64,000 nucleotides of DNA from Geminicoccaceae bacterium (GTDB taxonomy: Bacteria > Pseudomonadota > Alphaproteobacteria > Geminicoccales > Geminicoccaceae). Shown piece by piece: positions 1 through 64,000 of this stretch. The stretch lies in contig JANQNY010000031.1 of the NCBI GenBank assembly GCA_028279345.1, forward strand, positions 124,001 to 188,000, read 5' to 3'. Position 1 is the first letter of the stretch, and every line of letters begins with the position of its first letter. Below the pieces are notes generated by a model. It was not told the DNA's origin, did not search any database, and was given only the letters and a program-made list of their open reading frames with translations. The position numbers and the translations under genes are program-made.

Positions 1-664
1 CCACCACCCGGCGCAGGAAAGCCGTATACGCGGCCTTGGCGTCGTAGCCTGCGAGCGAGGACGTCGTATTGACGCCCTCCAGTTCTTCGATGTTGAAGCA
101 GACGTCGGTGATCCCGTGCTCCAGGTAGAAGTCGACCATCTGGTCAGGATCATCGAGTGCCTCGCGGCTGAGGACCGAGATGACGTGGAACGGGTAGTCT
201 TGCTGCTGCAGGCGCCTGATGCCGGCTAGGACCGCATCGAACGTGCCCTTCCCGTGGCGCGTGACCCTGTTCCGGTCGTGCAGGTGGCGGGGGCCGTCGA
301 GGCTGACGCCGACGATCACGTCCCAGGCGCGAAAAAGCTCGACCCACCGGTCGTCGATGAACATGCCGTTGGTCTGGAACGCGTGGCGGAGCCGCTTGTC
401 CGCGGGAATGTGCCGGCTCAGCTTCGTAAACGCCTCTGCGTACCAGTCTGGTGGCAGCACCAACGGCTCGCCCGCATGCCAGACGAGCGTCGTCTCTTCG
501 GCGAGGAGCCGGCTGCCCAACACGTTGCGGCCGATGGCGTCGATAGTTGCGGCCGTCATGCGCCGCCGATCGCTCCGCTGCGGGAGATAACAGTAACGAC
601 AATCGAGGTTGCAGAACGGCGTCGACTGGACGACGACGAGCTGTATCGGGCCTACGTCGTCCAT
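1..664 (-). CDS. GrrM/OscB-like radical SAM peptide maturase (5' part only)
   Basis: Radical SAM enzyme expected to install C-C crosslinks on the adjacent precursor peptide. The frame opens with ATG at 664 and runs off the left edge of the window, so about 221 residues are visible and the C-terminal SPASM region is outside. The 4Fe-4S/SAM motif is CNLDCRYC (Cys18, Cys22, Cys25). It is followed by WHAGEPL, the maturase version of the GGEP SAM-binding segment, then QTNGMFIDD and VSLDGPRHLHDRNR, typical of sulfatase-maturase-like SPASM enzymes. The start lies 5 nt after the precursor stop, which implies translational coupling. The family assignment to the cyclophane-forming GrrM/OscB/XyeB group rests on the motifs plus the W-x-N precursor next door. 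A plain anaerobic sulfatase maturase is less likely, as no sulfatase is visible. Confidence 0.82.
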   Translation of the reverse strand, partial: MDDVGPIQLVVVQSTPFCNLDCRYCYLPQRSDRRRMTAATIDAIGRNVLGSRLLAEETTLVWHAGEPLVLPPDWYAEAFTKLSRHIPADKRLRHAFQTNGMFIDDRWVELFRAWDVIVGVSLDGPRHLHDRNRVTRHGKGTFDAVLAGIRRLQQQDYPFHVISVLSREALDDPDQMVDFYLEHGITDVCFNIEELEGVNTTSSLAGYDAKAAYTAFLRRVV

Positions 665-669
665 TGCGC

Positions 670-936
670 CTACCAGTTGTACCAGTTACGCCAGTCGTTC
701 CAATAGTTCGGCCAATTTGGCCAGTTCGGCCAGTTGCCCCACTGCGCGCGCGTGCCGGCATCGGTCTTTGTGTGCTGTTCGACGAGCGGGCGAAGCGCAT
801 CGAGCCGCGCGCTCAGCTCGGCACGCTCAGCCTCCAAGCGATCGACCGCCTCCGCGCGAGCGGCCACTTGCGGTAGCATGGTCAGGGCCAACGCGCAGAA
901 TGCGCGAAGGAGAGCCAGCGAATGGCGCATGATCAT
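670..936 (-). CDS. W-x-N repeat RiPP precursor, GrrA/OscA-like (88 aa)
   Basis: Probable substrate of the adjacent radical SAM maturase. Residues 1-28 look like a Sec signal (basic start, hydrophobic Leu/Ala core, ARAEA end). Residues 29-58 are a charged helical leader. The last 23 residues (66-88) are almost only Trp, Asn and Pro: WGN, then WPN three times, a lone Tyr78, WND, WRN, WYN and a terminal Trp88. W-x-N is the known acceptor motif for three-residue cyclophane (triceptide) formation by GrrM, XyeB and related enzymes. Starts are ATG at 936 or ATG at 930. It is encoded immediately upstream of the maturase with a 5-nt gap. The core sequence is read directly; the modification is inferred from the family. 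Confidence 0.8.
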   Translation of the reverse strand: MIMRHSLALLRAFCALALTMLPQVAARAEAVDRLEAERAELSARLDALRPLVEQHTKTDAGTRAQWGNWPNWPNWPNYWNDWRNWYNW

Positions 937-970
937 TCGGGTATTCCGGCATCTCCAAAATTATTCCATT

Positions 971-999
971 ATTTTAGCGAAATGTGACGATCGCTTCAA
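971..999 (-). promoter_or_regulatory. sigma70-like promoter of the RiPP precursor operon
   Basis: On the minus strand TTGAAG (999-994) and TAAAAT (976-971) are separated by exactly 17 bases, in an A/T-rich patch that stands out from GC-rich surroundings. Transcription would start near 964, about 28 bases before the precursor ATG. This is pattern-based only. Confidence 0.55.
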
Positions 1000-1258
1000 G
1001 GTTGGTTCAGATCGTGCGGGTCGACTGCTTGAGGTGGAGCGCGCTGGGCCGTGATGGTGTCAACCTGACGCGAGCGGTGGCATGGGTTGTGTCGTGATCG
1101 AGCTGCTTGCGCCCAGCGGGGCGCTCCACTTGAAGAGATGCAGGGGGGCTCACTCGTCGGCGCCAACGCTATGCTCGGCGGCTACCGGCTCTGGGCGGGC
1201 ACGGAGGCCGAGCTGGAGTGCGGGTAGAGCCGCCGCCAACAGACGACGCCCGCGGCGA

Positions 1259-1279
1259 CCCCGGCGCGCCAAGCCGGGG
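1259..1279 (-). terminator. GC hairpin right after the H+-ATPase stop codon
   Basis: CCCCGGC and GCCGGGG form a 7-bp perfect stem around a 7-nt loop, directly abutting the ATPase stop. There is no following T-run on the minus strand, so it may stabilise the 3' end or be an imperfect terminator rather than a classical intrinsic one. Confidence 0.4.
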
Positions 1280-3934
1280 CTAAGCCAAGGTTCTGTGATG
1301 ATGGGTTAGCGGTGTCGCGGGTGTCCTGGGCGACGTGAAGCGGTAGTAGAGGAGCTTCACGATGTCGGTAGCGATCGTCCAGACGATGACATAGGCCCAG
1401 ACGATGCCGATGAGCTCCCATGAGATACGCGGCATCAGGACACCGTAGGCGCACATCAAGACGGCGACGATCTGCGTGCCGACGATCGCCAGGAACAATG
1501 GCGCCGACGGCCATGGTCTCGAGAAGATCGAGCCCCGCGCGCGCACGACGAAGAGCAGCATATGGCCGCCGGCGGCGAGCTGGAGAAACAGCATCGTCTG
1601 AAGGTGCTGAGCATCCAGGCTGAACTCGGCCATGCGCGCCGGGTCGTTCATCCACTCCATGCCGATGAACACGAGCCCGAAGCTCTGCGCGGTCGCCATG
1701 AGCCCCATGAGGCACGAGAAGATCAGAATGTGGTGCATGTCCCACCTGACCGGTCTGGGCGCCGTTCGCACGCGGTCGTAGGCGATGGTCATGATCGGAA
1801 TGTCGTCGAGGAGCGCCAGCACGACGATCATGATCGCCGTCAGCGGGCGGTTGCCGAAGATCACGTCGGCGAGGACGACCACGAACATGATCGCGATCGT
1901 CATGGCGATGCGGTAATAGACGTAGCTCGTGATGCGCGCGAAAATGTTGCGCGCTTCGACGATCGCGTTGGTGATGGTCGACAGGCCTGGGGCCGTCAGG
2001 ATCAAGGCGGCAGCATTTCGGGCCGCCTCTGTGGCACCGCTCACCGCGATCCCACAATCGGCCTGCTTCAGCGCCGGCGCGTCGTTCACGCCGTCACCCG
2101 TCATGGCGACCACGTGACCGCGCTGCTGCAGCGCCTTCACGATCTCGTACTTGTGCTCGGGGAACACCCGCCCGAAGCCGTCGGCGCGCTCCACGGCCTC
2201 GGTGGCAGCGGCGGGAATGCGGTTGGGGTCGAGGTTCTCGGGGAAGACGTCGCCCGCCACCAGGAGATGCGTGCCGAGCCCGAGTTGCCCGGCGATCTCG
2301 CCGCCGATCGCAACGTCGTCGCCGGTCACCATCTTGACGTCGACCCCCGCCTTCTTGGCCTCGACGATCGTCGCCGCAGCATCCGGCCGCGGCGGGTCGA
2401 GCAACGCCAAGAGACCCAGAAGCTGCCAAGTCTTGCCGTCGTCGGACGAACTCGCGACCCCGAGTGCCCGGAAGCCCTTCCGCGCGAGCTCGTCCACCTT
2501 GGCGGCGTAGCTGGCTTCCACCGTCGGATCGTGGGTGCACATCGCCGAGATCGCCTGCGGCGCGCCCTTGGCGTACTTGAACGTCTGGCCGTGTGCGTCG
2601 ACGACGGTAGCGACCGTGCGCTTGTTCACCGGATCGAAGGGGACGAAGTCGGTCTGCTTGAACTGGTCGAGCGTTGCGGGCGACGCGACCGCCTTCATGA
2701 CCGCCATGTCGATCGCGTCTTCGCTGCCCGCCTTCGTTGCGAGCGCCGCAGCGAAGATGATGTCCTCGGGCTTCGCTCCCCCAAATGAGATGGGATCGGA
2801 GAGCGACAGTCGATTCATCGTCAGCGTGCCGGTCTTGTCGCTGCAGAGGATGTCGACGCCTGCGAGCTCGTCGATCGACGAGAGCCGAGAGACGATGGCC
2901 TTCTGCTTCGACAACACGAGCGCGCCGAGGGCCAGCGTCACCGACATGACCGCTGGCAGGGCGACCGGCACGGACGCGACCAGCAGGACCAGGACGAACT
3001 GCAGGATGGAGCCGGCTGCCTCCCAGCTCCAAGCACCGGGCACGACCATCTCACGATAGACGTTCGTTCCGACGAGGATCGTCGCCAGAACGGCCGCGAG
3101 CAGGATCAAGAAGTCGCCGATCTGCAAGACCGCCCGCTGCGAGTGGGACGTCCCGCCGGCGGTCGCGACGAGCTTGGCGGTGCGGCCGAAGAAGGTCTCG
3201 TTGCCGGTGGCGGTGACGACCGCCTGCATGTCGCCCTGCTTGGCGATGCTACCCGAGTAGGCGATGTCGCCGGCCGCTTTCGACACCGGCAGCGATTCAC
3301 CGGTCAGGGCGGCCTGGTCGACCGACAGGTAGGGACCGGAAACCAGCACAAGGTCGGCAGGGATGATCTCGCCGGCCGTCACGTCGATGATGTCGCCCAC
3401 GACGAGGTCGGCCGCGTCGACATTGAGCCATTTGCCGTCGCGCAGGACGCGTGCCTTCAGCGCGAGGCTCTTCTTGAGGGAGGCGAGCGCGCTCGCCGCC
3501 TTCGCGTCCTGCCAAAAGCCGACCGCCGCGTTGTAGATCAAGAGCCCCGCGACGACCGCGAAGTCCGCCCAATCCTGCCTGACGAGCGAGATGAGCGCCG
3601 CCGCCTCAATCATCCAAGGGATGGGCCCCCAGAAATAGCCGAAGAGCTTATGCCAGAGCGGCGCCTCCTTCGCCGTGATCGCATTGGGACCGTCCTTAGC
3701 CAGGCGCTGACGTGCCTCCTCCTCGGTGAGGCCATTCTTGGCGGAGGTGCCGAGCTCCGAGAGCTTCGCGGTGATCGCGGCGGCGCCTAGACGCTTTGGT
3801 TTGCCGTCATCGACGGTGTCGGCCCCCGCACCGGTGGCTGCGGGCGGCTTGGCGTCCGGCACGACGGCGGGGCGCACCGGCTCCGCGGCCACTGTCGTCG
3901 CGTTTCCAGAGGTCATTGGATCGGTCGTGGACAA
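1280..3934 (-). CDS. Plasma-membrane-type proton-efflux P-type ATPase
   Basis: Integral membrane pump expected to export protons at the cost of ATP (type IIIA, the plant/fungal Pma1 family also found in some bacteria). It has 884 residues. A disordered Ala/Pro-rich N-terminus of about 45 residues precedes the cation-ATPase N-terminal domain. The TGES actuator motif (LTGESLPVSK) and the phosphorylation motif CSDKTGTLTMN near residue 365 are present. KGAPQAI lies in the nucleotide domain, and MVTGDD plus MTGDGVNDAPALKQAD form the hinge. About ten hydrophobic segments follow the family layout. The listed start is TTG; an in-frame ATG lies 18 bases further in. The DUF3141 gene lies 60 bases upstream on the same strand, so the two probably form an operon. 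Confidence 0.9.
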   Translation of the reverse strand: MSTTDPMTSGNATTVAAEPVRPAVVPDAKPPAATGAGADTVDDGKPKRLGAAAITAKLSELGTSAKNGLTEEEARQRLAKDGPNAITAKEAPLWHKLFGYFWGPIPWMIEAAALISLVRQDWADFAVVAGLLIYNAAVGFWQDAKAASALASLKKSLALKARVLRDGKWLNVDAADLVVGDIIDVTAGEIIPADLVLVSGPYLSVDQAALTGESLPVSKAAGDIAYSGSIAKQGDMQAVVTATGNETFFGRTAKLVATAGGTSHSQRAVLQIGDFLILLAAVLATILVGTNVYREMVVPGAWSWEAAGSILQFVLVLLVASVPVALPAVMSVTLALGALVLSKQKAIVSRLSSIDELAGVDILCSDKTGTLTMNRLSLSDPISFGGAKPEDIIFAAALATKAGSEDAIDMAVMKAVASPATLDQFKQTDFVPFDPVNKRTVATVVDAHGQTFKYAKGAPQAISAMCTHDPTVEASYAAKVDELARKGFRALGVASSSDDGKTWQLLGLLALLDPPRPDAAATIVEAKKAGVDVKMVTGDDVAIGGEIAGQLGLGTHLLVAGDVFPENLDPNRIPAAATEAVERADGFGRVFPEHKYEIVKALQQRGHVVAMTGDGVNDAPALKQADCGIAVSGATEAARNAAALILTAPGLSTITNAIVEARNIFARITSYVYYRIAMTIAIMFVVVLADVIFGNRPLTAIMIVVLALLDDIPIMTIAYDRVRTAPRPVRWDMHHILIFSCLMGLMATAQSFGLVFIGMEWMNDPARMAEFSLDAQHLQTMLFLQLAAGGHMLLFVVRARGSIFSRPWPSAPLFLAIVGTQIVAVLMCAYGVLMPRISWELIGIVWAYVIVWTIATDIVKLLYYRFTSPRTPATPLTHHHRTLA

Positions 3935-3994
3935 GGTTCAGTGCTCGTTGGGGGGCTTTTCTCGAGAGGCTCCGAAGACGCAAAGGCCGATAGC

Positions 3995-6301
3995 TCAGGC
4001 GGTGGTCGTCGATCTGTTGTTGGTGGACAGGGGGGACTTTGCCGTCGCGGGCGGCGTGTCGGGCTCGGTGCTGTCGAACCACCCCCGCAGGACGGCGAGA
4101 CGACGGCTCGCTTCGGCGGACGGCCCGCCGCCGTAAGCGAGGATCGCGTCGAGGTGCGCAAGCAAGGTCTGGCGCTCGTCCGCATCGCGGACCATGACGG
4201 GCAGATGCTCGACGGCCGCTTTCTCGTCGAGATGTAGCGAGAAGAACTGACCGCGAATCAGGCTCTTGATTTCGTCGTTCGTGTGCGCGTGGAAGAAGTC
4301 CGCCGAGACCTTGTTCAGCGCGAAGGCGGTTCGCTCGCTGATACCGCGTTCGGCCTCCATCAACCAGAGCACCGCCCGGACCCGGCCCTCCGCGGTGCCG
4401 CCCCGTGTGATCTCGTCACGCAGCTTGGCCATCTTTTGGGCTACCGCCTCGCGCTCGGCGGATGTCTTGGCGGGCGGCCAGTGCATACCGGAGTTTTCGG
4501 ACACGCCCAGCATCGCCTGCACCACCCGCGAGCCGTAGAAGGCGAAGAACAGCTGCTCGGTCATCTGGTCGCGCAGGTCGCGGTATTGGTCGAACCCAGC
4601 GGTGACAGCCTCGGCGATCCGTTCCTGGAGGGCAAGAAACGGGTTGTCCTCATCAACGGGACGCCGGTCAGCCTTAGCCTTCTCCGCGGCTCCGGCAACG
4701 GGGCGCATCCACGGCTTGGCGCTCTCAAATAGCGTGTACTGGAGACGCACCGGGTTCATCGCCTCGAGCAGGTCCGCCATCTTCGGCGTGCCGACCATGC
4801 GCATCAGCGGCGAAACGAACGCCTCGTAACTCGCGCTGGTCATCTCCGAAAGGCGCTTCACAGCCTCGAAGGCTCGGTTGTCCTCGGCGCTGTTGCGGCC
4901 GATCGCACGGATGTCATCGAGCGTTCGCGGTTCGATTCGCGCAAAGAAGTCACTGTGCACGAGCTCGGCGCCGGGTGCGTCGACGTCCTTGGGCGCGATC
5001 ACCACTTCATACAGCCCAGGCGGCAGGATGGCGATGAAGTCGATCATCTGCACGAGGACCTCATCCTCCTTGTCGGCGACCTTCGGCGATACGAAGATTG
5101 CGAGGTGGCCGACCTTCGGATCCACACAGTAGACGATCGTCTTGTCCAACGCCCATATGTCGTCGATGCTCTCGTAAAGATCGAGAATCCAGCCCAGCGT
5201 CTGTTGCGGCGGGCTGATATTGTCGCCCTCCGAGGTCAGGACGATGATCGGTGAGGTCACGTCGCGAATGTCGAACTTGCGGCCGTCGGCGGTGGCCAAC
5301 TGATTGCGAGTCAGTTCGTCACCGATGAAGAGCCGATCGACGAGATATTGAACCTCTTCGCCGTTGAAGTGGATCAGATCGCCCCACCACCGCTCGAATT
5401 CGAGAAAGCGCGGCCCCTCTGTGTCGACGTTCCGGAAGACGTCGTAGAGCTTGCCGAACAGCGTGTGGCCGGGATTGAGGTTGTCGAAGTTGCCGATCAT
5501 GAAGGCACCGTCGACTTTCCCGTCGCCGAGATCGCTCGTCAGTCGGGTCAACCAGGAACCGCCGACCAGACCGCCCTCGTAGCGCATCGGGTTCTTGCCG
5601 TGGACGCCTTGCCAGTAGGACATCGGCGAGCCTGCGAGCAACACCGGACCAAAGAGGTCCGGCCGCAGCATGGCCACCATCAGCGTTTGGTAGCCGGCCT
5701 GGCAATTGCCGACGACGAGCGGGCGCGGGCTGAGAGGATGCCGTTCGGCCACGTGCTCGAAGAACCGGACTTGGCCCTCGACGACGTCGAGGAAGGTCTG
5801 ACGCGGCACGGGTCGCGCAGAGAAGCCGATGAAGTAGACGGGATGTCCGGCCGCGAGCGCGTCGCCGATCTCGCTCTCGTAGTGAAAGCCGCCAATGCCC
5901 GGACCTTGCCCCGCCCGCGGATCGACGATGACAACCGGGCGCTTTGCTGGGTCGACCGCCGTGTCGGTAGGCGGGATCACCTCGGCTAGGGAGTAGTTCA
6001 TCGGCCGCGGTCCGACATGACCGCTCATCAGGATGCGATGTTCGAAGCTCAGCACAGTGGCCATCGGGCGCGACGACATGCTCGCCTGCTCGTCGCCGCG
6101 CTGGCGGAGCAGGTCGAGGAAAAGTGCCGTGCGTTGCGCCGTGTCGAGGCAGTAGGCGCGCCATGCCGCCGCGAGGTGGATGCCGGATGCCACCGGCATC
6201 GGCGAGGCGCCGAAGAAGTCGGCAAGCTCAGCCACACGCTTGCCCATCGCGGTGTCCGGAACGCTCGAGGCGGTGAACATGGCGGATAGTGCTCGGTTCA
6301 T
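3995..6301 (-). CDS. DUF3141 / PHA-synthase-like alpha/beta hydrolase
   Basis: Protein of 768 residues matching the DUF3141 family, which resembles poly-3-hydroxyalkanoate synthase. The nucleophile-elbow segment is VVGNCQAGYQ, with Cys in the place of the lipase Ser as in PHA synthases. Other family segments are VDPRAGQGPGIGGF, MSYWQGVHGKNPMRYEGG and the WWGDLIHFNGEEVQYLVD region. The C-terminal third is helical and has no recognised domain. I chose the ATG at 6301 because GGGAG sits about 10 bases before it; an in-frame extension upstream lacks support. The reaction is not established for this family, so polymer synthesis is only a possibility. It is probably co-transcribed with the proton ATPase downstream. 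Confidence 0.75.
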   Translation of the reverse strand: MNRALSAMFTASSVPDTAMGKRVAELADFFGASPMPVASGIHLAAAWRAYCLDTAQRTALFLDLLRQRGDEQASMSSRPMATVLSFEHRILMSGHVGPRPMNYSLAEVIPPTDTAVDPAKRPVVIVDPRAGQGPGIGGFHYESEIGDALAAGHPVYFIGFSARPVPRQTFLDVVEGQVRFFEHVAERHPLSPRPLVVGNCQAGYQTLMVAMLRPDLFGPVLLAGSPMSYWQGVHGKNPMRYEGGLVGGSWLTRLTSDLGDGKVDGAFMIGNFDNLNPGHTLFGKLYDVFRNVDTEGPRFLEFERWWGDLIHFNGEEVQYLVDRLFIGDELTRNQLATADGRKFDIRDVTSPIIVLTSEGDNISPPQQTLGWILDLYESIDDIWALDKTIVYCVDPKVGHLAIFVSPKVADKEDEVLVQMIDFIAILPPGLYEVVIAPKDVDAPGAELVHSDFFARIEPRTLDDIRAIGRNSAEDNRAFEAVKRLSEMTSASYEAFVSPLMRMVGTPKMADLLEAMNPVRLQYTLFESAKPWMRPVAGAAEKAKADRRPVDEDNPFLALQERIAEAVTAGFDQYRDLRDQMTEQLFFAFYGSRVVQAMLGVSENSGMHWPPAKTSAEREAVAQKMAKLRDEITRGGTAEGRVRAVLWLMEAERGISERTAFALNKVSADFFHAHTNDEIKSLIRGQFFSLHLDEKAAVEHLPVMVRDADERQTLLAHLDAILAYGGGPSAEASRRLAVLRGWFDSTEPDTPPATAKSPLSTNNRSTTTA

Positions 6302-6577
6302 GTCGGCGGTCTCCCAGCCTCTCAAATTGACCCGCCTCCCTGTCGTGAACGCACGTCTATGTTGGCGTCCCTTAGCACACTTTCCGAGCCAGCACCCCGA
6401 AGCAGACAGGTTGCAGTCAGGGAGCACCGCGGAACACTCGGCGCGGCGACAGACGTCGATCTGGCGGAACGGGTCCGGCTTGACGCGCACATGGACTCTC
6501 GTCGACAGCTAGCGCCTCGCCGCCTTGGGAGTGCCGTCCTTGCAGCGTGCCTGCCGGAGCCCATACAGGGTCCTGCG
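6302..6577. other. Divergent intergenic region, DUF3141 gene / nnrS
   Basis: The 276 bases separate two divergent transcription units. I looked for an FNR/NnrR-type TTGAT-N4-ATCAA box, which would fit nnrS control, and for sigma54 elements, and found none convincing. Confidence 0.4.
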
Positions 6578-7774
6578 ATGAGCTGGCCCCTATTCGAGAC
6601 CGGCTTTCGGCCGTTCTTTCTCGGTGCCGCTCTATGGCTCGCCTTCGCGACGCCCTACTGGGTTTGGCTCTTGGTGGCGGGGGGTGGCGCTAGCCGGCTC
6701 GATCCGCTGGCCTGGCACCAGCATGAGATGCTGTTCGGCGGCATGGGTGCCATCGTCGCTGGGTTCTTGCTTACGGCCGTGCCGAATTGGACCGGCCGGC
6801 CGCCGTTGAGAAACGCACCGCTGCTACTCCTCTTCCTCTTGTGGGTCGCGGCGCGGGTGGCGAACCTGACAAGCGCTTTCGTGCCGCCCTGGTTCGCCCC
6901 ACTCCTGGACGCTGGCTTCCTAGGCGCCTTGACATTCCTCGCGCTTCACGAGGTGCGCGCCGCTGGCAACCGGCGCAACCTGCCGGTCGTCGGGCTCGTC
7001 GGCTGTTTCGCCGTCGCGGGTCTCTTGTCGCAGCTTGCGAGCCTGGGCTTGCCGGTCGACGGTGACTTGGCGCGCCGCCTCGGCATCACGTGCCTTGTCC
7101 TTCTCGTGGCCCTCATCGGTGGCCGGATCGTGCCGAACTTCACCACCAACTGGCTCAAGAGCCGTGGCGCGACGCGCCTGCCGGCCCCGTTCGGGCCGTT
7201 CGACAAGGCGAGCCTTGCGGTTTTGGCGTTGGCGTTGATTGCCTGGACGATCGCGCCGCACGGGCTCGTCACAGCCGGCCTGGCGCTCGCAGCCGGCGTG
7301 GCACAGCTCGCCCGTCTGCTGCGTTGGCATGGGCATCGGACGCTGGGCGAGCCGTTGGTCGCCGTCCTTCACGTTGGCTATTTGTGGCTGGCCTTCGCGC
7401 TCCTCGTCGTGGCGGCGGGCATCCTCGCGCCCGGTTTCGCGGGCTTGAGCGGCACCCACGCGTTCACCGCCGGCCTCTTCGGCACGATGACGCTGGCGGT
7501 GATGACTCGAGCCTCGCTGGGCCACACCGGACGCCCACTCACGGCTGATCGGCTGACAGTCGCGATCTATGTCCTCGTCTGTGTCGGCGCCCTTGTGCGC
7601 GTCATCGGTGACGCCATCGGCCTCCCGCCGCTCGCCTCGCGCCTGATGGCAACGACCACCTGGTCCGGGGCCTATCTCCTGTTCGCGTTGCACTATGGGC
7701 CGATGCTCGTGCGGCCGCGGGTTGACCTGCCCAGCCCGTCCACCGTTCCGGCATCGGCGACGCCGCACCCGTGA
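6578..7774 (+). CDS. nnrS: NnrS family heme-copper membrane protein
   Basis: Polytopic membrane protein of 398 residues with about twelve hydrophobic helices. It begins with the family signature MSWPLFETGFRPFFLGA and contains HQHEMLFGGMGA, TAVPNWTGRPP and GGRIVPNFTTNWL. NnrS proteins are associated with denitrification gene clusters and protection against nitric-oxide stress. The ATG at 6578 was chosen because homology begins there; the upstream in-frame extension looks non-coding. The stop overlaps the GTG start of nnrU by 4 nt. No nitrite or nitric-oxide reductase is present in the window. Placement beside nifA may link NO handling to nitrogenase, which NO damages, but that is inference. 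Confidence 0.88.
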   Translation: MSWPLFETGFRPFFLGAALWLAFATPYWVWLLVAGGGASRLDPLAWHQHEMLFGGMGAIVAGFLLTAVPNWTGRPPLRNAPLLLLFLLWVAARVANLTSAFVPPWFAPLLDAGFLGALTFLALHEVRAAGNRRNLPVVGLVGCFAVAGLLSQLASLGLPVDGDLARRLGITCLVLLVALIGGRIVPNFTTNWLKSRGATRLPAPFGPFDKASLAVLALALIAWTIAPHGLVTAGLALAAGVAQLARLLRWHGHRTLGEPLVAVLHVGYLWLAFALLVVAAGILAPGFAGLSGTHAFTAGLFGTMTLAVMTRASLGHTGRPLTADRLTVAIYVLVCVGALVRVIGDAIGLPPLASRLMATTTWSGAYLLFALHYGPMLVRPRVDLPSPSTVPASATPHP

Positions 7775-8427
7775 CCACTTTCATCGTGGCGTTCGTGGTC
7801 TTCATCGTCGCGCATGCGCTGCCGCCGCGGCCACCGATCCGTGGCTACTTGGTGGCGAGGCTGGGCGAGCGCGGTTTCCAGCTCGCCTACTCGGTGGCTT
7901 CGCTCGCGCTGCTCGGTTGGCTGATCTTGGCCGCGATCGCCGCGCCCTACGTCGAGCTGTGGCCGCCTGCCGTGTGGCACATGCACCTCGCGCTGGCGTT
8001 GATGCCCTTCGCCTTCGTCTTCATGGCGGTCGGTTTCGGTGTGCCCAACCCGCTCTCGATCAGTCTCTTTCCCGAGCCTGACAATTGGTCTCGAAGCGGT
8101 CTGCTGACGGTCATTCGCCATCCGGTGCAGGTCGGTCTGGCGCTCTGGGCCGGACTGCACGCACTTGCCAACGGCACACTGGTCTCCCTCCTCCTTTTCG
8201 GTGGTCTCGCGCTGTTTGCCATCGCGGGCATTCCTCTCGTCGAGCGCCGGCGTCGCCGTGAGATCGGAGCCGACGCCTACGCTGCCATCGCTCACCGTCG
8301 CACGGCCTACAACGACGCGCCGCGTCAGGCATTGGCGGCTGTCTTCGGGCTCGTGACCATGGCCGTGCTCCTCTATCTGCACCCCTACCTCTTCGGCGCG
8401 GATCCACTTGCCTGGCTCCCGCTTTAG
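7771..8427 (+). CDS. nnrU: NnrU family membrane protein
   Basis: Membrane protein of 218 residues with about six hydrophobic segments. It belongs to the NnrU family, which overlaps the isoprenylcysteine methyltransferase-like fold. Recognisable segments are FVVFIVAHALPP near the start, FPEPDNWSRSGLLTVIRHPVQVGLALWAGLHALANG in the middle (conserved RHPVQ and Asn), and ERRRRREIGADAYAAI near the end. NnrU is genetically linked to nitrite/NO reduction in several alphaproteobacteria; its biochemical role is not settled. The GTG start lies inside the nnrS stop codon region (GTGA), so the two are translated together. Confidence 0.82.
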   Translation: MTTFIVAFVVFIVAHALPPRPPIRGYLVARLGERGFQLAYSVASLALLGWLILAAIAAPYVELWPPAVWHMHLALALMPFAFVFMAVGFGVPNPLSISLFPEPDNWSRSGLLTVIRHPVQVGLALWAGLHALANGTLVSLLLFGGLALFAIAGIPLVERRRRREIGADAYAAIAHRRTAYNDAPRQALAAVFGLVTMAVLLYLHPYLFGADPLAWLPL

Positions 8428-8610
8428 GTAGGCGTGCGCATCTTTGCCGCGGCATCTCGATCACGGATCGCGCTTGTGAGCCTGCGCGCCCAGCAGGAGA
8501 TCGCTCTCGGGGCTTGACCCGCGCCGGCACTCGCTCAACCCTATGATGTGGGCGGCCAACGACCTGCGCGCGGTGCCATGCCGCAGCCGCCCTGCATATG
8601 TTTGCGTGAC

Positions 8611-8632
8611 AGTGACGTTCGGCGATGTCACT
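8611..8632. promoter_or_regulatory. Perfect dyad upstream of nifA
   Basis: AGTGAC and GTCACT are perfect inverted 6-mers separated by 10 bases, about 95 bases before the nifA start. The size fits a dimeric regulator site. The sequence is not a NifA upstream site, nor an obvious FNR or RegR box, and the protein that might bind it is unknown. Confidence 0.35.
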
Positions 8633-8725
8633 TTTGTTGCATCGCACCATTGTCGAACAAGTCTTAATCGATCGTCCGCGTGGCGACGGCTGGGTTGGTT
8701 TCCGCTCGCATCGGTGGAGGGCTAC

Positions 8726-10357
<1,632 letters not shown>

Positions 10358-10380
10358 GCGATGTCGCGATCGCTACCGGA

Positions 10381-10396
10381 TGTCGGGGATCGGACA
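10381..10396. promoter_or_regulatory. NifA upstream activator site for nifB
   Basis: A perfect TGT-N10-ACA match, the consensus NifA binding site, lies just after the nifA stop and 55 bases before the -24 element of nifB. The spacing permits DNA-loop contact with sigma54 polymerase. Confidence 0.8.
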
Positions 10397-10451
10397 GGGC
10401 GCGGCCTTCGATCTGGTCGACGATATCCCAGCCTTTCAACGTCTTAGCACT

Positions 10452-10466
10452 TGGCACGACGCTTGC
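10452..10466 (+). promoter_or_regulatory. sigma54 (-24/-12) promoter of nifB operon
   Basis: TGGCAC-N5-TTGC matches the RpoN consensus exactly, with correct GG/GC spacing. Transcription should start about 12 bases after the TTGC, near 10478, giving a leader of about 25 bases before the nifB ATG at 10503. Confidence 0.9.
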
Positions 10467-10502
10467 GGGTGATGTTGCGCACACCAGCCAGCGAGGCCGC
10501 CG

Positions 10503-11972
10503 ATGCGCGCCGACATCATTCGTCTCGACGACCTCCAGGTCCGCACGAGCCGCCCTCGGTCACTCGCTCCCGCGGGCGGCTGCACCGCGAAGCGCTGCGG
10601 CGCTGCAGCCGGCGATAACGTGTTGCCGGAGGCGACCCGGGCGCGGATCCAGGATCACCCGTGCTACTCCGAGGAGGCGCACCACTATTTCGCGCGGATG
10701 CACGTGGCGGTGGCGCCCGCCTGCAACATCCAGTGCAACTACTGCAACCGCCGCTACGACTGCGCCAATGAGAGCCGGCCCGGCGTGGTCTCCGAGCGCC
10801 TGACGCCCGAGGAAGGCGCACGCAAGGTGCTGGCGGTCGCGAGCCGGGTACCGCAGCTCGCGGTGCTGGGCATCGCTGGGCCCGGCGACGGCGCCTATGA
10901 CTGGGCCAAGACCAGGGCTACGTTCGAGCTGGTCCACCGCCGGATCCCCGACCTCAAGCTCTGCCTATCGACCAACGGGCTCGCGCTACCGGATCACGTC
11001 GACGAGCTTGCGGAGATGAACGTCGCGCACGTGACGGTGACGATCAACATGATCGACCCCGAGATCGGCCAGGCGATCTACCCCTGGATCTTCTGGCAGA
11101 ACCGGCGCCGATACGGGCTCGAGGCGTCGCGCATCCTGCACGAACGACAGATGGAGAGCCTCGAGCGACTGCGCGCGCGCGACATTCTCGTGAAGGTCAA
11201 CTCGGTCCTGATCCCAGGCGTCAACGACCATCATCTGGTCGAGGTGAACAAAGCGGTGAAGGCGCGCGGCGCCTTCCTCCACAACATCATGCCGCTCATC
11301 GCAGCACCGGAGCACGGCACCGTCTTCGGGCTCGAGGGTCGGCGCGGACCGACGGCTGCCGAGCTCCAGGCCGTGCAGGATGCTTGCGGTGGCGGTGCCC
11401 GGCTCATGCGGCATTGCCGGCAGTGCCGGGCCGACGCGGTCGGGATGCTCGGTGAAGACCGCGGCCAGGAGTTTACCCTGGATCAGCTGCCCGAGGCGCC
11501 TGCCTACGACCCGACCGAGCGCGAGACCTATCGCGCTTGGGTCGAGACCGAGCGCGCCGACCGTCGCGCGGCTGTCGAAGCCGCCGACGCTGCGGCCGAG
11601 GCGGTACCGGCACCGCCGCTGCTGGTCGCCGTCTGCACCAAGGGCGGCGGGCGCATCAATCAGCACTTCGGCAAGGCACGCGAGTTCCAGATCTACGCGG
11701 TCGACGCCGCGGGGGTCCGCCTCGTCGGGCATCGGCGCGCCGACAACTACTGCCTGGGCGGCCACGGCGACCCGGACCGGCTGGAAAGGGTCATCGAAGC
11801 GCTCGAGGGCGTACCCGTGATCCTCTGCCAACGCATCGGCAACCGGCCGCGCAACTGCCTGGCCGCCGCCGGCATTGAGGCCGTCGAGGCCCATGCAGAA
11901 GCCTACATCGAGACGGCCGTTGCCGCCGTCTACGCCGACCGTGCCCGGATGGACGCGTCGGCAACCGCCTAG
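10503..11972 (+). CDS. nifB: NifB, FeMo-cofactor precursor (NifB-co) synthase
   Basis: Radical SAM enzyme of 489 residues that fuses two 4Fe-4S clusters and inserts carbide to make NifB-co, the core of FeMo-co. The SAM cluster motif is [15 protein letters not shown] (Cys near 73, 77 and 80), followed by GIAGPGD and [26 protein letters not shown] carries the additional cluster ligands. The C-terminal NifX-like domain spans about residues 372-470 and includes [17 protein letters not shown] and [14 protein letters not shown]. The length fits the two-domain proteobacterial form. It is the first gene of the nifB-fdxN-nifZ-nifT-SIR2 operon, under the sigma54/NifA promoter. Confidence 0.97.
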
Positions 11973-11991
11973 AACGACCAAGGAGACCGAT

Positions 11992-12213
11992 ATGGCCTAC
12001 AAGATCATCACCGCGCAGTGCACCGTCTGCGGCGCCTGCGAGTTCGAGTGCCCGAACGCGGCGATCAGCCTCAAGCGCGGCACCTACGTGATCGATCCCA
12101 GCCTGTGCAACGAGTGCGAGGGGTTCTTCGACGCGCCGCAGTGCAACGAGGTCTGCCCGGTTCCCAAGACCTGTGTGCCGGCTGACGCCAAGGGGAGGGC
12201 CGCGCGTGCCTGA
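11992..12213 (+). CDS. fdxN: FdxN-type 2[4Fe-4S] ferredoxin
   Basis: Ferredoxin of 73 residues with two cluster motifs: [13 protein letters not shown] near the start and the spaced [19 protein letters not shown] motif characteristic of nif-linked FdxN/FrxA ferredoxins, ending with KTC. Such ferredoxins lie next to nifB and are thought to supply electrons for NifB-co synthesis or nitrogenase. The start ATG follows AAGGAGA at 6-8 bases. It lies 19 nt after nifB and overlaps the GTG start of nifZ by 8 nt, consistent with one transcript. Confidence 0.93.
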
Positions 12214-12484
12214 GCCGCGGCCGATCGAGATCTACGCACCACCCGTCTTTCCACCCGGCAGCCGCGTGCGCTCACGGTTCCAGGTCCGCAATGACGGCAC
12301 CGTGCCCGGCAGCGAGCTCGGCGCGGTGGTCGTCGGCAAAGGCGAAGTCGGCTACGTCCGCGACGTCGGCGTGTTCCTTCAGCAGTACTACGTCTATGCG
12401 GTCGAGTTTCTCGACCGTCAGGCAATCGTCGGCATGCGCGGCCACGAGCTCGCAGCCGAAGCCGAAGCGGGGGCATCGCCGTGA
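12206..12484 (+). CDS. nifZ: NifZ, nitrogenase MoFe-protein maturation factor
   Basis: Protein of 92 residues matching NifZ: the opening [18 protein letters not shown], the central [28 protein letters not shown] and the end IVGMRGHEL. NifZ acts in formation of the second P-cluster of NifDK in characterised systems. The GTG at 12206 was chosen because it lies inside the end of fdxN, and the conserved N-terminus begins directly after it. It overlaps nifT by 4 nt (GTGA). Confidence 0.93.
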
Positions 12485-12693
12485 AGGTCACGATCCGCTC
12501 AGGCACGGGTGGCTTCGAGGTCTACGTGCCCAAGAAGGATCTCGAGGAGCGGGTCGTCGAGACCGAGAAGCCCGAGCTCTGGGGCGGCTGGGCGCGGCTC
12601 GCCAATGGCTGGGTCCTCGCACTGCCGGATATGGCCGAGCCGCCGCGCTTGCCGATCACCGTCGAGGCGCGGCGGCTGTCGGCTGAAGGATGA
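12481..12693 (+). CDS. nifT: NifT/FixU family protein
   Basis: Small protein of 70 residues with the NifT/FixU fold: starts [23 protein letters not shown] and contains WGGWARLANGWVLALPDM near the centre. The role is unknown; deletions in other diazotrophs have little phenotype. The GTG start overlaps nifZ by 4 nt and the TGA overlaps the SIR2-like gene by 4 nt, so translation of the three is linked. Confidence 0.93.
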   Translation: MKVTIRSGTGGFEVYVPKKDLEERVVETEKPELWGGWARLANGWVLALPDMAEPPRLPITVEARRLSAEG

Positions 12694-13520
12694 GTGACGG
12701 ACGACGCCTCGACGCGGCGCTGCGTGGCGTCGAGGCGGGCAGCATCATCCCCTATCTGGGCGCGGGCGTGGCGGCGCTCAGCGGCGGCGCCATGCCCGCC
12801 TCGCCGGCAGCACTCGCTGCGCTTGTCGAAACCCGCGTGCGCGCCCCACGGCGGGCGAGCGGCAACCTCTGGGCAGTTGCCCAGTTCGCCGAGACCCGCC
12901 GCCACCGCCGCACCGTCGCGACGCTGATCGAGCAGGCTTTCGCCGCGCCTGCCGTGGCCGAGAACCCGGTCCATCGCTGGCTGGCCGCGGTCAGGCCACC
13001 GCTCGTGGTCGATGCCTGGTACGACTCGGGCCTGGTCGACGCCTATGCGGCTGGTCCGGGCGATTGGGGCGTGGTGCACGGCGTCAGCCGCCACGACGTC
13101 AGGGACGAGAGCTGGACCCGCGCCCTCGACGCGGCGGGAACGGCGCGGGATGACCTCGACCCCGCTTGGCGCTCCTTGATCTACAAGCCGCACGGCCTGG
13201 CGCGGGCAGGTGCGAGCTTCCTCGTCTCCGACAGCGACTATGTGCAGGTTCTGACCGAGATCGACATCCAGACGCCGATCCCCGAAGAGGTGCAGCGCCG
13301 TCGGCGCGACCGCGGGTTTCTCTTTCTCGGTTGCCGGTTCGACGACCAGATGCTGCGCATCTTCGCGCGCCAGGTCATGAAGCGCTCCGCCGGTCCCCAC
13401 ATCGCGGTCCTGACCGGCCCGCTGACGCGGATGGAAGCGCGCTTTCTCGAGGCACAGGAGATCGCTCGGCTCGATCTCGACCTCGTGGACGTCATGCCGG
13501 AGCTAGCCTCGATCGCCTGA
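12690..13520 (+). CDS. SIR2-like NAD-binding protein in the nif operon
   Basis: Protein of 276 residues with the SIR2-like Rossmann pattern. SIIPYLGAGVAAL near residue 15 matches the GAG NAD motif, YKPHGLARAGASFLVSDSDY near 170-190 matches the HGS/DDY region, and FLFLGCRFDDQMLRIFARQVM near 215-235 matches the closing LGYS/D segment. It is the last gene of the nifB operon, overlapping nifT by ATGA, and ends 17 bases from convergent modC. SIR2-like proteins are found in some nif clusters, where the function is untested. NAD hydrolysis or deacylation of a Nif protein are both possible. Assignment to the SIR2 superfamily is good; the role is open. Confidence 0.8.
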   Translation: MSDGRRLDAALRGVEAGSIIPYLGAGVAALSGGAMPASPAALAALVETRVRAPRRASGNLWAVAQFAETRRHRRTVATLIEQAFAAPAVAENPVHRWLAAVRPPLVVDAWYDSGLVDAYAAGPGDWGVVHGVSRHDVRDESWTRALDAAGTARDDLDPAWRSLIYKPHGLARAGASFLVSDSDYVQVLTEIDIQTPIPEEVQRRRRDRGFLFLGCRFDDQMLRIFARQVMKRSAGPHIAVLTGPLTRMEARFLEAQEIARLDLDLVDVMPELASIA

Positions 13521-13537
13521 ACAGCGCAGTTGGCCGA

Positions 13538-14218
13538 TCAGGCCGAGGCCAGGTGCTCGCTGCACTCGGCCGGCGCGAGGATGCGACCGCCGGCGAGACG
13601 GATGATCTGTTTGGTCAGCCGCGCGACCTCGTTCGGCGCGTGGGAGACATAGACCATCGACATGCCAGCCGATTCCGCGAGGTCCGCCAAGAGCTGCAGG
13701 GCCGCGTCACGGCGCGCGGCGTCCAGTGACGCCAAGGGCTCGTCGAGCAGCAGGAGCTGCGGGCGTGCCAGAAGAGCGCGGCCGAGCGCGATCCGTTGGC
13801 GTTCGCCACCGGAAAGCGCGCCCGTTCGCCGCTGGAGCAGCGTTGAGAGCCCCAGCACGTCGACGACGTGAGCGATCAGCCGGGCATCGCAGCCTCGGGC
13901 CCCATAGAGCAGGTTGGCGCGGACGGACATGTGTGGAAAGAGCAGGGCCTCCTGGAAGACGAGGCCGACGTGGCGCTGTGCTGGACGCACCTCGATGCGG
14001 CGTTCCGAGTCGAAGAGCACGCGCCCCGCAAGCGCGATGCGGCCGGCATCGGGACGCAGATGACCTGCGATGCAGGCAAGGAGCGTGCTCTTGCCGGAGC
14101 CCGAGTGGCCCACGAGGCCGACGGCCGCGCCGAGCGGCGCCGCAACGTCGAGGTCGAGGTTGAACGCGCCCACGGTCTTCTTGACCCGTAGCTCCAGCGT
14201 GGCGTCGCCGCCGATCAT
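13538..14218 (-). CDS. modC: ModC, molybdate ABC transporter ATPase (short form)
   Basis: ATPase of 226 residues powering molybdate uptake, supplying Mo for FeMo-co. Walker A GHSGSGKST, Q-loop VFQEALLFPHM, signature LSGGERQRIALGRALL, Walker B LLLLDEPLASLD and H-loop YVSHAPNEVARL are all present. It ends shortly after the H-loop, so it lacks the C-terminal TOBE/Mop domain of about 120 residues usual in ModC. I chose the ATG at 14218 because it overlaps the modB stop (ATGA); a longer upstream start is less likely. It is the last gene of the iscA-nfu-nifVW-fixABCX-modABC unit. Confidence 0.9.
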   Translation of the reverse strand: MIGGDATLELRVKKTVGAFNLDLDVAAPLGAAVGLVGHSGSGKSTLLACIAGHLRPDAGRIALAGRVLFDSERRIEVRPAQRHVGLVFQEALLFPHMSVRANLLYGARGCDARLIAHVVDVLGLSTLLQRRTGALSGGERQRIALGRALLARPQLLLLDEPLASLDAARRDAALQLLADLAESAGMSMVYVSHAPNEVARLTKQIIRLAGGRILAPAECSEHLASA

Positions 14219-14922
14219 CGCCGCGCGTTCCGGGCGCCACGTCGGGCGAGCCATTCCGATAAGGCGAGCGCTGCGGCGGCGAGCAAGATCGAGAGGACGC
14301 AAAGCCGCCGCGCCGCGGCCTCGCCGCCGGGTGACTGGATGACGGTGTAGAGCGCCAATGGCAGCGTCTGGGTGACGCCCGGGATGTTGGCGGCGAAGGT
14401 GATGGTGGCGCCGAACTCGCCGACGGCACGGGCGAAGGCGAGCGTGGCGCCTGCGAGCACGCCAGGCGCCATCAGCGGCAGCGTGACGGTCGCGAACACG
14501 CGCAGGTCGCCGCTGCCGAGGCTGCGTGCCACCTGCTCGAGCCGGTCATCGGTGGCTTCGGCCGCCTGACGCACGGCCCGGACGAACAGGGGAAAGCCAA
14601 CGACGGCGCAGGCGACGATGACGCCGGCGGTCGAGAAGACGAGGCGGAGGCCGAACATGTCCTCGAGCGGTGCGCCGATGGGCCCGTTGCGACCCAAGAG
14701 CACAAGGAGCAGATAGCCCACGACCACCGGCGGCAGCACGAGCGGCAGGTGCACAACTGCGTTCAAGAAGCCGTGGCCGAAGAATCGCCGGCGCGCGAGG
14801 AGCCAGCCGACGAGCACGGCGAGCGGCAGCGTCAAAGCCACCGCCAAGATCGCCGTGCGGAGGGTCAAGGCGAGCGCCTCGACCTCGAAGGGGCTCAGCC
14901 CGAGCGTGTCGACGAGGCTCAA
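14215..14922 (-). CDS. modB: ModB, molybdate ABC transporter permease
   Basis: Membrane permease of 235 residues with five or six helices. The transporter EAA-like loop is VARSLGSGDLRVFATVTLPLMAPGVLAG, and FARAVGEFGATITFAANIPGVTQTLPLALYTVIQ is a hallmark of ModB. HLPLVLPPVVVGYLLLVLLGRNGPIG is the conserved N-terminal half. The start is taken as TTG at 14922, which overlaps the modA stop (TTGA). Homology begins right there, and no ATG lies close. The stop overlaps the modC start by 4 nt. Confidence 0.93.
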   Translation of the reverse strand: MSLVDTLGLSPFEVEALALTLRTAILAVALTLPLAVLVGWLLARRRFFGHGFLNAVVHLPLVLPPVVVGYLLLVLLGRNGPIGAPLEDMFGLRLVFSTAGVIVACAVVGFPLFVRAVRQAAEATDDRLEQVARSLGSGDLRVFATVTLPLMAPGVLAGATLAFARAVGEFGATITFAANIPGVTQTLPLALYTVIQSPGGEAAARRLCVLSILLAAAALALSEWLARRGARNARR

Positions 14923-15668
14923 GAGCCGGGGTCCAAGATGCTGAAGCCGTGCCGCTCGAAGATCGCTTTCGCCTCCGCGGTCCGGATGAAGGACATCAGG
15001 TGAGCGGCACCCTCCGGATCGTGGCCGTCGGCGAGCGGAGCTATCGGATAGGTGATGGGCGGATGCGCGTCGGGCGGAAGCTCGGCTCCGATCACGACGC
15101 CCGGAACGTCGCGGGCGTCGCTGCGGTAGACCAGCCCCACGACCGCCTCGCCGCGGTCGACGGTGGCGACGGTGATCAGCGTATTGCGCGTCGGGACATG
15201 GTGCGGTGCCACGGTCGCCCAGAGCCCGAGCGTCTCGAGCGCCGCCTGCCCGTATGCACCGACCGGAGCGGTGGCAGGGTCCGCCATGGCGAAGCGTTCG
15301 CCGTCGAGCTGGGCCGCGAGGTCTGAAGGGTCGAGGTCGAGGGGCGGGGCTCCAGCGGGCACGATGAGCACGAGCGTGTTCGAAAGCAGCGTTTCCACGG
15401 CAGCGGGCTCGACCACCTCCTGATCCACGAGAAACGCCATCCACTTGGGATTGGCCGAGAGGAAGAGATCAGCGGGCGCACCGGCGGCGATCTGCCGGGC
15501 GAGGGTGCCCGAAGGGCCGTAGGAGAGGGTGGCGTCAATCCCCGACGCGACGATCACCTCGTCCATGGCCCTTGCCGTGGACGCGGCGGCGAATACCAGA
15601 GGCTCGGCCGACACGGCGCTTGCGCTCAGGCCGACGAGCGCGGCCGCAGCGGCGGCAAGCCGGCGCAC
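14919..15668 (-). CDS. modA: ModA, periplasmic molybdate-binding protein
   Basis: Substrate-binding protein of 249 residues. An N-terminal signal peptide (RRLAAAAAALVGLSASAVSA, cleavage near 22) is followed by the ModA pattern LVFAAASTARAMDEV, SYGPSGTLARQIAAGAPADLFLSANPKWMAFL, and VPTRNTLITVATVDRGEAVVGLVYRSDA. The start is best placed at GTG 15668, in front of the signal peptide; the longer open frame upstream belongs to fixX in another frame. It starts 5 nt after the fixX stop, placing molybdate uptake on the same transcript as electron transfer to nitrogenase. Confidence 0.93.
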   Translation of the reverse strand: MRRLAAAAAALVGLSASAVSAEPLVFAAASTARAMDEVIVASGIDATLSYGPSGTLARQIAAGAPADLFLSANPKWMAFLVDQEVVEPAAVETLLSNTLVLIVPAGAPPLDLDPSDLAAQLDGERFAMADPATAPVGAYGQAALETLGLWATVAPHHVPTRNTLITVATVDRGEAVVGLVYRSDARDVPGVVIGAELPPDAHPPITYPIAPLADGHDPEGAAHLMSFIRTAEAKAIFERHGFSILDPGS

Positions 15669-15673
15669 CGACG

Positions 15674-15985
15674 TCAGCCGAACTTGAAGGCGACCCCAAA
15701 GCCGCCGCGCGGGTAGCTCCACTCGATCTCGCCCGTCGCCTGGCAGACGACGCGGCAAGTGCCGCACTCCATGCACCCATCGAGCGATAGCTCGACCCGC
15801 CCGCGCTCGACCTTGCTGTAGCAGCCGGCCGGGCAGAGCCGGACGAGCGATTTGAGCTCGTCGCTGTCGATAGCACGGCGGCGCAAGCGCACGTGCGGAT
15901 GGCCTTCGTCGACGAGATAGCGGTTGGTGTAGAGCCGCTCCTCCATGCGCTGGGTGGGCACAGGCACGTCGTTCGAGCTGGTCAT
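15674..15985 (-). CDS. fixX: FixX, ferredoxin-like subunit of FixABCX
   Basis: Ferredoxin-like protein of 103 residues that works with FixC (ETF:quinone oxidoreductase-like). It has LVRLCPAGCYSKVE and the cluster motif CMECGTCRVVCQ near residues 76-86, then TGEIEWSYPRGGFGVAFKFG, the conserved FixX end. FixABCX bifurcates electrons from NADH to quinone and to ferredoxin or flavodoxin for nitrogenase. The ATG at 15985 overlaps the fixC stop (ATGA), which fixes the start. Confidence 0.95.
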   Translation of the reverse strand: MTSSNDVPVPTQRMEERLYTNRYLVDEGHPHVRLRRRAIDSDELKSLVRLCPAGCYSKVERGRVELSLDGCMECGTCRVVCQATGEIEWSYPRGGFGVAFKFG

Positions 15986-17289
15986 CGCCACGCCCTCGCC
16001 ATCTTGAGTGCATCCATGAAGATGTGTCGCCACCCGCCGCGTGCCTGGCGGAACTGGCCGAGCATGCGACGCTCCTTGGCACGCTTGTCGACGTCGTCGA
16101 CTCGCAAGAAGCTCTGCATCGCCTGCGAGATCGCTCGCGGATAGGTGGTGAGCAGGTGCTTGTTGTTATGCAGAATGCCGGGCAGACGGCGGTATTTGCG
16201 CATGTCCTTCATCACGAAGGACTGCTCCAGCGCTTGGCGGTAGCGGGCTAGGTGCGCCGCACTGCAGGCAAGGCCCTCGTGCTTGAGCGCTACCACCGTC
16301 TCGGCGGCGAGCCGGCCCGTGGTCATCGCCAGGTTGGAGCCCTCGCGGTGCGCCGAGTTTACGAACTGCCCGGCGTCCCCGACGACCAGCCAGCCGTCTC
16401 CCGCGAGCCGTGGGATCGCGTCGTAGCCGCCCTCGGGGATGAGGTGCGCCACATATTCGCGGGTTTCGCCGTCCCGGATCAGGGGTGCCACGGAGGGGTG
16501 GGCCTTCAGGCGGTCGAGCAGCACATAGGCCGGGATCTGCGTCTCCTGGAAGTTTGCGAGCAGGCACCCGACGCCCAGAGAGATCGACTCACGGTTGGTG
16601 TAGAGAAAGCCGGTGCCGACCATGCCGGCCGATACGTCGCCCATGAGCTCGATAACGACGCCGTCGTCCTCGCCTTCCAGATTGAAGCGCTCCTGGACCA
16701 CCTCCTCGGACAGAAAGATCGTCTCCTTGACGGCGAGCGCAACGTGCGCCGGGTCGAGCTCCGGCCGCAGGCCCGCACGCCTGCCTACGAGGCCGTTGAC
16801 GCCTTCGCCGAGCACGACGACGTCAGCGAGCAACGGCGCCCCGTCGCGGTCGGTCTCGACACCGATGACGCGGTTGTCATCGTCCCGGACCAGGCCGGTG
16901 ACCGTCGTGTCCGTGATCTGCACCGCTCCCGCCTCGCGGACCTTCGAGGCGAACCATTGGTCGAAGGGCGCGCGCAGGATCGTGTAGCGGTTCGGGCGGT
17001 CTTCGTTGAACGCGTCGGAGCGGTAGTGCATGCCCGTGTGCGAACGCTCGTCCAAGAGCCAGACCCGCTGCTCGACGACGTGCCGTTCGAGCGGCGCCTC
17101 GTCGCGAAACTCGGGGATGATGCGCTCAAGCGCATCGGCGTAGAGGATGGCGCCCTGGACGTTCTTGGCGCCCGCCGTCTCGCCCCGCTCGATCTGCAGG
17201 ACGGAGAGGCCGGCCTTTGCCATGACGTAGGCGGCAGCGTTACCGGCGGGGCCGGCGCCTACCACGATCGCGTCGAAATGCTGGCTCAT
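15982..17289 (-). CDS. fixC: FixC, ETF:ubiquinone oxidoreductase-like flavoprotein
   Basis: FAD protein of 435 residues, the quinone-reducing arm of FixABCX. The FAD-binding motif AIVVGAGPAGNAAAYVMAKAG lies at the N-terminus, followed by ERGETAGAKNVQGAILY. VVLGEGVNGLVGRRAGLR lies mid-chain, and DGWLVVGDAGQFVNSAHREGSNLAMTTG near residue 300 is the second FAD contact. The ATG at 17289 follows GAGAGG at about 8 bases. The stop overlaps fixX by 4 nt; fixB ends 11 nt upstream. Confidence 0.96.
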   Translation of the reverse strand: MSQHFDAIVVGAGPAGNAAAYVMAKAGLSVLQIERGETAGAKNVQGAILYADALERIIPEFRDEAPLERHVVEQRVWLLDERSHTGMHYRSDAFNEDRPNRYTILRAPFDQWFASKVREAGAVQITDTTVTGLVRDDDNRVIGVETDRDGAPLLADVVVLGEGVNGLVGRRAGLRPELDPAHVALAVKETIFLSEEVVQERFNLEGEDDGVVIELMGDVSAGMVGTGFLYTNRESISLGVGCLLANFQETQIPAYVLLDRLKAHPSVAPLIRDGETREYVAHLIPEGGYDAIPRLAGDGWLVVGDAGQFVNSAHREGSNLAMTTGRLAAETVVALKHEGLACSAAHLARYRQALEQSFVMKDMRKYRRLPGILHNNKHLLTTYPRAISQAMQSFLRVDDVDKRAKERRMLGQFRQARGGWRHIFMDALKMARAWR

Positions 17290-17300
17290 GTCGATTCCTC

Positions 17301-18377
17301 TCAGCCGGTTGGCGCGGGCACGCCAAGGCGCCGCCGCACGGCGTCGGTGAGTGCCGGCAGCACTTCGAGCGCGTCTGCGACCACGCCCAGATGCGCGAAG
17401 TCGAAGATGGGTGCCGCCGGATCGGTGTTGATCGCGACGATCAGGTCCGCGCCCTCGACGCCGACCCGGTGCTGAATCGCGCCCTTGATGCCGGCGGCGA
17501 TGTAGAGCCGCGGCCGGATCGTCTTGCCGGTCTGGCCGATCTGCCGTTCGGCGGGGAGCCAACCCTTCTGCACGACGGGCCTGGAGCAGCCCCAGTCGCC
17601 ACCGAGCACGGCGGCCAGCTCGCGCACGAGCCCGAAGTTCTCGGCCGCGCGCAGCCCCATACCGCCCGCGACGACGACATCGGCGTAGGCGAGGTTGACG
17701 TCGTCCGTGCGGACGTCGGGAACGAAGTCGAGGACCTTGGTGATGATGTCGGTCTCGGCGATGCGCAGCTCGTGGCGGACGACCGACCCGGTCCGCGAGG
17801 GGTCGGGCTCGGGCATCGCCATCACACGCGGGCGGACGGTCGCCATCTGCGGACGTACGCCGCGGGTATGGATCGTGCAAAGCAACGAGCCGCCGAAGGT
17901 GGGCCTGGTGGCAGCCATGCTGCGCTCGCCGTCAATGGCGAGTTCCGTGCAGTCTGCCGTGAGCCCCGTCTTCAGCGTCGTGGCGACGGCACCCGCAAGA
18001 TCGCGCCCTAGCGTCGTGGCACCCAGCAGCAGGATCTCGGGCTGATAGGTCTCGACGAACTCGGCGAGCGCCCGAGTGAAGGGCTCGTTTCGATAGTTCG
18101 CCAGCGCAGGGTGCTCGCCCAGGTAGACGCGGTCCGCACCGTAGTGGAAGGCTGCGGCGACAGCGTCCGCGGTCGCTGTCGACTGGGGGCCCAGGACGAC
18201 GCCCGCAAGTTCGACACCGAGCGCGTCGGCGAGCTTGCGGCCCTCGCCCAGAAGCTCGAATGAGACGGGGTGGACGGTGCCGCGCTCGAGCTCGACGAAG
18301 ACCCACACGTGGCGATAGCTCTGGTAGCGCTCGGGCAGGGCGTCGCGACGGGCGGCGGCGGGCGTAGCGGCATTCAT
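17301..18377 (-). CDS. fixB: FixB, electron transfer flavoprotein alpha subunit
   Basis: ETF-alpha-type protein of 358 residues, carrying FAD and pairing with FixA. It shows [31 protein letters not shown] mid-chain. The C-terminal FAD domain has [55 protein letters not shown] and [28 protein letters not shown], all family hallmarks. The start ATG at 18377 overlaps the fixA stop (ATGA). Confidence 0.96.
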
Positions 18378-19288
18378 CGGGACACCTCCCGGCGCGTGGC
18401 GGCCTCGAGCTGCGCCTCCAGCTTCGGCTGATGGGCAAAGATCAGGTCGAGCACCGCATCGGCGATCTGCTTGGGCCGCTTGTGGTCGACGGCGACCATC
18501 TCGGCGCTTTCCTCGCGCGGGGTCGGCGCGAAGACGCGCTTGACCACCGTGGGCGAGCCCCTGAGGCCACACTTCTGCAGGTCTTCGACACCGGCGTCGG
18601 CGGCCGACCAGGTGGTGATCTCGGCGCGCGCGGCGCGCAGCATGTCGTCGATCGAGCCGCGCCGCACCTCGTTCACGCCCTCGAGCACGGTGACGAGGCA
18701 GGGCAGGCGCGAACTCAAGACCTGGAGGCCGCCCTCGGCGCGGCGGCGCACGACGATCTCACCGGTCGCGCGATCGAGCATGTCGATGGCGGCGACGTAT
18801 GTGAGCTGCTCGAGGCCGAGGCGCCGGGCGATGCCGGGCCCGACCTGAGCGGTGTCGCCGTCGATCGTCTGCTTGCCGGTGAAGACGACGTCGATCGGCC
18901 GCTCACTGCCGAGCTTGGTGAGGGCTGCGGCTAGTGCGTAGGAGGTGGCGAGCGTGTCGGCGCCGGCGAAGCGCCGGTCGGTGATGAGGACGGCCTTGTC
19001 GGCGCCCAGGCCGAGCGCGCGCCGCAGCGCCTCCTCGGCCATCGGCGGGCCCATGCTCAGGACGGTCACCTCGCCGCCATACTGGTCCCTGAGCCGCATC
19101 GCCTCTTCGAGCGCGAACAGGTCATAGGGGTTGATGATGGTCGGCACGCCCTGGCGCATGATCGTGTTGGTCACCGGATGCACGCGGATCTGGGCGCTGT
19201 CCGGCACCTGCTTGATGCAGACCACGAGGTTAAGGCCGCGCGCGGCGCCTTCGTTCGGGTCCGGTTCCTGGTCGTAGACGGCATCCAT
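18374..19288 (-). CDS. fixA: FixA, electron transfer flavoprotein beta subunit
   Basis: ETF-beta-type protein of 304 residues. In FixABCX this subunit takes part in NADH-driven electron bifurcation. [19 protein letters not shown] begins the conserved region at about residue 20. [56 protein letters not shown] and [16 protein letters not shown] follow. The N-terminal 19 residues are extra compared with most FixA. There is no separate promoter in the 21-nt gap after nifW, so it should be read from the iscA promoter. Confidence 0.96.
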
Positions 19289-19309
19289 GGCGGGATCCCC
19301 TTTAGGGCG

Positions 19310-19678
19310 TCACGCGTTGGGTGGGCGCAGCTCGTCGAGGCCGACGAAGGCACGGTTGGCTTGGGCGCGGCGCTCCAGCGCCGCGAACACGTGCTGCTCG
19401 CGCGGGGACGAGGCGACGAAATCGGCGTAGGCGCGCTCAAGACGCGCGCGAAACGCGTCGAAGAGCTCATCGTCGGCCAAGGACGCGAGCTCGGCGTCGG
19501 AAAGGTACTGGTTCAGGCGCTTCAAGATGTGCAGTCGCGCGACCTGGAGCACCCGCTCGTCATAGGCGACCTCGAAGAACGCAAAGAGGTCCTCGGCCGA
19601 CGAGAGCGCGTCGAGCTGGGCGCGCAACGCCCCGGGTTCGCGGGCGGGTGACGTCGGCGCGGCGGTTTGGGTGGGCAT
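19310..19678 (-). CDS. nifW: NifW, nitrogenase stabilising/protective protein
   Basis: Protein of 122 residues of the NifW family, which associates with MoFe protein and is linked to its protection or maturation. Family segments are LDALSSAEDLFAFFEVAYDERVLQVARLHILKRLNQYL (about 25-62) and LERAYADFVASSPREQHVFAAL (about 82-105). I placed the start at the ATG at 19678, just after the nifV stop, rather than the one 15 bases earlier, which lies within nifV. Confidence 0.92.
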   Translation of the reverse strand: MPTQTAAPTSPAREPGALRAQLDALSSAEDLFAFFEVAYDERVLQVARLHILKRLNQYLSDAELASLADDELFDAFRARLERAYADFVASSPREQHVFAALERRAQANRAFVGLDELRPPNA

Positions 19679-19689
19679 CGGCGATCCTC

Positions 19690-20853
19690 TCACACGGCCG
19701 CTGCGGCGAGCGCCGCTGCGTGCAGCTCGGCAAGCTCGGCGGGCGACGGCTCGGATTTCGTTTCGGACAGGTGCGCGCGTAGGAGCGGCAACATGCGCTG
19801 CATCGTCTCCGCGTCGGCGGTGAGGCCGGCATCGACGAGTGCGCTACGCAGCGCCGCGGTGCCTGAGTGCTTGCCGATGACGATGCGATGCGCCCGGCCG
19901 AACAGCGTCGGCGGGAAGGCCTCGTAGGTGCCCGTGTCTTTCAACAAGCCGTCGACGTGGATACCGGCTTCGTGGGTGAAGGCGCCGGCGCCGACGATCG
20001 GCTTGACCACGGGCACGGGTCGTGCGGCGGCCTTGGCGACGAGCTCCGAGAGTGGCGGCAGCCGGACGAGGTCGATGCCGCTGGTCCCGCCGCCGACGGC
20101 GATAGCGGCCGCCACCTCCTCGAGCGCGGCATTGCCCGCGCGCTCGCCCAGGCCATTCACCGTCACGCTCAAGAAGGCGGCGCCCGCAGCGGCTGCTGCT
20201 AGCGTGTTCGCGGTTGCCATGCCGAGGTCGTTGTGGGCGTGGATTTCGAGCGGAAGAGAGGTCGCCGTGCGTAGCTCGGCCACGAAGTTGTAGGCGGAGA
20301 ACGGATCGAGGACGCCGAGCGTGTCGGCGATGCGGAGGCGAATCGCACCCGCGCCGAGCGCAAGGTTCGCGATCTCGGCGATGAAGCCGGGCTCGGCGCG
20401 TGATGCATCCTCAGCACCCAATGAGACCTCGAAGCCGCGGCGCCGGGCCTCGCCCACGAGTTCGGGAACCACGGCCCTGGCCCAGTCTCGGTCGCGGCCG
20501 AGCTTGGCCTCAAGCTGACGGTCGGAAACCGGCACGGCCATGTGCACCCGTTCGACGCCGGTCGCTGCGGCAGCTTCGAGATCGCATGTGGTGAGGCGGC
20601 ACCAGCAGACGGGCACCGAACGCTCCAGCCGGCCGACGACAGCGCGGATGTCGGCGATCTCGTCGTCGCCCATCGCCGGCACGCCGACCTCGATCTCGAC
20701 CACGCCGACGGCGTCGAGTGCCATCGCGATTTCCAGCTTCTCATGGCGCGCGAAGGCGATGCCGGCGGCTTGCTCGCCGTCACGCAGCGTCGTGTCGCAA
20801 AGCGCCAGGGGCCAGGGCGGCACCAGGGTTGGCAGGGGTGCCACGACCGTCAT
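19690..20853 (-). CDS. nifV: NifV, homocitrate synthase
   Basis: Enzyme of 387 residues that condenses acetyl-CoA and 2-oxoglutarate to homocitrate, the organic ligand of FeMo-co. The N-terminal [16 protein letters not shown] metal/substrate motif, [22 protein letters not shown] with the His-x-His pair, [15 protein letters not shown], and [19 protein letters not shown] are diagnostic of the HCS/LeuA family. The context makes NifV the clear choice over 2-isopropylmalate synthase. The start overlaps the nfu stop by 4 nt (ATGA). Confidence 0.96.
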
Positions 20854-21245
20854 GGCCGGGCTTCTTCGGCGCTGTTGATCGGCAGCACCGGAACCCGTCG
20901 CCCGAGCGCCAGCCGCAGGTGATGCTCCACGCGGACCAGGCTGAGTGGTGCAGCGCCGCAGTCGACGCAGGCCCCACCGAGCCGAACGCGCACGACGCAG
21001 CCACGGACGTCGACGAACTCGATGTTGCCACCTTCGGCCTCGAACATCGGGCGCATGTCGGCGATGACATCGACGACTGTGGCGTTTTCGCTGGGTGAGA
21101 GCGGGGCCATCGAAGTCACCGGCGCGGTCGGAGCTGGCCGCCGTGCGCGGATCGGCGTGCGCCTCGCAATGTCGTGTACGACGAAGCGAGGCCGCGGCCG
21201 GGCCAGCGCGTCGTGAGCGTCGCGGTCGGTCAGCATGTCGGCCAT
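20850..21245 (-). CDS. Stand-alone NifU C-terminal (Nfu) domain protein
   Basis: Protein of 131 residues. The first 45 are Arg/Pro-rich and unconserved; residues 50-125 are the Nfu domain with [24 protein letters not shown] and the cluster-binding [10 protein letters not shown] (CxxC). Nfu domains carry a transient 4Fe-4S cluster to apo-nitrogenase. A full NifU would also have the N-terminal IscU-like scaffold and a 2Fe-2S domain; neither is here nor elsewhere in the window. It sits between iscA and nifV with a 4-nt overlap to nifV. Confidence 0.88.
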
Positions 21246-21258
21246 GCGGCGCGCCCTC

Positions 21259-21579
21259 TCAGCAGAATGACTTGCCGCATCCGCAGGTGCGGCTGGCGTT
21301 CGGGTTGTCGAAGACGAAGCCCGCCCCCTCGAGGTCCGAGACGAAGTCGACGGTCACACCGTCGAGCAGCGCTCGGCTCTCGGGGTCGACGACGACCGTC
21401 AGGCCGTCGAACTCCAACCTGGCGTCATCGGGTTCGACCGCCGGCTCCAGCGCCATGCCATAGCGCAGGCCGGCACACCCGCCGCTCGCGACCATGATCC
21501 GTAGACCGGCGATCGGTTCGGTGGTGCCAGCGATCGCCGTCTGCATGGCGAGGCGGGCATTCTCGGTCAGCTGAAGCAT
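21259..21579 (-). CDS. A-type Fe-S carrier, nif-associated IscA/HesB
   Basis: Protein of 106 residues with the A-type carrier fold: MLQLTENARLAMQ at the start, GLRIMVASGGCAGLRYGM (first cluster Cys), and the closing NPNASRTCGCGKSF with the two further Cys. It delivers Fe-S clusters, here presumably to nitrogenase proteins. It is the first gene behind a sigma54 promoter and begins the long iscA-nfu-nifV-nifW-fix-mod operon. The ATG at 21579 was chosen because homology starts there; the frame upstream passes through the promoter leader. Confidence 0.92.
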   Translation of the reverse strand: MLQLTENARLAMQTAIAGTTEPIAGLRIMVASGGCAGLRYGMALEPAVEPDDARLEFDGLTVVVDPESRALLDGVTVDFVSDLEGAGFVFDNPNASRTCGCGKSFC

Positions 21580-21629
21580 GTTCTCGTCTCCCGGGGCGGC
21601 TGTGGCCACCGCGCGTCCCAAACAGCTAA

Positions 21630-21644
21630 GCAAGCGATATGCCA
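21630..21644 (-). promoter_or_regulatory. sigma54 (-24/-12) promoter of iscA-nif-fix-mod operon
   Basis: TGGCAT-N5-TTGC on the minus strand, with the invariant GG and GC at the right spacing, about 50 bases before the iscA ATG. No perfect TGT-N10-ACA site was found upstream of it; only a TGT-N15-ACA pair, which is the wrong spacing. Confidence 0.82.
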
Positions 21645-21751
21645 GCCAATATCTCTAAGTTATTTCAATAGGTTAGATGAAGCCGGAGAGGCAGTTGTCG
21701 TGGCGGCTTCGAGACATTGGGTGCTTTGCGACAGGGCCGCTCCCGGCGCCT

Positions 21752-22051
21752 TCAAGCGCGCTCGGCCGGGGCGTGGGTTTGGCAGCCTTTCCCGCAGACT
21801 CGCGCACAGGCCCCGCATCCGACGCAGGCGCCGGCGTCGGCCAGCACCATGACCATGCGCTCGATCTCGTCCTCGTCTTCGTCCTCGATGTCGACGAGGG
21901 CACCATCCTCGTCGATGCCCATGAGCCGCATGACGCCCTGGCCGCAGACCTTGAAGCAGCGGCCGCAGCCGATGCAGCCCGCCGCATCGATGGCCTCGAG
22001 AAAGGCCGGCGTGTACTCGCGTCCGTCACGGGTGAGCGCAGTGATCGGCAT
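21752..22051 (-). CDS. fdxB: FdxB, nif-specific ferredoxin III (2[4Fe-4S])
   Basis: Ferredoxin of 99 residues with CIGCGRCFKVCGQ near residue 26 and CVGCGACARVCGKGC near residue 76, separated by an Asp/Glu-rich stretch. This matches the nif-specific ferredoxin III family found after nifX. It is the last gene of the nifHDKENX unit. The start ATG lies 38 nt after the DUF269 gene stop. A role as electron donor in FeMo-co assembly or to nitrogenase is known for relatives and inferred here. Confidence 0.93.
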   Translation of the reverse strand: MPITALTRDGREYTPAFLEAIDAAGCIGCGRCFKVCGQGVMRLMGIDEDGALVDIEDEDEDEIERMVMVLADAGACVGCGACARVCGKGCQTHAPAERA

Positions 22052-22089
22052 CGGATGTCTCCCAGACCCGTCGCGCGGGCCAAAGGGGT

Positions 22090-22572
22090 TCAGTCGGCGC
22101 CTGCCAAGTCGGCGTGCGCCTCGATCATGGCTGCGGCCTCGCCGGCAAGGCGCTCGCCTTCGTCGGCGAGTGCCGCGAAGGTCGGGAACCCGAAGCGGTG
22201 GACGTCACGCAGGTGGTGGGAGAGCACGACGAGGCGTCCCGCGATCAGGACGACACGCCCGAAGCCCTCCCAGTGGATACGGCTCATCGGTGCGGTGGTG
22301 CAGCCGGTGCGACGTGCGACGAGCACGCCGACCGCGGCATAGAACTGCTCGAGGCGCCACACCAGTTCGGGTTCCGGCTCGCCGGTGACCGGAATGGCTC
22401 GTCGCTGCTCTGCGGTCAGCACGTAGCCCGCCAGCAGGTCGGCGTCGCTCAGCTCGTCCCAAGCGCCCCAGGTGTCGTCGGCCCGCACGACCTGCGCGAG
22501 CTGCACGAGGAAGTCGGATCTCGGCAAGGCGCTACGTGGCGGTGCGACGGTTTCGGCGAGGACCGCGCTCAT
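22090..22572 (-). CDS. NifX-associated nitrogen fixation protein (DUF269)
   Basis: Protein of 160 residues matching DUF269, always found beside nifX. FLVQLAQVVRADDTWGAWDELSDADLLAGYVLT and FGRVVLIAGRLVVLSHHLRDVHRFGFPTFAALADEGERL are the two conserved blocks. The function is unknown; it is suspected to act in cofactor traffic. The start ATG at 22572 overlaps the nifX stop (ATGA). Confidence 0.93.
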   Translation of the reverse strand: MSAVLAETVAPPRSALPRSDFLVQLAQVVRADDTWGAWDELSDADLLAGYVLTAEQRRAIPVTGEPEPELVWRLEQFYAAVGVLVARRTGCTTAPMSRIHWEGFGRVVLIAGRLVVLSHHLRDVHRFGFPTFAALADEGERLAGEAAAMIEAHADLAGAD

Positions 22573-23024
22573 TCGACCGGTTCCGCGTCGTCGACGAAGG
22601 CGTGCGGCGCGCGATCCTTCCCCAGCGCCTTGCGCAGCCATGGCGGCGGCTTGCCCTGCAGCATCCGCTGCACACGCAGGACGACGGCACCAAGCGGCTC
22701 GGGCTCCTTCACCTTGATGGGATGGATGCCGGCGCGGACGACCTGGGCCGCCGCCGGGCCGCCGATCGCGAGCACGAACAGCAACGCCGTTCCGCGTAGT
22801 GCCTCGACCTTTGGCCCGATCCGATCCACGTCGTCACTATGGCGACCGGCGCCGGTCGTCGGATCGTCGAAGGCGATCATCTCCACGAAGTGCCAGTGAT
22901 CGCTGGCCACCTCGAACACGGCGAAGCTTGCGGCCGAGCCGAAATGGGCGTCGAGGAAGCGATGGTCGTTCGTGGCGACGGCGATCCGGAGCGTCGGTGC
23001 GCCGGGCCCGGTCTTGCTCGTCAT
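22569..23024 (-). CDS. nifX: NifX, FeMo-co precursor carrier
   Basis: Protein of 151 residues of the NifX/NafY/VnfX family, which binds NifB-co and the VK cluster in transit to NifEN. It shows LRIAVATNDHRFLDAHFGSAASFAVFEV, the dinitrogenase cofactor-binding pattern, then RIGPKVEALRGTALLFVLAIGGPAAAQVVRAGIHPIKV. The start ATG at 23024 lies 28 nt after nifN with AAGGAGA in front. Confidence 0.94.
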   Translation of the reverse strand: MTSKTGPGAPTLRIAVATNDHRFLDAHFGSAASFAVFEVASDHWHFVEMIAFDDPTTGAGRHSDDVDRIGPKVEALRGTALLFVLAIGGPAAAQVVRAGIHPIKVKEPEPLGAVVLRVQRMLQGKPPPWLRKALGKDRAPHAFVDDAEPVE

Positions 23025-23052
23025 CGCACCTTCTCCTTCGACGAGGCCAAGT

Positions 23053-24420
23053 CTACGGACGTGCATGCTCGAACTCCTCGGCGGCGGGGGTGGCTCCGAA
23101 GTGCTCCGGGCGCGGGGTGAGCCGTCGGCCCTGCGCGGCGTTCGCGATCTCCAGAAAGAAGGCGCGGGTGCCGCGATAGCCGACCCGGCAGACGTCCTGC
23201 GCGCCGAGCCGGTCGAAGATCGGAAAGCCGGCGCGGACGAGCGGCAAGCCCAATCGATCCGCGGCGTGGCGGCCGTGCGCGTGCGCGATGATGACCTCGG
23301 CGCCTGCCTCGGCCGCGCGCCGCTCGAGCGCGCCGAGATCGGCGATATCGACCTCGGCGGTTGGGAGTTGCGCAAGCACCGGGTTCGCCCACGACGTGGA
23401 CGCCGCGGCGACGATCTCCGCGCCCAAGTCGACCAGCGCTGCGCCCAGGCCGAAGACGAGGTCCGGGTCGGCGCCGATCGCCACCCTGAGTCCGCCAGTA
23501 TGGAAGTGCGCGTCGAGGGCCGCATCCACGAGCCGGCTGCGGGCGCGCTTGACATCAGCCGGCGCATCGCTGGCCCCTGCGAGCCCCATCAAGGTGGCGA
23601 CGAAGCCGTCGACCGCACGCAGCCCGGTCAGCCGCTCGTACACGCGGAACGGCACGCCGGTCCGGGCTTCCAGGCGCTCAGCGGCACCGCGCAGGCTCTC
23701 GCCGGCAACCAACGTGCAGGCGCTCTCACCCATGCGGGCGATGTCGGCAAGCGAGGTGCCGCCACGTGCGGTGCCTCGCCAGCCCTCGTCGACGTGGCCG
23801 TCGAGTGAGGTCGAGATGTCGGGCAGCACGATCGGCTCGAGGTCGAAGGCGCGCACGAGGCCCACCAGCTCTTCGACGTCGGCGGAGGTGAGGTGGCTGC
23901 CGGCGAGCAGGTTGACTTGCCGCGCGTGCGTGCGCCCGCGGCCGGGCACGAGCTCGTCGATCATCGCCGTGACGGCACGCGCCCAGCCGTCCTCGAGCCC
24001 GCCGATGAAGTCAGGCGTGGCCGCGTAGACGATGGCTGTGTCGGTGAGGTCCTGGCGTCGCGCGCGCAGGGCCCGAAGCTCGCCGGCAACGTCCTCGCCG
24101 CGAGTCTCGGTGAGAGCTGTCGAGGCGATGCCGATGAGCGTCGGTGACGCCTTGCGCCGCAAATTGTCGATCGCCTCCTCGACCTGCTCGGCACCGCCGA
24201 GGATGGTCGAGATCTCGTTCATGGCGGTGGTCTGCAGCGGGATCGGCTCGTCGTAGTGGCGGACCATGGCGACGAGGGCGAAGGCGGTGCAGCCCTGTGC
24301 CCCGTGCAACAGCGGGATCGCGCCGTCGACGCCGAGATAGGCGTTGGCGGCACCCATCGCCGCGCTCGACTTCAAGGGGTTGGTGCTCAAGGACATCCGT
24401 GGGGCGACCAGGCGGGCCAT
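23053..24420 (-). CDS. nifN: NifN, FeMo-co scaffold subunit beta
   Basis: NifK-like protein of 455 residues that pairs with NifE to form the scaffold where NifB-co matures. It has LKSSAAMGAANAYLGVDGAIPLLHGAQGCTAF with the cluster Cys, TTAMNEISTILGGAEQVEEAI, and GSHLTSADVEELVGLVRAFDLEPIVLPDIS. The ATG at 24420 begins 1 nt after the nifE stop. Confidence 0.95.
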   Translation of the reverse strand: MARLVAPRMSLSTNPLKSSAAMGAANAYLGVDGAIPLLHGAQGCTAFALVAMVRHYDEPIPLQTTAMNEISTILGGAEQVEEAIDNLRRKASPTLIGIASTALTETRGEDVAGELRALRARRQDLTDTAIVYAATPDFIGGLEDGWARAVTAMIDELVPGRGRTHARQVNLLAGSHLTSADVEELVGLVRAFDLEPIVLPDISTSLDGHVDEGWRGTARGGTSLADIARMGESACTLVAGESLRGAAERLEARTGVPFRVYERLTGLRAVDGFVATLMGLAGASDAPADVKRARSRLVDAALDAHFHTGGLRVAIGADPDLVFGLGAALVDLGAEIVAAASTSWANPVLAQLPTAEVDIADLGALERRAAEAGAEVIIAHAHGRHAADRLGLPLVRAGFPIFDRLGAQDVCRVGYRGTRAFFLEIANAAQGRRLTPRPEHFGATPAAEEFEHARP

Positions 24421-24421
24421 G

Positions 24422-25885
24422 TCAGCAGTCCTCGAAGTCGGTTGCATCGCTGGTGACCACGCGGAGCGAGGAGCTGCTTGGCGCGGCCGGCACGAATCCC
24501 GCCTGCCAGGGGGCTGGCGCCTTCACCTCGGCCCACATCGGATTGTTCACCGCGCGGTCGATCGCGCGGACCATCTCCACCATGCCGACATAGCCGGCAT
24601 AGGCCTCATGCTTCTCTTGATTGACATCGACCCAGGGCGTTTTCGACTTGAGCGCCACGAAGCGCGAGCGCCCGCCGGACATCAGGACATCCGCCTCGGC
24701 ACCCGCGAGCACGGCGTACATGTCCTTGGGCGCCATGTTCTCGAACATGTGGGTGTCGTCGCCCATGATCTGCTCGATCCGGGCCTTGTCTTCGTCGGTC
24801 GACTTGCGGACGGAGGTGCCGACGACCTCCATGCCCAGCTCCTGGAGCGCTGCGACGACCGACCAGGTTTTGTGACCGCCGGTGTAGAGCAGCACCCGCT
24901 TGCCGGCGACGCGCGCGCGATAGGGCTTGAGCGCTGCCCAGGTGTTTGCCTCTTGCTCTTCGATCAATGCCTCGGCGCGGTCCAAGAGGTCGGCCGGCGC
25001 CCCACGTTCAACCAGCATGGCAGCCATCGTGCGGATCGCCGCGGAGGTGTCGGCGATGCCGTAGAACGAGCCCTCGAACCAGGGGATGTTCCACCGCTCC
25101 TCAAGGCCGCGGGCCAGGTTGGTGAGCGCCTTCGAGCAGACCAGCATGGTCACCTGCGCGCGGTGCGCCATCGCCACCTGGCGGTAGCGGGCATCGCCGG
25201 TGATGGCCCCGAGTACGCGGATGCCCAGGCGGTCGAACAGCGGCTTCACCTGCCAGAGCTCGCCCGCGACGTTGAACTCGCCGACGATGTTGACGTCCAA
25301 GGACGAAGGCGCCGCGGGCTCGACCGTGCCGATGACATGGTCGAGCAGGGTCTGGCCCGCGAGCTTATTGCCGAGGTTCTTCGAGCCGACGAAGCCAGGG
25401 ACGTCGACCGGGATGACGGGCGTGTCGTACCGCTCCGCCGCCGCCTTGCAGACGGCCACGACGTCGTCGCCGATCAGCGCCGAGACGCAGGTGGCGTAGA
25501 CGAAGACGGCGGGCGGCCGGTGCGCCTCGATGACCTCACGGATCGCACGGTAGAGCTTGCGCTCGCCCTTGCCCATGACGACGTCGAGTTCACTCAGATC
25601 GGTCGTGAAGCCGGTCCGGTAGAGCTCCGAACCCGACGAGGCCGAGCCACGGCTGTCCCAGCCATTGCCTTCGCAGGCGAGTGGCCCGTGGACGAGATGC
25701 GCGGCGTCGACGATCGGCTGCAGAGCAATCTTGGCGCCGTCGAAGGCGCAGCCGCCCGCTGCTGCACCCGGCGTCAACGGCTTGGTGCAGCCCTTCTTGC
25801 GCTCGGCCTCGGGTTTGGCCCGGTTGGTCGCGCAGGCCGGCTCGTCGAGCACGCCCTGCACCTGCGCCTGCAGCCCCGGCTTCAT
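24422..25885 (-). CDS. nifE: NifE, FeMo-co scaffold subunit alpha
   Basis: NifD-like protein of 487 residues. An N-terminal Cys (EPACATNRAKPEAERKKGC) is followed by GGCAFDGAKIALQPIVDAAHLVHGPLACEGNGWDSRGS, the NifE signature, and VYATCVSALIGDDV. The cofactor-pocket segment is WNIPWFEGSFYGI. Together with NifN it accepts NifB-co and adds Mo and homocitrate. It lies 18 nt after nifK. Confidence 0.96.
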   Translation of the reverse strand: MKPGLQAQVQGVLDEPACATNRAKPEAERKKGCTKPLTPGAAAGGCAFDGAKIALQPIVDAAHLVHGPLACEGNGWDSRGSASSGSELYRTGFTTDLSELDVVMGKGERKLYRAIREVIEAHRPPAVFVYATCVSALIGDDVVAVCKAAAERYDTPVIPVDVPGFVGSKNLGNKLAGQTLLDHVIGTVEPAAPSSLDVNIVGEFNVAGELWQVKPLFDRLGIRVLGAITGDARYRQVAMAHRAQVTMLVCSKALTNLARGLEERWNIPWFEGSFYGIADTSAAIRTMAAMLVERGAPADLLDRAEALIEEQEANTWAALKPYRARVAGKRVLLYTGGHKTWSVVAALQELGMEVVGTSVRKSTDEDKARIEQIMGDDTHMFENMAPKDMYAVLAGAEADVLMSGGRSRFVALKSKTPWVDVNQEKHEAYAGYVGMVEMVRAIDRAVNNPMWAEVKAPAPWQAGFVPAAPSSSSLRVVTSDATDFEDC

Positions 25886-25903
25886 CCGCCTCGCCCCGCC
25901 TGC

Positions 25904-27442
25904 TCAGCGCGTCAGGTCGAACGACGTGTCGTTCACGCCGACCGTGTCGCTCTCGGCGTCCATGCGGTCGAAGATCTTGTCGAGGATCTTCACCAGCACG
26001 TTGAGCCCGCCCTGGTAGCCCCACAGCGGAGAGCGGTGGTGGTGGTGGCGGTCGAAGATGGGGAAGTTGAGCCGCACAAGTGGCACTCTGGTGTCACGCT
26101 CGAGATACTTCCCGTGGCTGTTGCCGATGAGCAGGTCCGTGGGCTCGGTCAGCAGCAACGAGCGCATCGCCCAGAGGTCTTTGCCGGGCCAGACTTGGCA
26201 GCCCTGGCCGAAGGGCGAGCCGTCCAGGAGCGCCTGCATCTTCTTGCCCCAGGCCTTGCTGCCGTTGGTCGCGAGGCAGTGGCGTGGCTCGCCGCCGGTT
26301 TCCATGACGAATTGCGCCATGGCGTAGACGAAGTCCGGATCGCCGTAGATCGCGTAGGTCTTGCCGTGGAGCCAGGACTGGCTGTCGGCCATGGCGTCGA
26401 CGAGCCGCCCGCGCTCGAGGCGCAGGCTCTCCGGGATCGGCTTGGTGGTCAGCTCGGCGAGCGTCATCAACAGCTTGTCGGTGCCGGCGACGCCCAGGGG
26501 GTAGTGCAGCGCCTCGGTGGTCTGCCCCTTGGCCCGGCAATACTCGAGGGTCTTGCGCGAGCAATACTCCTGCAACGACAGGGTTGCCTTGGCGTCGAGT
26601 GCCGCCTTGACCTCGTCCATGGTCGTGCCGCCCGCGTACATGCGGAACTCGCCGTCCGAAGGGGTGTCGTAGACTTCCGACACGTCGGAGAGGATCGTCG
26701 CCTCCACGCCCATGAGGGACAGCATTCGGCGCAGCTCGCGGATATTGCCGACGGCGAAGCCGTCGAAGCCGGGCACGATGTTGAGGCCATCGCCGGCTGT
26801 GCGCTCAGCACCTTCCCAGAAATGCTCGAGGATGCCCTTCTGCATGTTGTCGTAGCCGTCGACGTGGCTCCCGACGAAGGCCGGCGTGTGCGCGTGTGGG
26901 ACCGGCAGCTCGTCGGGAATCGACGCCTTGCCGCGGGCCTGCTGGATGAACGAATTGAGGTCGTCGCCGATGACCTCGGCCATGCAGGTGGTCGAGACGG
27001 CGATCATCTCCGGCGAGTAGAGCGCGTTCGTGTTGGCGAGGCCGTCCACCATGTTGGTGAGACCGCCGAACACCGCCGCGTCCTCAGTCATCGACGAGGA
27101 GACGGCGGAGACCGGCTCCTTGAAGTGCCGGGAAAGATGCGAGCGGTAGTAGGCGACACAGCCCTGGCTGCCGTGCACGAAGCTCATCGTGCCGCGATAG
27201 CCGGCTGCGGCGAAGACCGCACCCAAGGGCTGGCATGCCTTCGCCGGGTTCACCGTGAGGGCCGTGCGCGCGAGGTTCTTCTCGCGGTAGTCCCAGGTCT
27301 TGGTCCAGTCGGCAATCTCGCGGACCATCTCGTCCGGGTGACCGCACTCGTACTTCGCCCGCTTGTTCTCCAGCATCGCCTCGTAGTCGGGCTCCTGGAA
27401 CAGCTTGGCGTGGTCGAGCACCTTGTCCTCGGGCTGGGCCAT
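25904..27442 (-). CDS. nifK: NifK, nitrogenase MoFe protein beta chain
   Basis: Protein of 512 residues. P-cluster ligand segments are [41 protein letters not shown] and [49 protein letters not shown] and the C-terminal [19 protein letters not shown] complete the match. The N-terminal extension ([28 protein letters not shown]) is the usual proteobacterial one. It is 64 nt after nifD in the nifHDK order. Confidence 0.98.
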
Positions 27443-27506
27443 GGTCGTCTTCCTTCACCGGCGCACCCTTTCGGGCGCGCCTTGCGGGTTGAGTTGGCGG
27501 ACGGCC

Positions 27507-29021
27507 TCAGGCCGCGTTGCTGGTCGAGGGCTCTTCTCGGGCCCAGGGCGCCTTGAACAGGTCCCAGACGGGGTTGTTGATGGCGAGGTCCATGTCGCGC
27601 GCGAACACCGCGAACCCGTCATAGCCGTGATAGGGCCCCGAATAGTCCCAGCTGTGCATCTGCCGGAACGGGATGCCCATCTTCTGCACCGGGTACTTCT
27701 CCTTGATCCCGGAACCGACGAGGTCAGGGCGTAGCCGCTCGATGAACTTCTCGAGTTCGTAGCCGGTGACGTCGTCGTAGATGAGCGTGCCGGGCTGCAC
27801 GTGTGCACCGGTGCGCTTGTAGTCGTCGCCGTGCCCGAACTCGTAGCCGGTGCCGGCGATCACCATGCCGAGGTCCTCGTAGGCCGTCACGACGTGACGC
27901 GGGCGGAGCCCACCCACGTAGAGCATGACCGATTTGCCCTCGAGCCGCGGCCGGTACTTGGCGACGACGCGATCGACCAGCGGCTGATACCTGGCGATGA
28001 CCTTCTCGGCGTTCGCCTGGATCGTTTCGTCGAAGCGCTGGGCGATCGCCCTTAGGCTGGCGGCGATCTGGCTGGGGCCGAAGAAGTTGTACTCCATCCA
28101 GGGGATGCCGTGCTTTTCCTCCATGTAGCGGCAGATGTAGTTCATCGACCGGTAGCAATGGATGAGGTTGAGCTTGGCCTTCGGCGCCCGCGCGACCTCG
28201 GCGAGCGTTGCGTCGCCCGACCAGTTGCCGACGACCTCGAGCCCCATCTCCTCGAGGAGCATGCGGCTCGCCCAGGCGTCGCCGCCGATGTTGTAGTCGC
28301 CGAGCACGTTGACGGCGTAGGGGCCGGGCTCGACGCCGCCTTCCGGCGCGTCGCCTTTCTCGAGCACCCAGTCGCGGATGGCGTCGTTGGCGATGTGATG
28401 GCCGAGCGACTGCGAGACTCCGCGAAAGCCCTCGCAGCGCACTGGGATCACGGGCTTGCCCGTCTCTTCCTTCTTCTTCCGCGCCACCGCCTCGATGTCG
28501 TCGCCGATCAGACCGATCGGGCACTCGGACTGGATGCTGACGCCTTGAGCCAGGGGGAACAGCGCTGTGATCTCATCGATCGTCGTCGCGAGCTTCTTGT
28601 CGCCGCCGAAAACGATGTCCTTCTCTTGAAAGTCGGTCGTGAACTGCATCGTCACGAAGCTGTCGACGCCCGTCGTGCCCGTGTAGTAGTTGCGCCGCTG
28701 GCCCCAGGAGTAGTGGCCGCAGCCAACAGGCCCGTGGCTGATGTGCACGGTGTCCTTGATCGGCCCCCAGACGACGCCTTTGCTGCCGGCATAGGCGCAG
28801 CCGCGGATGGTCATCACGCCGGGCACCGAGCGGACGTTCGACTTGAGCATGTCGCAGCGCGAGCCGGCGGTCTCACCAGTCTCCGCTTCGTCGGGCGCCG
28901 GCTGGGCGACGCCCAGATGCTTGGCGCGGTTCTTCTTCGCCTTGGGGGGATAGGCCTCGAGAATGTCGGCGATGAGCGCCTCGTTCACCGCGGCCCAGTC
29001 GTGCTCTTGGTCCAGATCCAT
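27507..29021 (-). CDS. nifD: NifD, nitrogenase MoFe protein alpha chain
   Basis: Protein of 504 residues that binds FeMo-co. P-cluster Cys75 ([21 protein letters not shown]) and Cys101 ([19 protein letters not shown]) are present, as is [11 protein letters not shown] with the third ligand. The FeMo-co ligands lie in [30 protein letters not shown] (Cys) and [19 protein letters not shown] (His). It is slightly longer than average at the C-terminus. It follows nifH by 34 nt. Confidence 0.98.
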
Positions 29022-29055
29022 GGCTTCTTTCCCTCAAAGGGCTGGAGGCGGCCGG

Positions 29056-30081
<1,026 letters not shown>

Positions 30082-30130
30082 TCAATATGTTAGAGATCCG
30101 GTCTCCGCCTTTGGTCGCGCCGACGAGCTG

Positions 30131-30146
30131 TGTGGCAAAGCCAACA
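30131..30146. promoter_or_regulatory. NifA upstream activator site for nifH
   Basis: Perfect TGT-N10-ACA, 81 bases upstream of the nifH -24 element, which is normal looping distance. It lies between nifH and the divergent kinase gene, so it could in principle serve either side, but no sigma54 promoter was seen facing the kinase. Confidence 0.82.
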
Positions 30147-30312
30147 ATCACGCCGCCGTCGACGCCGTTTTCCGACAACGGTGTGGGGCGCCAGGTGCAC
30201 CGTGCGGCCCTGTGGGCCCACGTGGTCGAGCGATGCCTCAGCTTGACCGGTCTCGAGCGCAGCCGCGATGATGCCGCACGGGTTCCGTGCAACGGCACTG
30301 GGGGATAAGCTC

Positions 30313-31317
30313 GTGTCGTCGGTTCTGGAACACCGCTGCAATGAACTCGCCGAGGAACTCGGCCTCGGCACCGTGCGCGCCGTCACCCCACTCAGCGGCG
30401 GTGTCGCCTCCGACATCGCCGTCGTTGACGTGGGCGCGCTTTCGGTCTGCATGAAGTTCGCGCTGGCCAAGCTCAAGGTTGCTGAGGACTGGCGGGCGCC
30501 GGTCCACCGGAACCGGGCGGAGTACGCTTGGCTCCAGGCGGCCGCTGCGATCGTTCCCGCATCTGCGGTGCGCCTCTTCGGTCGCTCCGAAGAACTGCAC
30601 GGGTTCGCCATGGAGTATCTGGACGGTCCCGACGTTCGGCCCTGGAAAACGGATCTGCTTCAAGGCCATGCCCAGCCTGACGTCGCGGCCGAGGTCGGCG
30701 ACGCCCTCGGCCAGATCCACGCGGCGTCGACCCGGCCGGATTTCGATCGGGCACCGTTCCACAACCGCGCCGACTTCCAAGCGCTGCGGCTGGAACCCTA
30801 CCTTTCCTTCACCGCCGGCCGCCATCCAGCCGTCCGGGAGCCCCTAGTGGCGCTGGTGACGATGTTGGATGAAAGCGAGCGCGTACTCGTGCACGGCGAT
30901 GTGAGCCCCAAGAACATCCTGCTGCGTCCAGGCTCACCCGTGCTGCTCGACGCCGAGTGCGCGACGCTGGGCGATCCTTCCTTCGATGTCGCCTTCTGCC
31001 TCAATCATCTCGTGCTGAAGGCCATACACGTGCCGAGCCTGCGACAGCGCTTCCAGGCGCTCGTGCGCGCCCTCTGGGAGGCGTATGTGGCGCGCGTCGG
31101 CTGGGAGCCGGTTCGCGACCTCGAGGCGCGCGTCTGTCGCCTACTGCCGGCGCTCATGCTCGCGCGCGTCGATGGCAAGTCGCCGATCGAGTACCTGACC
31201 GAAGCCGAACGCGACCAGGTGCGTTGCTTGGCTCTGGCAGGTTTACGGGCACCGGCAGCAACGTTGGACGACTTCGCGCGAGGGCTTCGGCTGATGGACG
31301 ACGAGGGACTGACATGA
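30313..31317 (+). CDS. APH-family small-molecule kinase, divergent from nifH
   Basis: Protein of 334 residues with the aminoglycoside/choline phosphotransferase fold. PLSGGVASDIAVV is a nucleotide loop, LCMKFA-like VCMKFALAKLKV carries the ATP Lys, LVHGDVSPKNILL is the catalytic loop, and VLLDAECATLGDPSFDVAF holds the Mg-binding Asp in a D-x-E variant. GTG at 30313 was chosen because GGGGGA lies 8 bases before it; an upstream in-frame ATG at 30268 lacks a ribosome site. The stop overlaps the start of an enolase-like gene (ATGA), so the two are translationally coupled. The substrate is unknown; a hydroxy acid whose phosphate the partner could dehydrate is a reasonable guess. Confidence 0.75.
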   Translation: MSSVLEHRCNELAEELGLGTVRAVTPLSGGVASDIAVVDVGALSVCMKFALAKLKVAEDWRAPVHRNRAEYAWLQAAAAIVPASAVRLFGRSEELHGFAMEYLDGPDVRPWKTDLLQGHAQPDVAAEVGDALGQIHAASTRPDFDRAPFHNRADFQALRLEPYLSFTAGRHPAVREPLVALVTMLDESERVLVHGDVSPKNILLRPGSPVLLDAECATLGDPSFDVAFCLNHLVLKAIHVPSLRQRFQALVRALWEAYVARVGWEPVRDLEARVCRLLPALMLARVDGKSPIEYLTEAERDQVRCLALAGLRAPAATLDDFARGLRLMDDEGLT

Positions 31318-32615
31318 CGGCGATCAAGTCGGTCCGTGGTCGCCGGGTGTGGGACTCCCGCGGCCACCCGACGGTCGAGGTCGACGTCGTGCTGGTTAGC
31401 GGAGCGATGGGGCGGGCGATTGCGCCAGCGGGGGCGTCGCGTGGACAGCGGGAAGCCCTCGACCTGCGTGACGGTGGCACGGCGCTCAGGGGCAAAGGTG
31501 TTGGCCGGGCGCTTCACGTGGTCGAGCAGACGATCGGACCGGCGCTGCTTGGCGTCGACGGCACCGACCAGGCTGCCGTCGATGCGGCGATCCTGGCGCT
31601 CGATCCCTCGCCGCTCAAGGCAACGCTCGGCGGCAACGCCACGGTGGCCGTGTCACTCGCTGTGCTGCACGCGGCCGCCGCCGAGGTCGGCCGGCCACTC
31701 TGGCGGCACGTCGCCAGCGTCTACGACCGCGTGCCGTCGCTACCGCTGCCCGAGGTGCAGATCTTCGGCGGTGGTGCTCATGCCGGCCGGCGCGTCGACA
31801 TCCAAGACTTCATGATCATGGTGCCGGGCGCTGCCACCTTCGATGAGGTCATGGAGGTCACGAGCGAGGTCTACTTCGCCGCGGGCGACATCATGGCCAG
31901 CAAAGGCAAGCTCGCGGGCGTCGCCGACGAGGGCGGCTGGTGGCCGGCATTTGCGAGCAACGAGGAGGCGTTGGAGGCGCTCGTTGCCGCCATCGAGAAG
32001 GCTGGTGAGCGACCGGGCGAGCGCGTCGCCATTTCGCTCGATATCGCGGCCTCGGAGTTCGGCTCGAACGGCCGCTATCGGCTCGCGCTCGAGGACCGCG
32101 ACCTCGCGACGGATGCGTGGATCGACCTGCTCGGCCGCTGGCTCGATGCCTATCCCATCCTGTCGATCGAGGATCCGCTGGCCGAGGACGATCGCGCCGG
32201 CATGGTCGCGTTCACCGAGCGCTTCGGCGCACGCGTCCAGATCGTCGGCGACGACTACGTGGTGACCAATGCCAGCCTCGTCGATGCGGCGGCGCGCGAC
32301 GGCGCCTGCAATGCCGTGCTCGTCAAGGTCAATCAGGTCGGTACGGTGACCGAGGCGGTGGAGGCGTTCCGCGCGGCGACGCGCCATGATTGGCGGGCCA
32401 TCGTATCGGCGCGGTCGGGCGAGACGGAGGACCTCTCGATCAGCCACCTGGCGACCGGCCTCGGCGCCGGTCAGCTCAAGGTCGGGTCCTTCACACGGTC
32501 CGAACGCATGGCCAAGTGGAATGAGTGCTTGCGCATCCAGGACACGCTCGGCGCTGACGCCTTCGTGCGCGGCATGCCGCTCGCCGACACCTGGTGGGGC
32601 CAGGGCGAGCGCTAA
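31314..32615 (+). CDS. Divergent enolase-superfamily enzyme (enolase paralogue)
   Basis: Protein of 433 residues clearly aligned with enolase: GRRVWDSRGHPTVEVDV, LRDGG, SLDIAASEF, LSIEDPLAEDD, VGDDYVVTN, VLVKVNQVGTVTEA and SGETED. The metal ligands in those motifs and the Lys in VLVKVNQ and GQLKVGS are kept. It deviates where enolase binds the 2-phosphoglycerate phosphate and carboxylate: the SHRSGETED His is Ala366, the QEFMI Glu is Asp165, and GDEGGFAPN is ADEGGWWPA. These changes suggest an altered substrate rather than housekeeping glycolysis. It is coupled to the kinase upstream by a 4-nt overlap. Confidence 0.82.
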   Translation: MTAIKSVRGRRVWDSRGHPTVEVDVVLVSGAMGRAIAPAGASRGQREALDLRDGGTALRGKGVGRALHVVEQTIGPALLGVDGTDQAAVDAAILALDPSPLKATLGGNATVAVSLAVLHAAAAEVGRPLWRHVASVYDRVPSLPLPEVQIFGGGAHAGRRVDIQDFMIMVPGAATFDEVMEVTSEVYFAAGDIMASKGKLAGVADEGGWWPAFASNEEALEALVAAIEKAGERPGERVAISLDIAASEFGSNGRYRLALEDRDLATDAWIDLLGRWLDAYPILSIEDPLAEDDRAGMVAFTERFGARVQIVGDDYVVTNASLVDAAARDGACNAVLVKVNQVGTVTEAVEAFRAATRHDWRAIVSARSGETEDLSISHLATGLGAGQLKVGSFTRSERMAKWNECLRIQDTLGADAFVRGMPLADTWWGQGER

Positions 32616-32984
32616 CCAGGCATCGGCGGTCGGGCCGCCAAGCGGTGACGCTGCCGACAGGTTGAGACGGTGCACATGCTCGACAAAGAGCTGTGAGGAC
32701 TCTCGACGGTTCCCGTCGGCCCGCCAGAGGCCGCCGCCTTCAAGATCGCCGGTCTCCTCCTGCGGTTGGCCAAACCGACTATCACGCTCTCGGCGTTTCG
32801 CCAGGACGGCTCATGATGAGCTTCGCGCTGCCGATGCACGAACGTCAAAGCGGAATGACGCACTTCTAACGGCGCCCCGATCGATTTGACGCCACACGCA
32901 TCGGGCGATGACGGCCGCCTCACGGGGGCCTGACGCGTGCCGGCGAGGATCGACGCATCAACCGCGTCGCTCCGGAGAAAGCCC
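32616..32984. other. Intergenic region, enolase-like gene / radC
   Basis: 369 bases with no supported gene. Short open frames on both strands show no family motif. No clear terminator was found after the enolase-like gene. Confidence 0.45.
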
Positions 32985-33665
32985 ATGGTCGCTGCCCTCC
33001 TCGCCGATACTCCCAACGGCTTCGCCCAGTCCACCTACGCTCCCCAGGCACAGGAGCCGACCGGCACGTTGCGTGTTCTCGAAACGCTCCTCGCCTATGC
33101 CGGCCTCGGCCCCGACGCCTCGGGTAAAGCAGAACGGCTCTTGTCGAAGTTCGGCTCGCTGGGCGCAGTCCTCCGGGCCGAGCCGCGCCAACTTGCCACC
33201 GCTGGTGCGTTGCCGATGACGGCGGTCGCGGTGATCGGCGCGGTCCTGGCCGTGCATCGTGCCGCGCTGCAGGAACGCCTGCCTGAGCGGTTGAAGATCG
33301 AATCGCATGAGGCGCTCCTGGAGTTCATCGGTGAGGAGCTCCGTCATCGCCGCGAGGAGGCCCTGCTGGCCCTCTTCCTCGACAGCGACTACCGCCTGAT
33401 TTCGGTCGAGGTCGTTGCGACCGGCAGCGTCAATCGATGCCCGATCACCGTCCGCCAAATCGTGGAGCGGACCCTCGATCGCGGCGCCTCTGCGCTGATC
33501 CTCGCTCACAATCACCCTTCGGGCAGCATGGAGCCGTCCGCGCGGGACATCGAAACGACCAGGTCGGTTCAGGCGACGCTGCGAACGCTCGATGTCGAAC
33601 TCCTGGACCACGTCATCATCGGCACCGGAGCGTACTCGGTGCTCGGCGAGCGTGAAATCGTCTGA
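32985..33665 (+). CDS. radC: RadC family JAB/MPN+ domain protein
   Basis: Protein of 226 residues. The N-terminal helix-hairpin-helix-like part (LETLLAYAGLGPDASGKAERLLSKFGSLGAVLRAEPRQLA) is followed by the MPN+ domain with LFLDSDYRLISVEVVATGSVNRCPITVRQIVERTLDRGASALILAHNHPSGSMEPSARDIETT; the HxHPxGxxxPSxxD metal motif is complete. The historical link to DNA repair is not well supported; RadC-like proteins often occur with mobile DNA. ATG at 32985 follows GGAGAAAG. Confidence 0.88.
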   Translation: MVAALLADTPNGFAQSTYAPQAQEPTGTLRVLETLLAYAGLGPDASGKAERLLSKFGSLGAVLRAEPRQLATAGALPMTAVAVIGAVLAVHRAALQERLPERLKIESHEALLEFIGEELRHRREEALLALFLDSDYRLISVEVVATGSVNRCPITVRQIVERTLDRGASALILAHNHPSGSMEPSARDIETTRSVQATLRTLDVELLDHVIIGTGAYSVLGEREIV

Positions 33666-33802
33666 TCCACATGTCGCAATGGAGCGTTTTTCAATTTAAG
33701 GTAGAAGATTGATGATCATCTCTCGCGTGAAGAGGGCTCGCCATCTCGAGCACGGCCAGCGACATAAGGACCACGTTCGCAACACCGGCGGCTGCAGGTC
33801 TG

Positions 33803-34642
33803 TTGCTCCTCGCCTGCGCCGTTGTCGCCGGCATGGCTGCGATCGCCAAGGTGCTAGGCCCCGAAATCCCGCCGATCCAGATCGCTTGCTTGCGGTTCGC
33901 TCTGGCCGTGCCGGTCGTTGTCATCGCGGCTCAGCGCTGTGGCGGCCGGCTGACCGTGCCAGCTCGCCCCGGCCTTCACCTGGTGCGCGGGCTACTCGCC
34001 GGCTTGGCGATGACGCTTGCGTTCAGCGCCTTTGCGCGAATGCGTCTAGGCGACGCCACCGCGCTGCTGTTCTTCGAACCTCTCTTCATCGTGTTCCTGG
34101 TGGCAGTCCTCAACAGGCGACGCCCGGCTCTCGAACAGTGGCTCGCTGCTCTGTTGGGCCTTACCGGCGCCCTCGTGATTCTGCAGCCCGGTAGTGGCCT
34201 AGCTACCGGCCCGGGCCTACTCGCCATCGCCGCAGCGCTATGCCAGGCCGGGGTGGCTCTCGTCACAAGGGAGCTGAGCCGAGACCAGGCAAAAGCGCCG
34301 ATCCTCATGACGGGTACGGTGCTCGCTGCGATCGTTCTCGCCCTCCCGACCGCGCAGGTCTGGGTCACGCCCTCGATCGCGGCTTGGATGCTGCTCGTGT
34401 TGCTCGCACTTGCTGGAACCGCCGGCCAGGCGCTCATCATTGCCGCCTACCGCCTTGCTTGCCCAGGGACGCTAGCGCCCGTCGAGTACGTTCAGCTGCC
34501 ACTGGCGCTGCTGATCGGGCTCGCCGTCTTCGGCGAGCCGCTAACGGCTGCCAGCATGATCGGTAGCTTGCTCATCATCGCCGCGGCCCTGTCGGTCGGC
34601 GGTTTGCGGTATTCCTTGCCTATAACGCGAAAAACCCGTTAA
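33803..34642 (+). CDS. EamA/DMT-family permease
   Basis: Membrane protein of about 279 residues with some ten hydrophobic segments in two repeats (EamA domain twice), including AFSAFARMRLGDATALLFFEPLFIVFL and LAPVEYVQLPLALLIGLAVFGEPLT, the conserved end-of-repeat blocks. Substrate unknown; relatives export amino acids or small metabolites. The TTG start at 33803 is a guess: the coding frame extends a little upstream without an ATG, so the true N-terminus may be 5-20 residues longer. It ends 22 bases before the next gene's earliest ATG. Confidence 0.75.
   Translation: MLLACAVVAGMAAIAKVLGPEIPPIQIACLRFALAVPVVVIAAQRCGGRLTVPARPGLHLVRGLLAGLAMTLAFSAFARMRLGDATALLFFEPLFIVFLVAVLNRRRPALEQWLAALLGLTGALVILQPGSGLATGPGLLAIAAALCQAGVALVTRELSRDQAKAPILMTGTVLAAIVLALPTAQVWVTPSIAAWMLLVLLALAGTAGQALIIAAYRLACPGTLAPVEYVQLPLALLIGLAVFGEPLTAASMIGSLLIIAAALSVGGLRYSLPITRKTR
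34623..34641. promoter_or_regulatory. TAACG-N9-CGTTA dyad before the BTAD regulator gene
   Basis: A 5-bp perfect inverted repeat sits in the only A/T-rich patch here, at the end of the permease gene and about 65-80 bases before the regulator start. It could be an operator for the regulator or a weak 3' hairpin. Confidence 0.3.
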
Positions 34643-34703
34643 ATATAAACCACAGGTTGCTCGGATGACTGTCCGTAGAGTGTTCGAGGGAAGAAATTCG
34701 GCG

Positions 34704-36686
34704 ATGTCGACCGCGGCCGCCGCGAGCGTCAGCAGACCCGCTGACATGAGGCTGCACTTGCTCGGACCGGTCCGGCTGACCGACCCTCGGGGTGCGCCGA
34801 TCGCGGTCCCGTCGCGAAAGTGCCGGGCGCTGCTGGCGTCGCTCGCGCTCGGCCCTGGCGGCCGCGTCACGCGTGCACGCCTTGCGGAGCTGCTTTGGGG
34901 TGATCGGGCGGAGCCGCAGGCGAAGGCCTCGCTGCGCCAAGCCATGCACGAGCTTCGTCGGATCCTTGTCGACGTGGGGGCCGAGGACGCCATGATGGCT
35001 GACCGCGAGCACGTGGCGCTCGATCTGGAGCGGCTGCTCGTCGATGCGTTGACGGTCGTCGATGAGGCCGCCACGGCGTCGCTCGTTGAGCTGGATGGTC
35101 GTCTGGGCGAGTGGCAAGGCGACATCATGAGCGACCTGGACGGCCTTTGCCCCAGCTTCGACGAGTGGCTGCGCGAGGAACGTGCCCGCTGCCGCGACTT
35201 GGTCGTCCACGCCGTCATGAGCCGGCTCACAAGTGAGCCGCCTTCGGACCTGGTGCTGCGGCTGGCGCGCGTCATCGTGCGCGTCGATCCTACGCACGAG
35301 CCCGGCCATCGGCTGCTGATGCAGCTCTACGCTGCACAGAACGATCGTGGTGGTGCGCTCGCGCACTACTCGCGGATCGAGCGCTTCTTCGAGGAGGAGT
35401 TTGGTGCGGCGCCACACGAGGCGACCCGCGAAGCGGCCATGGGGCTCGCCGAGGCAGCGGCGCCCGGTTTTGCGGCCACGCCTGTGCGCACCGTTGGCAG
35501 GCGGCCACGCCTGCTCATCTGCGATCCCGTCCGCGATCCGCCCGACAAGGGGGACGGCTCGGGCGCCGCCGTTCTCCTCGACGACCTCGCCTTCATGCTC
35601 GAGCGTTCCCAGGAGATCGATCTCGTCCACCTGGACGACATGTCCGGCAACACGGACGAATCGGACCTCCACGACTTGATGCTTCACGCCAAGGTCCGGA
35701 GCGCTGGAGAGTTGGTGCGCGTCTATCTGTGGATGACGCCACCGTCCTCGCGTCTGCGGGTCTGGTCAGAACGGTTCGACGTGCCGCTGCACGCACCGCC
35801 CCAGGTGGCTGACCGCACGACCGCGCGGCTTGCCGCAGCGGTGCTCGCCGGCGTCGCCGGCCAGATGCAGACCATGGAGGTTACGGGCGCGGACGGTCGC
35901 ACCGCCTCCTATGCGCACTTCATGCGCGGCCGGACCCTGGTCGATGTCATGCCGACCCGCGACCGCTTGCGGCAGGCGATGGCGCACTTCGAGGACGCGG
36001 TCGCCGACGATCCGCGCAACCTCATCGCCACGATCTATCTCGTGCGTCTCCTGAACACGCAACTCTTTGAGACCGAGGTCGGCGCGGACCCGGCACCGGC
36101 CCGGCAGCGGGCGCGCGAACTCGCCACGCGCGCGTTCGAGCTCGACCCCCGCTCGGCCATCGCCAATGTCATGGTGGGCTGGTGCAATCTGCGCCAGCGC
36201 CGCTTTGGCGAGGCGAAATGGTATATCGAGCACGCACTGGAGCTCAATCCGCATCACCCAGAACGCCTGACCGACGCTGCGACGGCGTTCATGTACCTGG
36301 GCGATCACGAGCGCGCGCTCTCCTGCCTCGCCGACGCGCTTGCCATGGGCCCGGCGGGCGTTGACCAGCGCTGGGCTGATGCCCTCGAAGTCCATGTGAT
36401 GCGGCGCGATTTCGCGACCGCCCTGGAAGCCGCCGACAAGCTCCGCAGCCTCGACACCAGGCGGCTCGCCTGGCTCTGCGTCGCCGCCGCGCACGGCGAT
36501 CGGCCAGACCGTGCAGCCGTCGCGAAGGACGGGCTGCTTGCGCTCGGCGAGACGATGTGGGTGGGCGACGACAGCTTCACGCCCGCCCGCCTGGTCGAGT
36601 GGCTTTTTCATCAGCTGCCCTTCGCACGGAGCGAGGACGAGATCTTGTTCCGCCGCGGCCTAGAGATGGCCGGCGTGCCGGTCTGA
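34704..36686 (+). CDS. BTAD (SARP-like) transcriptional regulator with TPR tail
   Basis: Protein of about 660 residues. The N-terminal winged-helix DNA-binding domain (MRLHLLGPVRLTDPRGAPIAVPSRKCRALLASLAL, RLAELLWGDRAEPQAKASLRQAMHELRRIL) is followed by the bacterial transcriptional activation domain (PTHEPGHRLLMQLYAAQNDRGGALAHYSRIERFFEEEFGAAP). A central CadC-like stretch and TPR repeats follow in the last 250 residues (ARELATRAFELDPRSAIANVMVGWCNLRQRRFGEAKWYIEHALELNPHHPERL). Starts at 34665, 34704 and 34746 are possible; 34704 has GAGGGAAG upstream. It converges on and overlaps tfuA by 27 bases, making it the likely regulator of the YcaO-TfuA operon. Confidence 0.85.
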   Translation: MSTAAAASVSRPADMRLHLLGPVRLTDPRGAPIAVPSRKCRALLASLALGPGGRVTRARLAELLWGDRAEPQAKASLRQAMHELRRILVDVGAEDAMMADREHVALDLERLLVDALTVVDEAATASLVELDGRLGEWQGDIMSDLDGLCPSFDEWLREERARCRDLVVHAVMSRLTSEPPSDLVLRLARVIVRVDPTHEPGHRLLMQLYAAQNDRGGALAHYSRIERFFEEEFGAAPHEATREAAMGLAEAAAPGFAATPVRTVGRRPRLLICDPVRDPPDKGDGSGAAVLLDDLAFMLERSQEIDLVHLDDMSGNTDESDLHDLMLHAKVRSAGELVRVYLWMTPPSSRLRVWSERFDVPLHAPPQVADRTTARLAAAVLAGVAGQMQTMEVTGADGRTASYAHFMRGRTLVDVMPTRDRLRQAMAHFEDAVADDPRNLIATIYLVRLLNTQLFETEVGADPAPARQRARELATRAFELDPRSAIANVMVGWCNLRQRRFGEAKWYIEHALELNPHHPERLTDAATAFMYLGDHERALSCLADALAMGPAGVDQRWADALEVHVMRRDFATALEAADKLRSLDTRRLAWLCVAAAHGDRPDRAAVAKDGLLALGETMWVGDDSFTPARLVEWLFHQLPFARSEDEILFRRGLEMAGVPV

Positions 36687-37412
36687 AAGGTTGCGCCGGC
36701 AGCGTACCCGTTCGAGCTCGCGACGGTGGAACATGTCCTCGGGTGGTCGGGCGACGTGCGGCGTGGGCGAAGGCTGGCCTAGCGATGCCACGAGTGCGAG
36801 GGCGTCCTCGCGTTTCAAGGAATAGCTGTCGGAGCGAAGCGAGGTGAGCAGCTCCGTCGGTGGTCGAGTTCGCGCAGGCAAGCTTGCCAAAGCCGAGATC
36901 AGGGCGTCCACGGTGCGACGCGTGAAGTGGATGGCGCGCACTGCCTCGAGCCAGTCGTCGAGTCTGGCATCTCGCATGCCGAACGCGTCGATGGCGCGCC
37001 TCATACGCGCCTCGACGTCGACGAGAGCAACGGTAAGAGGCTTCCAGCACAGCGCGGCGGGCGCATGCGCCACGGCGACGTCACCGTCGCGCGTACGGCG
37101 CCCGGCGGCGTAGTCCGCGGCGATCCGACCGACGGCAGCCATGCCGAATGCGCCGAGCTCGGCGGCCCGAAGTGCCCCCATGCTGGCGGCACCGAGTACG
37201 GGCAAGCCGGCCGCCAGAGCCCAGAGGAGTTCCTTGTGGCGCACCGCCGCGCGGTCGCCGAAGAAGCCGTCGACGATGGCGATACGCGTGGCGCCGGCCA
37301 GGACCGCGTCGTACACGTCGCCTGCAGCAACGGGCGGGACAAGCCTGACATCTGAAGGGAGTGGCGGTGGCTTGGGCCACAGGCTCGGCCCGGCGAAGAG
37401 CCAGGTCGTCAT
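36660..37412 (-). CDS. TfuA-like protein, YcaO partner
   Basis: Protein of 250 residues of the TfuA family, named after the trifolitoxin cluster and known to assist YcaO enzymes in thioamide formation. Family blocks are AIVDGFFGDRAAVRHKELLWALAAGLPVLGAASMGALRAAEL and GRIAADYAAGRRTRDGDVAVAHAP, followed by RMRRAIDAFGMRDARLDDWLEAVRAIHFTRRT. The start overlaps the ycaO stop by 4 nt (ATGA). It is the last gene of the minus-strand operon and ends inside the convergent regulator gene. Confidence 0.9.
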   Translation of the reverse strand: MTTWLFAGPSLWPKPPPLPSDVRLVPPVAAGDVYDAVLAGATRIAIVDGFFGDRAAVRHKELLWALAAGLPVLGAASMGALRAAELGAFGMAAVGRIAADYAAGRRTRDGDVAVAHAPAALCWKPLTVALVDVEARMRRAIDAFGMRDARLDDWLEAVRAIHFTRRTVDALISALASLPARTRPPTELLTSLRSDSYSLKREDALALVASLGQPSPTPHVARPPEDMFHRRELERVRCRRNLSDRHAGHL

Positions 37413-38470
37413 GCGGCCTCAGCGCGCTCATTCGTGAACGCGTTAAGCAGGCCCGGCACGATCACTTTGACGAAGACGACGTCGCGGCTTGGGCAAGGTA
37501 GGTCGACCACGAACACGCTGGGGAACCCGGCGCCACCTAGAGCGCCCGGCAAACGCTCGAGGTCGCAGCGATCGCCCGTCGGGCCCTGCCACGCAGCGAC
37601 TGGTCGACGCGCCAGTCGGGCAAGCGCGTCTTCGACCCCTGCCGCATAGTCGTCTGCGCATAGGTCGTCGCGGGCACCAGCTATGCGCGTGACCCGCGAC
37701 TGCACGCACTCCAAGAGCGCCCGTACCGCCGCTGGGGCGAGCTCGACGTCGCAAGCCGCGCCAAAGACGGGCGGCGCCAGCTTCGCGGCGGCGGGTAAGC
37801 TCGCTTTGACCGTGAAGGTGCCGGCCAGACTAGGCAGCAGCCACAAGCGCGGGCGCAAGCGCCGCTCGTGTAGTCGCGACAGCAGCAGCTGCAGATCCCT
37901 GTCTGGCGGCGCACTCTCAGTGTCGAGTTCGCGGATGACCCGGGGCTCTGCCGTGGCGGCGGCCAGAGCGTGCCGTTCGAGAGCTTCGAGCAGCCCGTGC
38001 CGGATCGCCAGTCGCCGGTCGCGATGGCCAGCGAGCCCGTTGCTCGACCTGCGCAAACCCGAAAGTTGGCAGGCGCGCGTCAGATCGAGCGCGGCCATGT
38101 CGAGCGGGATCCGGACCGGCTCGTCGTCCGGCCATGATCGCGCTTGGATCCAGGGCGTAGTCTGCTGGTCTAGATCAGTCGGCCAGCGCTGGTCATTTCC
38201 TCCGCTCTCGCCATTCTCGACCTCCGGGGGTGCTTCGGCCGCCAACAGCTCCAGGGCTTCGAGGACGGCGCCGAGCCAGGCCTCGTCGGGGCGGAGCCCC
38301 TTCCCCTGTGAGACCGCGAAGTTGCGCGACCAGGGCCTGACAGCGCCGAAGACGGGAATGCCGAGATCGTCCAGATCCGTCAGGTCGGCGACCCGGGTGA
38401 TCCCAAGCTTCGGGAGCTGTGGCTCCAGTCGACGGCGCAGCGCCGCATGCGGGTTCTCAGAGCTCGACAC
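37409..38470 (-). CDS. YcaO-family ATP-dependent cyclodehydratase/thioamidase
   Basis: Protein of 353 residues. YcaO enzymes activate backbone amides with ATP to make azolines or, with TfuA, thioamides. Visible features are ITRVADLTDLDDLGIPVFGAVRPWSRNFAVSQGKGLRPDEAWLGAVLEALE, then RHGLLEALERHALAAA and VRALLECVQSRVTRIAGARDDL, the three ATP/Mg-binding blocks of the family with their Glu and Arg. The C-terminus lacks the PxPxP tail typical of azoline-forming enzymes, which favours the TfuA-type thioamidation branch. GTG at 38470 was chosen because conserved sequence starts there, and it overlaps the preceding gene by 14 nt. Confidence 0.9.
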   Translation of the reverse strand: MSSSENPHAALRRRLEPQLPKLGITRVADLTDLDDLGIPVFGAVRPWSRNFAVSQGKGLRPDEAWLGAVLEALELLAAEAPPEVENGESGGNDQRWPTDLDQQTTPWIQARSWPDDEPVRIPLDMAALDLTRACQLSGLRRSSNGLAGHRDRRLAIRHGLLEALERHALAAATAEPRVIRELDTESAPPDRDLQLLLSRLHERRLRPRLWLLPSLAGTFTVKASLPAAAKLAPPVFGAACDVELAPAAVRALLECVQSRVTRIAGARDDLCADDYAAGVEDALARLARRPVAAWQGPTGDRCDLERLPGALGGAGFPSVFVVDLPCPSRDVVFVKVIVPGLLNAFTNERAEAA

Positions 38471-38915
38471 AGCCCGCGTCGGTCGGATTGCTGAGCACGT
38501 CGCGGTCGGCCACTGCGGCCGCGAAGGCCAAACCAACCAGGGAGGGGCTCTGCCGGGTCCGTGCGTTGAGACGTCGTCCGCGCGCATCGGTGATCGCCAC
38601 GAGATGACGCGAGGCGTCCAGCCCATTGAGCAGCCAGACGGTTTCCTGTCGCCGCAGCACGACGAGCGTCGTCTGCAAGATATCGGCATGCGCGGTCGTG
38701 AGCGGCCCCGCGACCGGATCCAGCTGAGCGCCGTCGAAGGAGAGTGGATCGTCGATGAGCTCGTCAGCGTGGTCCACCCACGCGGCGAAGCCCAGACGTA
38801 CGAGGAACGGTGAACGGTTCGACCGCCGGATGGTGTCGGCGTCGTCGACTTGGACAAGTTCATCGACACCCACGTCGAAGATCCAGCCTCCGAGGCGCAA
38901 GATCAGTTGGGACAC
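38457..38915 (-). CDS. Two-repeat 152-aa protein of the YcaO-TfuA operon
   Basis: No family recognised. The protein contains an internal duplication: around residues 33-50 RSNRSPFLVRLGFAAWVDHAD and around 119-138 RTRQSPSLVGLAFAAAVADRD share the pattern SPxLVxLxFAAxVxxxD. Each copy is preceded by an acidic beta-rich stretch. It ends in DAGCVEL with a lone Cys. There is no signal peptide and no obvious cleavable core. Its place directly before ycaO, overlapping it by 14 nt, makes it either the substrate of YcaO-TfuA or a binding partner. It lies 45 nt after the zincin gene. Confidence 0.6.
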   Translation of the reverse strand: MSQLILRLGGWIFDVGVDELVQVDDADTIRRSNRSPFLVRLGFAAWVDHADELIDDPLSFDGAQLDPVAGPLTTAHADILQTTLVVLRRQETVWLLNGLDASRHLVAITDARGRRLNARTRQSPSLVGLAFAAAVADRDVLSNPTDAGCVEL

Positions 38916-38960
38916 GGTCTTGTCTCCTGTTGCATCGAGGGGTTGATCCGACCCGACGGG

Positions 38961-41195
38961 TCAGTCGCTTGACGCTAGGCGGTCCGCGACGGTGGTGATC
39001 GCTGCGGCTGTCAGCCTGGTGCCGAGCTCGTCGGAGGGGCCACCGGCGTGCGTGTTGGTAAGAGCCAGGCTGGTGCTTGCGACGCGCCGCGCCGAACGGG
39101 CCACGAGGCTTGTGGGCAGGTCGTCGCGCAAGAGCATCGCGATCGCGGTCTCGTGCAGAGACCGCACCCCCTCGCGCCAGTGGTAGCCTGGTGCCACCGT
39201 CGCTTGTCGCAACTGGCGCTCGAGCGCCAGCTCGAGACCGGCGCCATCGCTTGCCTCGCGGACGGCGATACGGTCCTCGAGGTTGGTCATCGCGCCGGCT
39301 AGACCGGCCGGCAATGAGTCCCGCCGGGCAGCAAGCCACGCGAGGTCGGAACCATCCGACGCAGCGTTGCGCTCACCAACGACCGCAAGCCCCAGTCGCT
39401 CATCGGCAAAGAGCCGATCCAGGTCGTCGCGCTTGGCCGTTGCTGGTGGGTGAACGACGACGTCGGTCGACGTCTCGAGCGCCCCGCCGAGTATGGTCGT
39501 TACGCGATAGGTCCCGGGTTCGGTGAAGTGGCAGCCCCAGCCGAAGCTCAACTGCAGGCGGGCGGTTCGCCGCTCGCCTGGAAGCAGCCACGCCAGACCG
39601 GCACCACAGTCGCGACGGGCGGAGACAAACGGTTCGGTGGGACCACCCCGACGCTCGATCTCGACAACGACCTGACCACCCGCCGGGTCCAAGTCGGCCG
39701 GGACGAGGCGCGGCTCGGCGGTGTTGTTCTCCACGGCAAACCAGCCGATGACCGGTTCGCCCAGCTCAAGCTCCCGCGGCAAGTGCATCTGCAGGCGCAT
39801 TTCGTCTGCCCGCTCCGCATCATCGGCCATCGCGCCGAAAAGGCGGTCGAGTATCGGATCGACGGCCACGAGCCCGTCGAACGTGAACGCGCCCCCGCCA
39901 GCTTCCTGAAGCCCGCGCCCGGCGGTCGATGGGACGTCCTCGCCCAGCATGTGCTTTTCGATGGCGCCACCAGGACGGGTGGCGTGCTCCCAGCCGTGGC
40001 GCAGATGGATGAGTTCGTCGTGCCCGAACGTGCCGTCGAAGCGGCGCCAGAAGAGCGTGCGACACTCATCCTCCTCCAACGGTGGGCGCGCGGAGCCGAA
40101 CGGGTATCGGTTCGGATAGTTCATGAACGTCGCGAGGGTGGCGCGCCGCGGCTGCGGTCGATGCGTGGTCTGATCGGCCTCGAACGCGTGCAGCAGGTTG
40201 AGTGCGTGGCCCAACTCGTGGGTCGCTGCAAAGCGCAGGGCGCGGCGGCGGTCGCCGCCAGCCCAGGCGTCGCCGCCGGCTGGCTCGACGCAGAGCGCAC
40301 AACCTCGGCGCGGATGGTGTTGCGTGCTGAACATCGTGCCCACGACCTGCGGGCGGTCTTGAAGCCGCGCGACTACGGCGAGGGCGACGCCCCAGTTCGA
40401 AGCCGGCGCCGTGCCTGGGCCGGCCACGAGCTCATCGAGGTCGGCCGGCGACCATGCAAGAAGCTCGTTCCGCACCTCCCCGTTCAGCGCAGGGTCCGAG
40501 CCTTCCAGCGCGTTGAGCAGGCGCTCGCCGCAAGAGGGTGACCGCCGCGCAGGCTCGACGACGCTCGACACGGCGATGCCGGCTCGCGAAAGCGCCCCTT
40601 CGACGGTGTCGACCGCGCGGTCCCTGGCATCGAGGTCGACATTGAACTCGGCTGCCAACGCGTCGGCGCAGCGGAAAACGGCGACCGCATCGCGCACATT
40701 GGGTGTCGCACGCAGGAGCGCGTCGGGTCGACACGTCAAGTCAAGTCGCCTGAACTTGCCCGCAGCCTGCTGCCGGCATACGGCTTCGAAGACCCGGGTC
40801 GAGGTGCGTCGGCCGCCAGCTTCGGAGAGGGGCGACGGCGTCTCGAGCCGCTGAAGGTGAAGCCGCCCAACGCCATGCGTCGGGTCGAGGTCGAATTCCA
40901 AGAGGTAGACCGACCGGCGAGCGGGTGTTTCGGCAAACGCCTGAATGACGTAGTCGCAGCCCTGGTAGCGGACTTCCGCCCGAAACTCCTCCGCGCGCCG
41001 TCCGTCGACGAGCACACGGCCGCTGATGGCGCCGACCGCCGCCGGGTCGAAGACATCCACGCGCAGCTCCTCGACCGCCAATGCGGCGGAGGCGTGCTCC
41101 GCCTCGCGGAGGAAGAATCTTGACGTGTCCACTGCCGGCTTGGAAGGCCCCGTTGGGATCCAGACGCCGTCGAACCGATCATCCGAAGATAGCAT
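38961..41195 (-). CDS. Large zincin metallopeptidase of the YcaO-TfuA operon
   Basis: Protein of 744 residues with a zincin active site, ATHELGHALNLLHAFE: His326, Glu327, His330 and third ligand His336 (HExxHxxxxxH), as in metzincin-like peptidases. MNYPNRYPFG about 35 residues later may supply the Met-turn. The N-terminal 250 residues are beta- and then alpha-rich with no recognised family. The C-terminal part from about 440 has a beta-sandwich-like region (LELGEPVIGWFAVENNTAEPRLVP) and a helical tail. No signal peptide is evident, suggesting cytoplasmic action or a non-Sec route. First gene of the operon; a GATAAT-like -10 lies at 41283-41278. Processing of the operon's product, or a host-directed protease, are both possible. 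Confidence 0.7.
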   Translation of the reverse strand: MLSSDDRFDGVWIPTGPSKPAVDTSRFFLREAEHASAALAVEELRVDVFDPAAVGAISGRVLVDGRRAEEFRAEVRYQGCDYVIQAFAETPARRSVYLLEFDLDPTHGVGRLHLQRLETPSPLSEAGGRRTSTRVFEAVCRQQAAGKFRRLDLTCRPDALLRATPNVRDAVAVFRCADALAAEFNVDLDARDRAVDTVEGALSRAGIAVSSVVEPARRSPSCGERLLNALEGSDPALNGEVRNELLAWSPADLDELVAGPGTAPASNWGVALAVVARLQDRPQVVGTMFSTQHHPRRGCALCVEPAGGDAWAGGDRRRALRFAATHELGHALNLLHAFEADQTTHRPQPRRATLATFMNYPNRYPFGSARPPLEEDECRTLFWRRFDGTFGHDELIHLRHGWEHATRPGGAIEKHMLGEDVPSTAGRGLQEAGGGAFTFDGLVAVDPILDRLFGAMADDAERADEMRLQMHLPRELELGEPVIGWFAVENNTAEPRLVPADLDPAGGQVVVEIERRGGPTEPFVSARRDCGAGLAWLLPGERRTARLQLSFGWGCHFTEPGTYRVTTILGGALETSTDVVVHPPATAKRDDLDRLFADERLGLAVVGERNAASDGSDLAWLAARRDSLPAGLAGAMTNLEDRIAVREASDGAGLELALERQLRQATVAPGYHWREGVRSLHETAIAMLLRDDLPTSLVARSARRVASTSLALTNTHAGGPSDELGTRLTAAAITTVADRLASSD

Positions 41196-41463
41196 TACGC
41201 AGCCGGGTTGCGTGGCGAGGGAAGCGCACTCATCACAGGGAACCCCAGATCAACTGCCGCATTCTAAGGCATGAGAGATTATCGTGCATAGGTTGAATTT
41301 GAAGCGCAATCTTTGTCGCGGTGCGAGACATGCAGCTACGGCCTGTCGTGTCTTCCGGTGTCAGTTGTGGGGGCAGTTGGGGCCTGTGCTCGCCGATGCC
41401 CCGCCTGCTTGACACGGGTTACGTGACGCAAGCTCCGCAAACAGTGTCCGGTGACGGGTGGCA

Positions 41464-42300
41464 TCAGACGGCCTGATCGAGCCTTCGGAGCTGCTCCTTT
41501 CTGTCTTCGCGGAGCAGGTCCATGTTGAGGTCGCGGCTGGCCTCGAACCAGCTCTCATGCAGCTCGACGGCGAGCGCGCGGACGAGGCGGAGGCGGCTCT
41601 CGAGGTTAGGGAAGATCCGGACGACGCGGGTGCACCTGCGGATCTCCTCGTTGATGCGTTCGAGCATGTTCGTCGATTTCATGTGTTTGCGGTGCTGACG
41701 TGGCAGCCGATAGAAGCTGAGCGTCGGCTCTATGTTGGCTTCCACCCAGTCGCAGAGCTTGGGATAGGTGGCTTGCCAACGCTGCAGCCGGGCGGCGAGG
41801 TCGCGCAGAACTTCCTGGCCGTCGCGGCGGTCGTCGAGCCAACGCAGCTCTTGCAGGCAGTCGTCGTCGACCATCGCGCGGCAGGAGTTCGCGCGATCCG
41901 ATGGCGAAGCTGCGGCGATCTGAAGATCGCCGAGGGGGCGGCACGTGGTCGAGCGCGTTCCTCCGAACATGCACGTAGAAGCGGTGGTGGACGGCCTCGG
42001 GCAAGAGCTCCTCGATTGCGCGCCGCAGCCCCGCATGGTCGTCGGTGACGACGAGCTCGACGCCGACGAGCCCGCCGACCTTGAGAGCCAGGAGGAAGCC
42101 CTTCCAGCTTGACCGCTCACCCGCGCCGCGAGCTCGACGGCAAGGACCTGCCGCCGACCCTGCTAGTCGATGCCGAGCGCCATGAGCACCGCTTGGCTGC
42201 GGATGCACCATCCTCGCGGATTCTCTCGTAGCGGGTATCTAGGATCAGGTAGGGGCGCGTCGTCCCGTGGCCGGCCGGCAAAGCTAGGGCTGGAAGACGC
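41464..42300 (-). pseudogene. Degenerate IS256-family (Mutator-type) transposase
   Basis: Remnants of a DDE transposase in all three minus frames. PYLILDTRYERIREDG (about 42270-42215) continues in another frame as IRSQAVLMALGID. GLVGVELVVTDDHAGLRRAIEELLPEAVHHRFYVHVRRNALDHV follows (about 42090-41960), and finally YPKLCDWVEANIEPTLSFYRLPRQHRKHMKSTNMLERINEEIRRCTRVVRIFPN (about 41770-41600) to a stop at 41464. The order matches intact IS256 proteins, but the N-terminal third is missing and at least two frameshifts are present. No terminal inverted repeats could be paired. Confidence 0.85.
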
Positions 42301-42325
42301 CGCACTCGCCTGAAGGGCCGCTGCG

Positions 42326-43672
42326 TCAAGCGCGGCGGCGCGAGTTCCGTGCGCTGCGCCGCGCGCTCGCACCGCGCAGCGCGCTCAAGGTGGCTGCCGA
42401 CACTTTCCCCGTTCCGTCACGCGGGATTCGGTCCACCACAAATATGCGGCGCGGCACCAGTACCGGATCGAGGTAGGCGAGCAGACGGCTGCGGATCGCG
42501 CTCTCCAACGCCTCGTCGGTGAGCTCCGCATTCTCCTCCGCGGCGGCAAAAACCTCGAGCGCTTCTTCGCCGTCCGGCGCCCGCGTCGCCACCGCGTCGC
42601 ACGGCAGCGATGCCGCGGCGAGAATGGCGTTGACCGCGCCGATCGTCGTGCGCTTGCCCGCGACAGATATCTGCTCGTTGCCCCGCCCCTCCAGACGCAC
42701 CGTGCCACCGCGCTGGAGCGAGAGACGGTCGGGAAGCACGGTCGGCGCAGGCAGATGCGGCGCTGTCGCGAACGAGACGTCTCCAGCCTGAGAGAAGGTG
42801 AACCCGGCCGCGGGTGTCCAGTCTTCCTCCCGAGCCGTCCGGCGGATCGCCATGGACCCGGCCTCCGTGCAGCCATAGATCTCAAAGACCTTCAGCCCAC
42901 GGCGCGCCTCCAGCCGCTCTGCCGCTTCCTGCGCGAGAGGTGCCGTAGCGGAGATGATGCCGCGCAACGCTGGTGAGCGCAGTGCCGCAGCATCGAGATG
43001 CTTGAGGTGCGCGGGTGTGGTAACCAGGACCGCCGCCGCGCGCGGATCACCCTCGAGCGTGGAAAGCGCGACCTCCAAGTCGGCTGCGTAGAAGACGGCT
43101 GGACGCCATGCCTCCGCCATGACGGTGAGCGGGGTCGCGACGGTCGCCTCGAGACCGTACATGTGTCGGTGAGGGGTCGTGCCGATCAGCACGATGCGCT
43201 CGGCCTCCGGCGCGATGCGCCGCGCCAGGACCATGGTCACTTCGGCACCACCGGCTAGCATCGCCCAGGTCTTGACGCGCCGGATCGGGGTAGCGGTGGA
43301 GCCTGAGGTAAAGACGTGAACCTCGCCTGCCGCGTGGGCGGCCAGATGCTGTGGCGTGAGCAGTGCGCCGTCGGCGCGGGCGCTCATCGAGGCCAGGCGG
43401 CAATCTTCCGGGACGACGAGCGCTGCGTCGTAGCGTTCGACGATATCGCGCAGTGCTTCGGTAGCCGCCGACGGTGGCAGCACGACCCTTTGGCCGTTGA
43501 GCAGCGCGGCAATGAGGATCACCGCGAATGTGCAGCGATCCGCGTGCATGTTCACGACGGTCGGGTGATGCGCGATCAGCGGTCGGGCGGCGGCGACCGC
43601 CTGCGAGAATGCCTCGAGGCCGACTACACCACCGACGGGTGCTGCGAACAGCTCGCGCGCAGCGTTTGTCAC
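42326..43672 (-). CDS. ApeH-like acyl/aryl adenylate-forming ligase
   Basis: ANL-superfamily enzyme of 448 residues, expected to activate an aromatic or acyl carboxylic acid and load it on the ACP. P-loop VFTSGSTATPIRRVKTW, YGCTEAGSMA (A5-like), GRGNEQISVAGKRT hinge, and PRDGTGKVSAATL with the catalytic Lys near the C-terminus are visible. GTG at 43672 overlaps the preceding gene's stop (GTGA); a longer start 57 bases upstream would lie inside that gene. It is the last gene of the aryl-polyene-type operon and ends near the IS256 remnant. Confidence 0.82.
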   Translation of the reverse strand: MTNAARELFAAPVGGVVGLEAFSQAVAAARPLIAHHPTVVNMHADRCTFAVILIAALLNGQRVVLPPSAATEALRDIVERYDAALVVPEDCRLASMSARADGALLTPQHLAAHAAGEVHVFTSGSTATPIRRVKTWAMLAGGAEVTMVLARRIAPEAERIVLIGTTPHRHMYGLEATVATPLTVMAEAWRPAVFYAADLEVALSTLEGDPRAAAVLVTTPAHLKHLDAAALRSPALRGIISATAPLAQEAAERLEARRGLKVFEIYGCTEAGSMAIRRTAREEDWTPAAGFTFSQAGDVSFATAPHLPAPTVLPDRLSLQRGGTVRLEGRGNEQISVAGKRTTIGAVNAILAAASLPCDAVATRAPDGEEALEVFAAAEENAELTDEALESAIRSRLLAYLDPVLVPRRIFVVDRIPRDGTGKVSAATLSALRGASARRSARNSRRRA

Positions 43673-44307
43673 CGCCCCGACTGCATCAGGAGTTCGGGTC
43701 TGGCCATGGCGCGTGCCGTGTCCAACCATCCTTCCGGCCGCTCATAACGTCGTTGCGCCAACCAGTGGGAGGCGAAGAACAGTATGGCCTCAGAGGCAAG
43801 CGCGACCGGCACGGCGCGCTCGGCGATGGCGCGGGCCTGTTCGCTCACCGCTGCGGCGACGGCCATGGCGGCAATGACAGCGGCCAGCGCGGTCCATGCG
43901 AGACACTGCCGTCGCACGAAGCCGAGGAAGGCGCCTTCTGCTTCCGGCCCCTTGCCCATAACCCGGATCATGCGAACGATGAGAGGTGTGCGGCGGGGCA
44001 GCAGGCTGGCGCCGAACACGAAGGCCAAGGCACCGTGAATCGCAGCAATCGGCGCCCAAGGCATGACGGCAACGCCCATCCACTGCCCGCCGGCAAGGAC
44101 GGTAGCGATCACCACGGCGCTCGCGGCGCGGCGCCAAACCGGCCAACCAAGGGAAGCAAAGATGCGGTCCGCGATGGCGATGAGCACGAGCGCAGCGGCC
44201 GCGACCCCGGCAGCTGCGCTCCACGGTTCCTCGCCGAAGGCACCGAACACTGCGAGCCCCGCCACAGCCGAAATCGACGCGAGCTTACCTTGTCCGACGC
44301 TGCGCAA
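43669..44307 (-). CDS. COG4648-type integral membrane protein of the polyene operon
   Basis: Membrane protein of about 212 residues with five or six helices. It resembles the small membrane protein found beside ACP and ligase genes in aryl polyene clusters, with RRTPLIVRMIRVMGKGPEAEGAFLGFVRRQCLAWTALA in the centre and ILFFASHWLAQRRY near the end. Function unknown. The TTG start at 44307 overlaps the ACP gene by 23 nt, but no closer start is visible, so the N-terminus is uncertain. Confidence 0.65.
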   Translation of the reverse strand: MRSVGQGKLASISAVAGLAVFGAFGEEPWSAAAGVAAAALVLIAIADRIFASLGWPVWRRAASAVVIATVLAGGQWMGVAVMPWAPIAAIHGALAFVFGASLLPRRTPLIVRMIRVMGKGPEAEGAFLGFVRRQCLAWTALAAVIAAMAVAAAVSEQARAIAERAVPVALASEAILFFASHWLAQRRYERPEGWLDTARAMARPELLMQSGR

Positions 44308-44572
44308 TGTGGCTGCTCAGACTGGCGAGGGAGGCAAAGATCTCCTCGTTGCGCTCGTCATCAGAGTTGAGCTTGAAACCGTACGTCTCGGCTATCGCGA
44401 AAGCGATTTCCAGGGCGTCGATGCTGTCCAGCCCCAAGCCCTCCCCGAACAACGGTGCGTGCGGATCGATGTCTTCCGGCGCGACATCCTCCAGATCGAG
44501 AGCTTGGACGATGAGCCGAGCCACCTCCAGCACGAATGCCGAGTCGGCCGGGGACTTTGACATCTCATCCAT
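44285..44572 (-). CDS. Acyl carrier protein of the aryl-polyene-type operon
   Basis: ACP of 95 residues with the phosphopantetheine site GLGLDSIDALEIAFAIAETYG (Ser50) between acidic helices. It carries the growing polyene chain. It is the only ACP in the operon, whereas characterised aryl polyene clusters usually have two. The start ATG at 44572 overlaps the flavin enzyme's stop by 8 nt; a second ATG lies 9 bases later. Confidence 0.92.
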   Translation of the reverse strand: MDEMSKSPADSAFVLEVARLIVQALDLEDVAPEDIDPHAPLFGEGLGLDSIDALEIAFAIAETYGFKLNSDDERNEEIFASLASLSSHIAQRRTR

Positions 44573-45863
44573 GGCTCATCGCCTTCCTCGCGTTTCGATA
44601 ATCCAACATGCGCCAAATGGCTTTGAAAAGCCAAAGACGCACATCGACCGCGGGTCGCCGCTCGAAATCGCCGGCGAGCAGTGAGATCACCGCACGCTCT
44701 ATTCCAAAAACGTCCTTTGGATTCAACAGCATTTCACGAAATGCCGGATTGTGTATACGGTAGATGAACCAGGAGACGAAGTGGATGCGCTCGCGTACCT
44801 TCTGGTTGTAGGCGGCGAATATCGTCGCTCGCTTTGCGTCGCTGCTGCGCGCCGTAAGAACAGCGTCCGCCGCTTCGGCCGCGCTGCTGAGGGCCAGGTG
44901 CACGCCGGTCGAAAACATGGGGTCGATGAAGCCGTATGCGTCGCCGACCTTCAGGTGGCCGGGGCCGGACGCCGTCTCGGCACGATAGGAGAAGTTACCG
45001 GTCGCTTGCATCCGCCCGGCCCGCGTCGCACCGACGAGCAGTTGACGCAGCGCCGGGTGGCGATCGCAATGCCTGTCGAAAAAGGCGTCGATACCGCAGT
45101 CGCGCTGCGACAGATAGGACGGCTCAGCGACGAGGCCGATGGACGTCAGTCCGTCCGGCAGCGGAATCTGCCACATCCAGCCGGGGTCGGTGAGATGGAT
45201 TCGGATCGCCCCGGCGAGCGAACCCTCCGCGCGCGGTACGCCGTGAAAGTGGCCAAAAATAGCCGCGGATCGGTTGTTCGGGTCGGGCTTTCGCTCGCGC
45301 CGCGTCTTGGCCATCAGCGCCGAACGGCCCGACGCGTCGATCAGCAACTCGGCACGGAGCGGGCGTGGCGCACGGCCTGCCTGCTTGAGCATAGCCACGG
45401 CGCCGGCCTCGCCGACGGAGATCAAGTCGGCCTCCGTCTCCTCGAGACACACCGCGCCCAGCTCCCGCGCCCGCTCGAACAACAGCGCATCGAACTGATC
45501 CCGCCGCACCTGAAATGCGTGGTCGGGGCCGGGGGTCAGCGACCGCGCAAAGGCAAAGCCGGCCGTTTTCTCACCGTCTGCCGAGACAAACTCCGCCCCA
45601 GGCTTGCGCACACCGATCGCAGCCACCCGCTCCAGCACGCCGAGACGGTCCAAGAGCGGCAATGAATGCGGCAGCAGCGATTCGCCGATATGGAAACGCG
45701 GATGCTTCTCGCGCTCAACCAGAACGCAAGCGAGGCCAGCTTCGGCCAAGAGCGCGGTTACCGCGGCACCGCCGGGGCCGCCGCCGATCACCAAGACGTC
45801 GCAGTATTCGGTGGCGACTTCGGCATCCACGCGCGCAACGTCGTCCAGTTCGACCACGGTCAC
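44565..45863 (-). CDS. Flavin-dependent halogenase-like oxidoreductase
   Basis: FAD enzyme of 432 residues. The Rossmann motif VLVIGGGPGGAAVTALLAEAG is near residue 24, HIGESLLPHSLPLLDRLGV follows, then VRKPGAEF with a Lys where halogenases place their catalytic Lys. PGWMWQIPLPDG carries the WxWxIP motif that distinguishes flavin halogenases from monooxygenases. VGDAYGFIDPMFSTGVHLAL is the second FAD contact. Homologues accompany aryl polyene and xanthomonadin clusters, where products can be brominated. Hydroxylase or dehydrogenase activity cannot be ruled out. GTG at 45863 overlaps the KR gene stop. Confidence 0.8.
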   Translation of the reverse strand: MTVVELDDVARVDAEVATEYCDVLVIGGGPGGAAVTALLAEAGLACVLVEREKHPRFHIGESLLPHSLPLLDRLGVLERVAAIGVRKPGAEFVSADGEKTAGFAFARSLTPGPDHAFQVRRDQFDALLFERARELGAVCLEETEADLISVGEAGAVAMLKQAGRAPRPLRAELLIDASGRSALMAKTRRERKPDPNNRSAAIFGHFHGVPRAEGSLAGAIRIHLTDPGWMWQIPLPDGLTSIGLVAEPSYLSQRDCGIDAFFDRHCDRHPALRQLLVGATRAGRMQATGNFSYRAETASGPGHLKVGDAYGFIDPMFSTGVHLALSSAAEAADAVLTARSSDAKRATIFAAYNQKVRERIHFVSWFIYRIHNPAFREMLLNPKDVFGIERAVISLLAGDFERRPAVDVRLWLFKAIWRMLDYRNARKAMSHG

Positions 45864-46579
45864 GTGGTTCCTCCGTCGATGCAGATGGTCTGACCCGAGA
45901 TGTATCCGGCTGCCTCCGAGGCGAGAAACGCGACGAGCGCTGCCACCTCCCAAGGATGGCCGGCTCTTCCGGACGCGCTGATGGAGACCAAATCGTCCCA
46001 GTTCTTCTCCTGCCGCGTCGCCGCCGTGTCGATCAGACCCGGGGCTACGACGTTCGCGGTCAAGCCGCGCGAGCCGTACTCACGCGACAGTGTCTTGATC
46101 AGCGGGTGTAGCCCGCCCTTGGCGGCGGCGTAGTTGCTCTGGCCACGATTGCCGGCCACGCCGGTAAGCGAGGAAACGGCGATGATCCGCCCCCAGCGCG
46201 TGCGGATCATCGGCATGATGATGGGCCTGAGTGCGACGAAGAAGGTGTTGAGGTTGACGTCGATCACGCTCGTCCATTCCTCGAAGGACATTCCGGCGAA
46301 GGGCTTGTCGCGATGCGCCCCGGCGCAGTGCACGAAAATCTGAAACGGCGCTTCGGCGGCTAACCGCCCCAATTGCTCCGCGCAAGCAGCATCATCTCCG
46401 AGGTCGAGCTGTAGTGCTCGAGCCGAACCACCGGCGCCGCGGATCGTCGCGGAAGTCGCCTCGGCCTTGGCGAGATTGACGTTGGCCAAGAGTGTGACGT
46501 CGTTGCCCGCGTTGGCCAGCGATTCAGAGACTGCAGCGCCGATTTCGCTCGACGCGCCGGTAACCAGCGCCCGCCTCAC
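45860..46579 (-). CDS. ApeQ-like 3-ketoacyl-ACP reductase (SDR)
   Basis: Short-chain dehydrogenase of 239 residues (FabG type) reducing beta-keto groups during polyene extension. TGASSEIGAAV is the NADP motif, HCAGAH the NNAG equivalent, and SSLTGVAGNRGQSNYAAAKGG the Ser-Tyr-Lys catalytic set. GYISGQTICIDGG is the typical end. GTG at 46579 overlaps the dehydratase stop (GTGA). Confidence 0.9.
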   Translation of the reverse strand: MRRALVTGASSEIGAAVSESLANAGNDVTLLANVNLAKAEATSATIRGAGGSARALQLDLGDDAACAEQLGRLAAEAPFQIFVHCAGAHRDKPFAGMSFEEWTSVIDVNLNTFFVALRPIIMPMIRTRWGRIIAVSSLTGVAGNRGQSNYAAAKGGLHPLIKTLSREYGSRGLTANVVAPGLIDTAATRQEKNWDDLVSISASGRAGHPWEVAALVAFLASEAAGYISGQTICIDGGTT

Positions 46580-47001
46580 CCTGCCGCCCCGAGCATCAAC
46601 AGCGCTGCGCCGGCGACGATCTGTCGCTCGAACCCCGTGACCGCGAAACGGTAGCGCGCGGCGCCGGTCGTTTCTCCGTCCAGCCATGCCGAGGCGTAAA
46701 GTGGCACATCGGGAACAGGTCCGGGTTCAACGGTCACACTCGTGAGGCCGACGATCACGCCGAGATGCATCTGCCGCACCGCCGTGAGCGAGGCGTGAGC
46801 CGCTGCGGCCTGCGCCCCGATCTCGACGAGAGCAATGGGGTAGAGAACGCCGCCGACCCTGAGCGGATAGTCGGCAGCCGCATGCGGTCGCGCACGCACC
46901 CGCACGCCTGCCGCATCGCTCTCCAACACCGAGTCCAGCAACAGCATCGGCGGCCGGTGCGGCATGCGCTCGAAGGCAAGGCGGGACAGCCGCTCAGTCA
47001 C
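46576..47001 (-). CDS. ApeP-like 3-hydroxyacyl-ACP dehydratase (hotdog)
   Basis: Hotdog protein of 141 residues. MPHRPPMLLLDSVLE near residue 12 is the family opening, followed by YPIALVEIGAQAAAAHASL and HLGVIVGLTSVTVE. In aryl polyene systems ApeP pairs with ApeI to form the active dehydratase. GTG at 47001 overlaps the CLF stop by 4 nt; a longer upstream frame runs through that gene and is rejected. Confidence 0.82.
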   Translation of the reverse strand: MTERLSRLAFERMPHRPPMLLLDSVLESDAAGVRVRARPHAAADYPLRVGGVLYPIALVEIGAQAAAAHASLTAVRQMHLGVIVGLTSVTVEPGPVPDVPLYASAWLDGETTGAARYRFAVTGFERQIVAGAALLMLGAAG

Positions 47002-47816
47002 GCTACCGGCTCCACCGACACATGCAGCGCGCGGCTGCCGCCTACGCCCAGGCGGATGACGTGTGCCGTTGCCGCGGCGCTGCCGGCGCCAATGATGGCG
47101 GAGAGCAATGGCACCGCGGCCGCTATCGGATTGCCTGTCTCCGCGAAACACCCAGCGGACGCGTTGTCCGGCGGCTCTAGCGGCTCTGGCACCTCATCCA
47201 CGAGCCGCCCCTCGATGACGGCAAGGTCCCCCGAAGCCGCCGTACTGGCTGGCGCCAGCGCCATCGCGAGCGCCATCGCGCAGTCGACCGGCCGCTTTTC
47301 ATGGAGTGGCGGCGGCAGCGGCCCATCGAACATGATGAGGCCGACTGCGCGTTGCTCGAGCGCCACCTGCATCAACGCCTTCAACAGCCCGACGCCCACC
47401 GTTTCATCGTAAGCCGCGATCGAGGTCGCCGGCCCCTGTCGTCGCGCGGCAATGGTCCATTGGCCCGCCGCGGCATTGTGGACCGAGTTCTGGAAACGTA
47501 ACGGCTGGATCAACAGGTCCGGGCGGCTGATCGCCTCCAAGATCACTTGCAGCGTCTCACCCTCGCCGGAGGACGAAGCAAAGACCCAACCCGCATCCTC
47601 CGGCAGCGCTGGCGCGACCTGCTCCGCGACGCTGAGCGCTAGGCGCGTATGCGGGCTGAGCCGTCGCGCTTCGCGAGCCGTGAGACAGGCCAACGTGGGG
47701 TTCCAGTTCGGCGCTGCCTGAATGTGGCCCCCGCCTAGCAGCACGCTGAAGGCATCGAGATCTGGAGCGAGGGGAGAAGCGAAGCCGGCTGTCTTGACCA
47801 CGGCACGCAGTGTCAT
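46998..47816 (-). CDS. ApeC-like ketosynthase chain-length factor
   Basis: Protein of 272 residues, a shortened ketosynthase-like partner lacking the active-site Cys. It has WVFASSSGEGETLQVILEAISRPDLLIQPLRFQNSVHNAAAGQWTIA, where the NSVHNAAAG block marks chain-length-factor proteins of aryl polyene clusters. With the KS encoded just upstream it should form the KS-CLF heterodimer that sets polyene length. ATG at 47816 overlaps the KS stop (ATGA). Confidence 0.85.
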   Translation of the reverse strand: MTLRAVVKTAGFASPLAPDLDAFSVLLGGGHIQAAPNWNPTLACLTAREARRLSPHTRLALSVAEQVAPALPEDAGWVFASSSGEGETLQVILEAISRPDLLIQPLRFQNSVHNAAAGQWTIAARRQGPATSIAAYDETVGVGLLKALMQVALEQRAVGLIMFDGPLPPPLHEKRPVDCAMALAMALAPASTAASGDLAVIEGRLVDEVPEPLEPPDNASAGCFAETGNPIAAAVPLLSAIIGAGSAAATAHVIRLGVGGSRALHVSVEPVA

Positions 47817-48994
47817 CGGCTGAGAACGAGCGCGCAGTTGTTGCCGCCGAAGCCGAAGGCGTTGGCAACGACGTGCTTCAAGGCGGCCGCCTGGGGTGCG
47901 TCCGGCACGCTGCAGGCGATGGCGGGATCGACGCGCCGCAACCCGACGCAACCGGGGATGACACCGTGCTCCAGTGCCAGAAGGCACATCGCGGTCTCTA
48001 CTGCCCCAGCAGCGCCGAGCGTGTGCCCGACCGCGCCCTTGAGGGAGGACACCGGGGTCGTCGCGCCGAACACCTCGGCGACGGCGCGGCACTCGGCGAC
48101 GTCGTTGGCCGGGGTGGCGGTACCGTGGAGCTTCACGTAGCCCACGTCCGATGGCATGAGTTCCGCGGCCGCCAACGCGCCGCGCATGGCCACCGCTGCG
48201 CCGGCGCCGTCCGCCGGCGGGGTGGACATGTGAAAGCCGTCCGAATTCTCGCCCGCACCGCTGAGCCGATAGGGCCCGTCCGCGGCGCGCTCCATCAACA
48301 AGAGCGCCGCACCCTCGCCTATGGAAAGGCCATCTCGCTCCGCGTCGCACGGTCGGCAAGGCTTGCGGGAGATGAGCTGCAGACCCTCGAAACCGGCTAG
48401 CGACGTGAGGCAGAGGCTGTCGATCCCGCCAGCGACCACGGCGTCGCACAAGTCTGCGCTTATGAGTTGATGTGCGTCGACCAACGCTTTCGCGGAGGAC
48501 GAGCAGGCCGTCGAGATGGTCCAGCAGGGTCCCGCTAGGCCGAGGCGCGTCATCAGATAGCTGGCAACTGCGTGATGGTCGTTGTGACGACGCATCGAGT
48601 ACTCCGCCGCAAGCGGCTCTTCGCCTCGGCGCGCGCGATAGGCCGTCTCCAGCTTCTCCACACCGGAGGTCGACGTACCCAGCACGAGACCAACGCGCTC
48701 CGGGCCCCATCGGCAAACGGCCGCAGTCACGCGACGGCCATAGCTGTCGGCCGCCAGCGCCGCCTCGGCGAGCCGTGTCGCGCGGTTGTCCCAGGCCTCG
48801 AGTTCGCTCGGGGGGGCACAGTCCTCGAGGCCCGGTACCGCGCCGACATAGCAGGTAAACGGCGTGTCATAGACTTCACAGGGTGCCAGACCGCTCCGCC
48901 CGGCGCGAAGTGCCTCCGCATGCACGCGCCCACCGGCACCGAGGCACGTCGCCAAAGCGAACTCGGTGATGGCGATCGGCTCCCGCGCGACCAT
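47813..48994 (-). CDS. ApeO-like beta-ketoacyl-ACP synthase
   Basis: Condensing enzyme of 393 residues. Catalytic Cys in TISTACSSSAKAL, His in HGTATPANDVAE and His in LKGAVGHTLGAAGAVE are all present, followed by NAFGFGGNNCALVLS. ATG at 48994 was preferred over TTG at 49003 because AGGA lies 9 bases before it and the MMPL gene stops just upstream. The second condensing enzyme (ApeR-like) seen in typical clusters is absent from the window. Confidence 0.92.
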   Translation of the reverse strand: MVAREPIAITEFALATCLGAGGRVHAEALRAGRSGLAPCEVYDTPFTCYVGAVPGLEDCAPPSELEAWDNRATRLAEAALAADSYGRRVTAAVCRWGPERVGLVLGTSTSGVEKLETAYRARRGEEPLAAEYSMRRHNDHHAVASYLMTRLGLAGPCWTISTACSSSAKALVDAHQLISADLCDAVVAGGIDSLCLTSLAGFEGLQLISRKPCRPCDAERDGLSIGEGAALLLMERAADGPYRLSGAGENSDGFHMSTPPADGAGAAVAMRGALAAAELMPSDVGYVKLHGTATPANDVAECRAVAEVFGATTPVSSLKGAVGHTLGAAGAVETAMCLLALEHGVIPGCVGLRRVDPAIACSVPDAPQAAALKHVVANAFGFGGNNCALVLSR

Positions 48995-48996
48995 TC

Positions 48997-51201
48997 CTAC
49001 CAATCCTGCACCTGATTTCTGGCCGATTCGCCATGTGACTGCGCAAGATTGAGTATTGCCATTGCGCCCAGCCCGACAAGTACCGTGGCGCCGATTTCGG
49101 ACAGGATCGGCTCCGGAGAGGCGGCCATCACGGCAAACGGGATCGCCGTCGAGGTGGCGCAGAGGCCAACCGAACGCAGCGCGCGACGGCGCTCCGCGGC
49201 ACCATGAGACGGCTGAACAAGCACGCCATAGTCCAGACCGATACCAACCACGAGCGTCAGTGCGACAATGCGGAAGACGTCGAACTCGACACCGAACAGG
49301 CGCAGCGCACAGACCGTCGCGCCGAGCGCGCCGGCCGTCGTTAGGGCGACTCCGAAGGCGACGCGACGCGGGCGAAGCAGCAGCAAGAGGGTCACTGCGG
49401 CAGCGGCCGAGCCCACAACCAGCCAGTCCAGCGCGGCACCGCTGAGCGCCGCGAGCCGCCCCATCGTCTCCGCCGCGTTGTCTGCCAGCCGCGCGCCGCC
49501 GCTCTGCTCCAGGCGCGTCGACAAGGCCTCAGCGTCCCTGACGTCGTAGAGCCGGGCGGAGAGCGACCAGCCGTCGCCGTCTCTCTGTGGCAGAGGCACG
49601 AGCTGCGCTAGCTGCTTCAGGTCCGGGCGCTCTGAGGCCGCGGTGCGCGCTTCGGCGTAGTCCGCCTCGAGCCGCTCCGCGAAGCCGGGATCAAGACCCA
49701 CGGTCGCCAACGCTTCACCCGCGACGGCTTCGAAATCGGCAGGCGGCGGCAGCGTGGCCGGCGCGGGGCGCACGAAGTCGGCCATGGCCTCGAAGCGGCC
49801 CAGGTCGCCAGCGTCCACCGCGGCCTCCAGCGCCGGCAGCGCCTCGCGCTGACGCGCCAGTGCCTGCGATTCCGTCGCGCCGGTGGAAACCACCGACCAG
49901 CGCGCCGACGGTGCCCGCGCTAGTTGGTTGATCTCTTCGAGCATCTCGGTCACGGCCGCCGGCGCTGTGGCCACCGCGCGCGGTGCCCCGACCGGCGCCC
50001 CCAGCACGGCTGCGAAACCAGCAAGCGCCAACGTTGCCTCGACGAGCCGACGCCGCGGCAGGCGCCAGGACAACCGCTCCATGGCGAACGTCCGCACGTC
50101 CGCCACGCCAACCGGTGGCGCTGCGAGCGCGAACCCGGCTGCGACCACGATGCCAACAGCGACGAACACGCCGGTCTGCTGCAGTGCTGGCACGCCCGAA
50201 CCCAGCATGGCGAGAAAGGCGACCGCGGTGGTCGCGGCGCCAATGGCAACCGCTCGGCGCGCGCGTGCTGCGCCCTCGCGTCGATGGGTCGCCAGATGGA
50301 GCGGGTAGTCGATCGCCAGCCCCGTCAACGCCCCGCCGAAGCCAAGCGCCAGGACGTGCACGTGGTCGAAGAGTAGTTGCACTGCCAAGGCCCCAGTGGC
50401 GAGGCCCGCGGCCATGGGCGCGAACGCTGTTGCAAGCGCCAAGGGCGAGCGCAGCGACCACGCCAGCCAGAGCGTGAGCAAGACGATCGCGATGCTGGCC
50501 ACGGCCAGCGAGCGCCGTTCCACACCACGGCCGATCTCGGCGCCGACCAAGCGGGGACCGGCGACCAACGCTAGCGCGCCGTGGGCAGCCGCTGCCGCCC
50601 GGACGGCATCGGCGAGTGCGACGAGATCACCGCCGCCGGCTACCTCTGGCGCCAACCTGCCGAAAACCAGTGCGGCACGCCCATCCACCGATGTCCAGAC
50701 GCCACCTGGCCCGAGTGCCGCGGGGCGACGTTCCCGCAGCTCCTCCAGGGTATCGGCGAACGCACCGGTCGGGTCGCGGAGCAGCCTATCGCCGAGCGCC
50801 GCACCTTCGGCCGTGGCGAGTGCTGCACGTGCCTGCTGGAGGCGCTGGGCCATCGCCTCCGGCGCGAAACGCTCGGGCGACGGCGGTGCGACCGCGAAGC
50901 GATTGCGCCACAGCCAGTCCAGCGCCGCCGGCTCGAACGTTCCCGGCCCCGCCGTCACCGTTTCAACGAGCGGAGATGCTTCGAGCACCGCCTGCACGGC
51001 CAGCGCCGCGGGTGCCTGCGCCTCCAATGGCGCCGGCACGGCCACGATGAAGTCGCGTACCGCGTCGCCGCCGAACACCGCACTCTCGCCGCCTGGCGAA
51101 AGCGCCGCGAGATCTGCACTCAGCGTCGTCAGGGCCGTCGCGAGCCAGACACCTACACCGGCCGCTGCTAGCGCCACGATGCATCTCGTGCGCGCGATCA
51201 C
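48997..51201 (-). CDS. MMPL/RND-family exporter
   Basis: Membrane protein of 734 residues with two repeats of one helix, a large periplasmic loop and five further helices. LAFGFGGALTGLAIDYPLHLATHRREGAAR-like and VVGIGLDYGVLVQPSHGAAERRRALRSVGLCATSTAIPFAVM are the MMPL domain blocks after each loop, with the conserved IDY and LDYG Asp residues. Expected to move the finished polyene lipid toward the outer membrane. The GTG start overlaps the LolA-like gene stop. Confidence 0.87.
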   Translation of the reverse strand: MIARTRCIVALAAAGVGVWLATALTTLSADLAALSPGGESAVFGGDAVRDFIVAVPAPLEAQAPAALAVQAVLEASPLVETVTAGPGTFEPAALDWLWRNRFAVAPPSPERFAPEAMAQRLQQARAALATAEGAALGDRLLRDPTGAFADTLEELRERRPAALGPGGVWTSVDGRAALVFGRLAPEVAGGGDLVALADAVRAAAAAHGALALVAGPRLVGAEIGRGVERRSLAVASIAIVLLTLWLAWSLRSPLALATAFAPMAAGLATGALAVQLLFDHVHVLALGFGGALTGLAIDYPLHLATHRREGAARARRAVAIGAATTAVAFLAMLGSGVPALQQTGVFVAVGIVVAAGFALAAPPVGVADVRTFAMERLSWRLPRRRLVEATLALAGFAAVLGAPVGAPRAVATAPAAVTEMLEEINQLARAPSARWSVVSTGATESQALARQREALPALEAAVDAGDLGRFEAMADFVRPAPATLPPPADFEAVAGEALATVGLDPGFAERLEADYAEARTAASERPDLKQLAQLVPLPQRDGDGWSLSARLYDVRDAEALSTRLEQSGGARLADNAAETMGRLAALSGAALDWLVVGSAAAAVTLLLLLRPRRVAFGVALTTAGALGATVCALRLFGVEFDVFRIVALTLVVGIGLDYGVLVQPSHGAAERRRALRSVGLCATSTAIPFAVMAASPEPILSEIGATVLVGLGAMAILNLAQSHGESARNQVQDW

Positions 51202-51743
51202 TCGCTTTCCGTCAGTGCGTACACCCGGCGCACGCCGCTCGTCTGGACGATCTCAACGCTTGAGACGGCAGGGCCGCATCCCGTTAGCGTCACGGCCTCG
51301 CCGGCGGTGAGCTGCCAACCGTTCTCGTCAGTGACGATGCGCGCGGTCGGCAGCACCTCTCCTAAACGGCCCGAGAGCAGCGCCCGTAGCAAACCGAACA
51401 GCTGCTGCGCCGCGTCGTCCATTGGCCAGTACTCGACGGCAAACTCTGGCGGTTTGCGTAGCGCGATCAGGGATGCGCCGATCTCGGCGATCTCCCGCGT
51501 TGGGGAGGTCTGGTGGCGCACCAGAGTGCCGTCCGGCGTCGCCGACAGCCGACCTCGAGCCCACAGTGGTTCCGGCGATGAGGGATGATGGATCGTCTCG
51601 ACGTAGGCCAATGCCTCGGCTGCCGGCGCGACAATCGCCGCCGGGCTCGCCGGCGGTGGTGCGTCACACGTCGTGGCTCCAGACGTCGTGGAAATTGAAC
51701 CAGTTAAAAGGATGGCGGCGGCATAGCATCTCCAGTTCCGCAA
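51198..51743 (-). CDS. LolA-like periplasmic carrier of the polyene operon
   Basis: Protein of about 181 residues. An N-terminal hydrophobic stretch (CYAAAILLTGSISTTSGA) resembles a signal peptide. The rest matches LolA-like proteins of aryl polyene clusters (LWARGRLSATPDGTLVRHQTSPTREIAEIG, then LLSGRLGEVLPTARIVTDENGWQLT). It would shuttle the lipid or lipoprotein across the periplasm. The start is uncertain: no ATG is available, the candidates are TTG at 51743 or 51758, and either overlaps the acyltransferase gene by 80-95 nt. Confidence 0.7.
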   Translation of the reverse strand: MRNWRCYAAAILLTGSISTTSGATTCDAPPPASPAAIVAPAAEALAYVETIHHPSSPEPLWARGRLSATPDGTLVRHQTSPTREIAEIGASLIALRKPPEFAVEYWPMDDAAQQLFGLLRALLSGRLGEVLPTARIVTDENGWQLTAGEAVTLTGCGPAVSSVEIVQTSGVRRVYALTESE

Positions 51744-52578
51744 GATATCGCTCCGCAAGTTCCTGGGTCAGGCGGTGACGCTGGGCCCGTGGCGTACGTC
51801 CGCCGTCGTGCAGCTGCGTGAAGCACGCCGTGTAGCGCATTGGCCCGATCCGCGGCGCGAAGCACATGATGATCGGTGCACCGGCGACCATGGCCGCTAT
51901 GTAGGGCGAAACAGGCACGGCCATTGGGGCGCCAAAGAACGGCGCACGAACCACGCGGACGGGTTCACCGGCGGCGCTACGATCGCCGAGGAATGCCACG
52001 AACTCGCCGGCCGACAGTGCTTCGACGACGTCTAGCATCGCCAGCGGCCCGTTACCGAGATCGATCACGCGGGCGGCGACCTCGGGGTTCAGGCGAGACA
52101 GCGCGCTGTGCGAGTGGCTCGCGTGCCGCGTGAACATCAGATAGCGCACCCGGATGCCAACCAGCCGCGCCTCCATGGCGCGCAACGCCTCGAAGCTACC
52201 GAAATGGGCACCGAGCAACACACCACCGCGCCCCGTCGCCATACACGCGCGCACCGCCTCGCCGCCCTGCACATCGATCGTGAACCCCTTCGCGCCGCAA
52301 GTCAGCAGCCGGGCGCGATCTAGCAGGACGTGGGAGAAGGTTGCAGTTTGCCGCAGCACGTCGCCGAACCGTGGTGTACGGCCGAGTGCGCGCTCGAGAT
52401 AGGCACGAGACGCCGCGTTGGCGGCCCGCCCGGGCGCTGCCGTCATCACGAACGCGATCAGCCAAATGATCGCCGCACTGAGCGTGGCGGGCATTGCAGG
52501 TAGGAGGCGCACGGCGAACTCGATCAGCGCGGGGCCGCCGATCTCTGGCCGACGGCTCCAGTGATCCGTCGCGCTCAT
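51664..52578 (-). CDS. LpxL/HtrB-like lipid acyltransferase
   Basis: Acyltransferase of 304 residues with one N-terminal membrane helix. VLLGAHFGSFEALRAME holds the H-x4-E catalytic pair of the lauroyl/myristoyl transferase family. FLGDRSAAGEPVRV, VSPYIAAMVAGAPII and the end MLCRRHPFNWFNFHDVW are conserved. It probably attaches an acyl or aryl-polyene group to a lipid anchor. The start overlaps the ApeI-like gene (ATGA). Confidence 0.88.
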   Translation of the reverse strand: MSATDHWSRRPEIGGPALIEFAVRLLPAMPATLSAAIIWLIAFVMTAAPGRAANAASRAYLERALGRTPRFGDVLRQTATFSHVLLDRARLLTCGAKGFTIDVQGGEAVRACMATGRGGVLLGAHFGSFEALRAMEARLVGIRVRYLMFTRHASHSHSALSRLNPEVAARVIDLGNGPLAMLDVVEALSAGEFVAFLGDRSAAGEPVRVVRAPFFGAPMAVPVSPYIAAMVAGAPIIMCFAPRIGPMRYTACFTQLHDGGRTPRAQRHRLTQELAERYLAELEMLCRRHPFNWFNFHDVWSHDV

Positions 52579-52904
52579 GCCTCCGTCAGTGTGAACCGCG
52601 CCCGCGCTATGAGCCTCTCATGCGCGCTCCAAGTCACGTCCGCCCGGCCGTCCCGGACCACGGCCAATATCTCCACTGCGGTGCCGGGCTCGACCGGCTC
52701 TATGAAGCGCACGCGCGGTGCGGTTCCGATCGCCATGCCGGCCTCGGCTAGGAGCTGGGCTGCCAGGGCCAGAAGCGCGGCTCCGGGCAGGATCGCGCCG
52801 TTTGGAAAATGACCGTCGAAGAAGCGCTCCTCTCCCGTCGTGCGTACCGTCGCGCGAAGCTCGCGCCCACCCGAGTAGGCCGGCGCGTCAGCTGACTCGG
52901 TCAA
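52575..52904 (-). CDS. ApeI-like FabZ-type dehydratase
   Basis: Hotdog protein of 109 residues. FFDGHFPNGAILPGAALLALAAQLLAEAG carries the His and Pro-Gly of FabZ but the usual catalytic Glu after PG is replaced by a Leu/Ala-Gln stretch. VRFIEPVEPGTAVEI follows. ApeI needs ApeP as partner in characterised clusters, matching the two separate genes here. TTG start with GAGG about 7 bases upstream; it overlaps the lipoprotein gene stop. Confidence 0.82.
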   Translation of the reverse strand: MTESADAPAYSGGRELRATVRTTGEERFFDGHFPNGAILPGAALLALAAQLLAEAGMAIGTAPRVRFIEPVEPGTAVEILAVVRDGRADVTWSAHERLIARARFTLTEA

Positions 52905-53304
52905 GCTGAACCTCGCGCACGATGTCCTGCTCGAGATTATTCACCCAGTTGTTGTAGTTCCTGTGTATTGTGTTCCCGGCCGCATCGTAGTTCAGGTTGT
53001 CACTGTCTTTGTAGATGATGCTGAATTCTTCGGTGTCAAAGTAGATATCCACCGTCGCGCGGTGCCTGTCGCGGACGTCAATCGTTCCTTCCAGATGGCC
53101 TGGGGCGATGCGCTGGAACACCCAGCCGCGATCGGCGCCAGCGCGAATGATCGCCGTCTCATACTGCGAGAGTGTGCGCTGCGAATCGGTCGCCGAGACG
53201 CCGTACTTAGCGGAGTTGACGTTTTGTAGCGCGGCGGTGGTGCAAGCGGCCAACGTGACCGTCAGAAGCAGCGTCAGTAGCTTCGCGAAACGACTGATTG
53301 TCAT
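52888..53304 (-). CDS. Small lipoprotein of the polyene operon
   Basis: Protein of 138 residues. A signal peptide ends in a lipobox, LLTVTLAACTT, so the mature N-terminus would be a lipidated Cys near residue 20. The remainder is unlike families I recognise: GAGAD-like RAGADRGWVFQRIAPGHLEGTIDVRDRHRATVDIYFDTEEFSIIYKDSDNLNYD suggests a compact beta-rich domain. ATG at 53304 has GGAGAG at 6-8 bases; an ATG at 53358 overlaps the glycosyltransferase stop but would lengthen the signal peptide implausibly. Confidence 0.75.
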   Translation of the reverse strand: MTISRFAKLLTLLLTVTLAACTTAALQNVNSAKYGVSATDSQRTLSQYETAIIRAGADRGWVFQRIAPGHLEGTIDVRDRHRATVDIYFDTEEFSIIYKDSDNLNYDAAGNTIHRNYNNWVNNLEQDIVREVQLDRVS

Positions 53305-53354
53305 GCAATCTCTCCAGCCTATTGCGCGCGGTGCAATCATCCCCGCGCGCTTGC

Positions 53355-54059
53355 TCATGGTTTGCCAAGCCTTAGACGTCGCGTCACGAGAAAACGCGTC
53401 ACTGCCGAGGTGATGGAGAGGAAGTCCACGACCGGGCGGAAATGGCTCCGACGCTGGCCCGGCATCTTGTAGCGTGCGCGAACCGGCACGAACCCGAAGG
53501 GCACACCGGCCTCGGCCGCCCGCATCAGGACGACGGTCTCGAACACGAAGCCGCGCCGATCGCGCAAGGGCACGCGCGGGCCCGTTTTGCGCCACATGGC
53601 CGCCGTGTAGAGCCGCATGCCGCATTGCGGGTCAGCGATGGGTCGATCGCAGGCCCAGGATATGAACACGGCGCCGAAGCGGTTGGAGCGGCGACGGCCT
53701 GCCGGCATGGCCGCCATGTCCGCGGACCGGTCTGCGAGCACTAGTCCTCCCGGAAGGGAGGCGGCGCTTAGGCGGGGAATGTCGTCCGCCGCGTGCTGGC
53801 CATCGCCGTCCATCGTAAGGACGCTTTCAGCCCCCTCCGCGAAGAGCAAATCGAGGCCTTCCGCGAGACGCGAACCCTTGCCGGCCGTCTCCACATGACG
53901 GACGACGCGCACGTCGAGGCCCGCCAGTGCGTCCGCTGTACCGTCCGTCGAGCCGTCATCGATCACCAGCACCGCATCGCATTGGGCGCGGGCTGCGCTG
54001 GCGACTGACCGGATCGTTGGCGCCTCATTCAGGGCGCAGATCAGGACGACAAGACGCAC
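53355..54059 (-). CDS. Family 2 glycosyltransferase
   Basis: GT-A type enzyme of 234 residues. LICALNEAPTIRSVASAA, VIDDGSTDGTADAL, KGSRLAEGL and the metal motif TMDGDGQHAADDIPRL are all present, with DPQCGMRLY and GFVFETVVLMRAAEAGVP further on, as in dolichol-phosphate-mannose-synthase-like enzymes. Likely adds a sugar to the polyene or its lipid anchor. The GTG start lies 3 nt after the methyltransferase stop. It overlaps the ATG of the next frame by 4 nt. Confidence 0.88.
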   Translation of the reverse strand: MRLVVLICALNEAPTIRSVASAARAQCDAVLVIDDGSTDGTADALAGLDVRVVRHVETAGKGSRLAEGLDLLFAEGAESVLTMDGDGQHAADDIPRLSAASLPGGLVLADRSADMAAMPAGRRRSNRFGAVFISWACDRPIADPQCGMRLYTAAMWRKTGPRVPLRDRRGFVFETVVLMRAAEAGVPFGFVPVRARYKMPGQRRSHFRPVVDFLSITSAVTRFLVTRRLRLGKP

Positions 54060-54062
54060 GTC

Positions 54063-54797
54063 CTACTTGCGCGCTGTGTACTCTGAGAAGCAGCCGAGGA
54101 ACACGCGATGCTGAACCTCGCGGAAGCCGGCTTGCTCGAGAAAAGCGACGACATCGTCCCGCGACGTCATCTGGTCCATGGTGTCCCAGTAGTAGCGCAT
54201 GAGCAGGCGTGCGTCCCGGTCACGCGTGAACACGTAGGTCAGGAAGGGCAGGATGTCCCTGAAATAGGCCTTCAGCACCCAGCGCAGCACGCCGTGCCGA
54301 GGCAGCGTGACATCCATGATCAACGCCGCACCGCCGGGCGCGAGCACGCGGTGGAACTCTTTGAAGCTCTCAGTCAGGTCGCTGACGTGGCGCAACGCGA
54401 AACCCATGGTCAGCAAGTCGAAGGCGTCGTCCGCTACTGGGAGCATCTCCGCCGAACATTGGTGGAAGGTCACCGGCAGCTTCTTGCGCGCCTCTTCGAT
54501 CATGCCGGCCGAGGGCTCGCAGCAAACGATCTGCTCGGGCGCATCCACCAGATCAAGCGCTGCCGCGGCGACGGCGCCCGTACCGGAAGCAACGTCGATC
54601 ATTCTGGTGTTGCGCTCGATCCCGACCCGTTTCAGCGCCTCGCGCCTGTACCACTTGCCGGACCCGAACCAGCCCCACGTCGCGATGCCGTTATAGTGCC
54701 GCGCTGTCTTATCAAATATCTCTCTGAGGAACTTCTGCTTTCCTGCAGCGCTGCTATAGTACGGACCGCGTACAAAAGGTCTTGCCTGGTCAAGCAT
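54063..54797 (-). CDS. UbiE-like SAM-dependent methyltransferase
   Basis: Class I methyltransferase of 244 residues. FDKTARHYNGIATWGWFGSGKWYRREAL is the UbiE/COQ5-like opening, MIDVASGTGAVAAAALDL the SAM motif I, and MGFALRHVSDLTESFKEFHRVLAPGG motif II/III. It could methylate the aryl head group, as aryl polyenes are often methylated. It is the first gene of the polyene operon; a sigma70-like promoter lies 35-65 bases upstream. Confidence 0.88.
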   Translation of the reverse strand: MLDQARPFVRGPYYSSAAGKQKFLREIFDKTARHYNGIATWGWFGSGKWYRREALKRVGIERNTRMIDVASGTGAVAAAALDLVDAPEQIVCCEPSAGMIEEARKKLPVTFHQCSAEMLPVADDAFDLLTMGFALRHVSDLTESFKEFHRVLAPGGAALIMDVTLPRHGVLRWVLKAYFRDILPFLTYVFTRDRDARLLMRYYWDTMDQMTSRDDVVAFLEQAGFREVQHRVFLGCFSEYTARK

Positions 54798-54830
54798 CTG
54801 CGAACCATCGAGCCGTTTTCAACATGATTT

Positions 54831-54860
54831 TATAAACGAGCGAGCAGCTTTCGCTGTCAA
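54831..54860 (-). promoter_or_regulatory. sigma70-like promoter of the polyene operon
   Basis: TTGACA (54860-54855) and TTTATA (54836-54831) are 18 bases apart on the minus strand, in an A/T-rich patch before the methyltransferase ATG at 54797. Confidence 0.6.
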
Positions 54861-54975
54861 GCCGCAGCCATTCGCGGCGGCGCCCGAATCGCGCAGAACG
54901 GAAGTGCATCGACGCACGAGAAGGGTACCGTTGGCGCGTCGGTCGCCTCCCGTCAACGCTACAGGAGCGTTTCAG

Positions 54976-55767
54976 ATGACGGAATCCCGGACCTCTTCGC
55001 CCGTGTCCCGAGAGACGGGTCTGGAACAGGGAACGGCATCTTCCTCGACAGCGCTCCTCGCAGCGATCAGGACGCGGCTCTTCGAAGTGGTGATCTTCCT
55101 CTGGTCGCTTGGGTTCGGTGCCGTCATCATCCTCTGGTTGCAGTGGTGGGGTACGCCCCGGCAGGTACGCGTCGCGCTCCGGCTGTGGTCCACCGGCTTC
55201 ATTCGCGTAGCCGATGTGGTGCTGGGCGTGCGCTATAGGATCGAGAACCTGCCAACGCCCGGCGGCCGGCCGGCGATCTACGTCGCCAACCACCAGTCCT
55301 ATTGGGAATCGATCGCGCTGACGTCGTTGATCCCCGACGTGAACGTCGTCTCCAAGCGCGATGCGATGCGTATTCCGGTCTTCGGTTGGGGCCTGACGCA
55401 CGCACCGATGATCGCCGTGGATCGGGACCGGAAAGGTTCCAACCTGCGCCGCATCGTGCCGCAAGCGCGGGCGTCCCTGCGCGAGGGCCGCTCGATCCTG
55501 ATCTTCCCGGAAGGCACGCGCGTGGAACCTGGCAACCGACGCCGTTACGAGCGGGGCCTCAAGCTGCTCTATGCCTCCTGCGACGCGCCAATCGTACCGA
55601 TCGTCCACAACGCTGGCCAGTGCTGGACCAAGGGCTTCGACCTGAAACGATCTGGGCTGATCGTCATGCGGTTTCTGAAGCCCATCCCTGCGGGGCGCGA
55701 TCCCGAGCGGACCTTTGTGCAGCTGGAGCAGCTCATCAACGAAGAGAAGGACAAGCTGCTACGCTGA
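54976..55767 (+). CDS. PlsC-like 1-acyl-glycerol-3-phosphate acyltransferase
   Basis: Membrane-associated acyltransferase of 263 residues. One hydrophobic segment (LWSLGFGAVIILWLQWWG) is followed by YVANHQSYWESIALT (H-x4-E active site), VSKRDAMRIPVFGWGL, IAVDRD, ILIFPEGTRVEPGNRRRYERGL and PIVPIVHNAG, the four PlsC blocks. ATG at 54976 follows CAGGAG. It diverges from the polyene operon and could make its lipid anchor or serve general phospholipid synthesis. Confidence 0.9.
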   Translation: MTESRTSSPVSRETGLEQGTASSSTALLAAIRTRLFEVVIFLWSLGFGAVIILWLQWWGTPRQVRVALRLWSTGFIRVADVVLGVRYRIENLPTPGGRPAIYVANHQSYWESIALTSLIPDVNVVSKRDAMRIPVFGWGLTHAPMIAVDRDRKGSNLRRIVPQARASLREGRSILIFPEGTRVEPGNRRRYERGLKLLYASCDAPIVPIVHNAGQCWTKGFDLKRSGLIVMRFLKPIPAGRDPERTFVQLEQLINEEKDKLLR

Positions 55768-55897
55768 AGGAAGTTGAACAATACCGGTGTGGATCGACTT
55801 CTGCCCAAGCAAGGTGCTGTCTGGGTTCAACGAAGTTGCCGCATGTTCGGCAAAGTACCACTGGGCATCCGCCGAAGAAAAGCGGGGTGAGGCACTG

Positions 55898-56989
55898 TCA
55901 AATGACTGCGACTTGGGCCTGGATGCCGCGCAGTTTCATGCCGGGCGCGCCTTCATTCCAGAACGCGAATGCGGCGGCGCCGAGGCGCGGCTCGAGGCCC
56001 GCCTGCTCGATCGCACCAAGGCCGTGCTCCAGCCCAACGACGAAGCGGTCCTTGCCGTAGATCGGGTAGCGCGCCCGGTCCTCCTGCGGCGTGAAGTTGA
56101 CCGTGATGACGTTGGCGCCCGCGTCGAGTGCGCGCGCCTGCCCGCCCGCGGATCGTGTTTCGAGCGCGCTGACCGAGGGGATGAGTGCGTTGGGGTTGGC
56201 GAGCCGCATCAGCGCGATCACGTTGAGCGTCGTCTCGACATCGCCAGCCGGCGCGTCGGCGAGCGGCGTACCGGGTGCCGGCACGAAGGGGGAGGCGCTG
56301 GTCATCGCGGCACCTACGCTGCGGGCGAAGCGGATGTCTTCGACGAGGGAGGCCGCGCTCTGGCCCGGCAGGCCAACGATGGTGCCGACCCCCGTGCGGT
56401 AGCCCAAGGCGATGAGATTGCGCAGAACCGACAGCCGTCGCTCGATAGGCGCTCCGACCATCCGCAGATGCAGCGCGGGGTCGCTCGTCTCGTGCTTCAG
56501 GATGTAGCTGTCGGCACCAGCGTCGCGCAACGCGGCTAGCTCCTGCTCGGTCTTGTCGCCTAGGCCGAGCATGATCTCGACGTCGCCGCGGAACAGGGAA
56601 CGCGCCCTGGGAATGAGCCGGGTCATCAGAGGCGTCGTCGCGGCAATCTCGCCGCCCTGAAAGAACACTACGCCCAGCCCAGCCTCGCGCACGGCTTCGA
56701 CCGAGGCGAGGATATCGTCCTCCCGCCTGAAGAAGCGCTTGCCGCCAGCCTCCACGCGCATGGGGCAGTACGCGCAGGACTTCACGCAGGCGCTCGCGAT
56801 TTCGATGACGCCACGGACGATGGCGGTTCTACCGAAGCGAGCATCGCGCACAGCGCGCGCCGCTGCGAAGAGGTGCGCTTGTCTCTCGCCAGACGCCGTC
56901 AGGAGCCGGCGTAGCGCATCCGGCTCCGCGCTGCGCATGCGCTCCAGCAGGCGGTCCATGACCTGGTCCGCGCAGACCTCACCCACCAT
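55898..56989 (-). CDS. HydE/BioB-like radical SAM enzyme
   Basis: Radical SAM protein of about 363 residues. The cluster motif is CVKSCAYCPMR, followed by VVFFQGGE, ADSYILKHETSDPALHLRMVG and GTIVGLPGQSAASLVEDIRFARS, then PFVPAPGTPL, the pattern of HydE- and PylB-like members of the biotin-synthase branch. No hydrogenase or biotin genes are near. The downstream neighbour is a decayed isoaspartyl peptidase, then a class V aminotransferase. ATG at 56989 was chosen over TTG at 57010. Substrate unknown. Confidence 0.82.
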   Translation of the reverse strand: MVGEVCADQVMDRLLERMRSAEPDALRRLLTASGERQAHLFAAARAVRDARFGRTAIVRGVIEIASACVKSCAYCPMRVEAGGKRFFRREDDILASVEAVREAGLGVVFFQGGEIAATTPLMTRLIPRARSLFRGDVEIMLGLGDKTEQELAALRDAGADSYILKHETSDPALHLRMVGAPIERRLSVLRNLIALGYRTGVGTIVGLPGQSAASLVEDIRFARSVGAAMTSASPFVPAPGTPLADAPAGDVETTLNVIALMRLANPNALIPSVSALETRSAGGQARALDAGANVITVNFTPQEDRARYPIYGKDRFVVGLEHGLGAIEQAGLEPRLGAAAFAFWNEGAPGMKLRGIQAQVAVI

Positions 56990-57159
56990 CAAATCACCCG
57001 GTTGCGACAATGATCAATGCGCCTCGGCTCGCCGGCACAGTGGCCGAGAAAGTTGGCCAGCTCAACAGAGGCGACGCCACACCCGGCGTCGCCGGGGCCC
57101 TGGCGCTCGCGATTTTGAGACCTTCCGGCGCGCGCTACCGCCCGTCGCTTGCTTTGAGT

Positions 57160-57935
57160 GGCTCACGGTCTGCCGGCGGGTTGCGCAAGAGCGCGCAGCC
57201 AATCCCAATTGAACCGAGCTGGGTTTGCTGGAGACTCCAGCCCTCGAGAGGGGCGCGCCGGCCCTCGATGTCGTCCAGCGGGCCGTCCAGTTTCTCGAGA
57301 ACGATCCCCTGTTCAACGCCGGACGAGGCGGGGCATTCGCCAGCGTCGGTACCATCGAGCGTGATGCCGCCCTGATGCGCGGCGCAGATGGCGCCGTCGC
57401 AGCCGTGCGTGGATTGCGCAACCCGATCCGCGCCGTCCGAGCGGTGATTGAGCGTTCCCCCCAACACGCTGCTTGCCGGTGGGGGCGCCGAGCGCTTCGC
57501 TGCCGAAGCGGATCTTGTCTTCGAGGCACCGACGTACTTTCAGACGGAACGCCGCCGCGCCGCTCTCGACCTTATACGCGCCGGCGCGACCGCGACTGAA
57601 CAACGCATCCACGGCACCGTCGGGGCGGTTGCGATCGTCACCGAGGGCAGCCTTGCTGCCGCCACGTCGACCGGTGACCGTAACAACAAACTACCTGGTC
57701 GAGCTGGCGACACGCCAATTCCAGGCGCCGGCACCTTCGCCAACGACAGGCTTTGCGCCGTGTCGGCCACAGGGGTTCGGCGAACACTTCATCCGAACCG
57801 TAGCCGCGCATCGCGTTGCTAAGGCGATCGAGTTTGGCGGCCGACCGCTGCGCGCGGCCGTTGCGGAGGCCCTGGCAGCCGTGGTCGAAAGCGGCGACAC
57901 CGGCGGGGTCACGCGGCACCAATTCGGCGGTAGGC
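57160..57935 (+). pseudogene. Frameshifted isoaspartyl peptidase / plant-type asparaginase
   Basis: Broken Ntn-hydrolase gene readable in three consecutive frames. ALDVVQRAVQFLENDPLFNAGRGGAFASVGTIERDAALM lies near 57250-57390. It is followed in the next frame by [57 protein letters not shown] near 57605-57775, which contains the Thr nucleophile of HGTVGAV. The third frame gives [43 protein letters not shown] near 57780-57905. The N-terminal GG-G segment is not recognisable. Two frameshifts and a lost start mean it cannot make a working enzyme. Its 3' end overlaps the aminotransferase gene. Confidence 0.85.
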
Positions 57936-59144
57936 GTCGAGAGCGCAGCGGGTGGCGCCCAGCACCGTCTCGACGTCACTCGTTTGATTGAAGCCATGGA
58001 GGCCAAATCGGATTAGGCCGCGGCGGATCGAGAACCGCACGCCTGTCTGCTGCAGCGTCTGTGCCACCGCATTGAGCGCCGCGTCGTCGGAGGCGTAGGC
58101 GCCGCCGGCACCACGCCGGCCGACGGTGACCATGTGCGTCCGCAAGGCCCGATCCCGCGGCTCGTTGACCGGGAGGCCGAGCGCAGCGATTCCTTCCCGC
58201 AGCGCATCCGCGAACTCGACTGCACGCGCCTCGATCCGCGCAATGCCGACCGCTCCTAGCTGGGCAAGCGCGATGTCGGCGGCGGCGACGCCCGGCCAGT
58301 TGTAGTTGCCGATCTCGAACCGTTCGCCCGTGGGCGCGAAGACGCAATCGTGATGCTCGATCTCGGATTCGTGGCCATCGCCACGAGCGACGCTGTAGCG
58401 CGACACGTAGACGGGCTCGAGCCGATCGAGCCAGGCATCGCGGACGTAAAGGAACCCCAGCCCCGCGGCGCCAAGGAGGTTCTTGGTCGTGGAGGTCGCC
58501 AGTGCGTCGATGAACTCCTCCTCTACGTCGTGGTCGATAACTCCGCAGCTCTGCACCGCATCGACGAGGAAGAGCGCCCCGTGGCGCCGGGCGGCGCCGC
58601 CGAGCCGCCGCAGGTCGGCGCGAAAGCCGGGTGTGAAGGTCACCGACGAAGCTGTGACGATGCGTGTCCGGCCGTCGATGGCGGCCGCCATAGCGTCGGT
58701 GTCGATCTCGAGGCCGCGCGGCGCCACGTCTCGCACCTCGACGCCCAGCCGGGCTAAACGCAACCAGAGGTAGACATTGTTGGGATGCTCGAGCTCGAGA
58801 CAGACGACGACGTTGTCGCCGCTGGCCGGGGCGACCGCGCAGGCAACCGCGTTGAGCCCTTCGGACACGTTCTTGACGACGGCGACCTCGTGGGCCTTTG
58901 CACCGATCAGTCGGGCGAAGCGAGCGCGCGTTCGCCGGAGGACCGGGAAGGCGTCCTCCTTGGCGAAGTCGCCCCCGCAGACCTGCTCGTTGACCCGATT
59001 GGCCGCGTCGCAGGAGGTGCGCGACATGACCCCGATCGAACAGGTATTCAGGTAGGTCCACCGTTCGAAGACCGGGAAGTCCGCGCGAAACCGTGCGAAC
59101 GGCTCGTCCGCCGGCGCGGCAGGGTTGTCGTCGCGATCGTCCAT
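57909..59144 (-). CDS. Class V (NifS/IscS-fold) PLP-dependent aminotransferase
   Basis: PLP enzyme of 411 residues. YLNTCSIGVMSRT is the opening, FLVDAVQSCGVIDHDVEE the Asp-containing cofactor block, and DALATSTTKNLLGAAGLGFLYV contains the Schiff-base Lys. NYNWPGVAAADIAL and GVRFSIRRGLIRFGLHGFNQTSDVE follow. It lacks the Cys loop motif of NifS/IscS desulfurases, so an aminotransferase or lyase role is more likely. It is divergent from a GntR regulator with an operator-like sequence between them. ATG 59153 is an alternative start. Confidence 0.85.
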   Translation of the reverse strand: MDDRDDNPAAPADEPFARFRADFPVFERWTYLNTCSIGVMSRTSCDAANRVNEQVCGGDFAKEDAFPVLRRTRARFARLIGAKAHEVAVVKNVSEGLNAVACAVAPASGDNVVVCLELEHPNNVYLWLRLARLGVEVRDVAPRGLEIDTDAMAAAIDGRTRIVTASSVTFTPGFRADLRRLGGAARRHGALFLVDAVQSCGVIDHDVEEEFIDALATSTTKNLLGAAGLGFLYVRDAWLDRLEPVYVSRYSVARGDGHESEIEHHDCVFAPTGERFEIGNYNWPGVAAADIALAQLGAVGIARIEARAVEFADALREGIAALGLPVNEPRDRALRTHMVTVGRRGAGGAYASDDAALNAVAQTLQQTGVRFSIRRGLIRFGLHGFNQTSDVETVLGATRCALDAYRRIGAA

Positions 59145-59222
59145 GACCGTCATCCAGAGGTTCTGGCGATAGGCTTGCGTCCTCTCCCGACGGATACCAG
59201 TGCGCTTTGATCCTGTTGACAA

Positions 59223-59242
59223 CCGGCATACCGGTATACCAG
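59223..59242. promoter_or_regulatory. Overlapping GntR-type operator, aminotransferase/GntR intergenic region
   Basis: Two near-palindromic 12-mers share a CCGG: CCGGCATACCGG (59223-59234) and CCGGTATACCAG (59231-59242). GGTATACC cores resemble known FCD-GntR operators. The site lies 10 bases before the gntR start and about 80 bases before the divergent aminotransferase, placed to control both. Confidence 0.55.
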
Positions 59243-59251
59243 TCAATCTGG

Positions 59252-59947
59252 ATGATCGAGAACATCGAACTCGAGCGCGACCGGGCCTATCGCGAGCTCC
59301 GGTGCCTCATCCTAGCAGGGCAGTTTCGTTACGACGAAGCCCTCTCGGAACGGGCACTCGGCGGCCTCTTCGGCGTCGGCCGAACGCCGATGCGCGAGGC
59401 GGTGCGGCGCCTCGTCAACGATGGGCTGCTTACCTCGATGCCGGCCCGCGGGGTCTTCGTAAGGCGTCTCGATGGTCGCGAACTCGCCGAGCTGTACGAG
59501 GTGCGCATCGCACTCGAAGGAACGGCTGCGCGGCTCGCAACGCGTCGTGCGACCGCAGACGACATCGCCGTCATGCGGCGCACCGTCGATCTTCTCGATG
59601 CTCAAGACGCCCTTCAGGAGATTCAGGACACTGGCTGGGAGTTGCATCGTCAGATCTTCGCGGCGGCGGGCAATCTCCAACTCTCGCAGATCTACGAGGC
59701 CATCATCAATCGCGTCATCGTCGCCATGCGGATGACGCTGCGCCACGACGCGACACGGGTGAGGCGGACTGTCGACGAGCATCGCGCCATCTTCAGAGCC
59801 ATCACCGAGCGCGAGCCGGACGAGGCGGAACGCCGCATGCGGGAACATCTGGAGGGCGCGCTGCAGAGCCGGCTGCGCATCAGCGGCGAGATCTTCGGGG
59901 AAGTCGCGCCGCACGATCGAGACACTCAACTGGGAGAGGGACCATGA
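59252..59947 (+). CDS. GntR/FCD-family transcriptional regulator
   Basis: Regulator of 231 residues. N-terminal winged HTH (YRELRCLILAGQF, LSERALGGLFGVGRTPMREAVRRLVNDGLLTSMPARGVFVRRL) is followed by a helical FCD ligand domain with ELYEVRIALEGTAARLA, ELHRQIFAAAGN and DEHRAIFRAITERE, where the Asp and three His of the metal/acid-binding pocket lie. FCD ligands are usually organic acids. ATG at 59252 was taken as start. Its stop overlaps aapJ by ATGA, so it probably regulates the amino-acid transporter, the aminotransferase and itself. Confidence 0.9.
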   Translation: MIENIELERDRAYRELRCLILAGQFRYDEALSERALGGLFGVGRTPMREAVRRLVNDGLLTSMPARGVFVRRLDGRELAELYEVRIALEGTAARLATRRATADDIAVMRRTVDLLDAQDALQEIQDTGWELHRQIFAAAGNLQLSQIYEAIINRVIVAMRMTLRHDATRVRRTVDEHRAIFRAITEREPDEAERRMREHLEGALQSRLRISGEIFGEVAPHDRDTQLGEGP

Positions 59948-60972
59948 TCGGACGACTGCTCTTGGGCGTCGCCGCCGCCACCGTGGCAGGCGGCCTGTCG
60001 CCGCCAGCCGCACATGCCGGCCCTTCGCTCGACGCCATTCGGGAGCGTGGCACACTGATCTGCGGGGCCAACGGCAGCCGCGCCGGCTTCTCGCTCGTCA
60101 ACAGCGAGGGCCGCTGGGAAGGCATGGACACAGATGTCTGCCGCGCGGTGGCCACCGCCATCCTGGGTGACGCAGAGAAGGTCGAGTTCGTCAAGGTCAC
60201 GAGCCAGACGCGCTTTCCAGCGCTGCAGACCGGTGAAGTCGACATGCTCGCCGCCAACGTAACCTGGACTCTCACGCGCGACGCCAAGCTGGGTGTCGAT
60301 TTCGTGGCACCAGTCTTCTATGACGGCCAAGGCTTCATGTTGCCCCGCGCCCTCGGCGTGAACAGCGTCGACGAGCTCGACGGGGCCACGGTCTGCGTGC
60401 TTCCCGGCTCGACCTCCGAAAAGGTGGTCAACGACGTTTTCCGGGCGCGCGGGATGACCTACACGCCGGTCGTCATCGAGGATCAGAAGGAACTCAACAA
60501 CGCCTTCTTCGCCGGCCGCTGCGACGCCCAGATCCAATCGACGTCGGGGCTCAGCGCTTCGCGGGCGACGGTTGCGGCGAACCCGGAGGACTACGTCATC
60601 CTCGGCGAGGTCTTCGGGAAGGACCCGATGGGTCCCGTGGTCCGCGAGGACGACGCCGATCTGCGCGACATCGTCGGCTGGAGCGTCTACGCGCTGCAGC
60701 AGGCGGAGGAATTCGGCATCACCTCGGCCAATGTCGAGGAGATGGCGCAGTCCGAGGACCCGGAGATCCTGACGTTCCTGGGTGCGACCGGCGATCTCGG
60801 CGAGGCGCTGGGTCTGAGCCCTGACTGGGCCTCGACGATGATCCAGACCGTCGGAAATTATGGCGAGATCTACGCGCGCTCGTTCGGCGAGCAATCGCCA
60901 TTGCAGCTGGAGCGCGGGCTCAACGCCTTGTGGACGGACGGGGGCCTGCACTACCCGCCGCCATTCAAATAG
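59944..60972 (+). CDS. aapJ: AapJ-like amino-acid ABC transporter binding protein
   Basis: Periplasmic binding protein of 342 residues. A signal peptide ends near AHA (residue 25), followed by LDAIRERGTLICGANG, GFSLVNSEGRWEGMDTDVCRAVATAILGDAEKVEFVKVTSQTRFPALQTGEVDMLAANVTWTLTRDAKLGVDF and CVLPGSTSEK, the AapJ/BztA pattern for broad L-amino-acid uptake. ATG at 59944 overlaps the gntR stop. Confidence 0.93.
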   Translation: MIGRLLLGVAAATVAGGLSPPAAHAGPSLDAIRERGTLICGANGSRAGFSLVNSEGRWEGMDTDVCRAVATAILGDAEKVEFVKVTSQTRFPALQTGEVDMLAANVTWTLTRDAKLGVDFVAPVFYDGQGFMLPRALGVNSVDELDGATVCVLPGSTSEKVVNDVFRARGMTYTPVVIEDQKELNNAFFAGRCDAQIQSTSGLSASRATVAANPEDYVILGEVFGKDPMGPVVREDDADLRDIVGWSVYALQQAEEFGITSANVEEMAQSEDPEILTFLGATGDLGEALGLSPDWASTMIQTVGNYGEIYARSFGEQSPLQLERGLNALWTDGGLHYPPPFK

Positions 60973-61041
60973 GCCGGCAAGCGGTTCCGCCCCGGGCGCG
61001 GGCACGCGCTCGGGGGCACCTGCCGCCTGGAGCGAAGCGGG

Positions 61042-62181
61042 ATGCTCTACAACAAGGCTTGGCGGGCCATCGCCTACCAGCTTCTTGCGATGACACTGGT
61101 GATCGGGACTGGCGTCTACGTTGTCTTGAACCTTCAGGACGCACTCGCTGCGCGCAACATCGCGACTGGCTTCGGTTTCCTGCTGCAGCCTGCGGGCTTC
61201 GCCATCGGCGAGACCCTGCTACCCTTCAATTCGACCGACGCCTTTTGGCGCGCCTACGCCGTCGGCATCACCAACACCCTGTTCGTGAGCGCACTCGCGA
61301 TCGTCGGTGCCACGGTCGTGGGCGTGGCGGTCGCGTTCATGCGCCTCTCGCGGAACCCGCTACTGTCGGGCGTCGGCCGCGCCTATGTCGAGGGCTTCCG
61401 CAACACGCCACAGCTCGTCCAGGTGATCTTCTGGTACGCGCTCGTCACCCGGCTGCCGCATCCGCGCAACCCGTTCGTCCCGGTCGAAGGGGTGCTCGTC
61501 TCGAACCGCGGCCTCTATCTTCCAGCGCCCGCCGAACAGGGTGCCTGGTTCTGGGCGCTGATAGCCGCCTGCCTGGGCCTCCTGCTCGCCCTTGCCTACC
61601 TTCGACACGGCGAACGCCGGCGCCACGAAACGGGACGGGTCCGGCGACTTTGGCCCGGCATGGTACTGCTCGTGCTCGTCCCGCCGCTCTTGGCGTGGTG
61701 GCTTGTGGGTGCGCCCACCGCTTGGGTACGGCCCGAGCTCCAGGGGTTTCGGGTCGTGGGCGGCTTCGTCTTCTCCCCGGAGTTCATCGCGCTGTTCTTG
61801 GGCCTATCGCTCTACATCGCCGCATTCATCGCCGAGATCGTCCGCGCCGGGCTCAACGCGGTCTCGCAAGGGCAACGCGAAGCCGCTCGTGCGCTGGGCC
61901 TCAAGGCCTGGCAGATCCAGCGTCTCGTCGTCGTGCCGCAGGCGTTGCGCGTCATCGTGCCACCGGCGACGGCGCAGTATGTGAGCCTTGTAAAGAACAG
62001 TTCGCTCGGCGTCGCGATTGGGTATCCGGAGCTCTTCAACGTCAACAACACGATTCTCACCCTGAGCGGCCACGTGCTCGAAGCGATCGCCATCATGATG
62101 GCCGTCTACCTGTCGATCAGCCTCGCCGTAAGCGCGATGATGAACGCCTACAACCGTTCCGTTCAGGTGCAGGAACGCTAG
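61042..62181 (+). CDS. aapQ: AapQ-like amino-acid ABC transporter permease
   Basis: Permease of 379 residues with about eight helices. RAYAVGITNTLFVSALAIVGATVVGVAVAFMRLS, GFRNTPQLVQVIFWY, the large periplasmic loop, and EIVRAGLNAVSQGQREAARALGLKAWQIQRLVVVPQALRVIVPPATAQYVSLVKNSSLGVAIGYPEL, which includes the EAA motif, match AapQ/BztB. It follows aapJ by 69 nt and precedes aapM by 3 nt. Confidence 0.93.
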   Translation: MLYNKAWRAIAYQLLAMTLVIGTGVYVVLNLQDALAARNIATGFGFLLQPAGFAIGETLLPFNSTDAFWRAYAVGITNTLFVSALAIVGATVVGVAVAFMRLSRNPLLSGVGRAYVEGFRNTPQLVQVIFWYALVTRLPHPRNPFVPVEGVLVSNRGLYLPAPAEQGAWFWALIAACLGLLLALAYLRHGERRRHETGRVRRLWPGMVLLVLVPPLLAWWLVGAPTAWVRPELQGFRVVGGFVFSPEFIALFLGLSLYIAAFIAEIVRAGLNAVSQGQREAARALGLKAWQIQRLVVVPQALRVIVPPATAQYVSLVKNSSLGVAIGYPELFNVNNTILTLSGHVLEAIAIMMAVYLSISLAVSAMMNAYNRSVQVQER

Positions 62182-62184
62182 GCC

Positions 62185-63267
62185 GTGGCAGAGGCGAGCT
62201 TGCGGATGGCCCCAAGGCCGCCCGGCGCGGTGTCGGCGTTGCGCGAGCGCTTGTTCGGCTCGCGCCGGCAAGGGCTCTTGACGGTCGTCGCGGGCTTCGC
62301 CCTGGCCTGGGTGGCCTGGCAGCTTGTTCGTTGGGCCGTCCTCGACGCCGTGGGCCCGGGCGGCACTTCACAAGCCTGCGCGGCAGCAAGCGGCGCTTGC
62401 TGGGCGATCGTCGGGGAGAAGTGGCGGTTAATTCTGTTCGGGACCTATCCACTCGAAGAGCAGTGGCGAGCGATGCTGGCTTCGGGACTGATGTTGGCGG
62501 GCGCCGCGTTGAGCGGCATCCCCCGGCTTTGGTCGGCGCGGCTCGCTGCCTTTTGGGCCGTGTTGTTGGGGCTCGTCCTCGTCCTGATGGCAGGCGGCGT
62601 CGCCGGCCTGCCCGAGGTCGGCACCAACGCGTGGGGCGGTCTGCCGCTGACCCTCATCCTCTTCTGTTGTACCGTCACGACGGGACTACCCCTGGCCATC
62701 TTGCTCGCGCTCGGCCGCCGCAGCGACATGCCCGTGGTCCGCGCCATCTGCGTGACGCTCATCGAGGTCATCCGCGGCGTGCCGTTGATCGCGGTGCTGT
62801 TCATGGCCTCATTGATCATCCCGTTGTTCCTGCCGACCGACCTGACCGTCGACAAGCTGCTCCGCGCCCAGATCGGCATGACGCTGTTCTTCGGCGCCTA
62901 CGCTGCGGAGGTCGTTCGCGGCGGCCTGCAGGCGATCGGGACAGGCCAATACGACGCTGCGGACGCGCTCGGCCTCGGCTACTGGAGCAAGATGCGCCTA
63001 GTGGTACTGCCGCAGGCACTCACCCACGTCCTGCCGGCGCTGATGAACGACATTCTCCGCGCCTTCAAGAACACGACATTCGTCAGCATTGTGGGCCTCT
63101 TCGACATCCTCGGGGCGACGAAGACGGCGATTGCCGATCCCAATTGGATCAAGTACGCGCCCGAGGCATACATCTTCATCCTTGTCGTATTTCTCTTGTT
63201 CTGCACGGCGATGTCGGCCTACGGCCAATGGCTGGAGCGGCGTCTCGAACATGCGGACAAGCTCTGA
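62185..63267 (+). CDS. aapM: AapM-like amino-acid ABC transporter permease
   Basis: Permease of 360 residues with about eight helices. GGLPLTLILFCCTVTTGLPLAILLALGRRSDMPVVRAICVTLIEVIRGVPLIAVLFMAS and EVVRGGLQAIGTGQYDAADALGLGYWSKMRLVVLPQALTHVLPALMNDILRAFKNTTFVSIVGLFDIL carry the EAA loop. GTG start at 62185. The expected aapP ATPase gene does not follow; a recombinase scar lies there instead. Confidence 0.93.
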   Translation: MAEASLRMAPRPPGAVSALRERLFGSRRQGLLTVVAGFALAWVAWQLVRWAVLDAVGPGGTSQACAAASGACWAIVGEKWRLILFGTYPLEEQWRAMLASGLMLAGAALSGIPRLWSARLAAFWAVLLGLVLVLMAGGVAGLPEVGTNAWGGLPLTLILFCCTVTTGLPLAILLALGRRSDMPVVRAICVTLIEVIRGVPLIAVLFMASLIIPLFLPTDLTVDKLLRAQIGMTLFFGAYAAEVVRGGLQAIGTGQYDAADALGLGYWSKMRLVVLPQALTHVLPALMNDILRAFKNTTFVSIVGLFDILGATKTAIADPNWIKYAPEAYIFILVVFLLFCTAMSAYGQWLERRLEHADKL

Positions 63268-63279
63268 CGCGGATGGCTG

Positions 63280-63420
63280 AGCGCTGATCCTGGCTACACG
63301 CGGGTGCCCACTCAGGTCGAGAAACTTGAGGACCAGGCCGACGCCCTGACCACTGCCGGTGCTGAGTGCATCTTTGCCGATCGTATCGCCGGCACGCTCG
63401 GGCGCCGCCCGCGGCGCGCG
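63280..63420 (+). pseudogene. Tn3-type serine resolvase remnant
   Basis: About 45 residues resemble the N-terminus of serine recombinases: GYTRVPTQVEKLEDQADALTTAGAECIFADRIAGTLGRRP aligns with the GYxRVSTxxQ...L..Q.DAL..AGCERIF.D..SG...RP pattern. The catalytic Ser of RVST is Pro here, and homology stops after GRRP. No other transposon part is seen. It lies directly after aapM. Confidence 0.75.
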
Positions 63421-63475
63421 GACTCCCCCCGAGTGAACGCGCAGTGTCGACGGCATCCGGGGGTGCGGGGCGCGC

Positions 63476-64000
63476 TCAATCCGGCGGGTGGTGTACGAGT
63501 TCCGACGCGAAAGCGTTGAAGGCGACCAGTGTCGGCCGCGGACTCGTCCTCAGAATAGCGGCAGCCGCGGGACATAGCGGACCGAAGCGTTTGGGCTCGA
63601 GCCCCAGTTGCGTCTCGAGCGTGGCGCGTATGACGCCGCCATGGGCGAAGATCAGGTTCGGCCCGATGCGCGGATCGAGGTGCCGCTCGAGCGCGCCGGC
63701 GGCACGCTCGCAGAACGCGCGCCACGGCTCACCGCCCGCTGGGGTGTAGGCCCCACATCGCCAGGCGGCGTAACGCTTTCCATGGAGCGCCATCAGCGTC
63801 GCGATCTCCGCGCCCTCCCAGACGCCCACGCCGATCTCGCGTAGCCCCGGCTCGAGCGTAATCGGCGCCGAGATCGCTAGAGCCGCGGTCTCGTACGCGC
63901 GGGCTAGGTCGGAGGCGACGACGCGCCTGAACCTGATGCCGGCAAGCTGTGGACGGAGAGCCGCGGCCTGGGCTCGGCCGGCAGCGGAGAGCGGGATGTC
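63476..64000 (-). CDS. Histidine phosphatase family protein (3' part)
   Basis: Partial protein of 174 residues continuing beyond the right edge. DIPLSAAGRAQAAALRPQLAGIRFRRVVASDLARAYETAALA matches the region just after the RHG motif of phosphoglycerate-mutase-like phosphatases. PGLREIGVGVWEGAEI follows, and NLIFAHGGVIRATLETQLGL holds the second catalytic His. The RHG nucleophile is outside the window. Substrate unknown; cobalamin and sugar-phosphate phosphatases share this pattern. Confidence 0.8.
   Translation of the reverse strand, partial: DIPLSAAGRAQAAALRPQLAGIRFRRVVASDLARAYETAALAISAPITLEPGLREIGVGVWEGAEIATLMALHGKRYAAWRCGAYTPAGGEPWRAFCERAAGALERHLDPRIGPNLIFAHGGVIRATLETQLGLEPKRFGPLCPAAAAILRTSPRPTLVAFNAFASELVHHPPD

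Follow-up and report, generated by a model that had tools for sequence, protein, structure and literature searches.

The window, a stretch of 64,000 nucleotides of Geminicoccaceae DNA, carries a four-gene operon in which a large zinc peptidase, predicted to be a metzincin, precedes a 152-residue protein (P152), a YcaO and a TfuA. Because it shares an operon with YcaO and TfuA, the zincin is probably a dedicated cutter that would free or trim a sulfur-modified peptide, a role not known for any protease of its type: the reading favoured here, with a probability of roughly 0.55, is that it acts as the processing protease of the YcaO-TfuA system, P152 being modified and then cut. The main doubt concerns P152, which could be the target of the zincin or of YcaO only.

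Gene and operon organisation

The zincin occupies a frame that stays open throughout (Table 1), while the plus strand of the same stretch is interrupted by stops. The GC content is 79% at third codon positions against 53% at position 2, and a full-length homologue with 46% identity is found in a second genus of the same family (genome G010, locus L005); on these two grounds the zincin is regarded as a real gene. Its exact start is uncertain, since the ATG at 41195 directly abuts an in-frame TAA and lacks an obvious ribosome-binding site.

The genes follow one another on the minus strand in the order zincin, P152, YcaO and TfuA, with a gap of 45 nt between zincin and P152, an AGGAG ribosome-binding site at P152, and overlaps of 14 nt between P152 and YcaO and of 4 nt between YcaO and TfuA. 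YcaO and TfuA are adjacent, and the YcaO motifs, which we take to be nucleotide-binding, are intact, identifying a YcaO-TfuA system. The preliminary description had placed the zincin in a YcaO operon, and the gaps and overlaps, together with the retention of the arrangement in the second genus, bear this out.

Immediately upstream of the operon, positions 41464-42120 contain the remnant of a Mutator-type (IS256-like) transposase, which may have altered the operon's promoter. Elsewhere in the window, inspection by eye revealed a resemblance of the region 22000-30000 to a nitrogenase cluster (nifH/D/K/E/N-like proteins), so that the host may fix nitrogen, and of the region 42326-54600 to an aryl-polyene-type lipid/polyketide cluster, with AMP ligase, ACP, ketosynthases, dehydratases and exporter.

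Table 1. Position of the operon genes, their predicted functional elements and related features; coordinates refer to the window unless a locus is given.
Feature	Position	Strand	Description
Metzincin gene	38961-41195	minus	744 aa; ORF open for 744 codons; first gene of the operon
Predicted zinc-binding motif HELGHALNLLH	40188-40220	minus	residues 326-336; putative ligands H326, H330, H336; putative catalytic E327
Met-turn FMNYP	40113-40127	minus	residues 357-361; M358
Ig-like beta domain	39447-39812	minus	residues about 462-583; best-modelled region of the window protein
Helical TPR-like C-terminal domain	38967-39440	minus	residues about 586-743; from the model of the window protein and the family model
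P152	38457-38915	minus	152 aa; candidate YcaO-TfuA substrate or precursor; 64% identity to the second-genus copy
P152 repeat 1	38757-38813	minus	residues 35-53, SPFLVRLGFAAWVDHADEL
P152 repeat 2	38493-38549	minus	residues 123-141, SPSLVGLAFAAAVADRDVL
YcaO	37409-38470	minus	353 aa; SSNGLA, EALER, ECVQSR and RDD motifs intact
TfuA	36660-37412	minus	250 aa; PF07812, 1.9e-34
BTAD/TPR (SARP-type) regulator	34704-36686	plus	convergent with the operon; 55% in the second genus
Gluzincin-type peptidase (examples)	L076:7760-8971, L118:7448-8701		among L068-L081 and L108-L125

Zinc site, domains and predicted fold

H326, E327, H330, H336 and M358 do not vary across 27 family members, and the zinc ligands and the Met-turn methionine are likewise unchanged in 27-41 members; this conservation led to the rejection of a chance occurrence of the motif and agrees with the complete active site (His326, Glu327, His330, His336) described initially. 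The Met-turn sits about 20 residues past the last zinc-site histidine, and the usual glycine of HExxHxxGxxH is replaced by asparagine, as in ulilysin and ADAMTS-4. Given the Met-turn FMNYP in combination with a HExxHxxNxxH motif, the window zincin is, as judged from its sequence, a metzincin. No signal peptide is visible by eye in its N-terminus, in line with the preliminary description, and the enzyme is presumably cytosolic.

The preliminary description had also called for a structural comparison, which was informative for a relative rather than for the window protein itself: the AlphaFold model of the window zincin, built with 27 relatives, reached a pLDDT of 53 and was unusable in the catalytic domain, whereas that of a Streptomyces member (L026), 24% identical to it, reached 83.6. 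Residues 193-419 of the L026 model align with adamalysins and ADAMs, acutolysin A reaching Z 11.2 across 169 residues (3.8 A) and PAPP-A2 Z 8.9 for the catalytic domain; residues 444-573 are Ig-like (BsuPI-type fold 3isy, Z 9.0) and residues 576-739 TPR-like (4y6c, Z 10.2). When Foldseek matches to the full model were ranked by E-value, the Ig-like domain dominated, and the metzincin matches derive from a second structural alignment. The catalytic fold of the family, judged on this representative and its confident model, is thus predicted to be that of an adamalysin/ADAM-type metzincin; for the window zincin, the fold rests on homology, since its catalytic region was modelled poorly.

Family membership and distribution

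The window zincin stays below the cut-off of every Pfam and NCBIfam model. Peptidase_M43 (pappalysin) scores 14.6 against the 23 bits needed, over 21 residues only, and the DUF4953 Met-zincin model 15.4 against 24.2 bits, over 30 residues, both below the curated cut-offs; the Pfam models of M12B (adamalysin/reprolysin) leave the window zincin unmatched, their best value among 41 members being E 0.0046, which does not reach the cut-off. Almost every weak metallopeptidase match among the 41 members involves a metzincin model (reprolysin, matrixin, M43, DUF4953, Mep72 and archaemetzincin), and family matches against PDB sequences cover little except the zinc helix. When the window zincin was searched directly against PDB sequences, the sole matches were antibody light chains with E near 1, regarded as chance. 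The initial statement that no peptidase family could be named holds insofar as all scores fall below the cut-offs, but it overlooked the Met-turn, which together with the adamalysin-like fold of the family makes the protein a recognisable metzincin.

A search of genome contigs yielded at least 41 relatives of the zincin. Among the matches listed, most belong to Nonomuraea, Streptomyces and other Actinomycetota, and the remainder include Algoriphagus, a Pyrinomonadaceae MAG, Novosphingobium, Microvirga and one Geminicoccaceae MAG, whose contig RECO01000140.1 (L006) has the same gene content as G010:C70; no relatives were found in phages or viral contigs. YcaO, TfuA and P152 were absent from the surroundings of the roughly 40 other zincins fetched among the matches listed, L140 included. 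The Geminicoccaceae zincin pair forms a separate long-branched clade (support 100, branch 3.98), and among the matches listed it alone sits in this operon, which indicates a general family with one divergent branch tied to YcaO-TfuA. A strong match to a known general metalloprotease family with unrelated contexts had been named beforehand as the result that would overturn the proposal: the family is indeed general and occurs in unrelated contexts, mostly in Actinomycetota among the matches listed, but it is an unnamed one. Since relatives elsewhere work without YcaO or TfuA, the zincin fold is not specific to the processing job, which speaks against the processing reading.

Some further features of the family were observed. 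The Novosphingobium silvae zincin ORF (L007:9425-12304) is 959 aa long, with a probable extension into an endonuclease/exonuclease/phosphatase domain, and one family member matches Exo_endo_phos at 6e-8. Directly downstream of actinobacterial and acidobacterial zincins, at up to 10 loci (among them L009, L010, L014, L019, L022 and L026), lies a Pfam-less family of about 170 aa, which by eye resembles a stand-alone Ig-like domain. A small SARP/BTAD-type regulator is located near the zincin in L014, L019 and L028, BTAD being confirmed for L028.

Conservation of the operon in Geminicoccaceae

In G010, which belongs to another Geminicoccaceae genus, the order zincin-P152-YcaO-TfuA is identical, P152 and YcaO also overlap by 14 nt, and the convergent BTAD/TPR regulator again comes next, with EamA and RadC genes after it. 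Identities between the two copies amount to 64% for P152, 58% for TfuA, 51% for YcaO and 46% for the zincin. Across 31 Geminicoccaceae genomes, TfuA is present in 20, whereas the zincin and P152 occur in two each, the same two, always together and beside TfuA.

These data bear on the possibility that the zincin lies beside YcaO-TfuA by chance or through a recent insertion and has no link to it. The generality of the zincin family and the transposase remnant upstream of the window operon would suit such an origin; the second genus, however, has the same arrangement without the IS, and both zincins found in the 31 genomes adjoin TfuA, making this the least probable of the readings considered. 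With only two examples of the operon found, their shared synteny could partly reflect inheritance.

Zinc peptidases at other alphaproteobacterial YcaO-TfuA loci

The comparison was extended to 38 other alphaproteobacterial TfuA loci. At many of them, a neighbouring protein ends in tandem repeats that can be read directly in the sequences (GGKQRFA, DMSARG, AGQMVG, GMNV, GQNIGQNV and MQSRAM, and at further loci DDSQRHAANFIGTTP, DADAGRWAVTP, VSGAR, AVMASR and DLVGRS); these proteins look like multi-core precursors, a kind of precursor proved in the case of thiovarsolin (PMC6511847). Such candidates (L110:8800-9726, L107:8928-9344, L076:9046-9927, L118:8758-9594, L069:7208-7699 and L079:9651-10052) contain up to about 20 tandem repeats, and many share the leader-like motif hxhRGADGRLYxVP. 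A third layout, the nearest to the window operon, was observed at L122 (5752-6867, 8789-9199), with a BTAD regulator, a non-repeat protein of 131-136 aa, YcaO, TfuA and a 370-aa protein that matches no family.

A gluzincin-type peptidase of about 410 aa (HExxH...HE(S/A)xxD), unrelated to the window zincin and lacking a Pfam assignment, is encoded at 13 of these 38 loci (alignment A6), usually beside a long protein that ends in tandem core-like repeats. In 367 genomes of the class, 20 of which carry TfuA, all seven strong matches to this peptidase (E below 1e-150) adjoin TfuA (Fisher p 5e-10 for the association), while four weaker, partial matches fall in TfuA-negative genomes. The 13 loci and the seven strong matches together indicate that zinc peptidases are a recurrent and specific component of YcaO-TfuA systems, and by analogy the window metzincin appears to occupy the place held by the gluzincin-type enzyme in the sister loci.

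Alternatively, the zincin might itself be modified by YcaO-TfuA, with P152 as a helper, as happens to McrA in methanogens, where a large folded enzyme can be the target (PMC5589413). The window TfuA and YcaO do score best against McrA-type models, though below cut-off. Modification is nevertheless not needed for the active site, since zincin homologues without YcaO-TfuA share it, and the peptidases at the sister loci adjoin clear peptide precursors; this alternative is accordingly considered highly improbable.

P152 as candidate substrate

P152 has no family match in Pfam or NCBIfam, was not detected beyond its own occurrence in 385 sampled genomes of the class, and was not found in plasmids. 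Its two halves are homologous (no equally good score in 2000 shuffles; hhalign E 4e-6), the best-kept parts being SPFLVRLGFAAW and SPSLVGLAFAAAVADRDVL. The N-terminus of the G010 copy, LLMRLGGRLYAVPTDEL, resembles the recurring leader LTLRGADGRLYFVPGDL, with weak statistics: a leader HMM gave 6.6 bits for the second-genus copy only, the window copy not being reported, and hhalign against the leader of other precursors reached at best a probability of 8% and E 0.004, which is a hint only. Neither a cleavage site nor a core boundary can be read from the two P152 sequences. A precursor role is opposed by the conservation of P152 right through to the C-terminal residue, which is not usual in precursors, and by its lack of the short tandem cores found at other loci. 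P152 may be either a precursor with two cores or a protein that is modified.

The same conservation over the full length, 64% and thereby higher than that of the enzymes, is partner-like, and would suit a system in which P152 serves YcaO-TfuA as adaptor or carrier and the zincin acts in the same system on another target, such as an effector, the BTAD-like regulator or a component of immunity or degradation. Zincin relatives do act without YcaO, some of them beside BTAD-type regulators. The recurrence of zinc peptidases at YcaO-TfuA loci with repeat-bearing precursors is better explained by processing, and we regard a different target as unlikely.

Proposed role

In the processing reading, YcaO and TfuA would use ATP to alter backbone amides of P152, most likely to thioamides, the two related segments being the likely modification sites. 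The metzincin would then cut P152, freeing or trimming the modified piece, and its Ig and TPR domains would perhaps grip the substrate. Release of a leader or core by the zincin is plausible by analogy with the sister loci. A broader version, advanced tentatively and at somewhat less than even odds, is that the metzincin was recruited as the maturation protease of a YcaO-TfuA system whose substrate is the whole twofold-repeated 152-residue protein instead of a short peptide, and that alphaproteobacteria, counting the gluzincins, recruited zinc peptidases to thioamide biosynthesis at least twice.

Comparison with known systems

With adamalysins/reprolysins (M12B: acutolysin A, ADAM10/17) and pappalysins (M43: ulilysin, PAPP-A), the window zincin and its family share the motif, the Met-turn and the predicted catalytic fold. 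It differs from both in scoring below the Pfam and NCBIfam cut-offs, with sequence alignment limited to the zinc helix, in having no visible secretion signal, and in carrying C-terminal Ig-like and TPR-like domains of its own. The operon also provides an initial way into the function of this metzincin family, which has no name and is common among Actinomycetota.

The metallopeptidases known to process RiPPs belong to M1, M16, M50, M61, M79 and M103/TldDE (PMC10885120); they are zinc or metal trimmers of modified precursors, and none is a metzincin. The word metzincin is absent from this 2023 review of RiPP proteases (PMC10885120), in accordance with the earlier suggestion that a large zincin releasing leader or core would be new for YcaO-TfuA systems. 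In the open full-text literature, metzincin combined with 'ribosomally synthesized' gives one unrelated paper, and the single peptidase brought up in a worldwide survey of TfuA clusters is prolyl endopeptidase S9 (PMC8120280).

In thiovarsolin biosynthesis, YcaO and TfuA thioamidate a repeat-bearing precursor (PMC6511847). As in that cluster (VarA, VarY = YcaO, VarT = TfuA), the window YcaO stands beside TfuA with an adjacent candidate precursor, and repeat-bearing precursors are present at loci related to the window. The thiovarsolin cluster lacks a dedicated protease (PMC6511847), and P152 has two long diverged repeats in place of short tandem cores. Known thioamide systems such as thiovarsolin depend on unidentified housekeeping peptidases for product release. 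A protease clustered with its candidate substrate would allow the YcaO-TfuA release step to be rebuilt from four genes.

The gluzincin loci resemble the window most directly in combining, within the same bacterial class, a zinc peptidase with YcaO-TfuA and a precursor-like protein. The gluzincin has the second-Glu ligand pattern, a length of about 410 aa and a precursor with short tandem repeats, whereas the window enzyme has a third histidine and a Met-turn.

Follow-up and report, generated by a model that had tools for sequence, protein, structure and literature searches.

The window, by which we mean the whole 64,000-nucleotide stretch of Geminicoccaceae DNA that was analysed, carries a second aap-type amino-acid importer that has lost its linked ATPase gene aapP and is probably run in trans by the AapP of a complete operon on another contig (C81) of the same genome. 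The subfamily to which the importer belongs has a class V aminotransferase as linked gene and, in part, a GntR regulator. Comparison with relatives shows that its cognate aapP was deleted in the window lineage; the gap left between aapM and the cobC-like gene convergent with it is now occupied by the decayed 5′ fragment of a recombinase gene, and the genes for the binding protein and both permeases have stayed intact. The C81 AapP would then dock on the window AapQM and power the importer, acting as a shared motor and therefore as one AapP for two permeases. The preliminary description of this locus, which had proposed that a transposon event may have left the permease inactive or dependent on another ATPase, is partly supported: its observation stands and its interpretation was half right, in that the ATPase was lost and another would be needed, while inactivity is unlikely and a transposon as the cause is unproven.

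The aap genes occupy 3.2 kb of open frames on the plus strand without a stop or frameshift (coordinates of all features are given below). AapJ scored 61.4 bits against PF00497 (cut-off 26.4), as befits a family 3 solute-binding protein, and is 62-63% identical to AapJ from the sister clusters G211 and G354; among the NCBIfam substrate models listed for it, no model reached its cut-off, the best being TIGR01096 with 172 of 256 bits. AapQ and AapM both exceeded the PF00528 cut-off and that of TIGR01726, the HEQRo 3TM domain (52.6 and 59.7 bits vs 42.2), and their EAA loops could be aligned, which identifies them as the two permeases. Downstream of aapM at the window locus there is no aapP; the next gene after aapM and the recombinase relic is the cobC-like phosphatase, on the minus strand and ending at 63476. 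Because aapP is absent there, the locus was not classed as a complete AapJQMP system, and an aapJQM set with no aapP behind it is indeed what had been described. The window thus shares with Aap importers the binding protein and the two permeases in the order J-Q-M, with an AapM 43-57% identical to that of the better-matching aap loci across the class (a range calculated without the R. leguminosarum sequence), but differs from the known Aap system in the missing aapP and in the linkage to genes for GntR and a class V aminotransferase.

Features of the aap locus in the window (positions are those of the window).
Feature	Position	Strand	Remarks
Class V aminotransferase (cysteine-desulfurase-like), divergent from GntR	57909..59246	-	partner gene of this aap subfamily
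GntR/FCD regulator, next gene before aapJ	59207..59947	+	likely start 59252 (by eye)
aapJ, solute-binding protein (SBP_bac_3)	59944..60972	+	342 aa, intact; PF00497
aapQ, permease 1	61042..62181	+	379 aa, intact, EAA loop conserved; PF00528, TIGR01726
aapM, permease 2	62185..63267	+	360 aa, GTG start, intact; EAA loop reads DAA
Junction between aapM stop and relic	63268..63283		16 bp
Relic, 5′ part of the gene for a small serine recombinase of the invertase/resolvase type (about 180 aa)	63284..63411	+	43 codons, Ser to Pro
cobC-like histidine phosphatase, convergent neighbour	63476..64000, extends to 64162	-	ends at 63476

Comparison with relatives points to a loss rather than to an ancestral absence of aapP. 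We compared 59 loci, which are the best-scoring matches given with a locus and no random sample (own-genome loci and second copies left out, a few of the aapM matches partial). In 54 of them aapP follows aapM on the same strand, its match starting 36-140 bp past the aapM match; in one (G329) another gene, cystathionine lyase-like by eye, lies between the two, and in four (G011 on contig C106, G034, G207 and G378) no aapP follows. The match list comprised 54 places including the window's own, not all of them with a locus, and a scan of genome contigs gave two loci, both with aapP. In the tree, window Q and M are nested in a clade with five aminotransferase-linked clusters (support 100/99). All five (G211, G354, G117, G030 and G074) carry aapP directly after aapM, and in all five a class V aminotransferase homologue, matching at 30-55%, is linked. 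Since these five nearest clusters keep aapP in place, its absence from the window is best read as a lineage-specific loss, in agreement with the earlier proposal that aapP was lost here. The final tree is a non-mixture model in which long branches may meet (L089 with L090, L041 with L196); dropped from it were L052 for its long branch, L095 for a fused Q/M frame, and L064, L125 and L127, whose loci have no Q or only a part of it, and L197 was not added. A mixture-model tree calculated without L162-L164 placed the window in the same clade. The cobC-like neighbour has a match at E ≤ 1e-20 in four of 31 family genomes, own genome included, and because the other three are only 37-42% identical, no syntenic empty site could be located through it.

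The genome itself (4.4 Mb in 87 contigs, 97.16% complete) holds a second, complete aapJQMP operon on contig C81, whose AapP has by eye intact stretches that we take to be the Walker A, signature and Walker B motifs. With this protein as query, 132 AapP-like matches were obtained at E ≤ 0.001, of which only three reach at least 50% identity, on C81 (the query itself, 100%), C77 (55%) and C55 (51%). Since all three sit with permeases of their own, the search for an orphan aapP that the preliminary description had suggested yielded none of at least 50% identity in this assembly. The AapPs of the sister clusters are 45-55% identical to the C77 and C55 ATPases and 60-69% identical to the C81 AapP. 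In our best reading the window importer depends on another ATPase, a part of the earlier interpretation that holds, and we infer that the C81 AapP is most likely the one. Its compatibility with the window permeases was judged by similarity only, namely by this 60-69% identity to the sister AapPs, and the divergence of the latter from canonical AapP could make the C81 protein a poor fit.

Other loci resemble the window in this respect. Altogether seven of the 62 loci examined among relatives have aapJQM without aapP, namely the four mentioned above and G757, G506 and G715, and the sequence seen past aapM amounts to 1.5 kb up to the contig end in G207, 5.8 kb in G378 and at least 7 kb in the other five. 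None of the seven has a recombinase relic, hence a scar is not needed for the loss of aapP. On the tree these loci and the window require three changes, and the hypothesis that they form one old clade was rejected (p-AU 5.7e-7). G757, G506 and G715, which are congeneric with one another, carry like the window genome a complete aapJQMP and a separate aapP-less aapJQM; by the tree the latter and the window locus are not orthologs. The G715 assembly is one contig, and in the three genomes 11 of 11 AapP-like genes found at E ≤ 1e-75 lie beside permease matches. In G207 and G378 an aapP (80% and 79%) is found on another contig, next to a metC-like gene (by eye); no aap permease accompanies it within 14 kb in G207, nor on the contig of only 3.2 kb in G378. 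In G011, which is 70% complete, three further AapP-like genes (61-72% identity) all have permeases next to them, and in the 77% complete G034 no AapP above 56% was found.

Furthermore, we analysed the sequence that occupies the expected position of aapP. Its homology to small serine recombinases is in frame from codon 4 to 43 (63292-63411) of about 180, so that only the 5′ quarter is left; by eye the DNA match continues upstream as far as the start codon (63284), with one base near the start missing. The fragment scored below the Pfam cut-off for PF00239 (E 0.0016; 18.9 vs 23.3 bits), and in a PF00239 scan of the own genome it was not among the matches even at E ≤ 1. A tblastn search of plasmids (7.3 billion bases) gave a best E of 2e-6, and the best-ranked alphaproteobacterial plasmid recombinases are 54-60% identical to it over 40-46 residues. 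Four of these, from Paracoccus, Phaeobacter and other plasmids, share its codons 4-43 with 57-60% identity. Its alignment score is 117, whereas none of 500 dinucleotide shuffles exceeded 59 and none of 400 random window pieces exceeded 58. The four query recombinases of the shuffle test were chosen via the plasmid search, and therefore it is the plasmid E-value that serves as the independent test. Together these values rule out a chance match. The four recombinases are invariant at 26 of the 40 positions; the relic differs from them at six of the 26, among them the catalytic serine, which is replaced by proline. At this site PDB chain 3uj3 has alanine and 4m6f serine. Although the N-terminal GYxRVST motif is recognisable, the fragment with this proline does not qualify as a serine recombinase, and the full catalytic domain and the DNA-binding C-terminus are absent from it. 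The relic is what is left, in decayed form, of the 5′ part of a serine recombinase gene of the plasmid type. A 45-codon resolvase fragment with a Ser to Pro change about 12 bases past aapM had been noted before; the fragment is real and the proline was confirmed, with a spacer of 16 bp and homology confined to codons 4-43.

The origin of the fragment was followed within the genome. A second DNA copy was not present there (next best match E 0.04). The genome has two full-length recombinases (C55 and C68) that share about half of their residues with those from the plasmids. As candidate intact parents these two were rejected, L030 matching the relic with 33% over 40 aa and L029 in a gapped alignment only, with 27%; with these poor matches and no second copy, no source element was found. 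When the DNA on both sides of the relic was searched for a target-site duplication and for terminal inverted repeats, only short, chance-like repeats came up. A possible aapP remnant in the gap, a single antisense match that overlaps the relic (33%; E 0.006 with 850 bases as target), was taken as chance. The recombinase element may have caused the deletion or may have arrived later. The preliminary suggestion that a transposon event may have removed aapP is unproven: the relic fills the gap, but the seven other aapP-less loci have no relic, and neither a target duplication nor a parent element turned up here. Scar-free relatives that lack aapP at the locus and keep it elsewhere, named beforehand as an observation that would count against a transposon scar, do occur at the distant loci G207 and G378, but not in the window's own clade.

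Whether the permease could still function was assessed at columns of Q and M with a conservation of 95% or more among the remaining rows. Window AapQ deviates at three of 60 such columns (rank 9 of 59 from the most deviant) and AapM at six of 76 (rank 5 of 63), the latter above the median over all rows, which is 1. Among aapP-bearing sisters, the deviations were 9/62 in Q and 8/75 in M for G211, 6/63 and 7/75 for G354, 4/61 and 3/74 for G117, and 3/59 and 4/74 for G030. The window AapQ and AapM are within the range of these four sisters, and because window and sisters exceed the median, the whole subfamily is divergent. The EAA loop docks on the ATPase. In window AapM its glutamate is changed to aspartate (E257D), and none of the 62 other rows has D at this position (61 E and one A, the latter in a locus with aapP). 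This substitution speaks against a working importer; it is offset by the AapQ of two aapP-bearing sisters, which also reads DAA. In addition, pairwise dN/dS values calculated with a Nei-Gojobori script were 0.065-0.075 for J, 0.11-0.18 for Q and 0.07-0.10 for M in the aapP-less loci of G757, G506 and G715, compared with 0.07-0.15, 0.13-0.21 and 0.11-0.25 in the complete operon of the same three genomes. These aapP-less aapJQM sets are under purifying selection, which makes inactivity of such permeases hard to sustain. Between the aapP-less loci of G207 and G378 the values were 0.32 for Q, which is higher, and 0.18 for M. An inactive window permease, the other outcome envisaged in the preliminary description, is thus unlikely, both from the range of the sisters at conserved columns and by analogy with G757, G506 and G715, whose aapP-less loci are not orthologs of a window copy that has no close relative.

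These data bear on several other explanations. The window could hold a recently crippled transporter, in which a mobile-element event took aapP and J, Q and M are unused and not yet decayed. Such an event would account for an aapP gone here and kept in all five sisters, for the relic that occupies the gap and for an E257D unique among 63 rows, but the relic is well decayed, with its six altered invariant sites and a lost base, beside 3.2 kb of intact JQM, and independent aapP-less sets are held under purifying selection, and we consider this explanation unlikely. The relic may also be unrelated to the loss, a bystander that landed in the convergent intergenic gap, with aapP removed by an ordinary deletion. 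No relic of this kind exists at any of the seven other aapP-less loci, and neither convincing direct repeats or element ends beside it nor an intact parent in the genome were found, but the relic sits exactly at the expected start of aapP with a spacer of only 16 bp; we hold a bystander to be about as probable as a participant. This is compatible with a shared AapP, an explanation that leaves the cause of the deletion open.

A relocated cognate aapP, missed through the incomplete assembly, would have a precedent in G207 and G378, where aapP stands apart from aapJQM, and an orphan could lie in an assembly gap because the genome is 97.16% complete and in 87 contigs; nevertheless, none of the three ATPases that reach 50% identity among the 132 matches is an orphan, and we regard relocation as improbable. 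More remote still, to the point of being hardly credible, is that JQM is powered by the FbpC-like ATPase nearby or by some other, unrelated ABC ATPase. The nearest ABC ATPase downstream (C80:188447-189121) is about 1.2 kb distant, but it is encoded on the other strand, shares 37% identity with AapP and lies by eye within an apparent iron(III) FbpABC-type operon of its own. We retain the C81 AapP as the probable motor of the window importer.

Repeated loss of the linked ATPase gene with the permease under selection would point to a shared motor for polar amino-acid importers of this type. We tentatively extend this to the bacterial class as a whole, which to judge by the named relatives is Alphaproteobacteria, as a possibility just short of even: AapP may be a shared motor, and accessory aap permeases that lost the linked aapP at least three times may stay selected because they are powered in trans by a main-operon or free-standing AapP. 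If so, the activity of accessory permeases would be tied to the main amino-acid importer, and permease operons that look incomplete would be accounted for; such operons should not be called dead from gene content alone. It is this wider pattern, in which aapP repeatedly disappears from beside permeases that are retained under selection, that is worth testing, and the relic itself is of little importance. The title of one paper (PMC10147376) points to ATPase sharing in heme import too. A literature search, with most subscription journals outside its coverage, returned no paper title on aapJQM without aapP. In the standard picture of Aap, as given in the available text, a dedicated AapP dimer drives the importer (PMC2978685). 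The multitask ATPase MsmX of Bacillus subtilis and others like it serve several sugar importers, and there, as would hold for the window, a permease operon without its own ATPase gene obtains the ATPase from elsewhere; those are sugar importers, however, whereas the window encodes a polar amino-acid importer for which we infer the sharing (available text of PMC7658222). For Candidatus Liberibacter asiaticus, orphan ABC components, permeases or binding proteins without a confident ATPase partner, have been described and either decay or ATPase sharing was raised, although its Aap system itself, unlike the window locus, is complete (available text of PMC3688454).

As in the window, a GntR/FCD regulator gene precedes aapJ in the sister clusters G354 and G074, and the codon-position G+C of J, Q and M is similar to that of the adjoining GntR gene; promoter and terminator scans gave nothing beyond shuffles. 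A search of 385 genomes for the aminotransferase (E ≤ 1e-75) matched 12 genomes including the own one, and four others (G030, G074, G117 and G354) carry the match beside aapJQMP. The G211 aminotransferase (33%) falls below this threshold, yet is linked to its cluster. In the remaining seven no aapJQM was seen within 3-9 kb on either side. One of these, G305, has a different permease pair, an AapP-like ATPase and a GntR gene near the aminotransferase.

The aapJQM genes of the window belong to an aapJQMP subfamily tied to a class V (cysteine-desulfurase-like) aminotransferase, together with the sister clusters L089, L090, L091, L092 and L158; some members additionally carry a GntR/FCD regulator. 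Downstream of the EAA loop, the ATPase-docking loop of the permease, AapM reads FKNT in all six aminotransferase-linked members, while the same site holds the FKDT-type D in 54 of the 63 rows of the AapM alignment and N also in three rows outside the clade. The subfamily may serve the import and processing of one particular amino compound. In the window the aminotransferase gene and GntR point away from each other, but in G354 the aminotransferase gene is co-directional with GntR-aapJQMP, hence the arrangement also differs on the operon's other flank. In G305 the window aminotransferase has a homologue (45%) whose neighbourhood includes a GntR gene and a permease pair of another kind, accompanied by an AapP-like ATPase (62%), implying that this enzyme may partner more than one kind of amino-acid importer.

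Coordinates of the aap-associated features
Feature	Source	Position
Aminotransferase to aapM	window	57909-63267
Aminotransferase	window	57909-59246
Aminotransferase	G354, L090	13753-15024
Aminotransferase homologue and importer genes	G305:C132, L193	8293-13288
Permease-free aapP	G207:C142, L159	5336-6103
Permease-free aapP	G378:C430, L160	2083-2850
PLP enzyme gene	G329:C1, L095	8283-9539
aapM of complete operon	G000:C81, L041	6515-7852

Separation of aapP from its permeases was found in the congeneric genomes G207 and G378, where an aapP lacking neighbouring aap permeases, 79-80% identical at the protein level to the AapP of C81 (the complete operon of the window's own genome), adjoins a metC-like gene and aapJQM is located on a different contig. 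Three other genomes that are congeneric with one another (G757, G506 and G715; loci L162, L163 and L164) share a conserved aapP-less aapQM, from which aapJ is separated by a few kb and encoded on the opposite strand; all three have a complete aapJQMP as well. A PLP enzyme resembling cystathionine lyase is encoded between aapM and aapP in G329. The AapM frame of the C81 operon spans 445 aa, compared with about 350-390 in most relatives' proteins, and is similarly long (449 aa) in G001, of the same genus.
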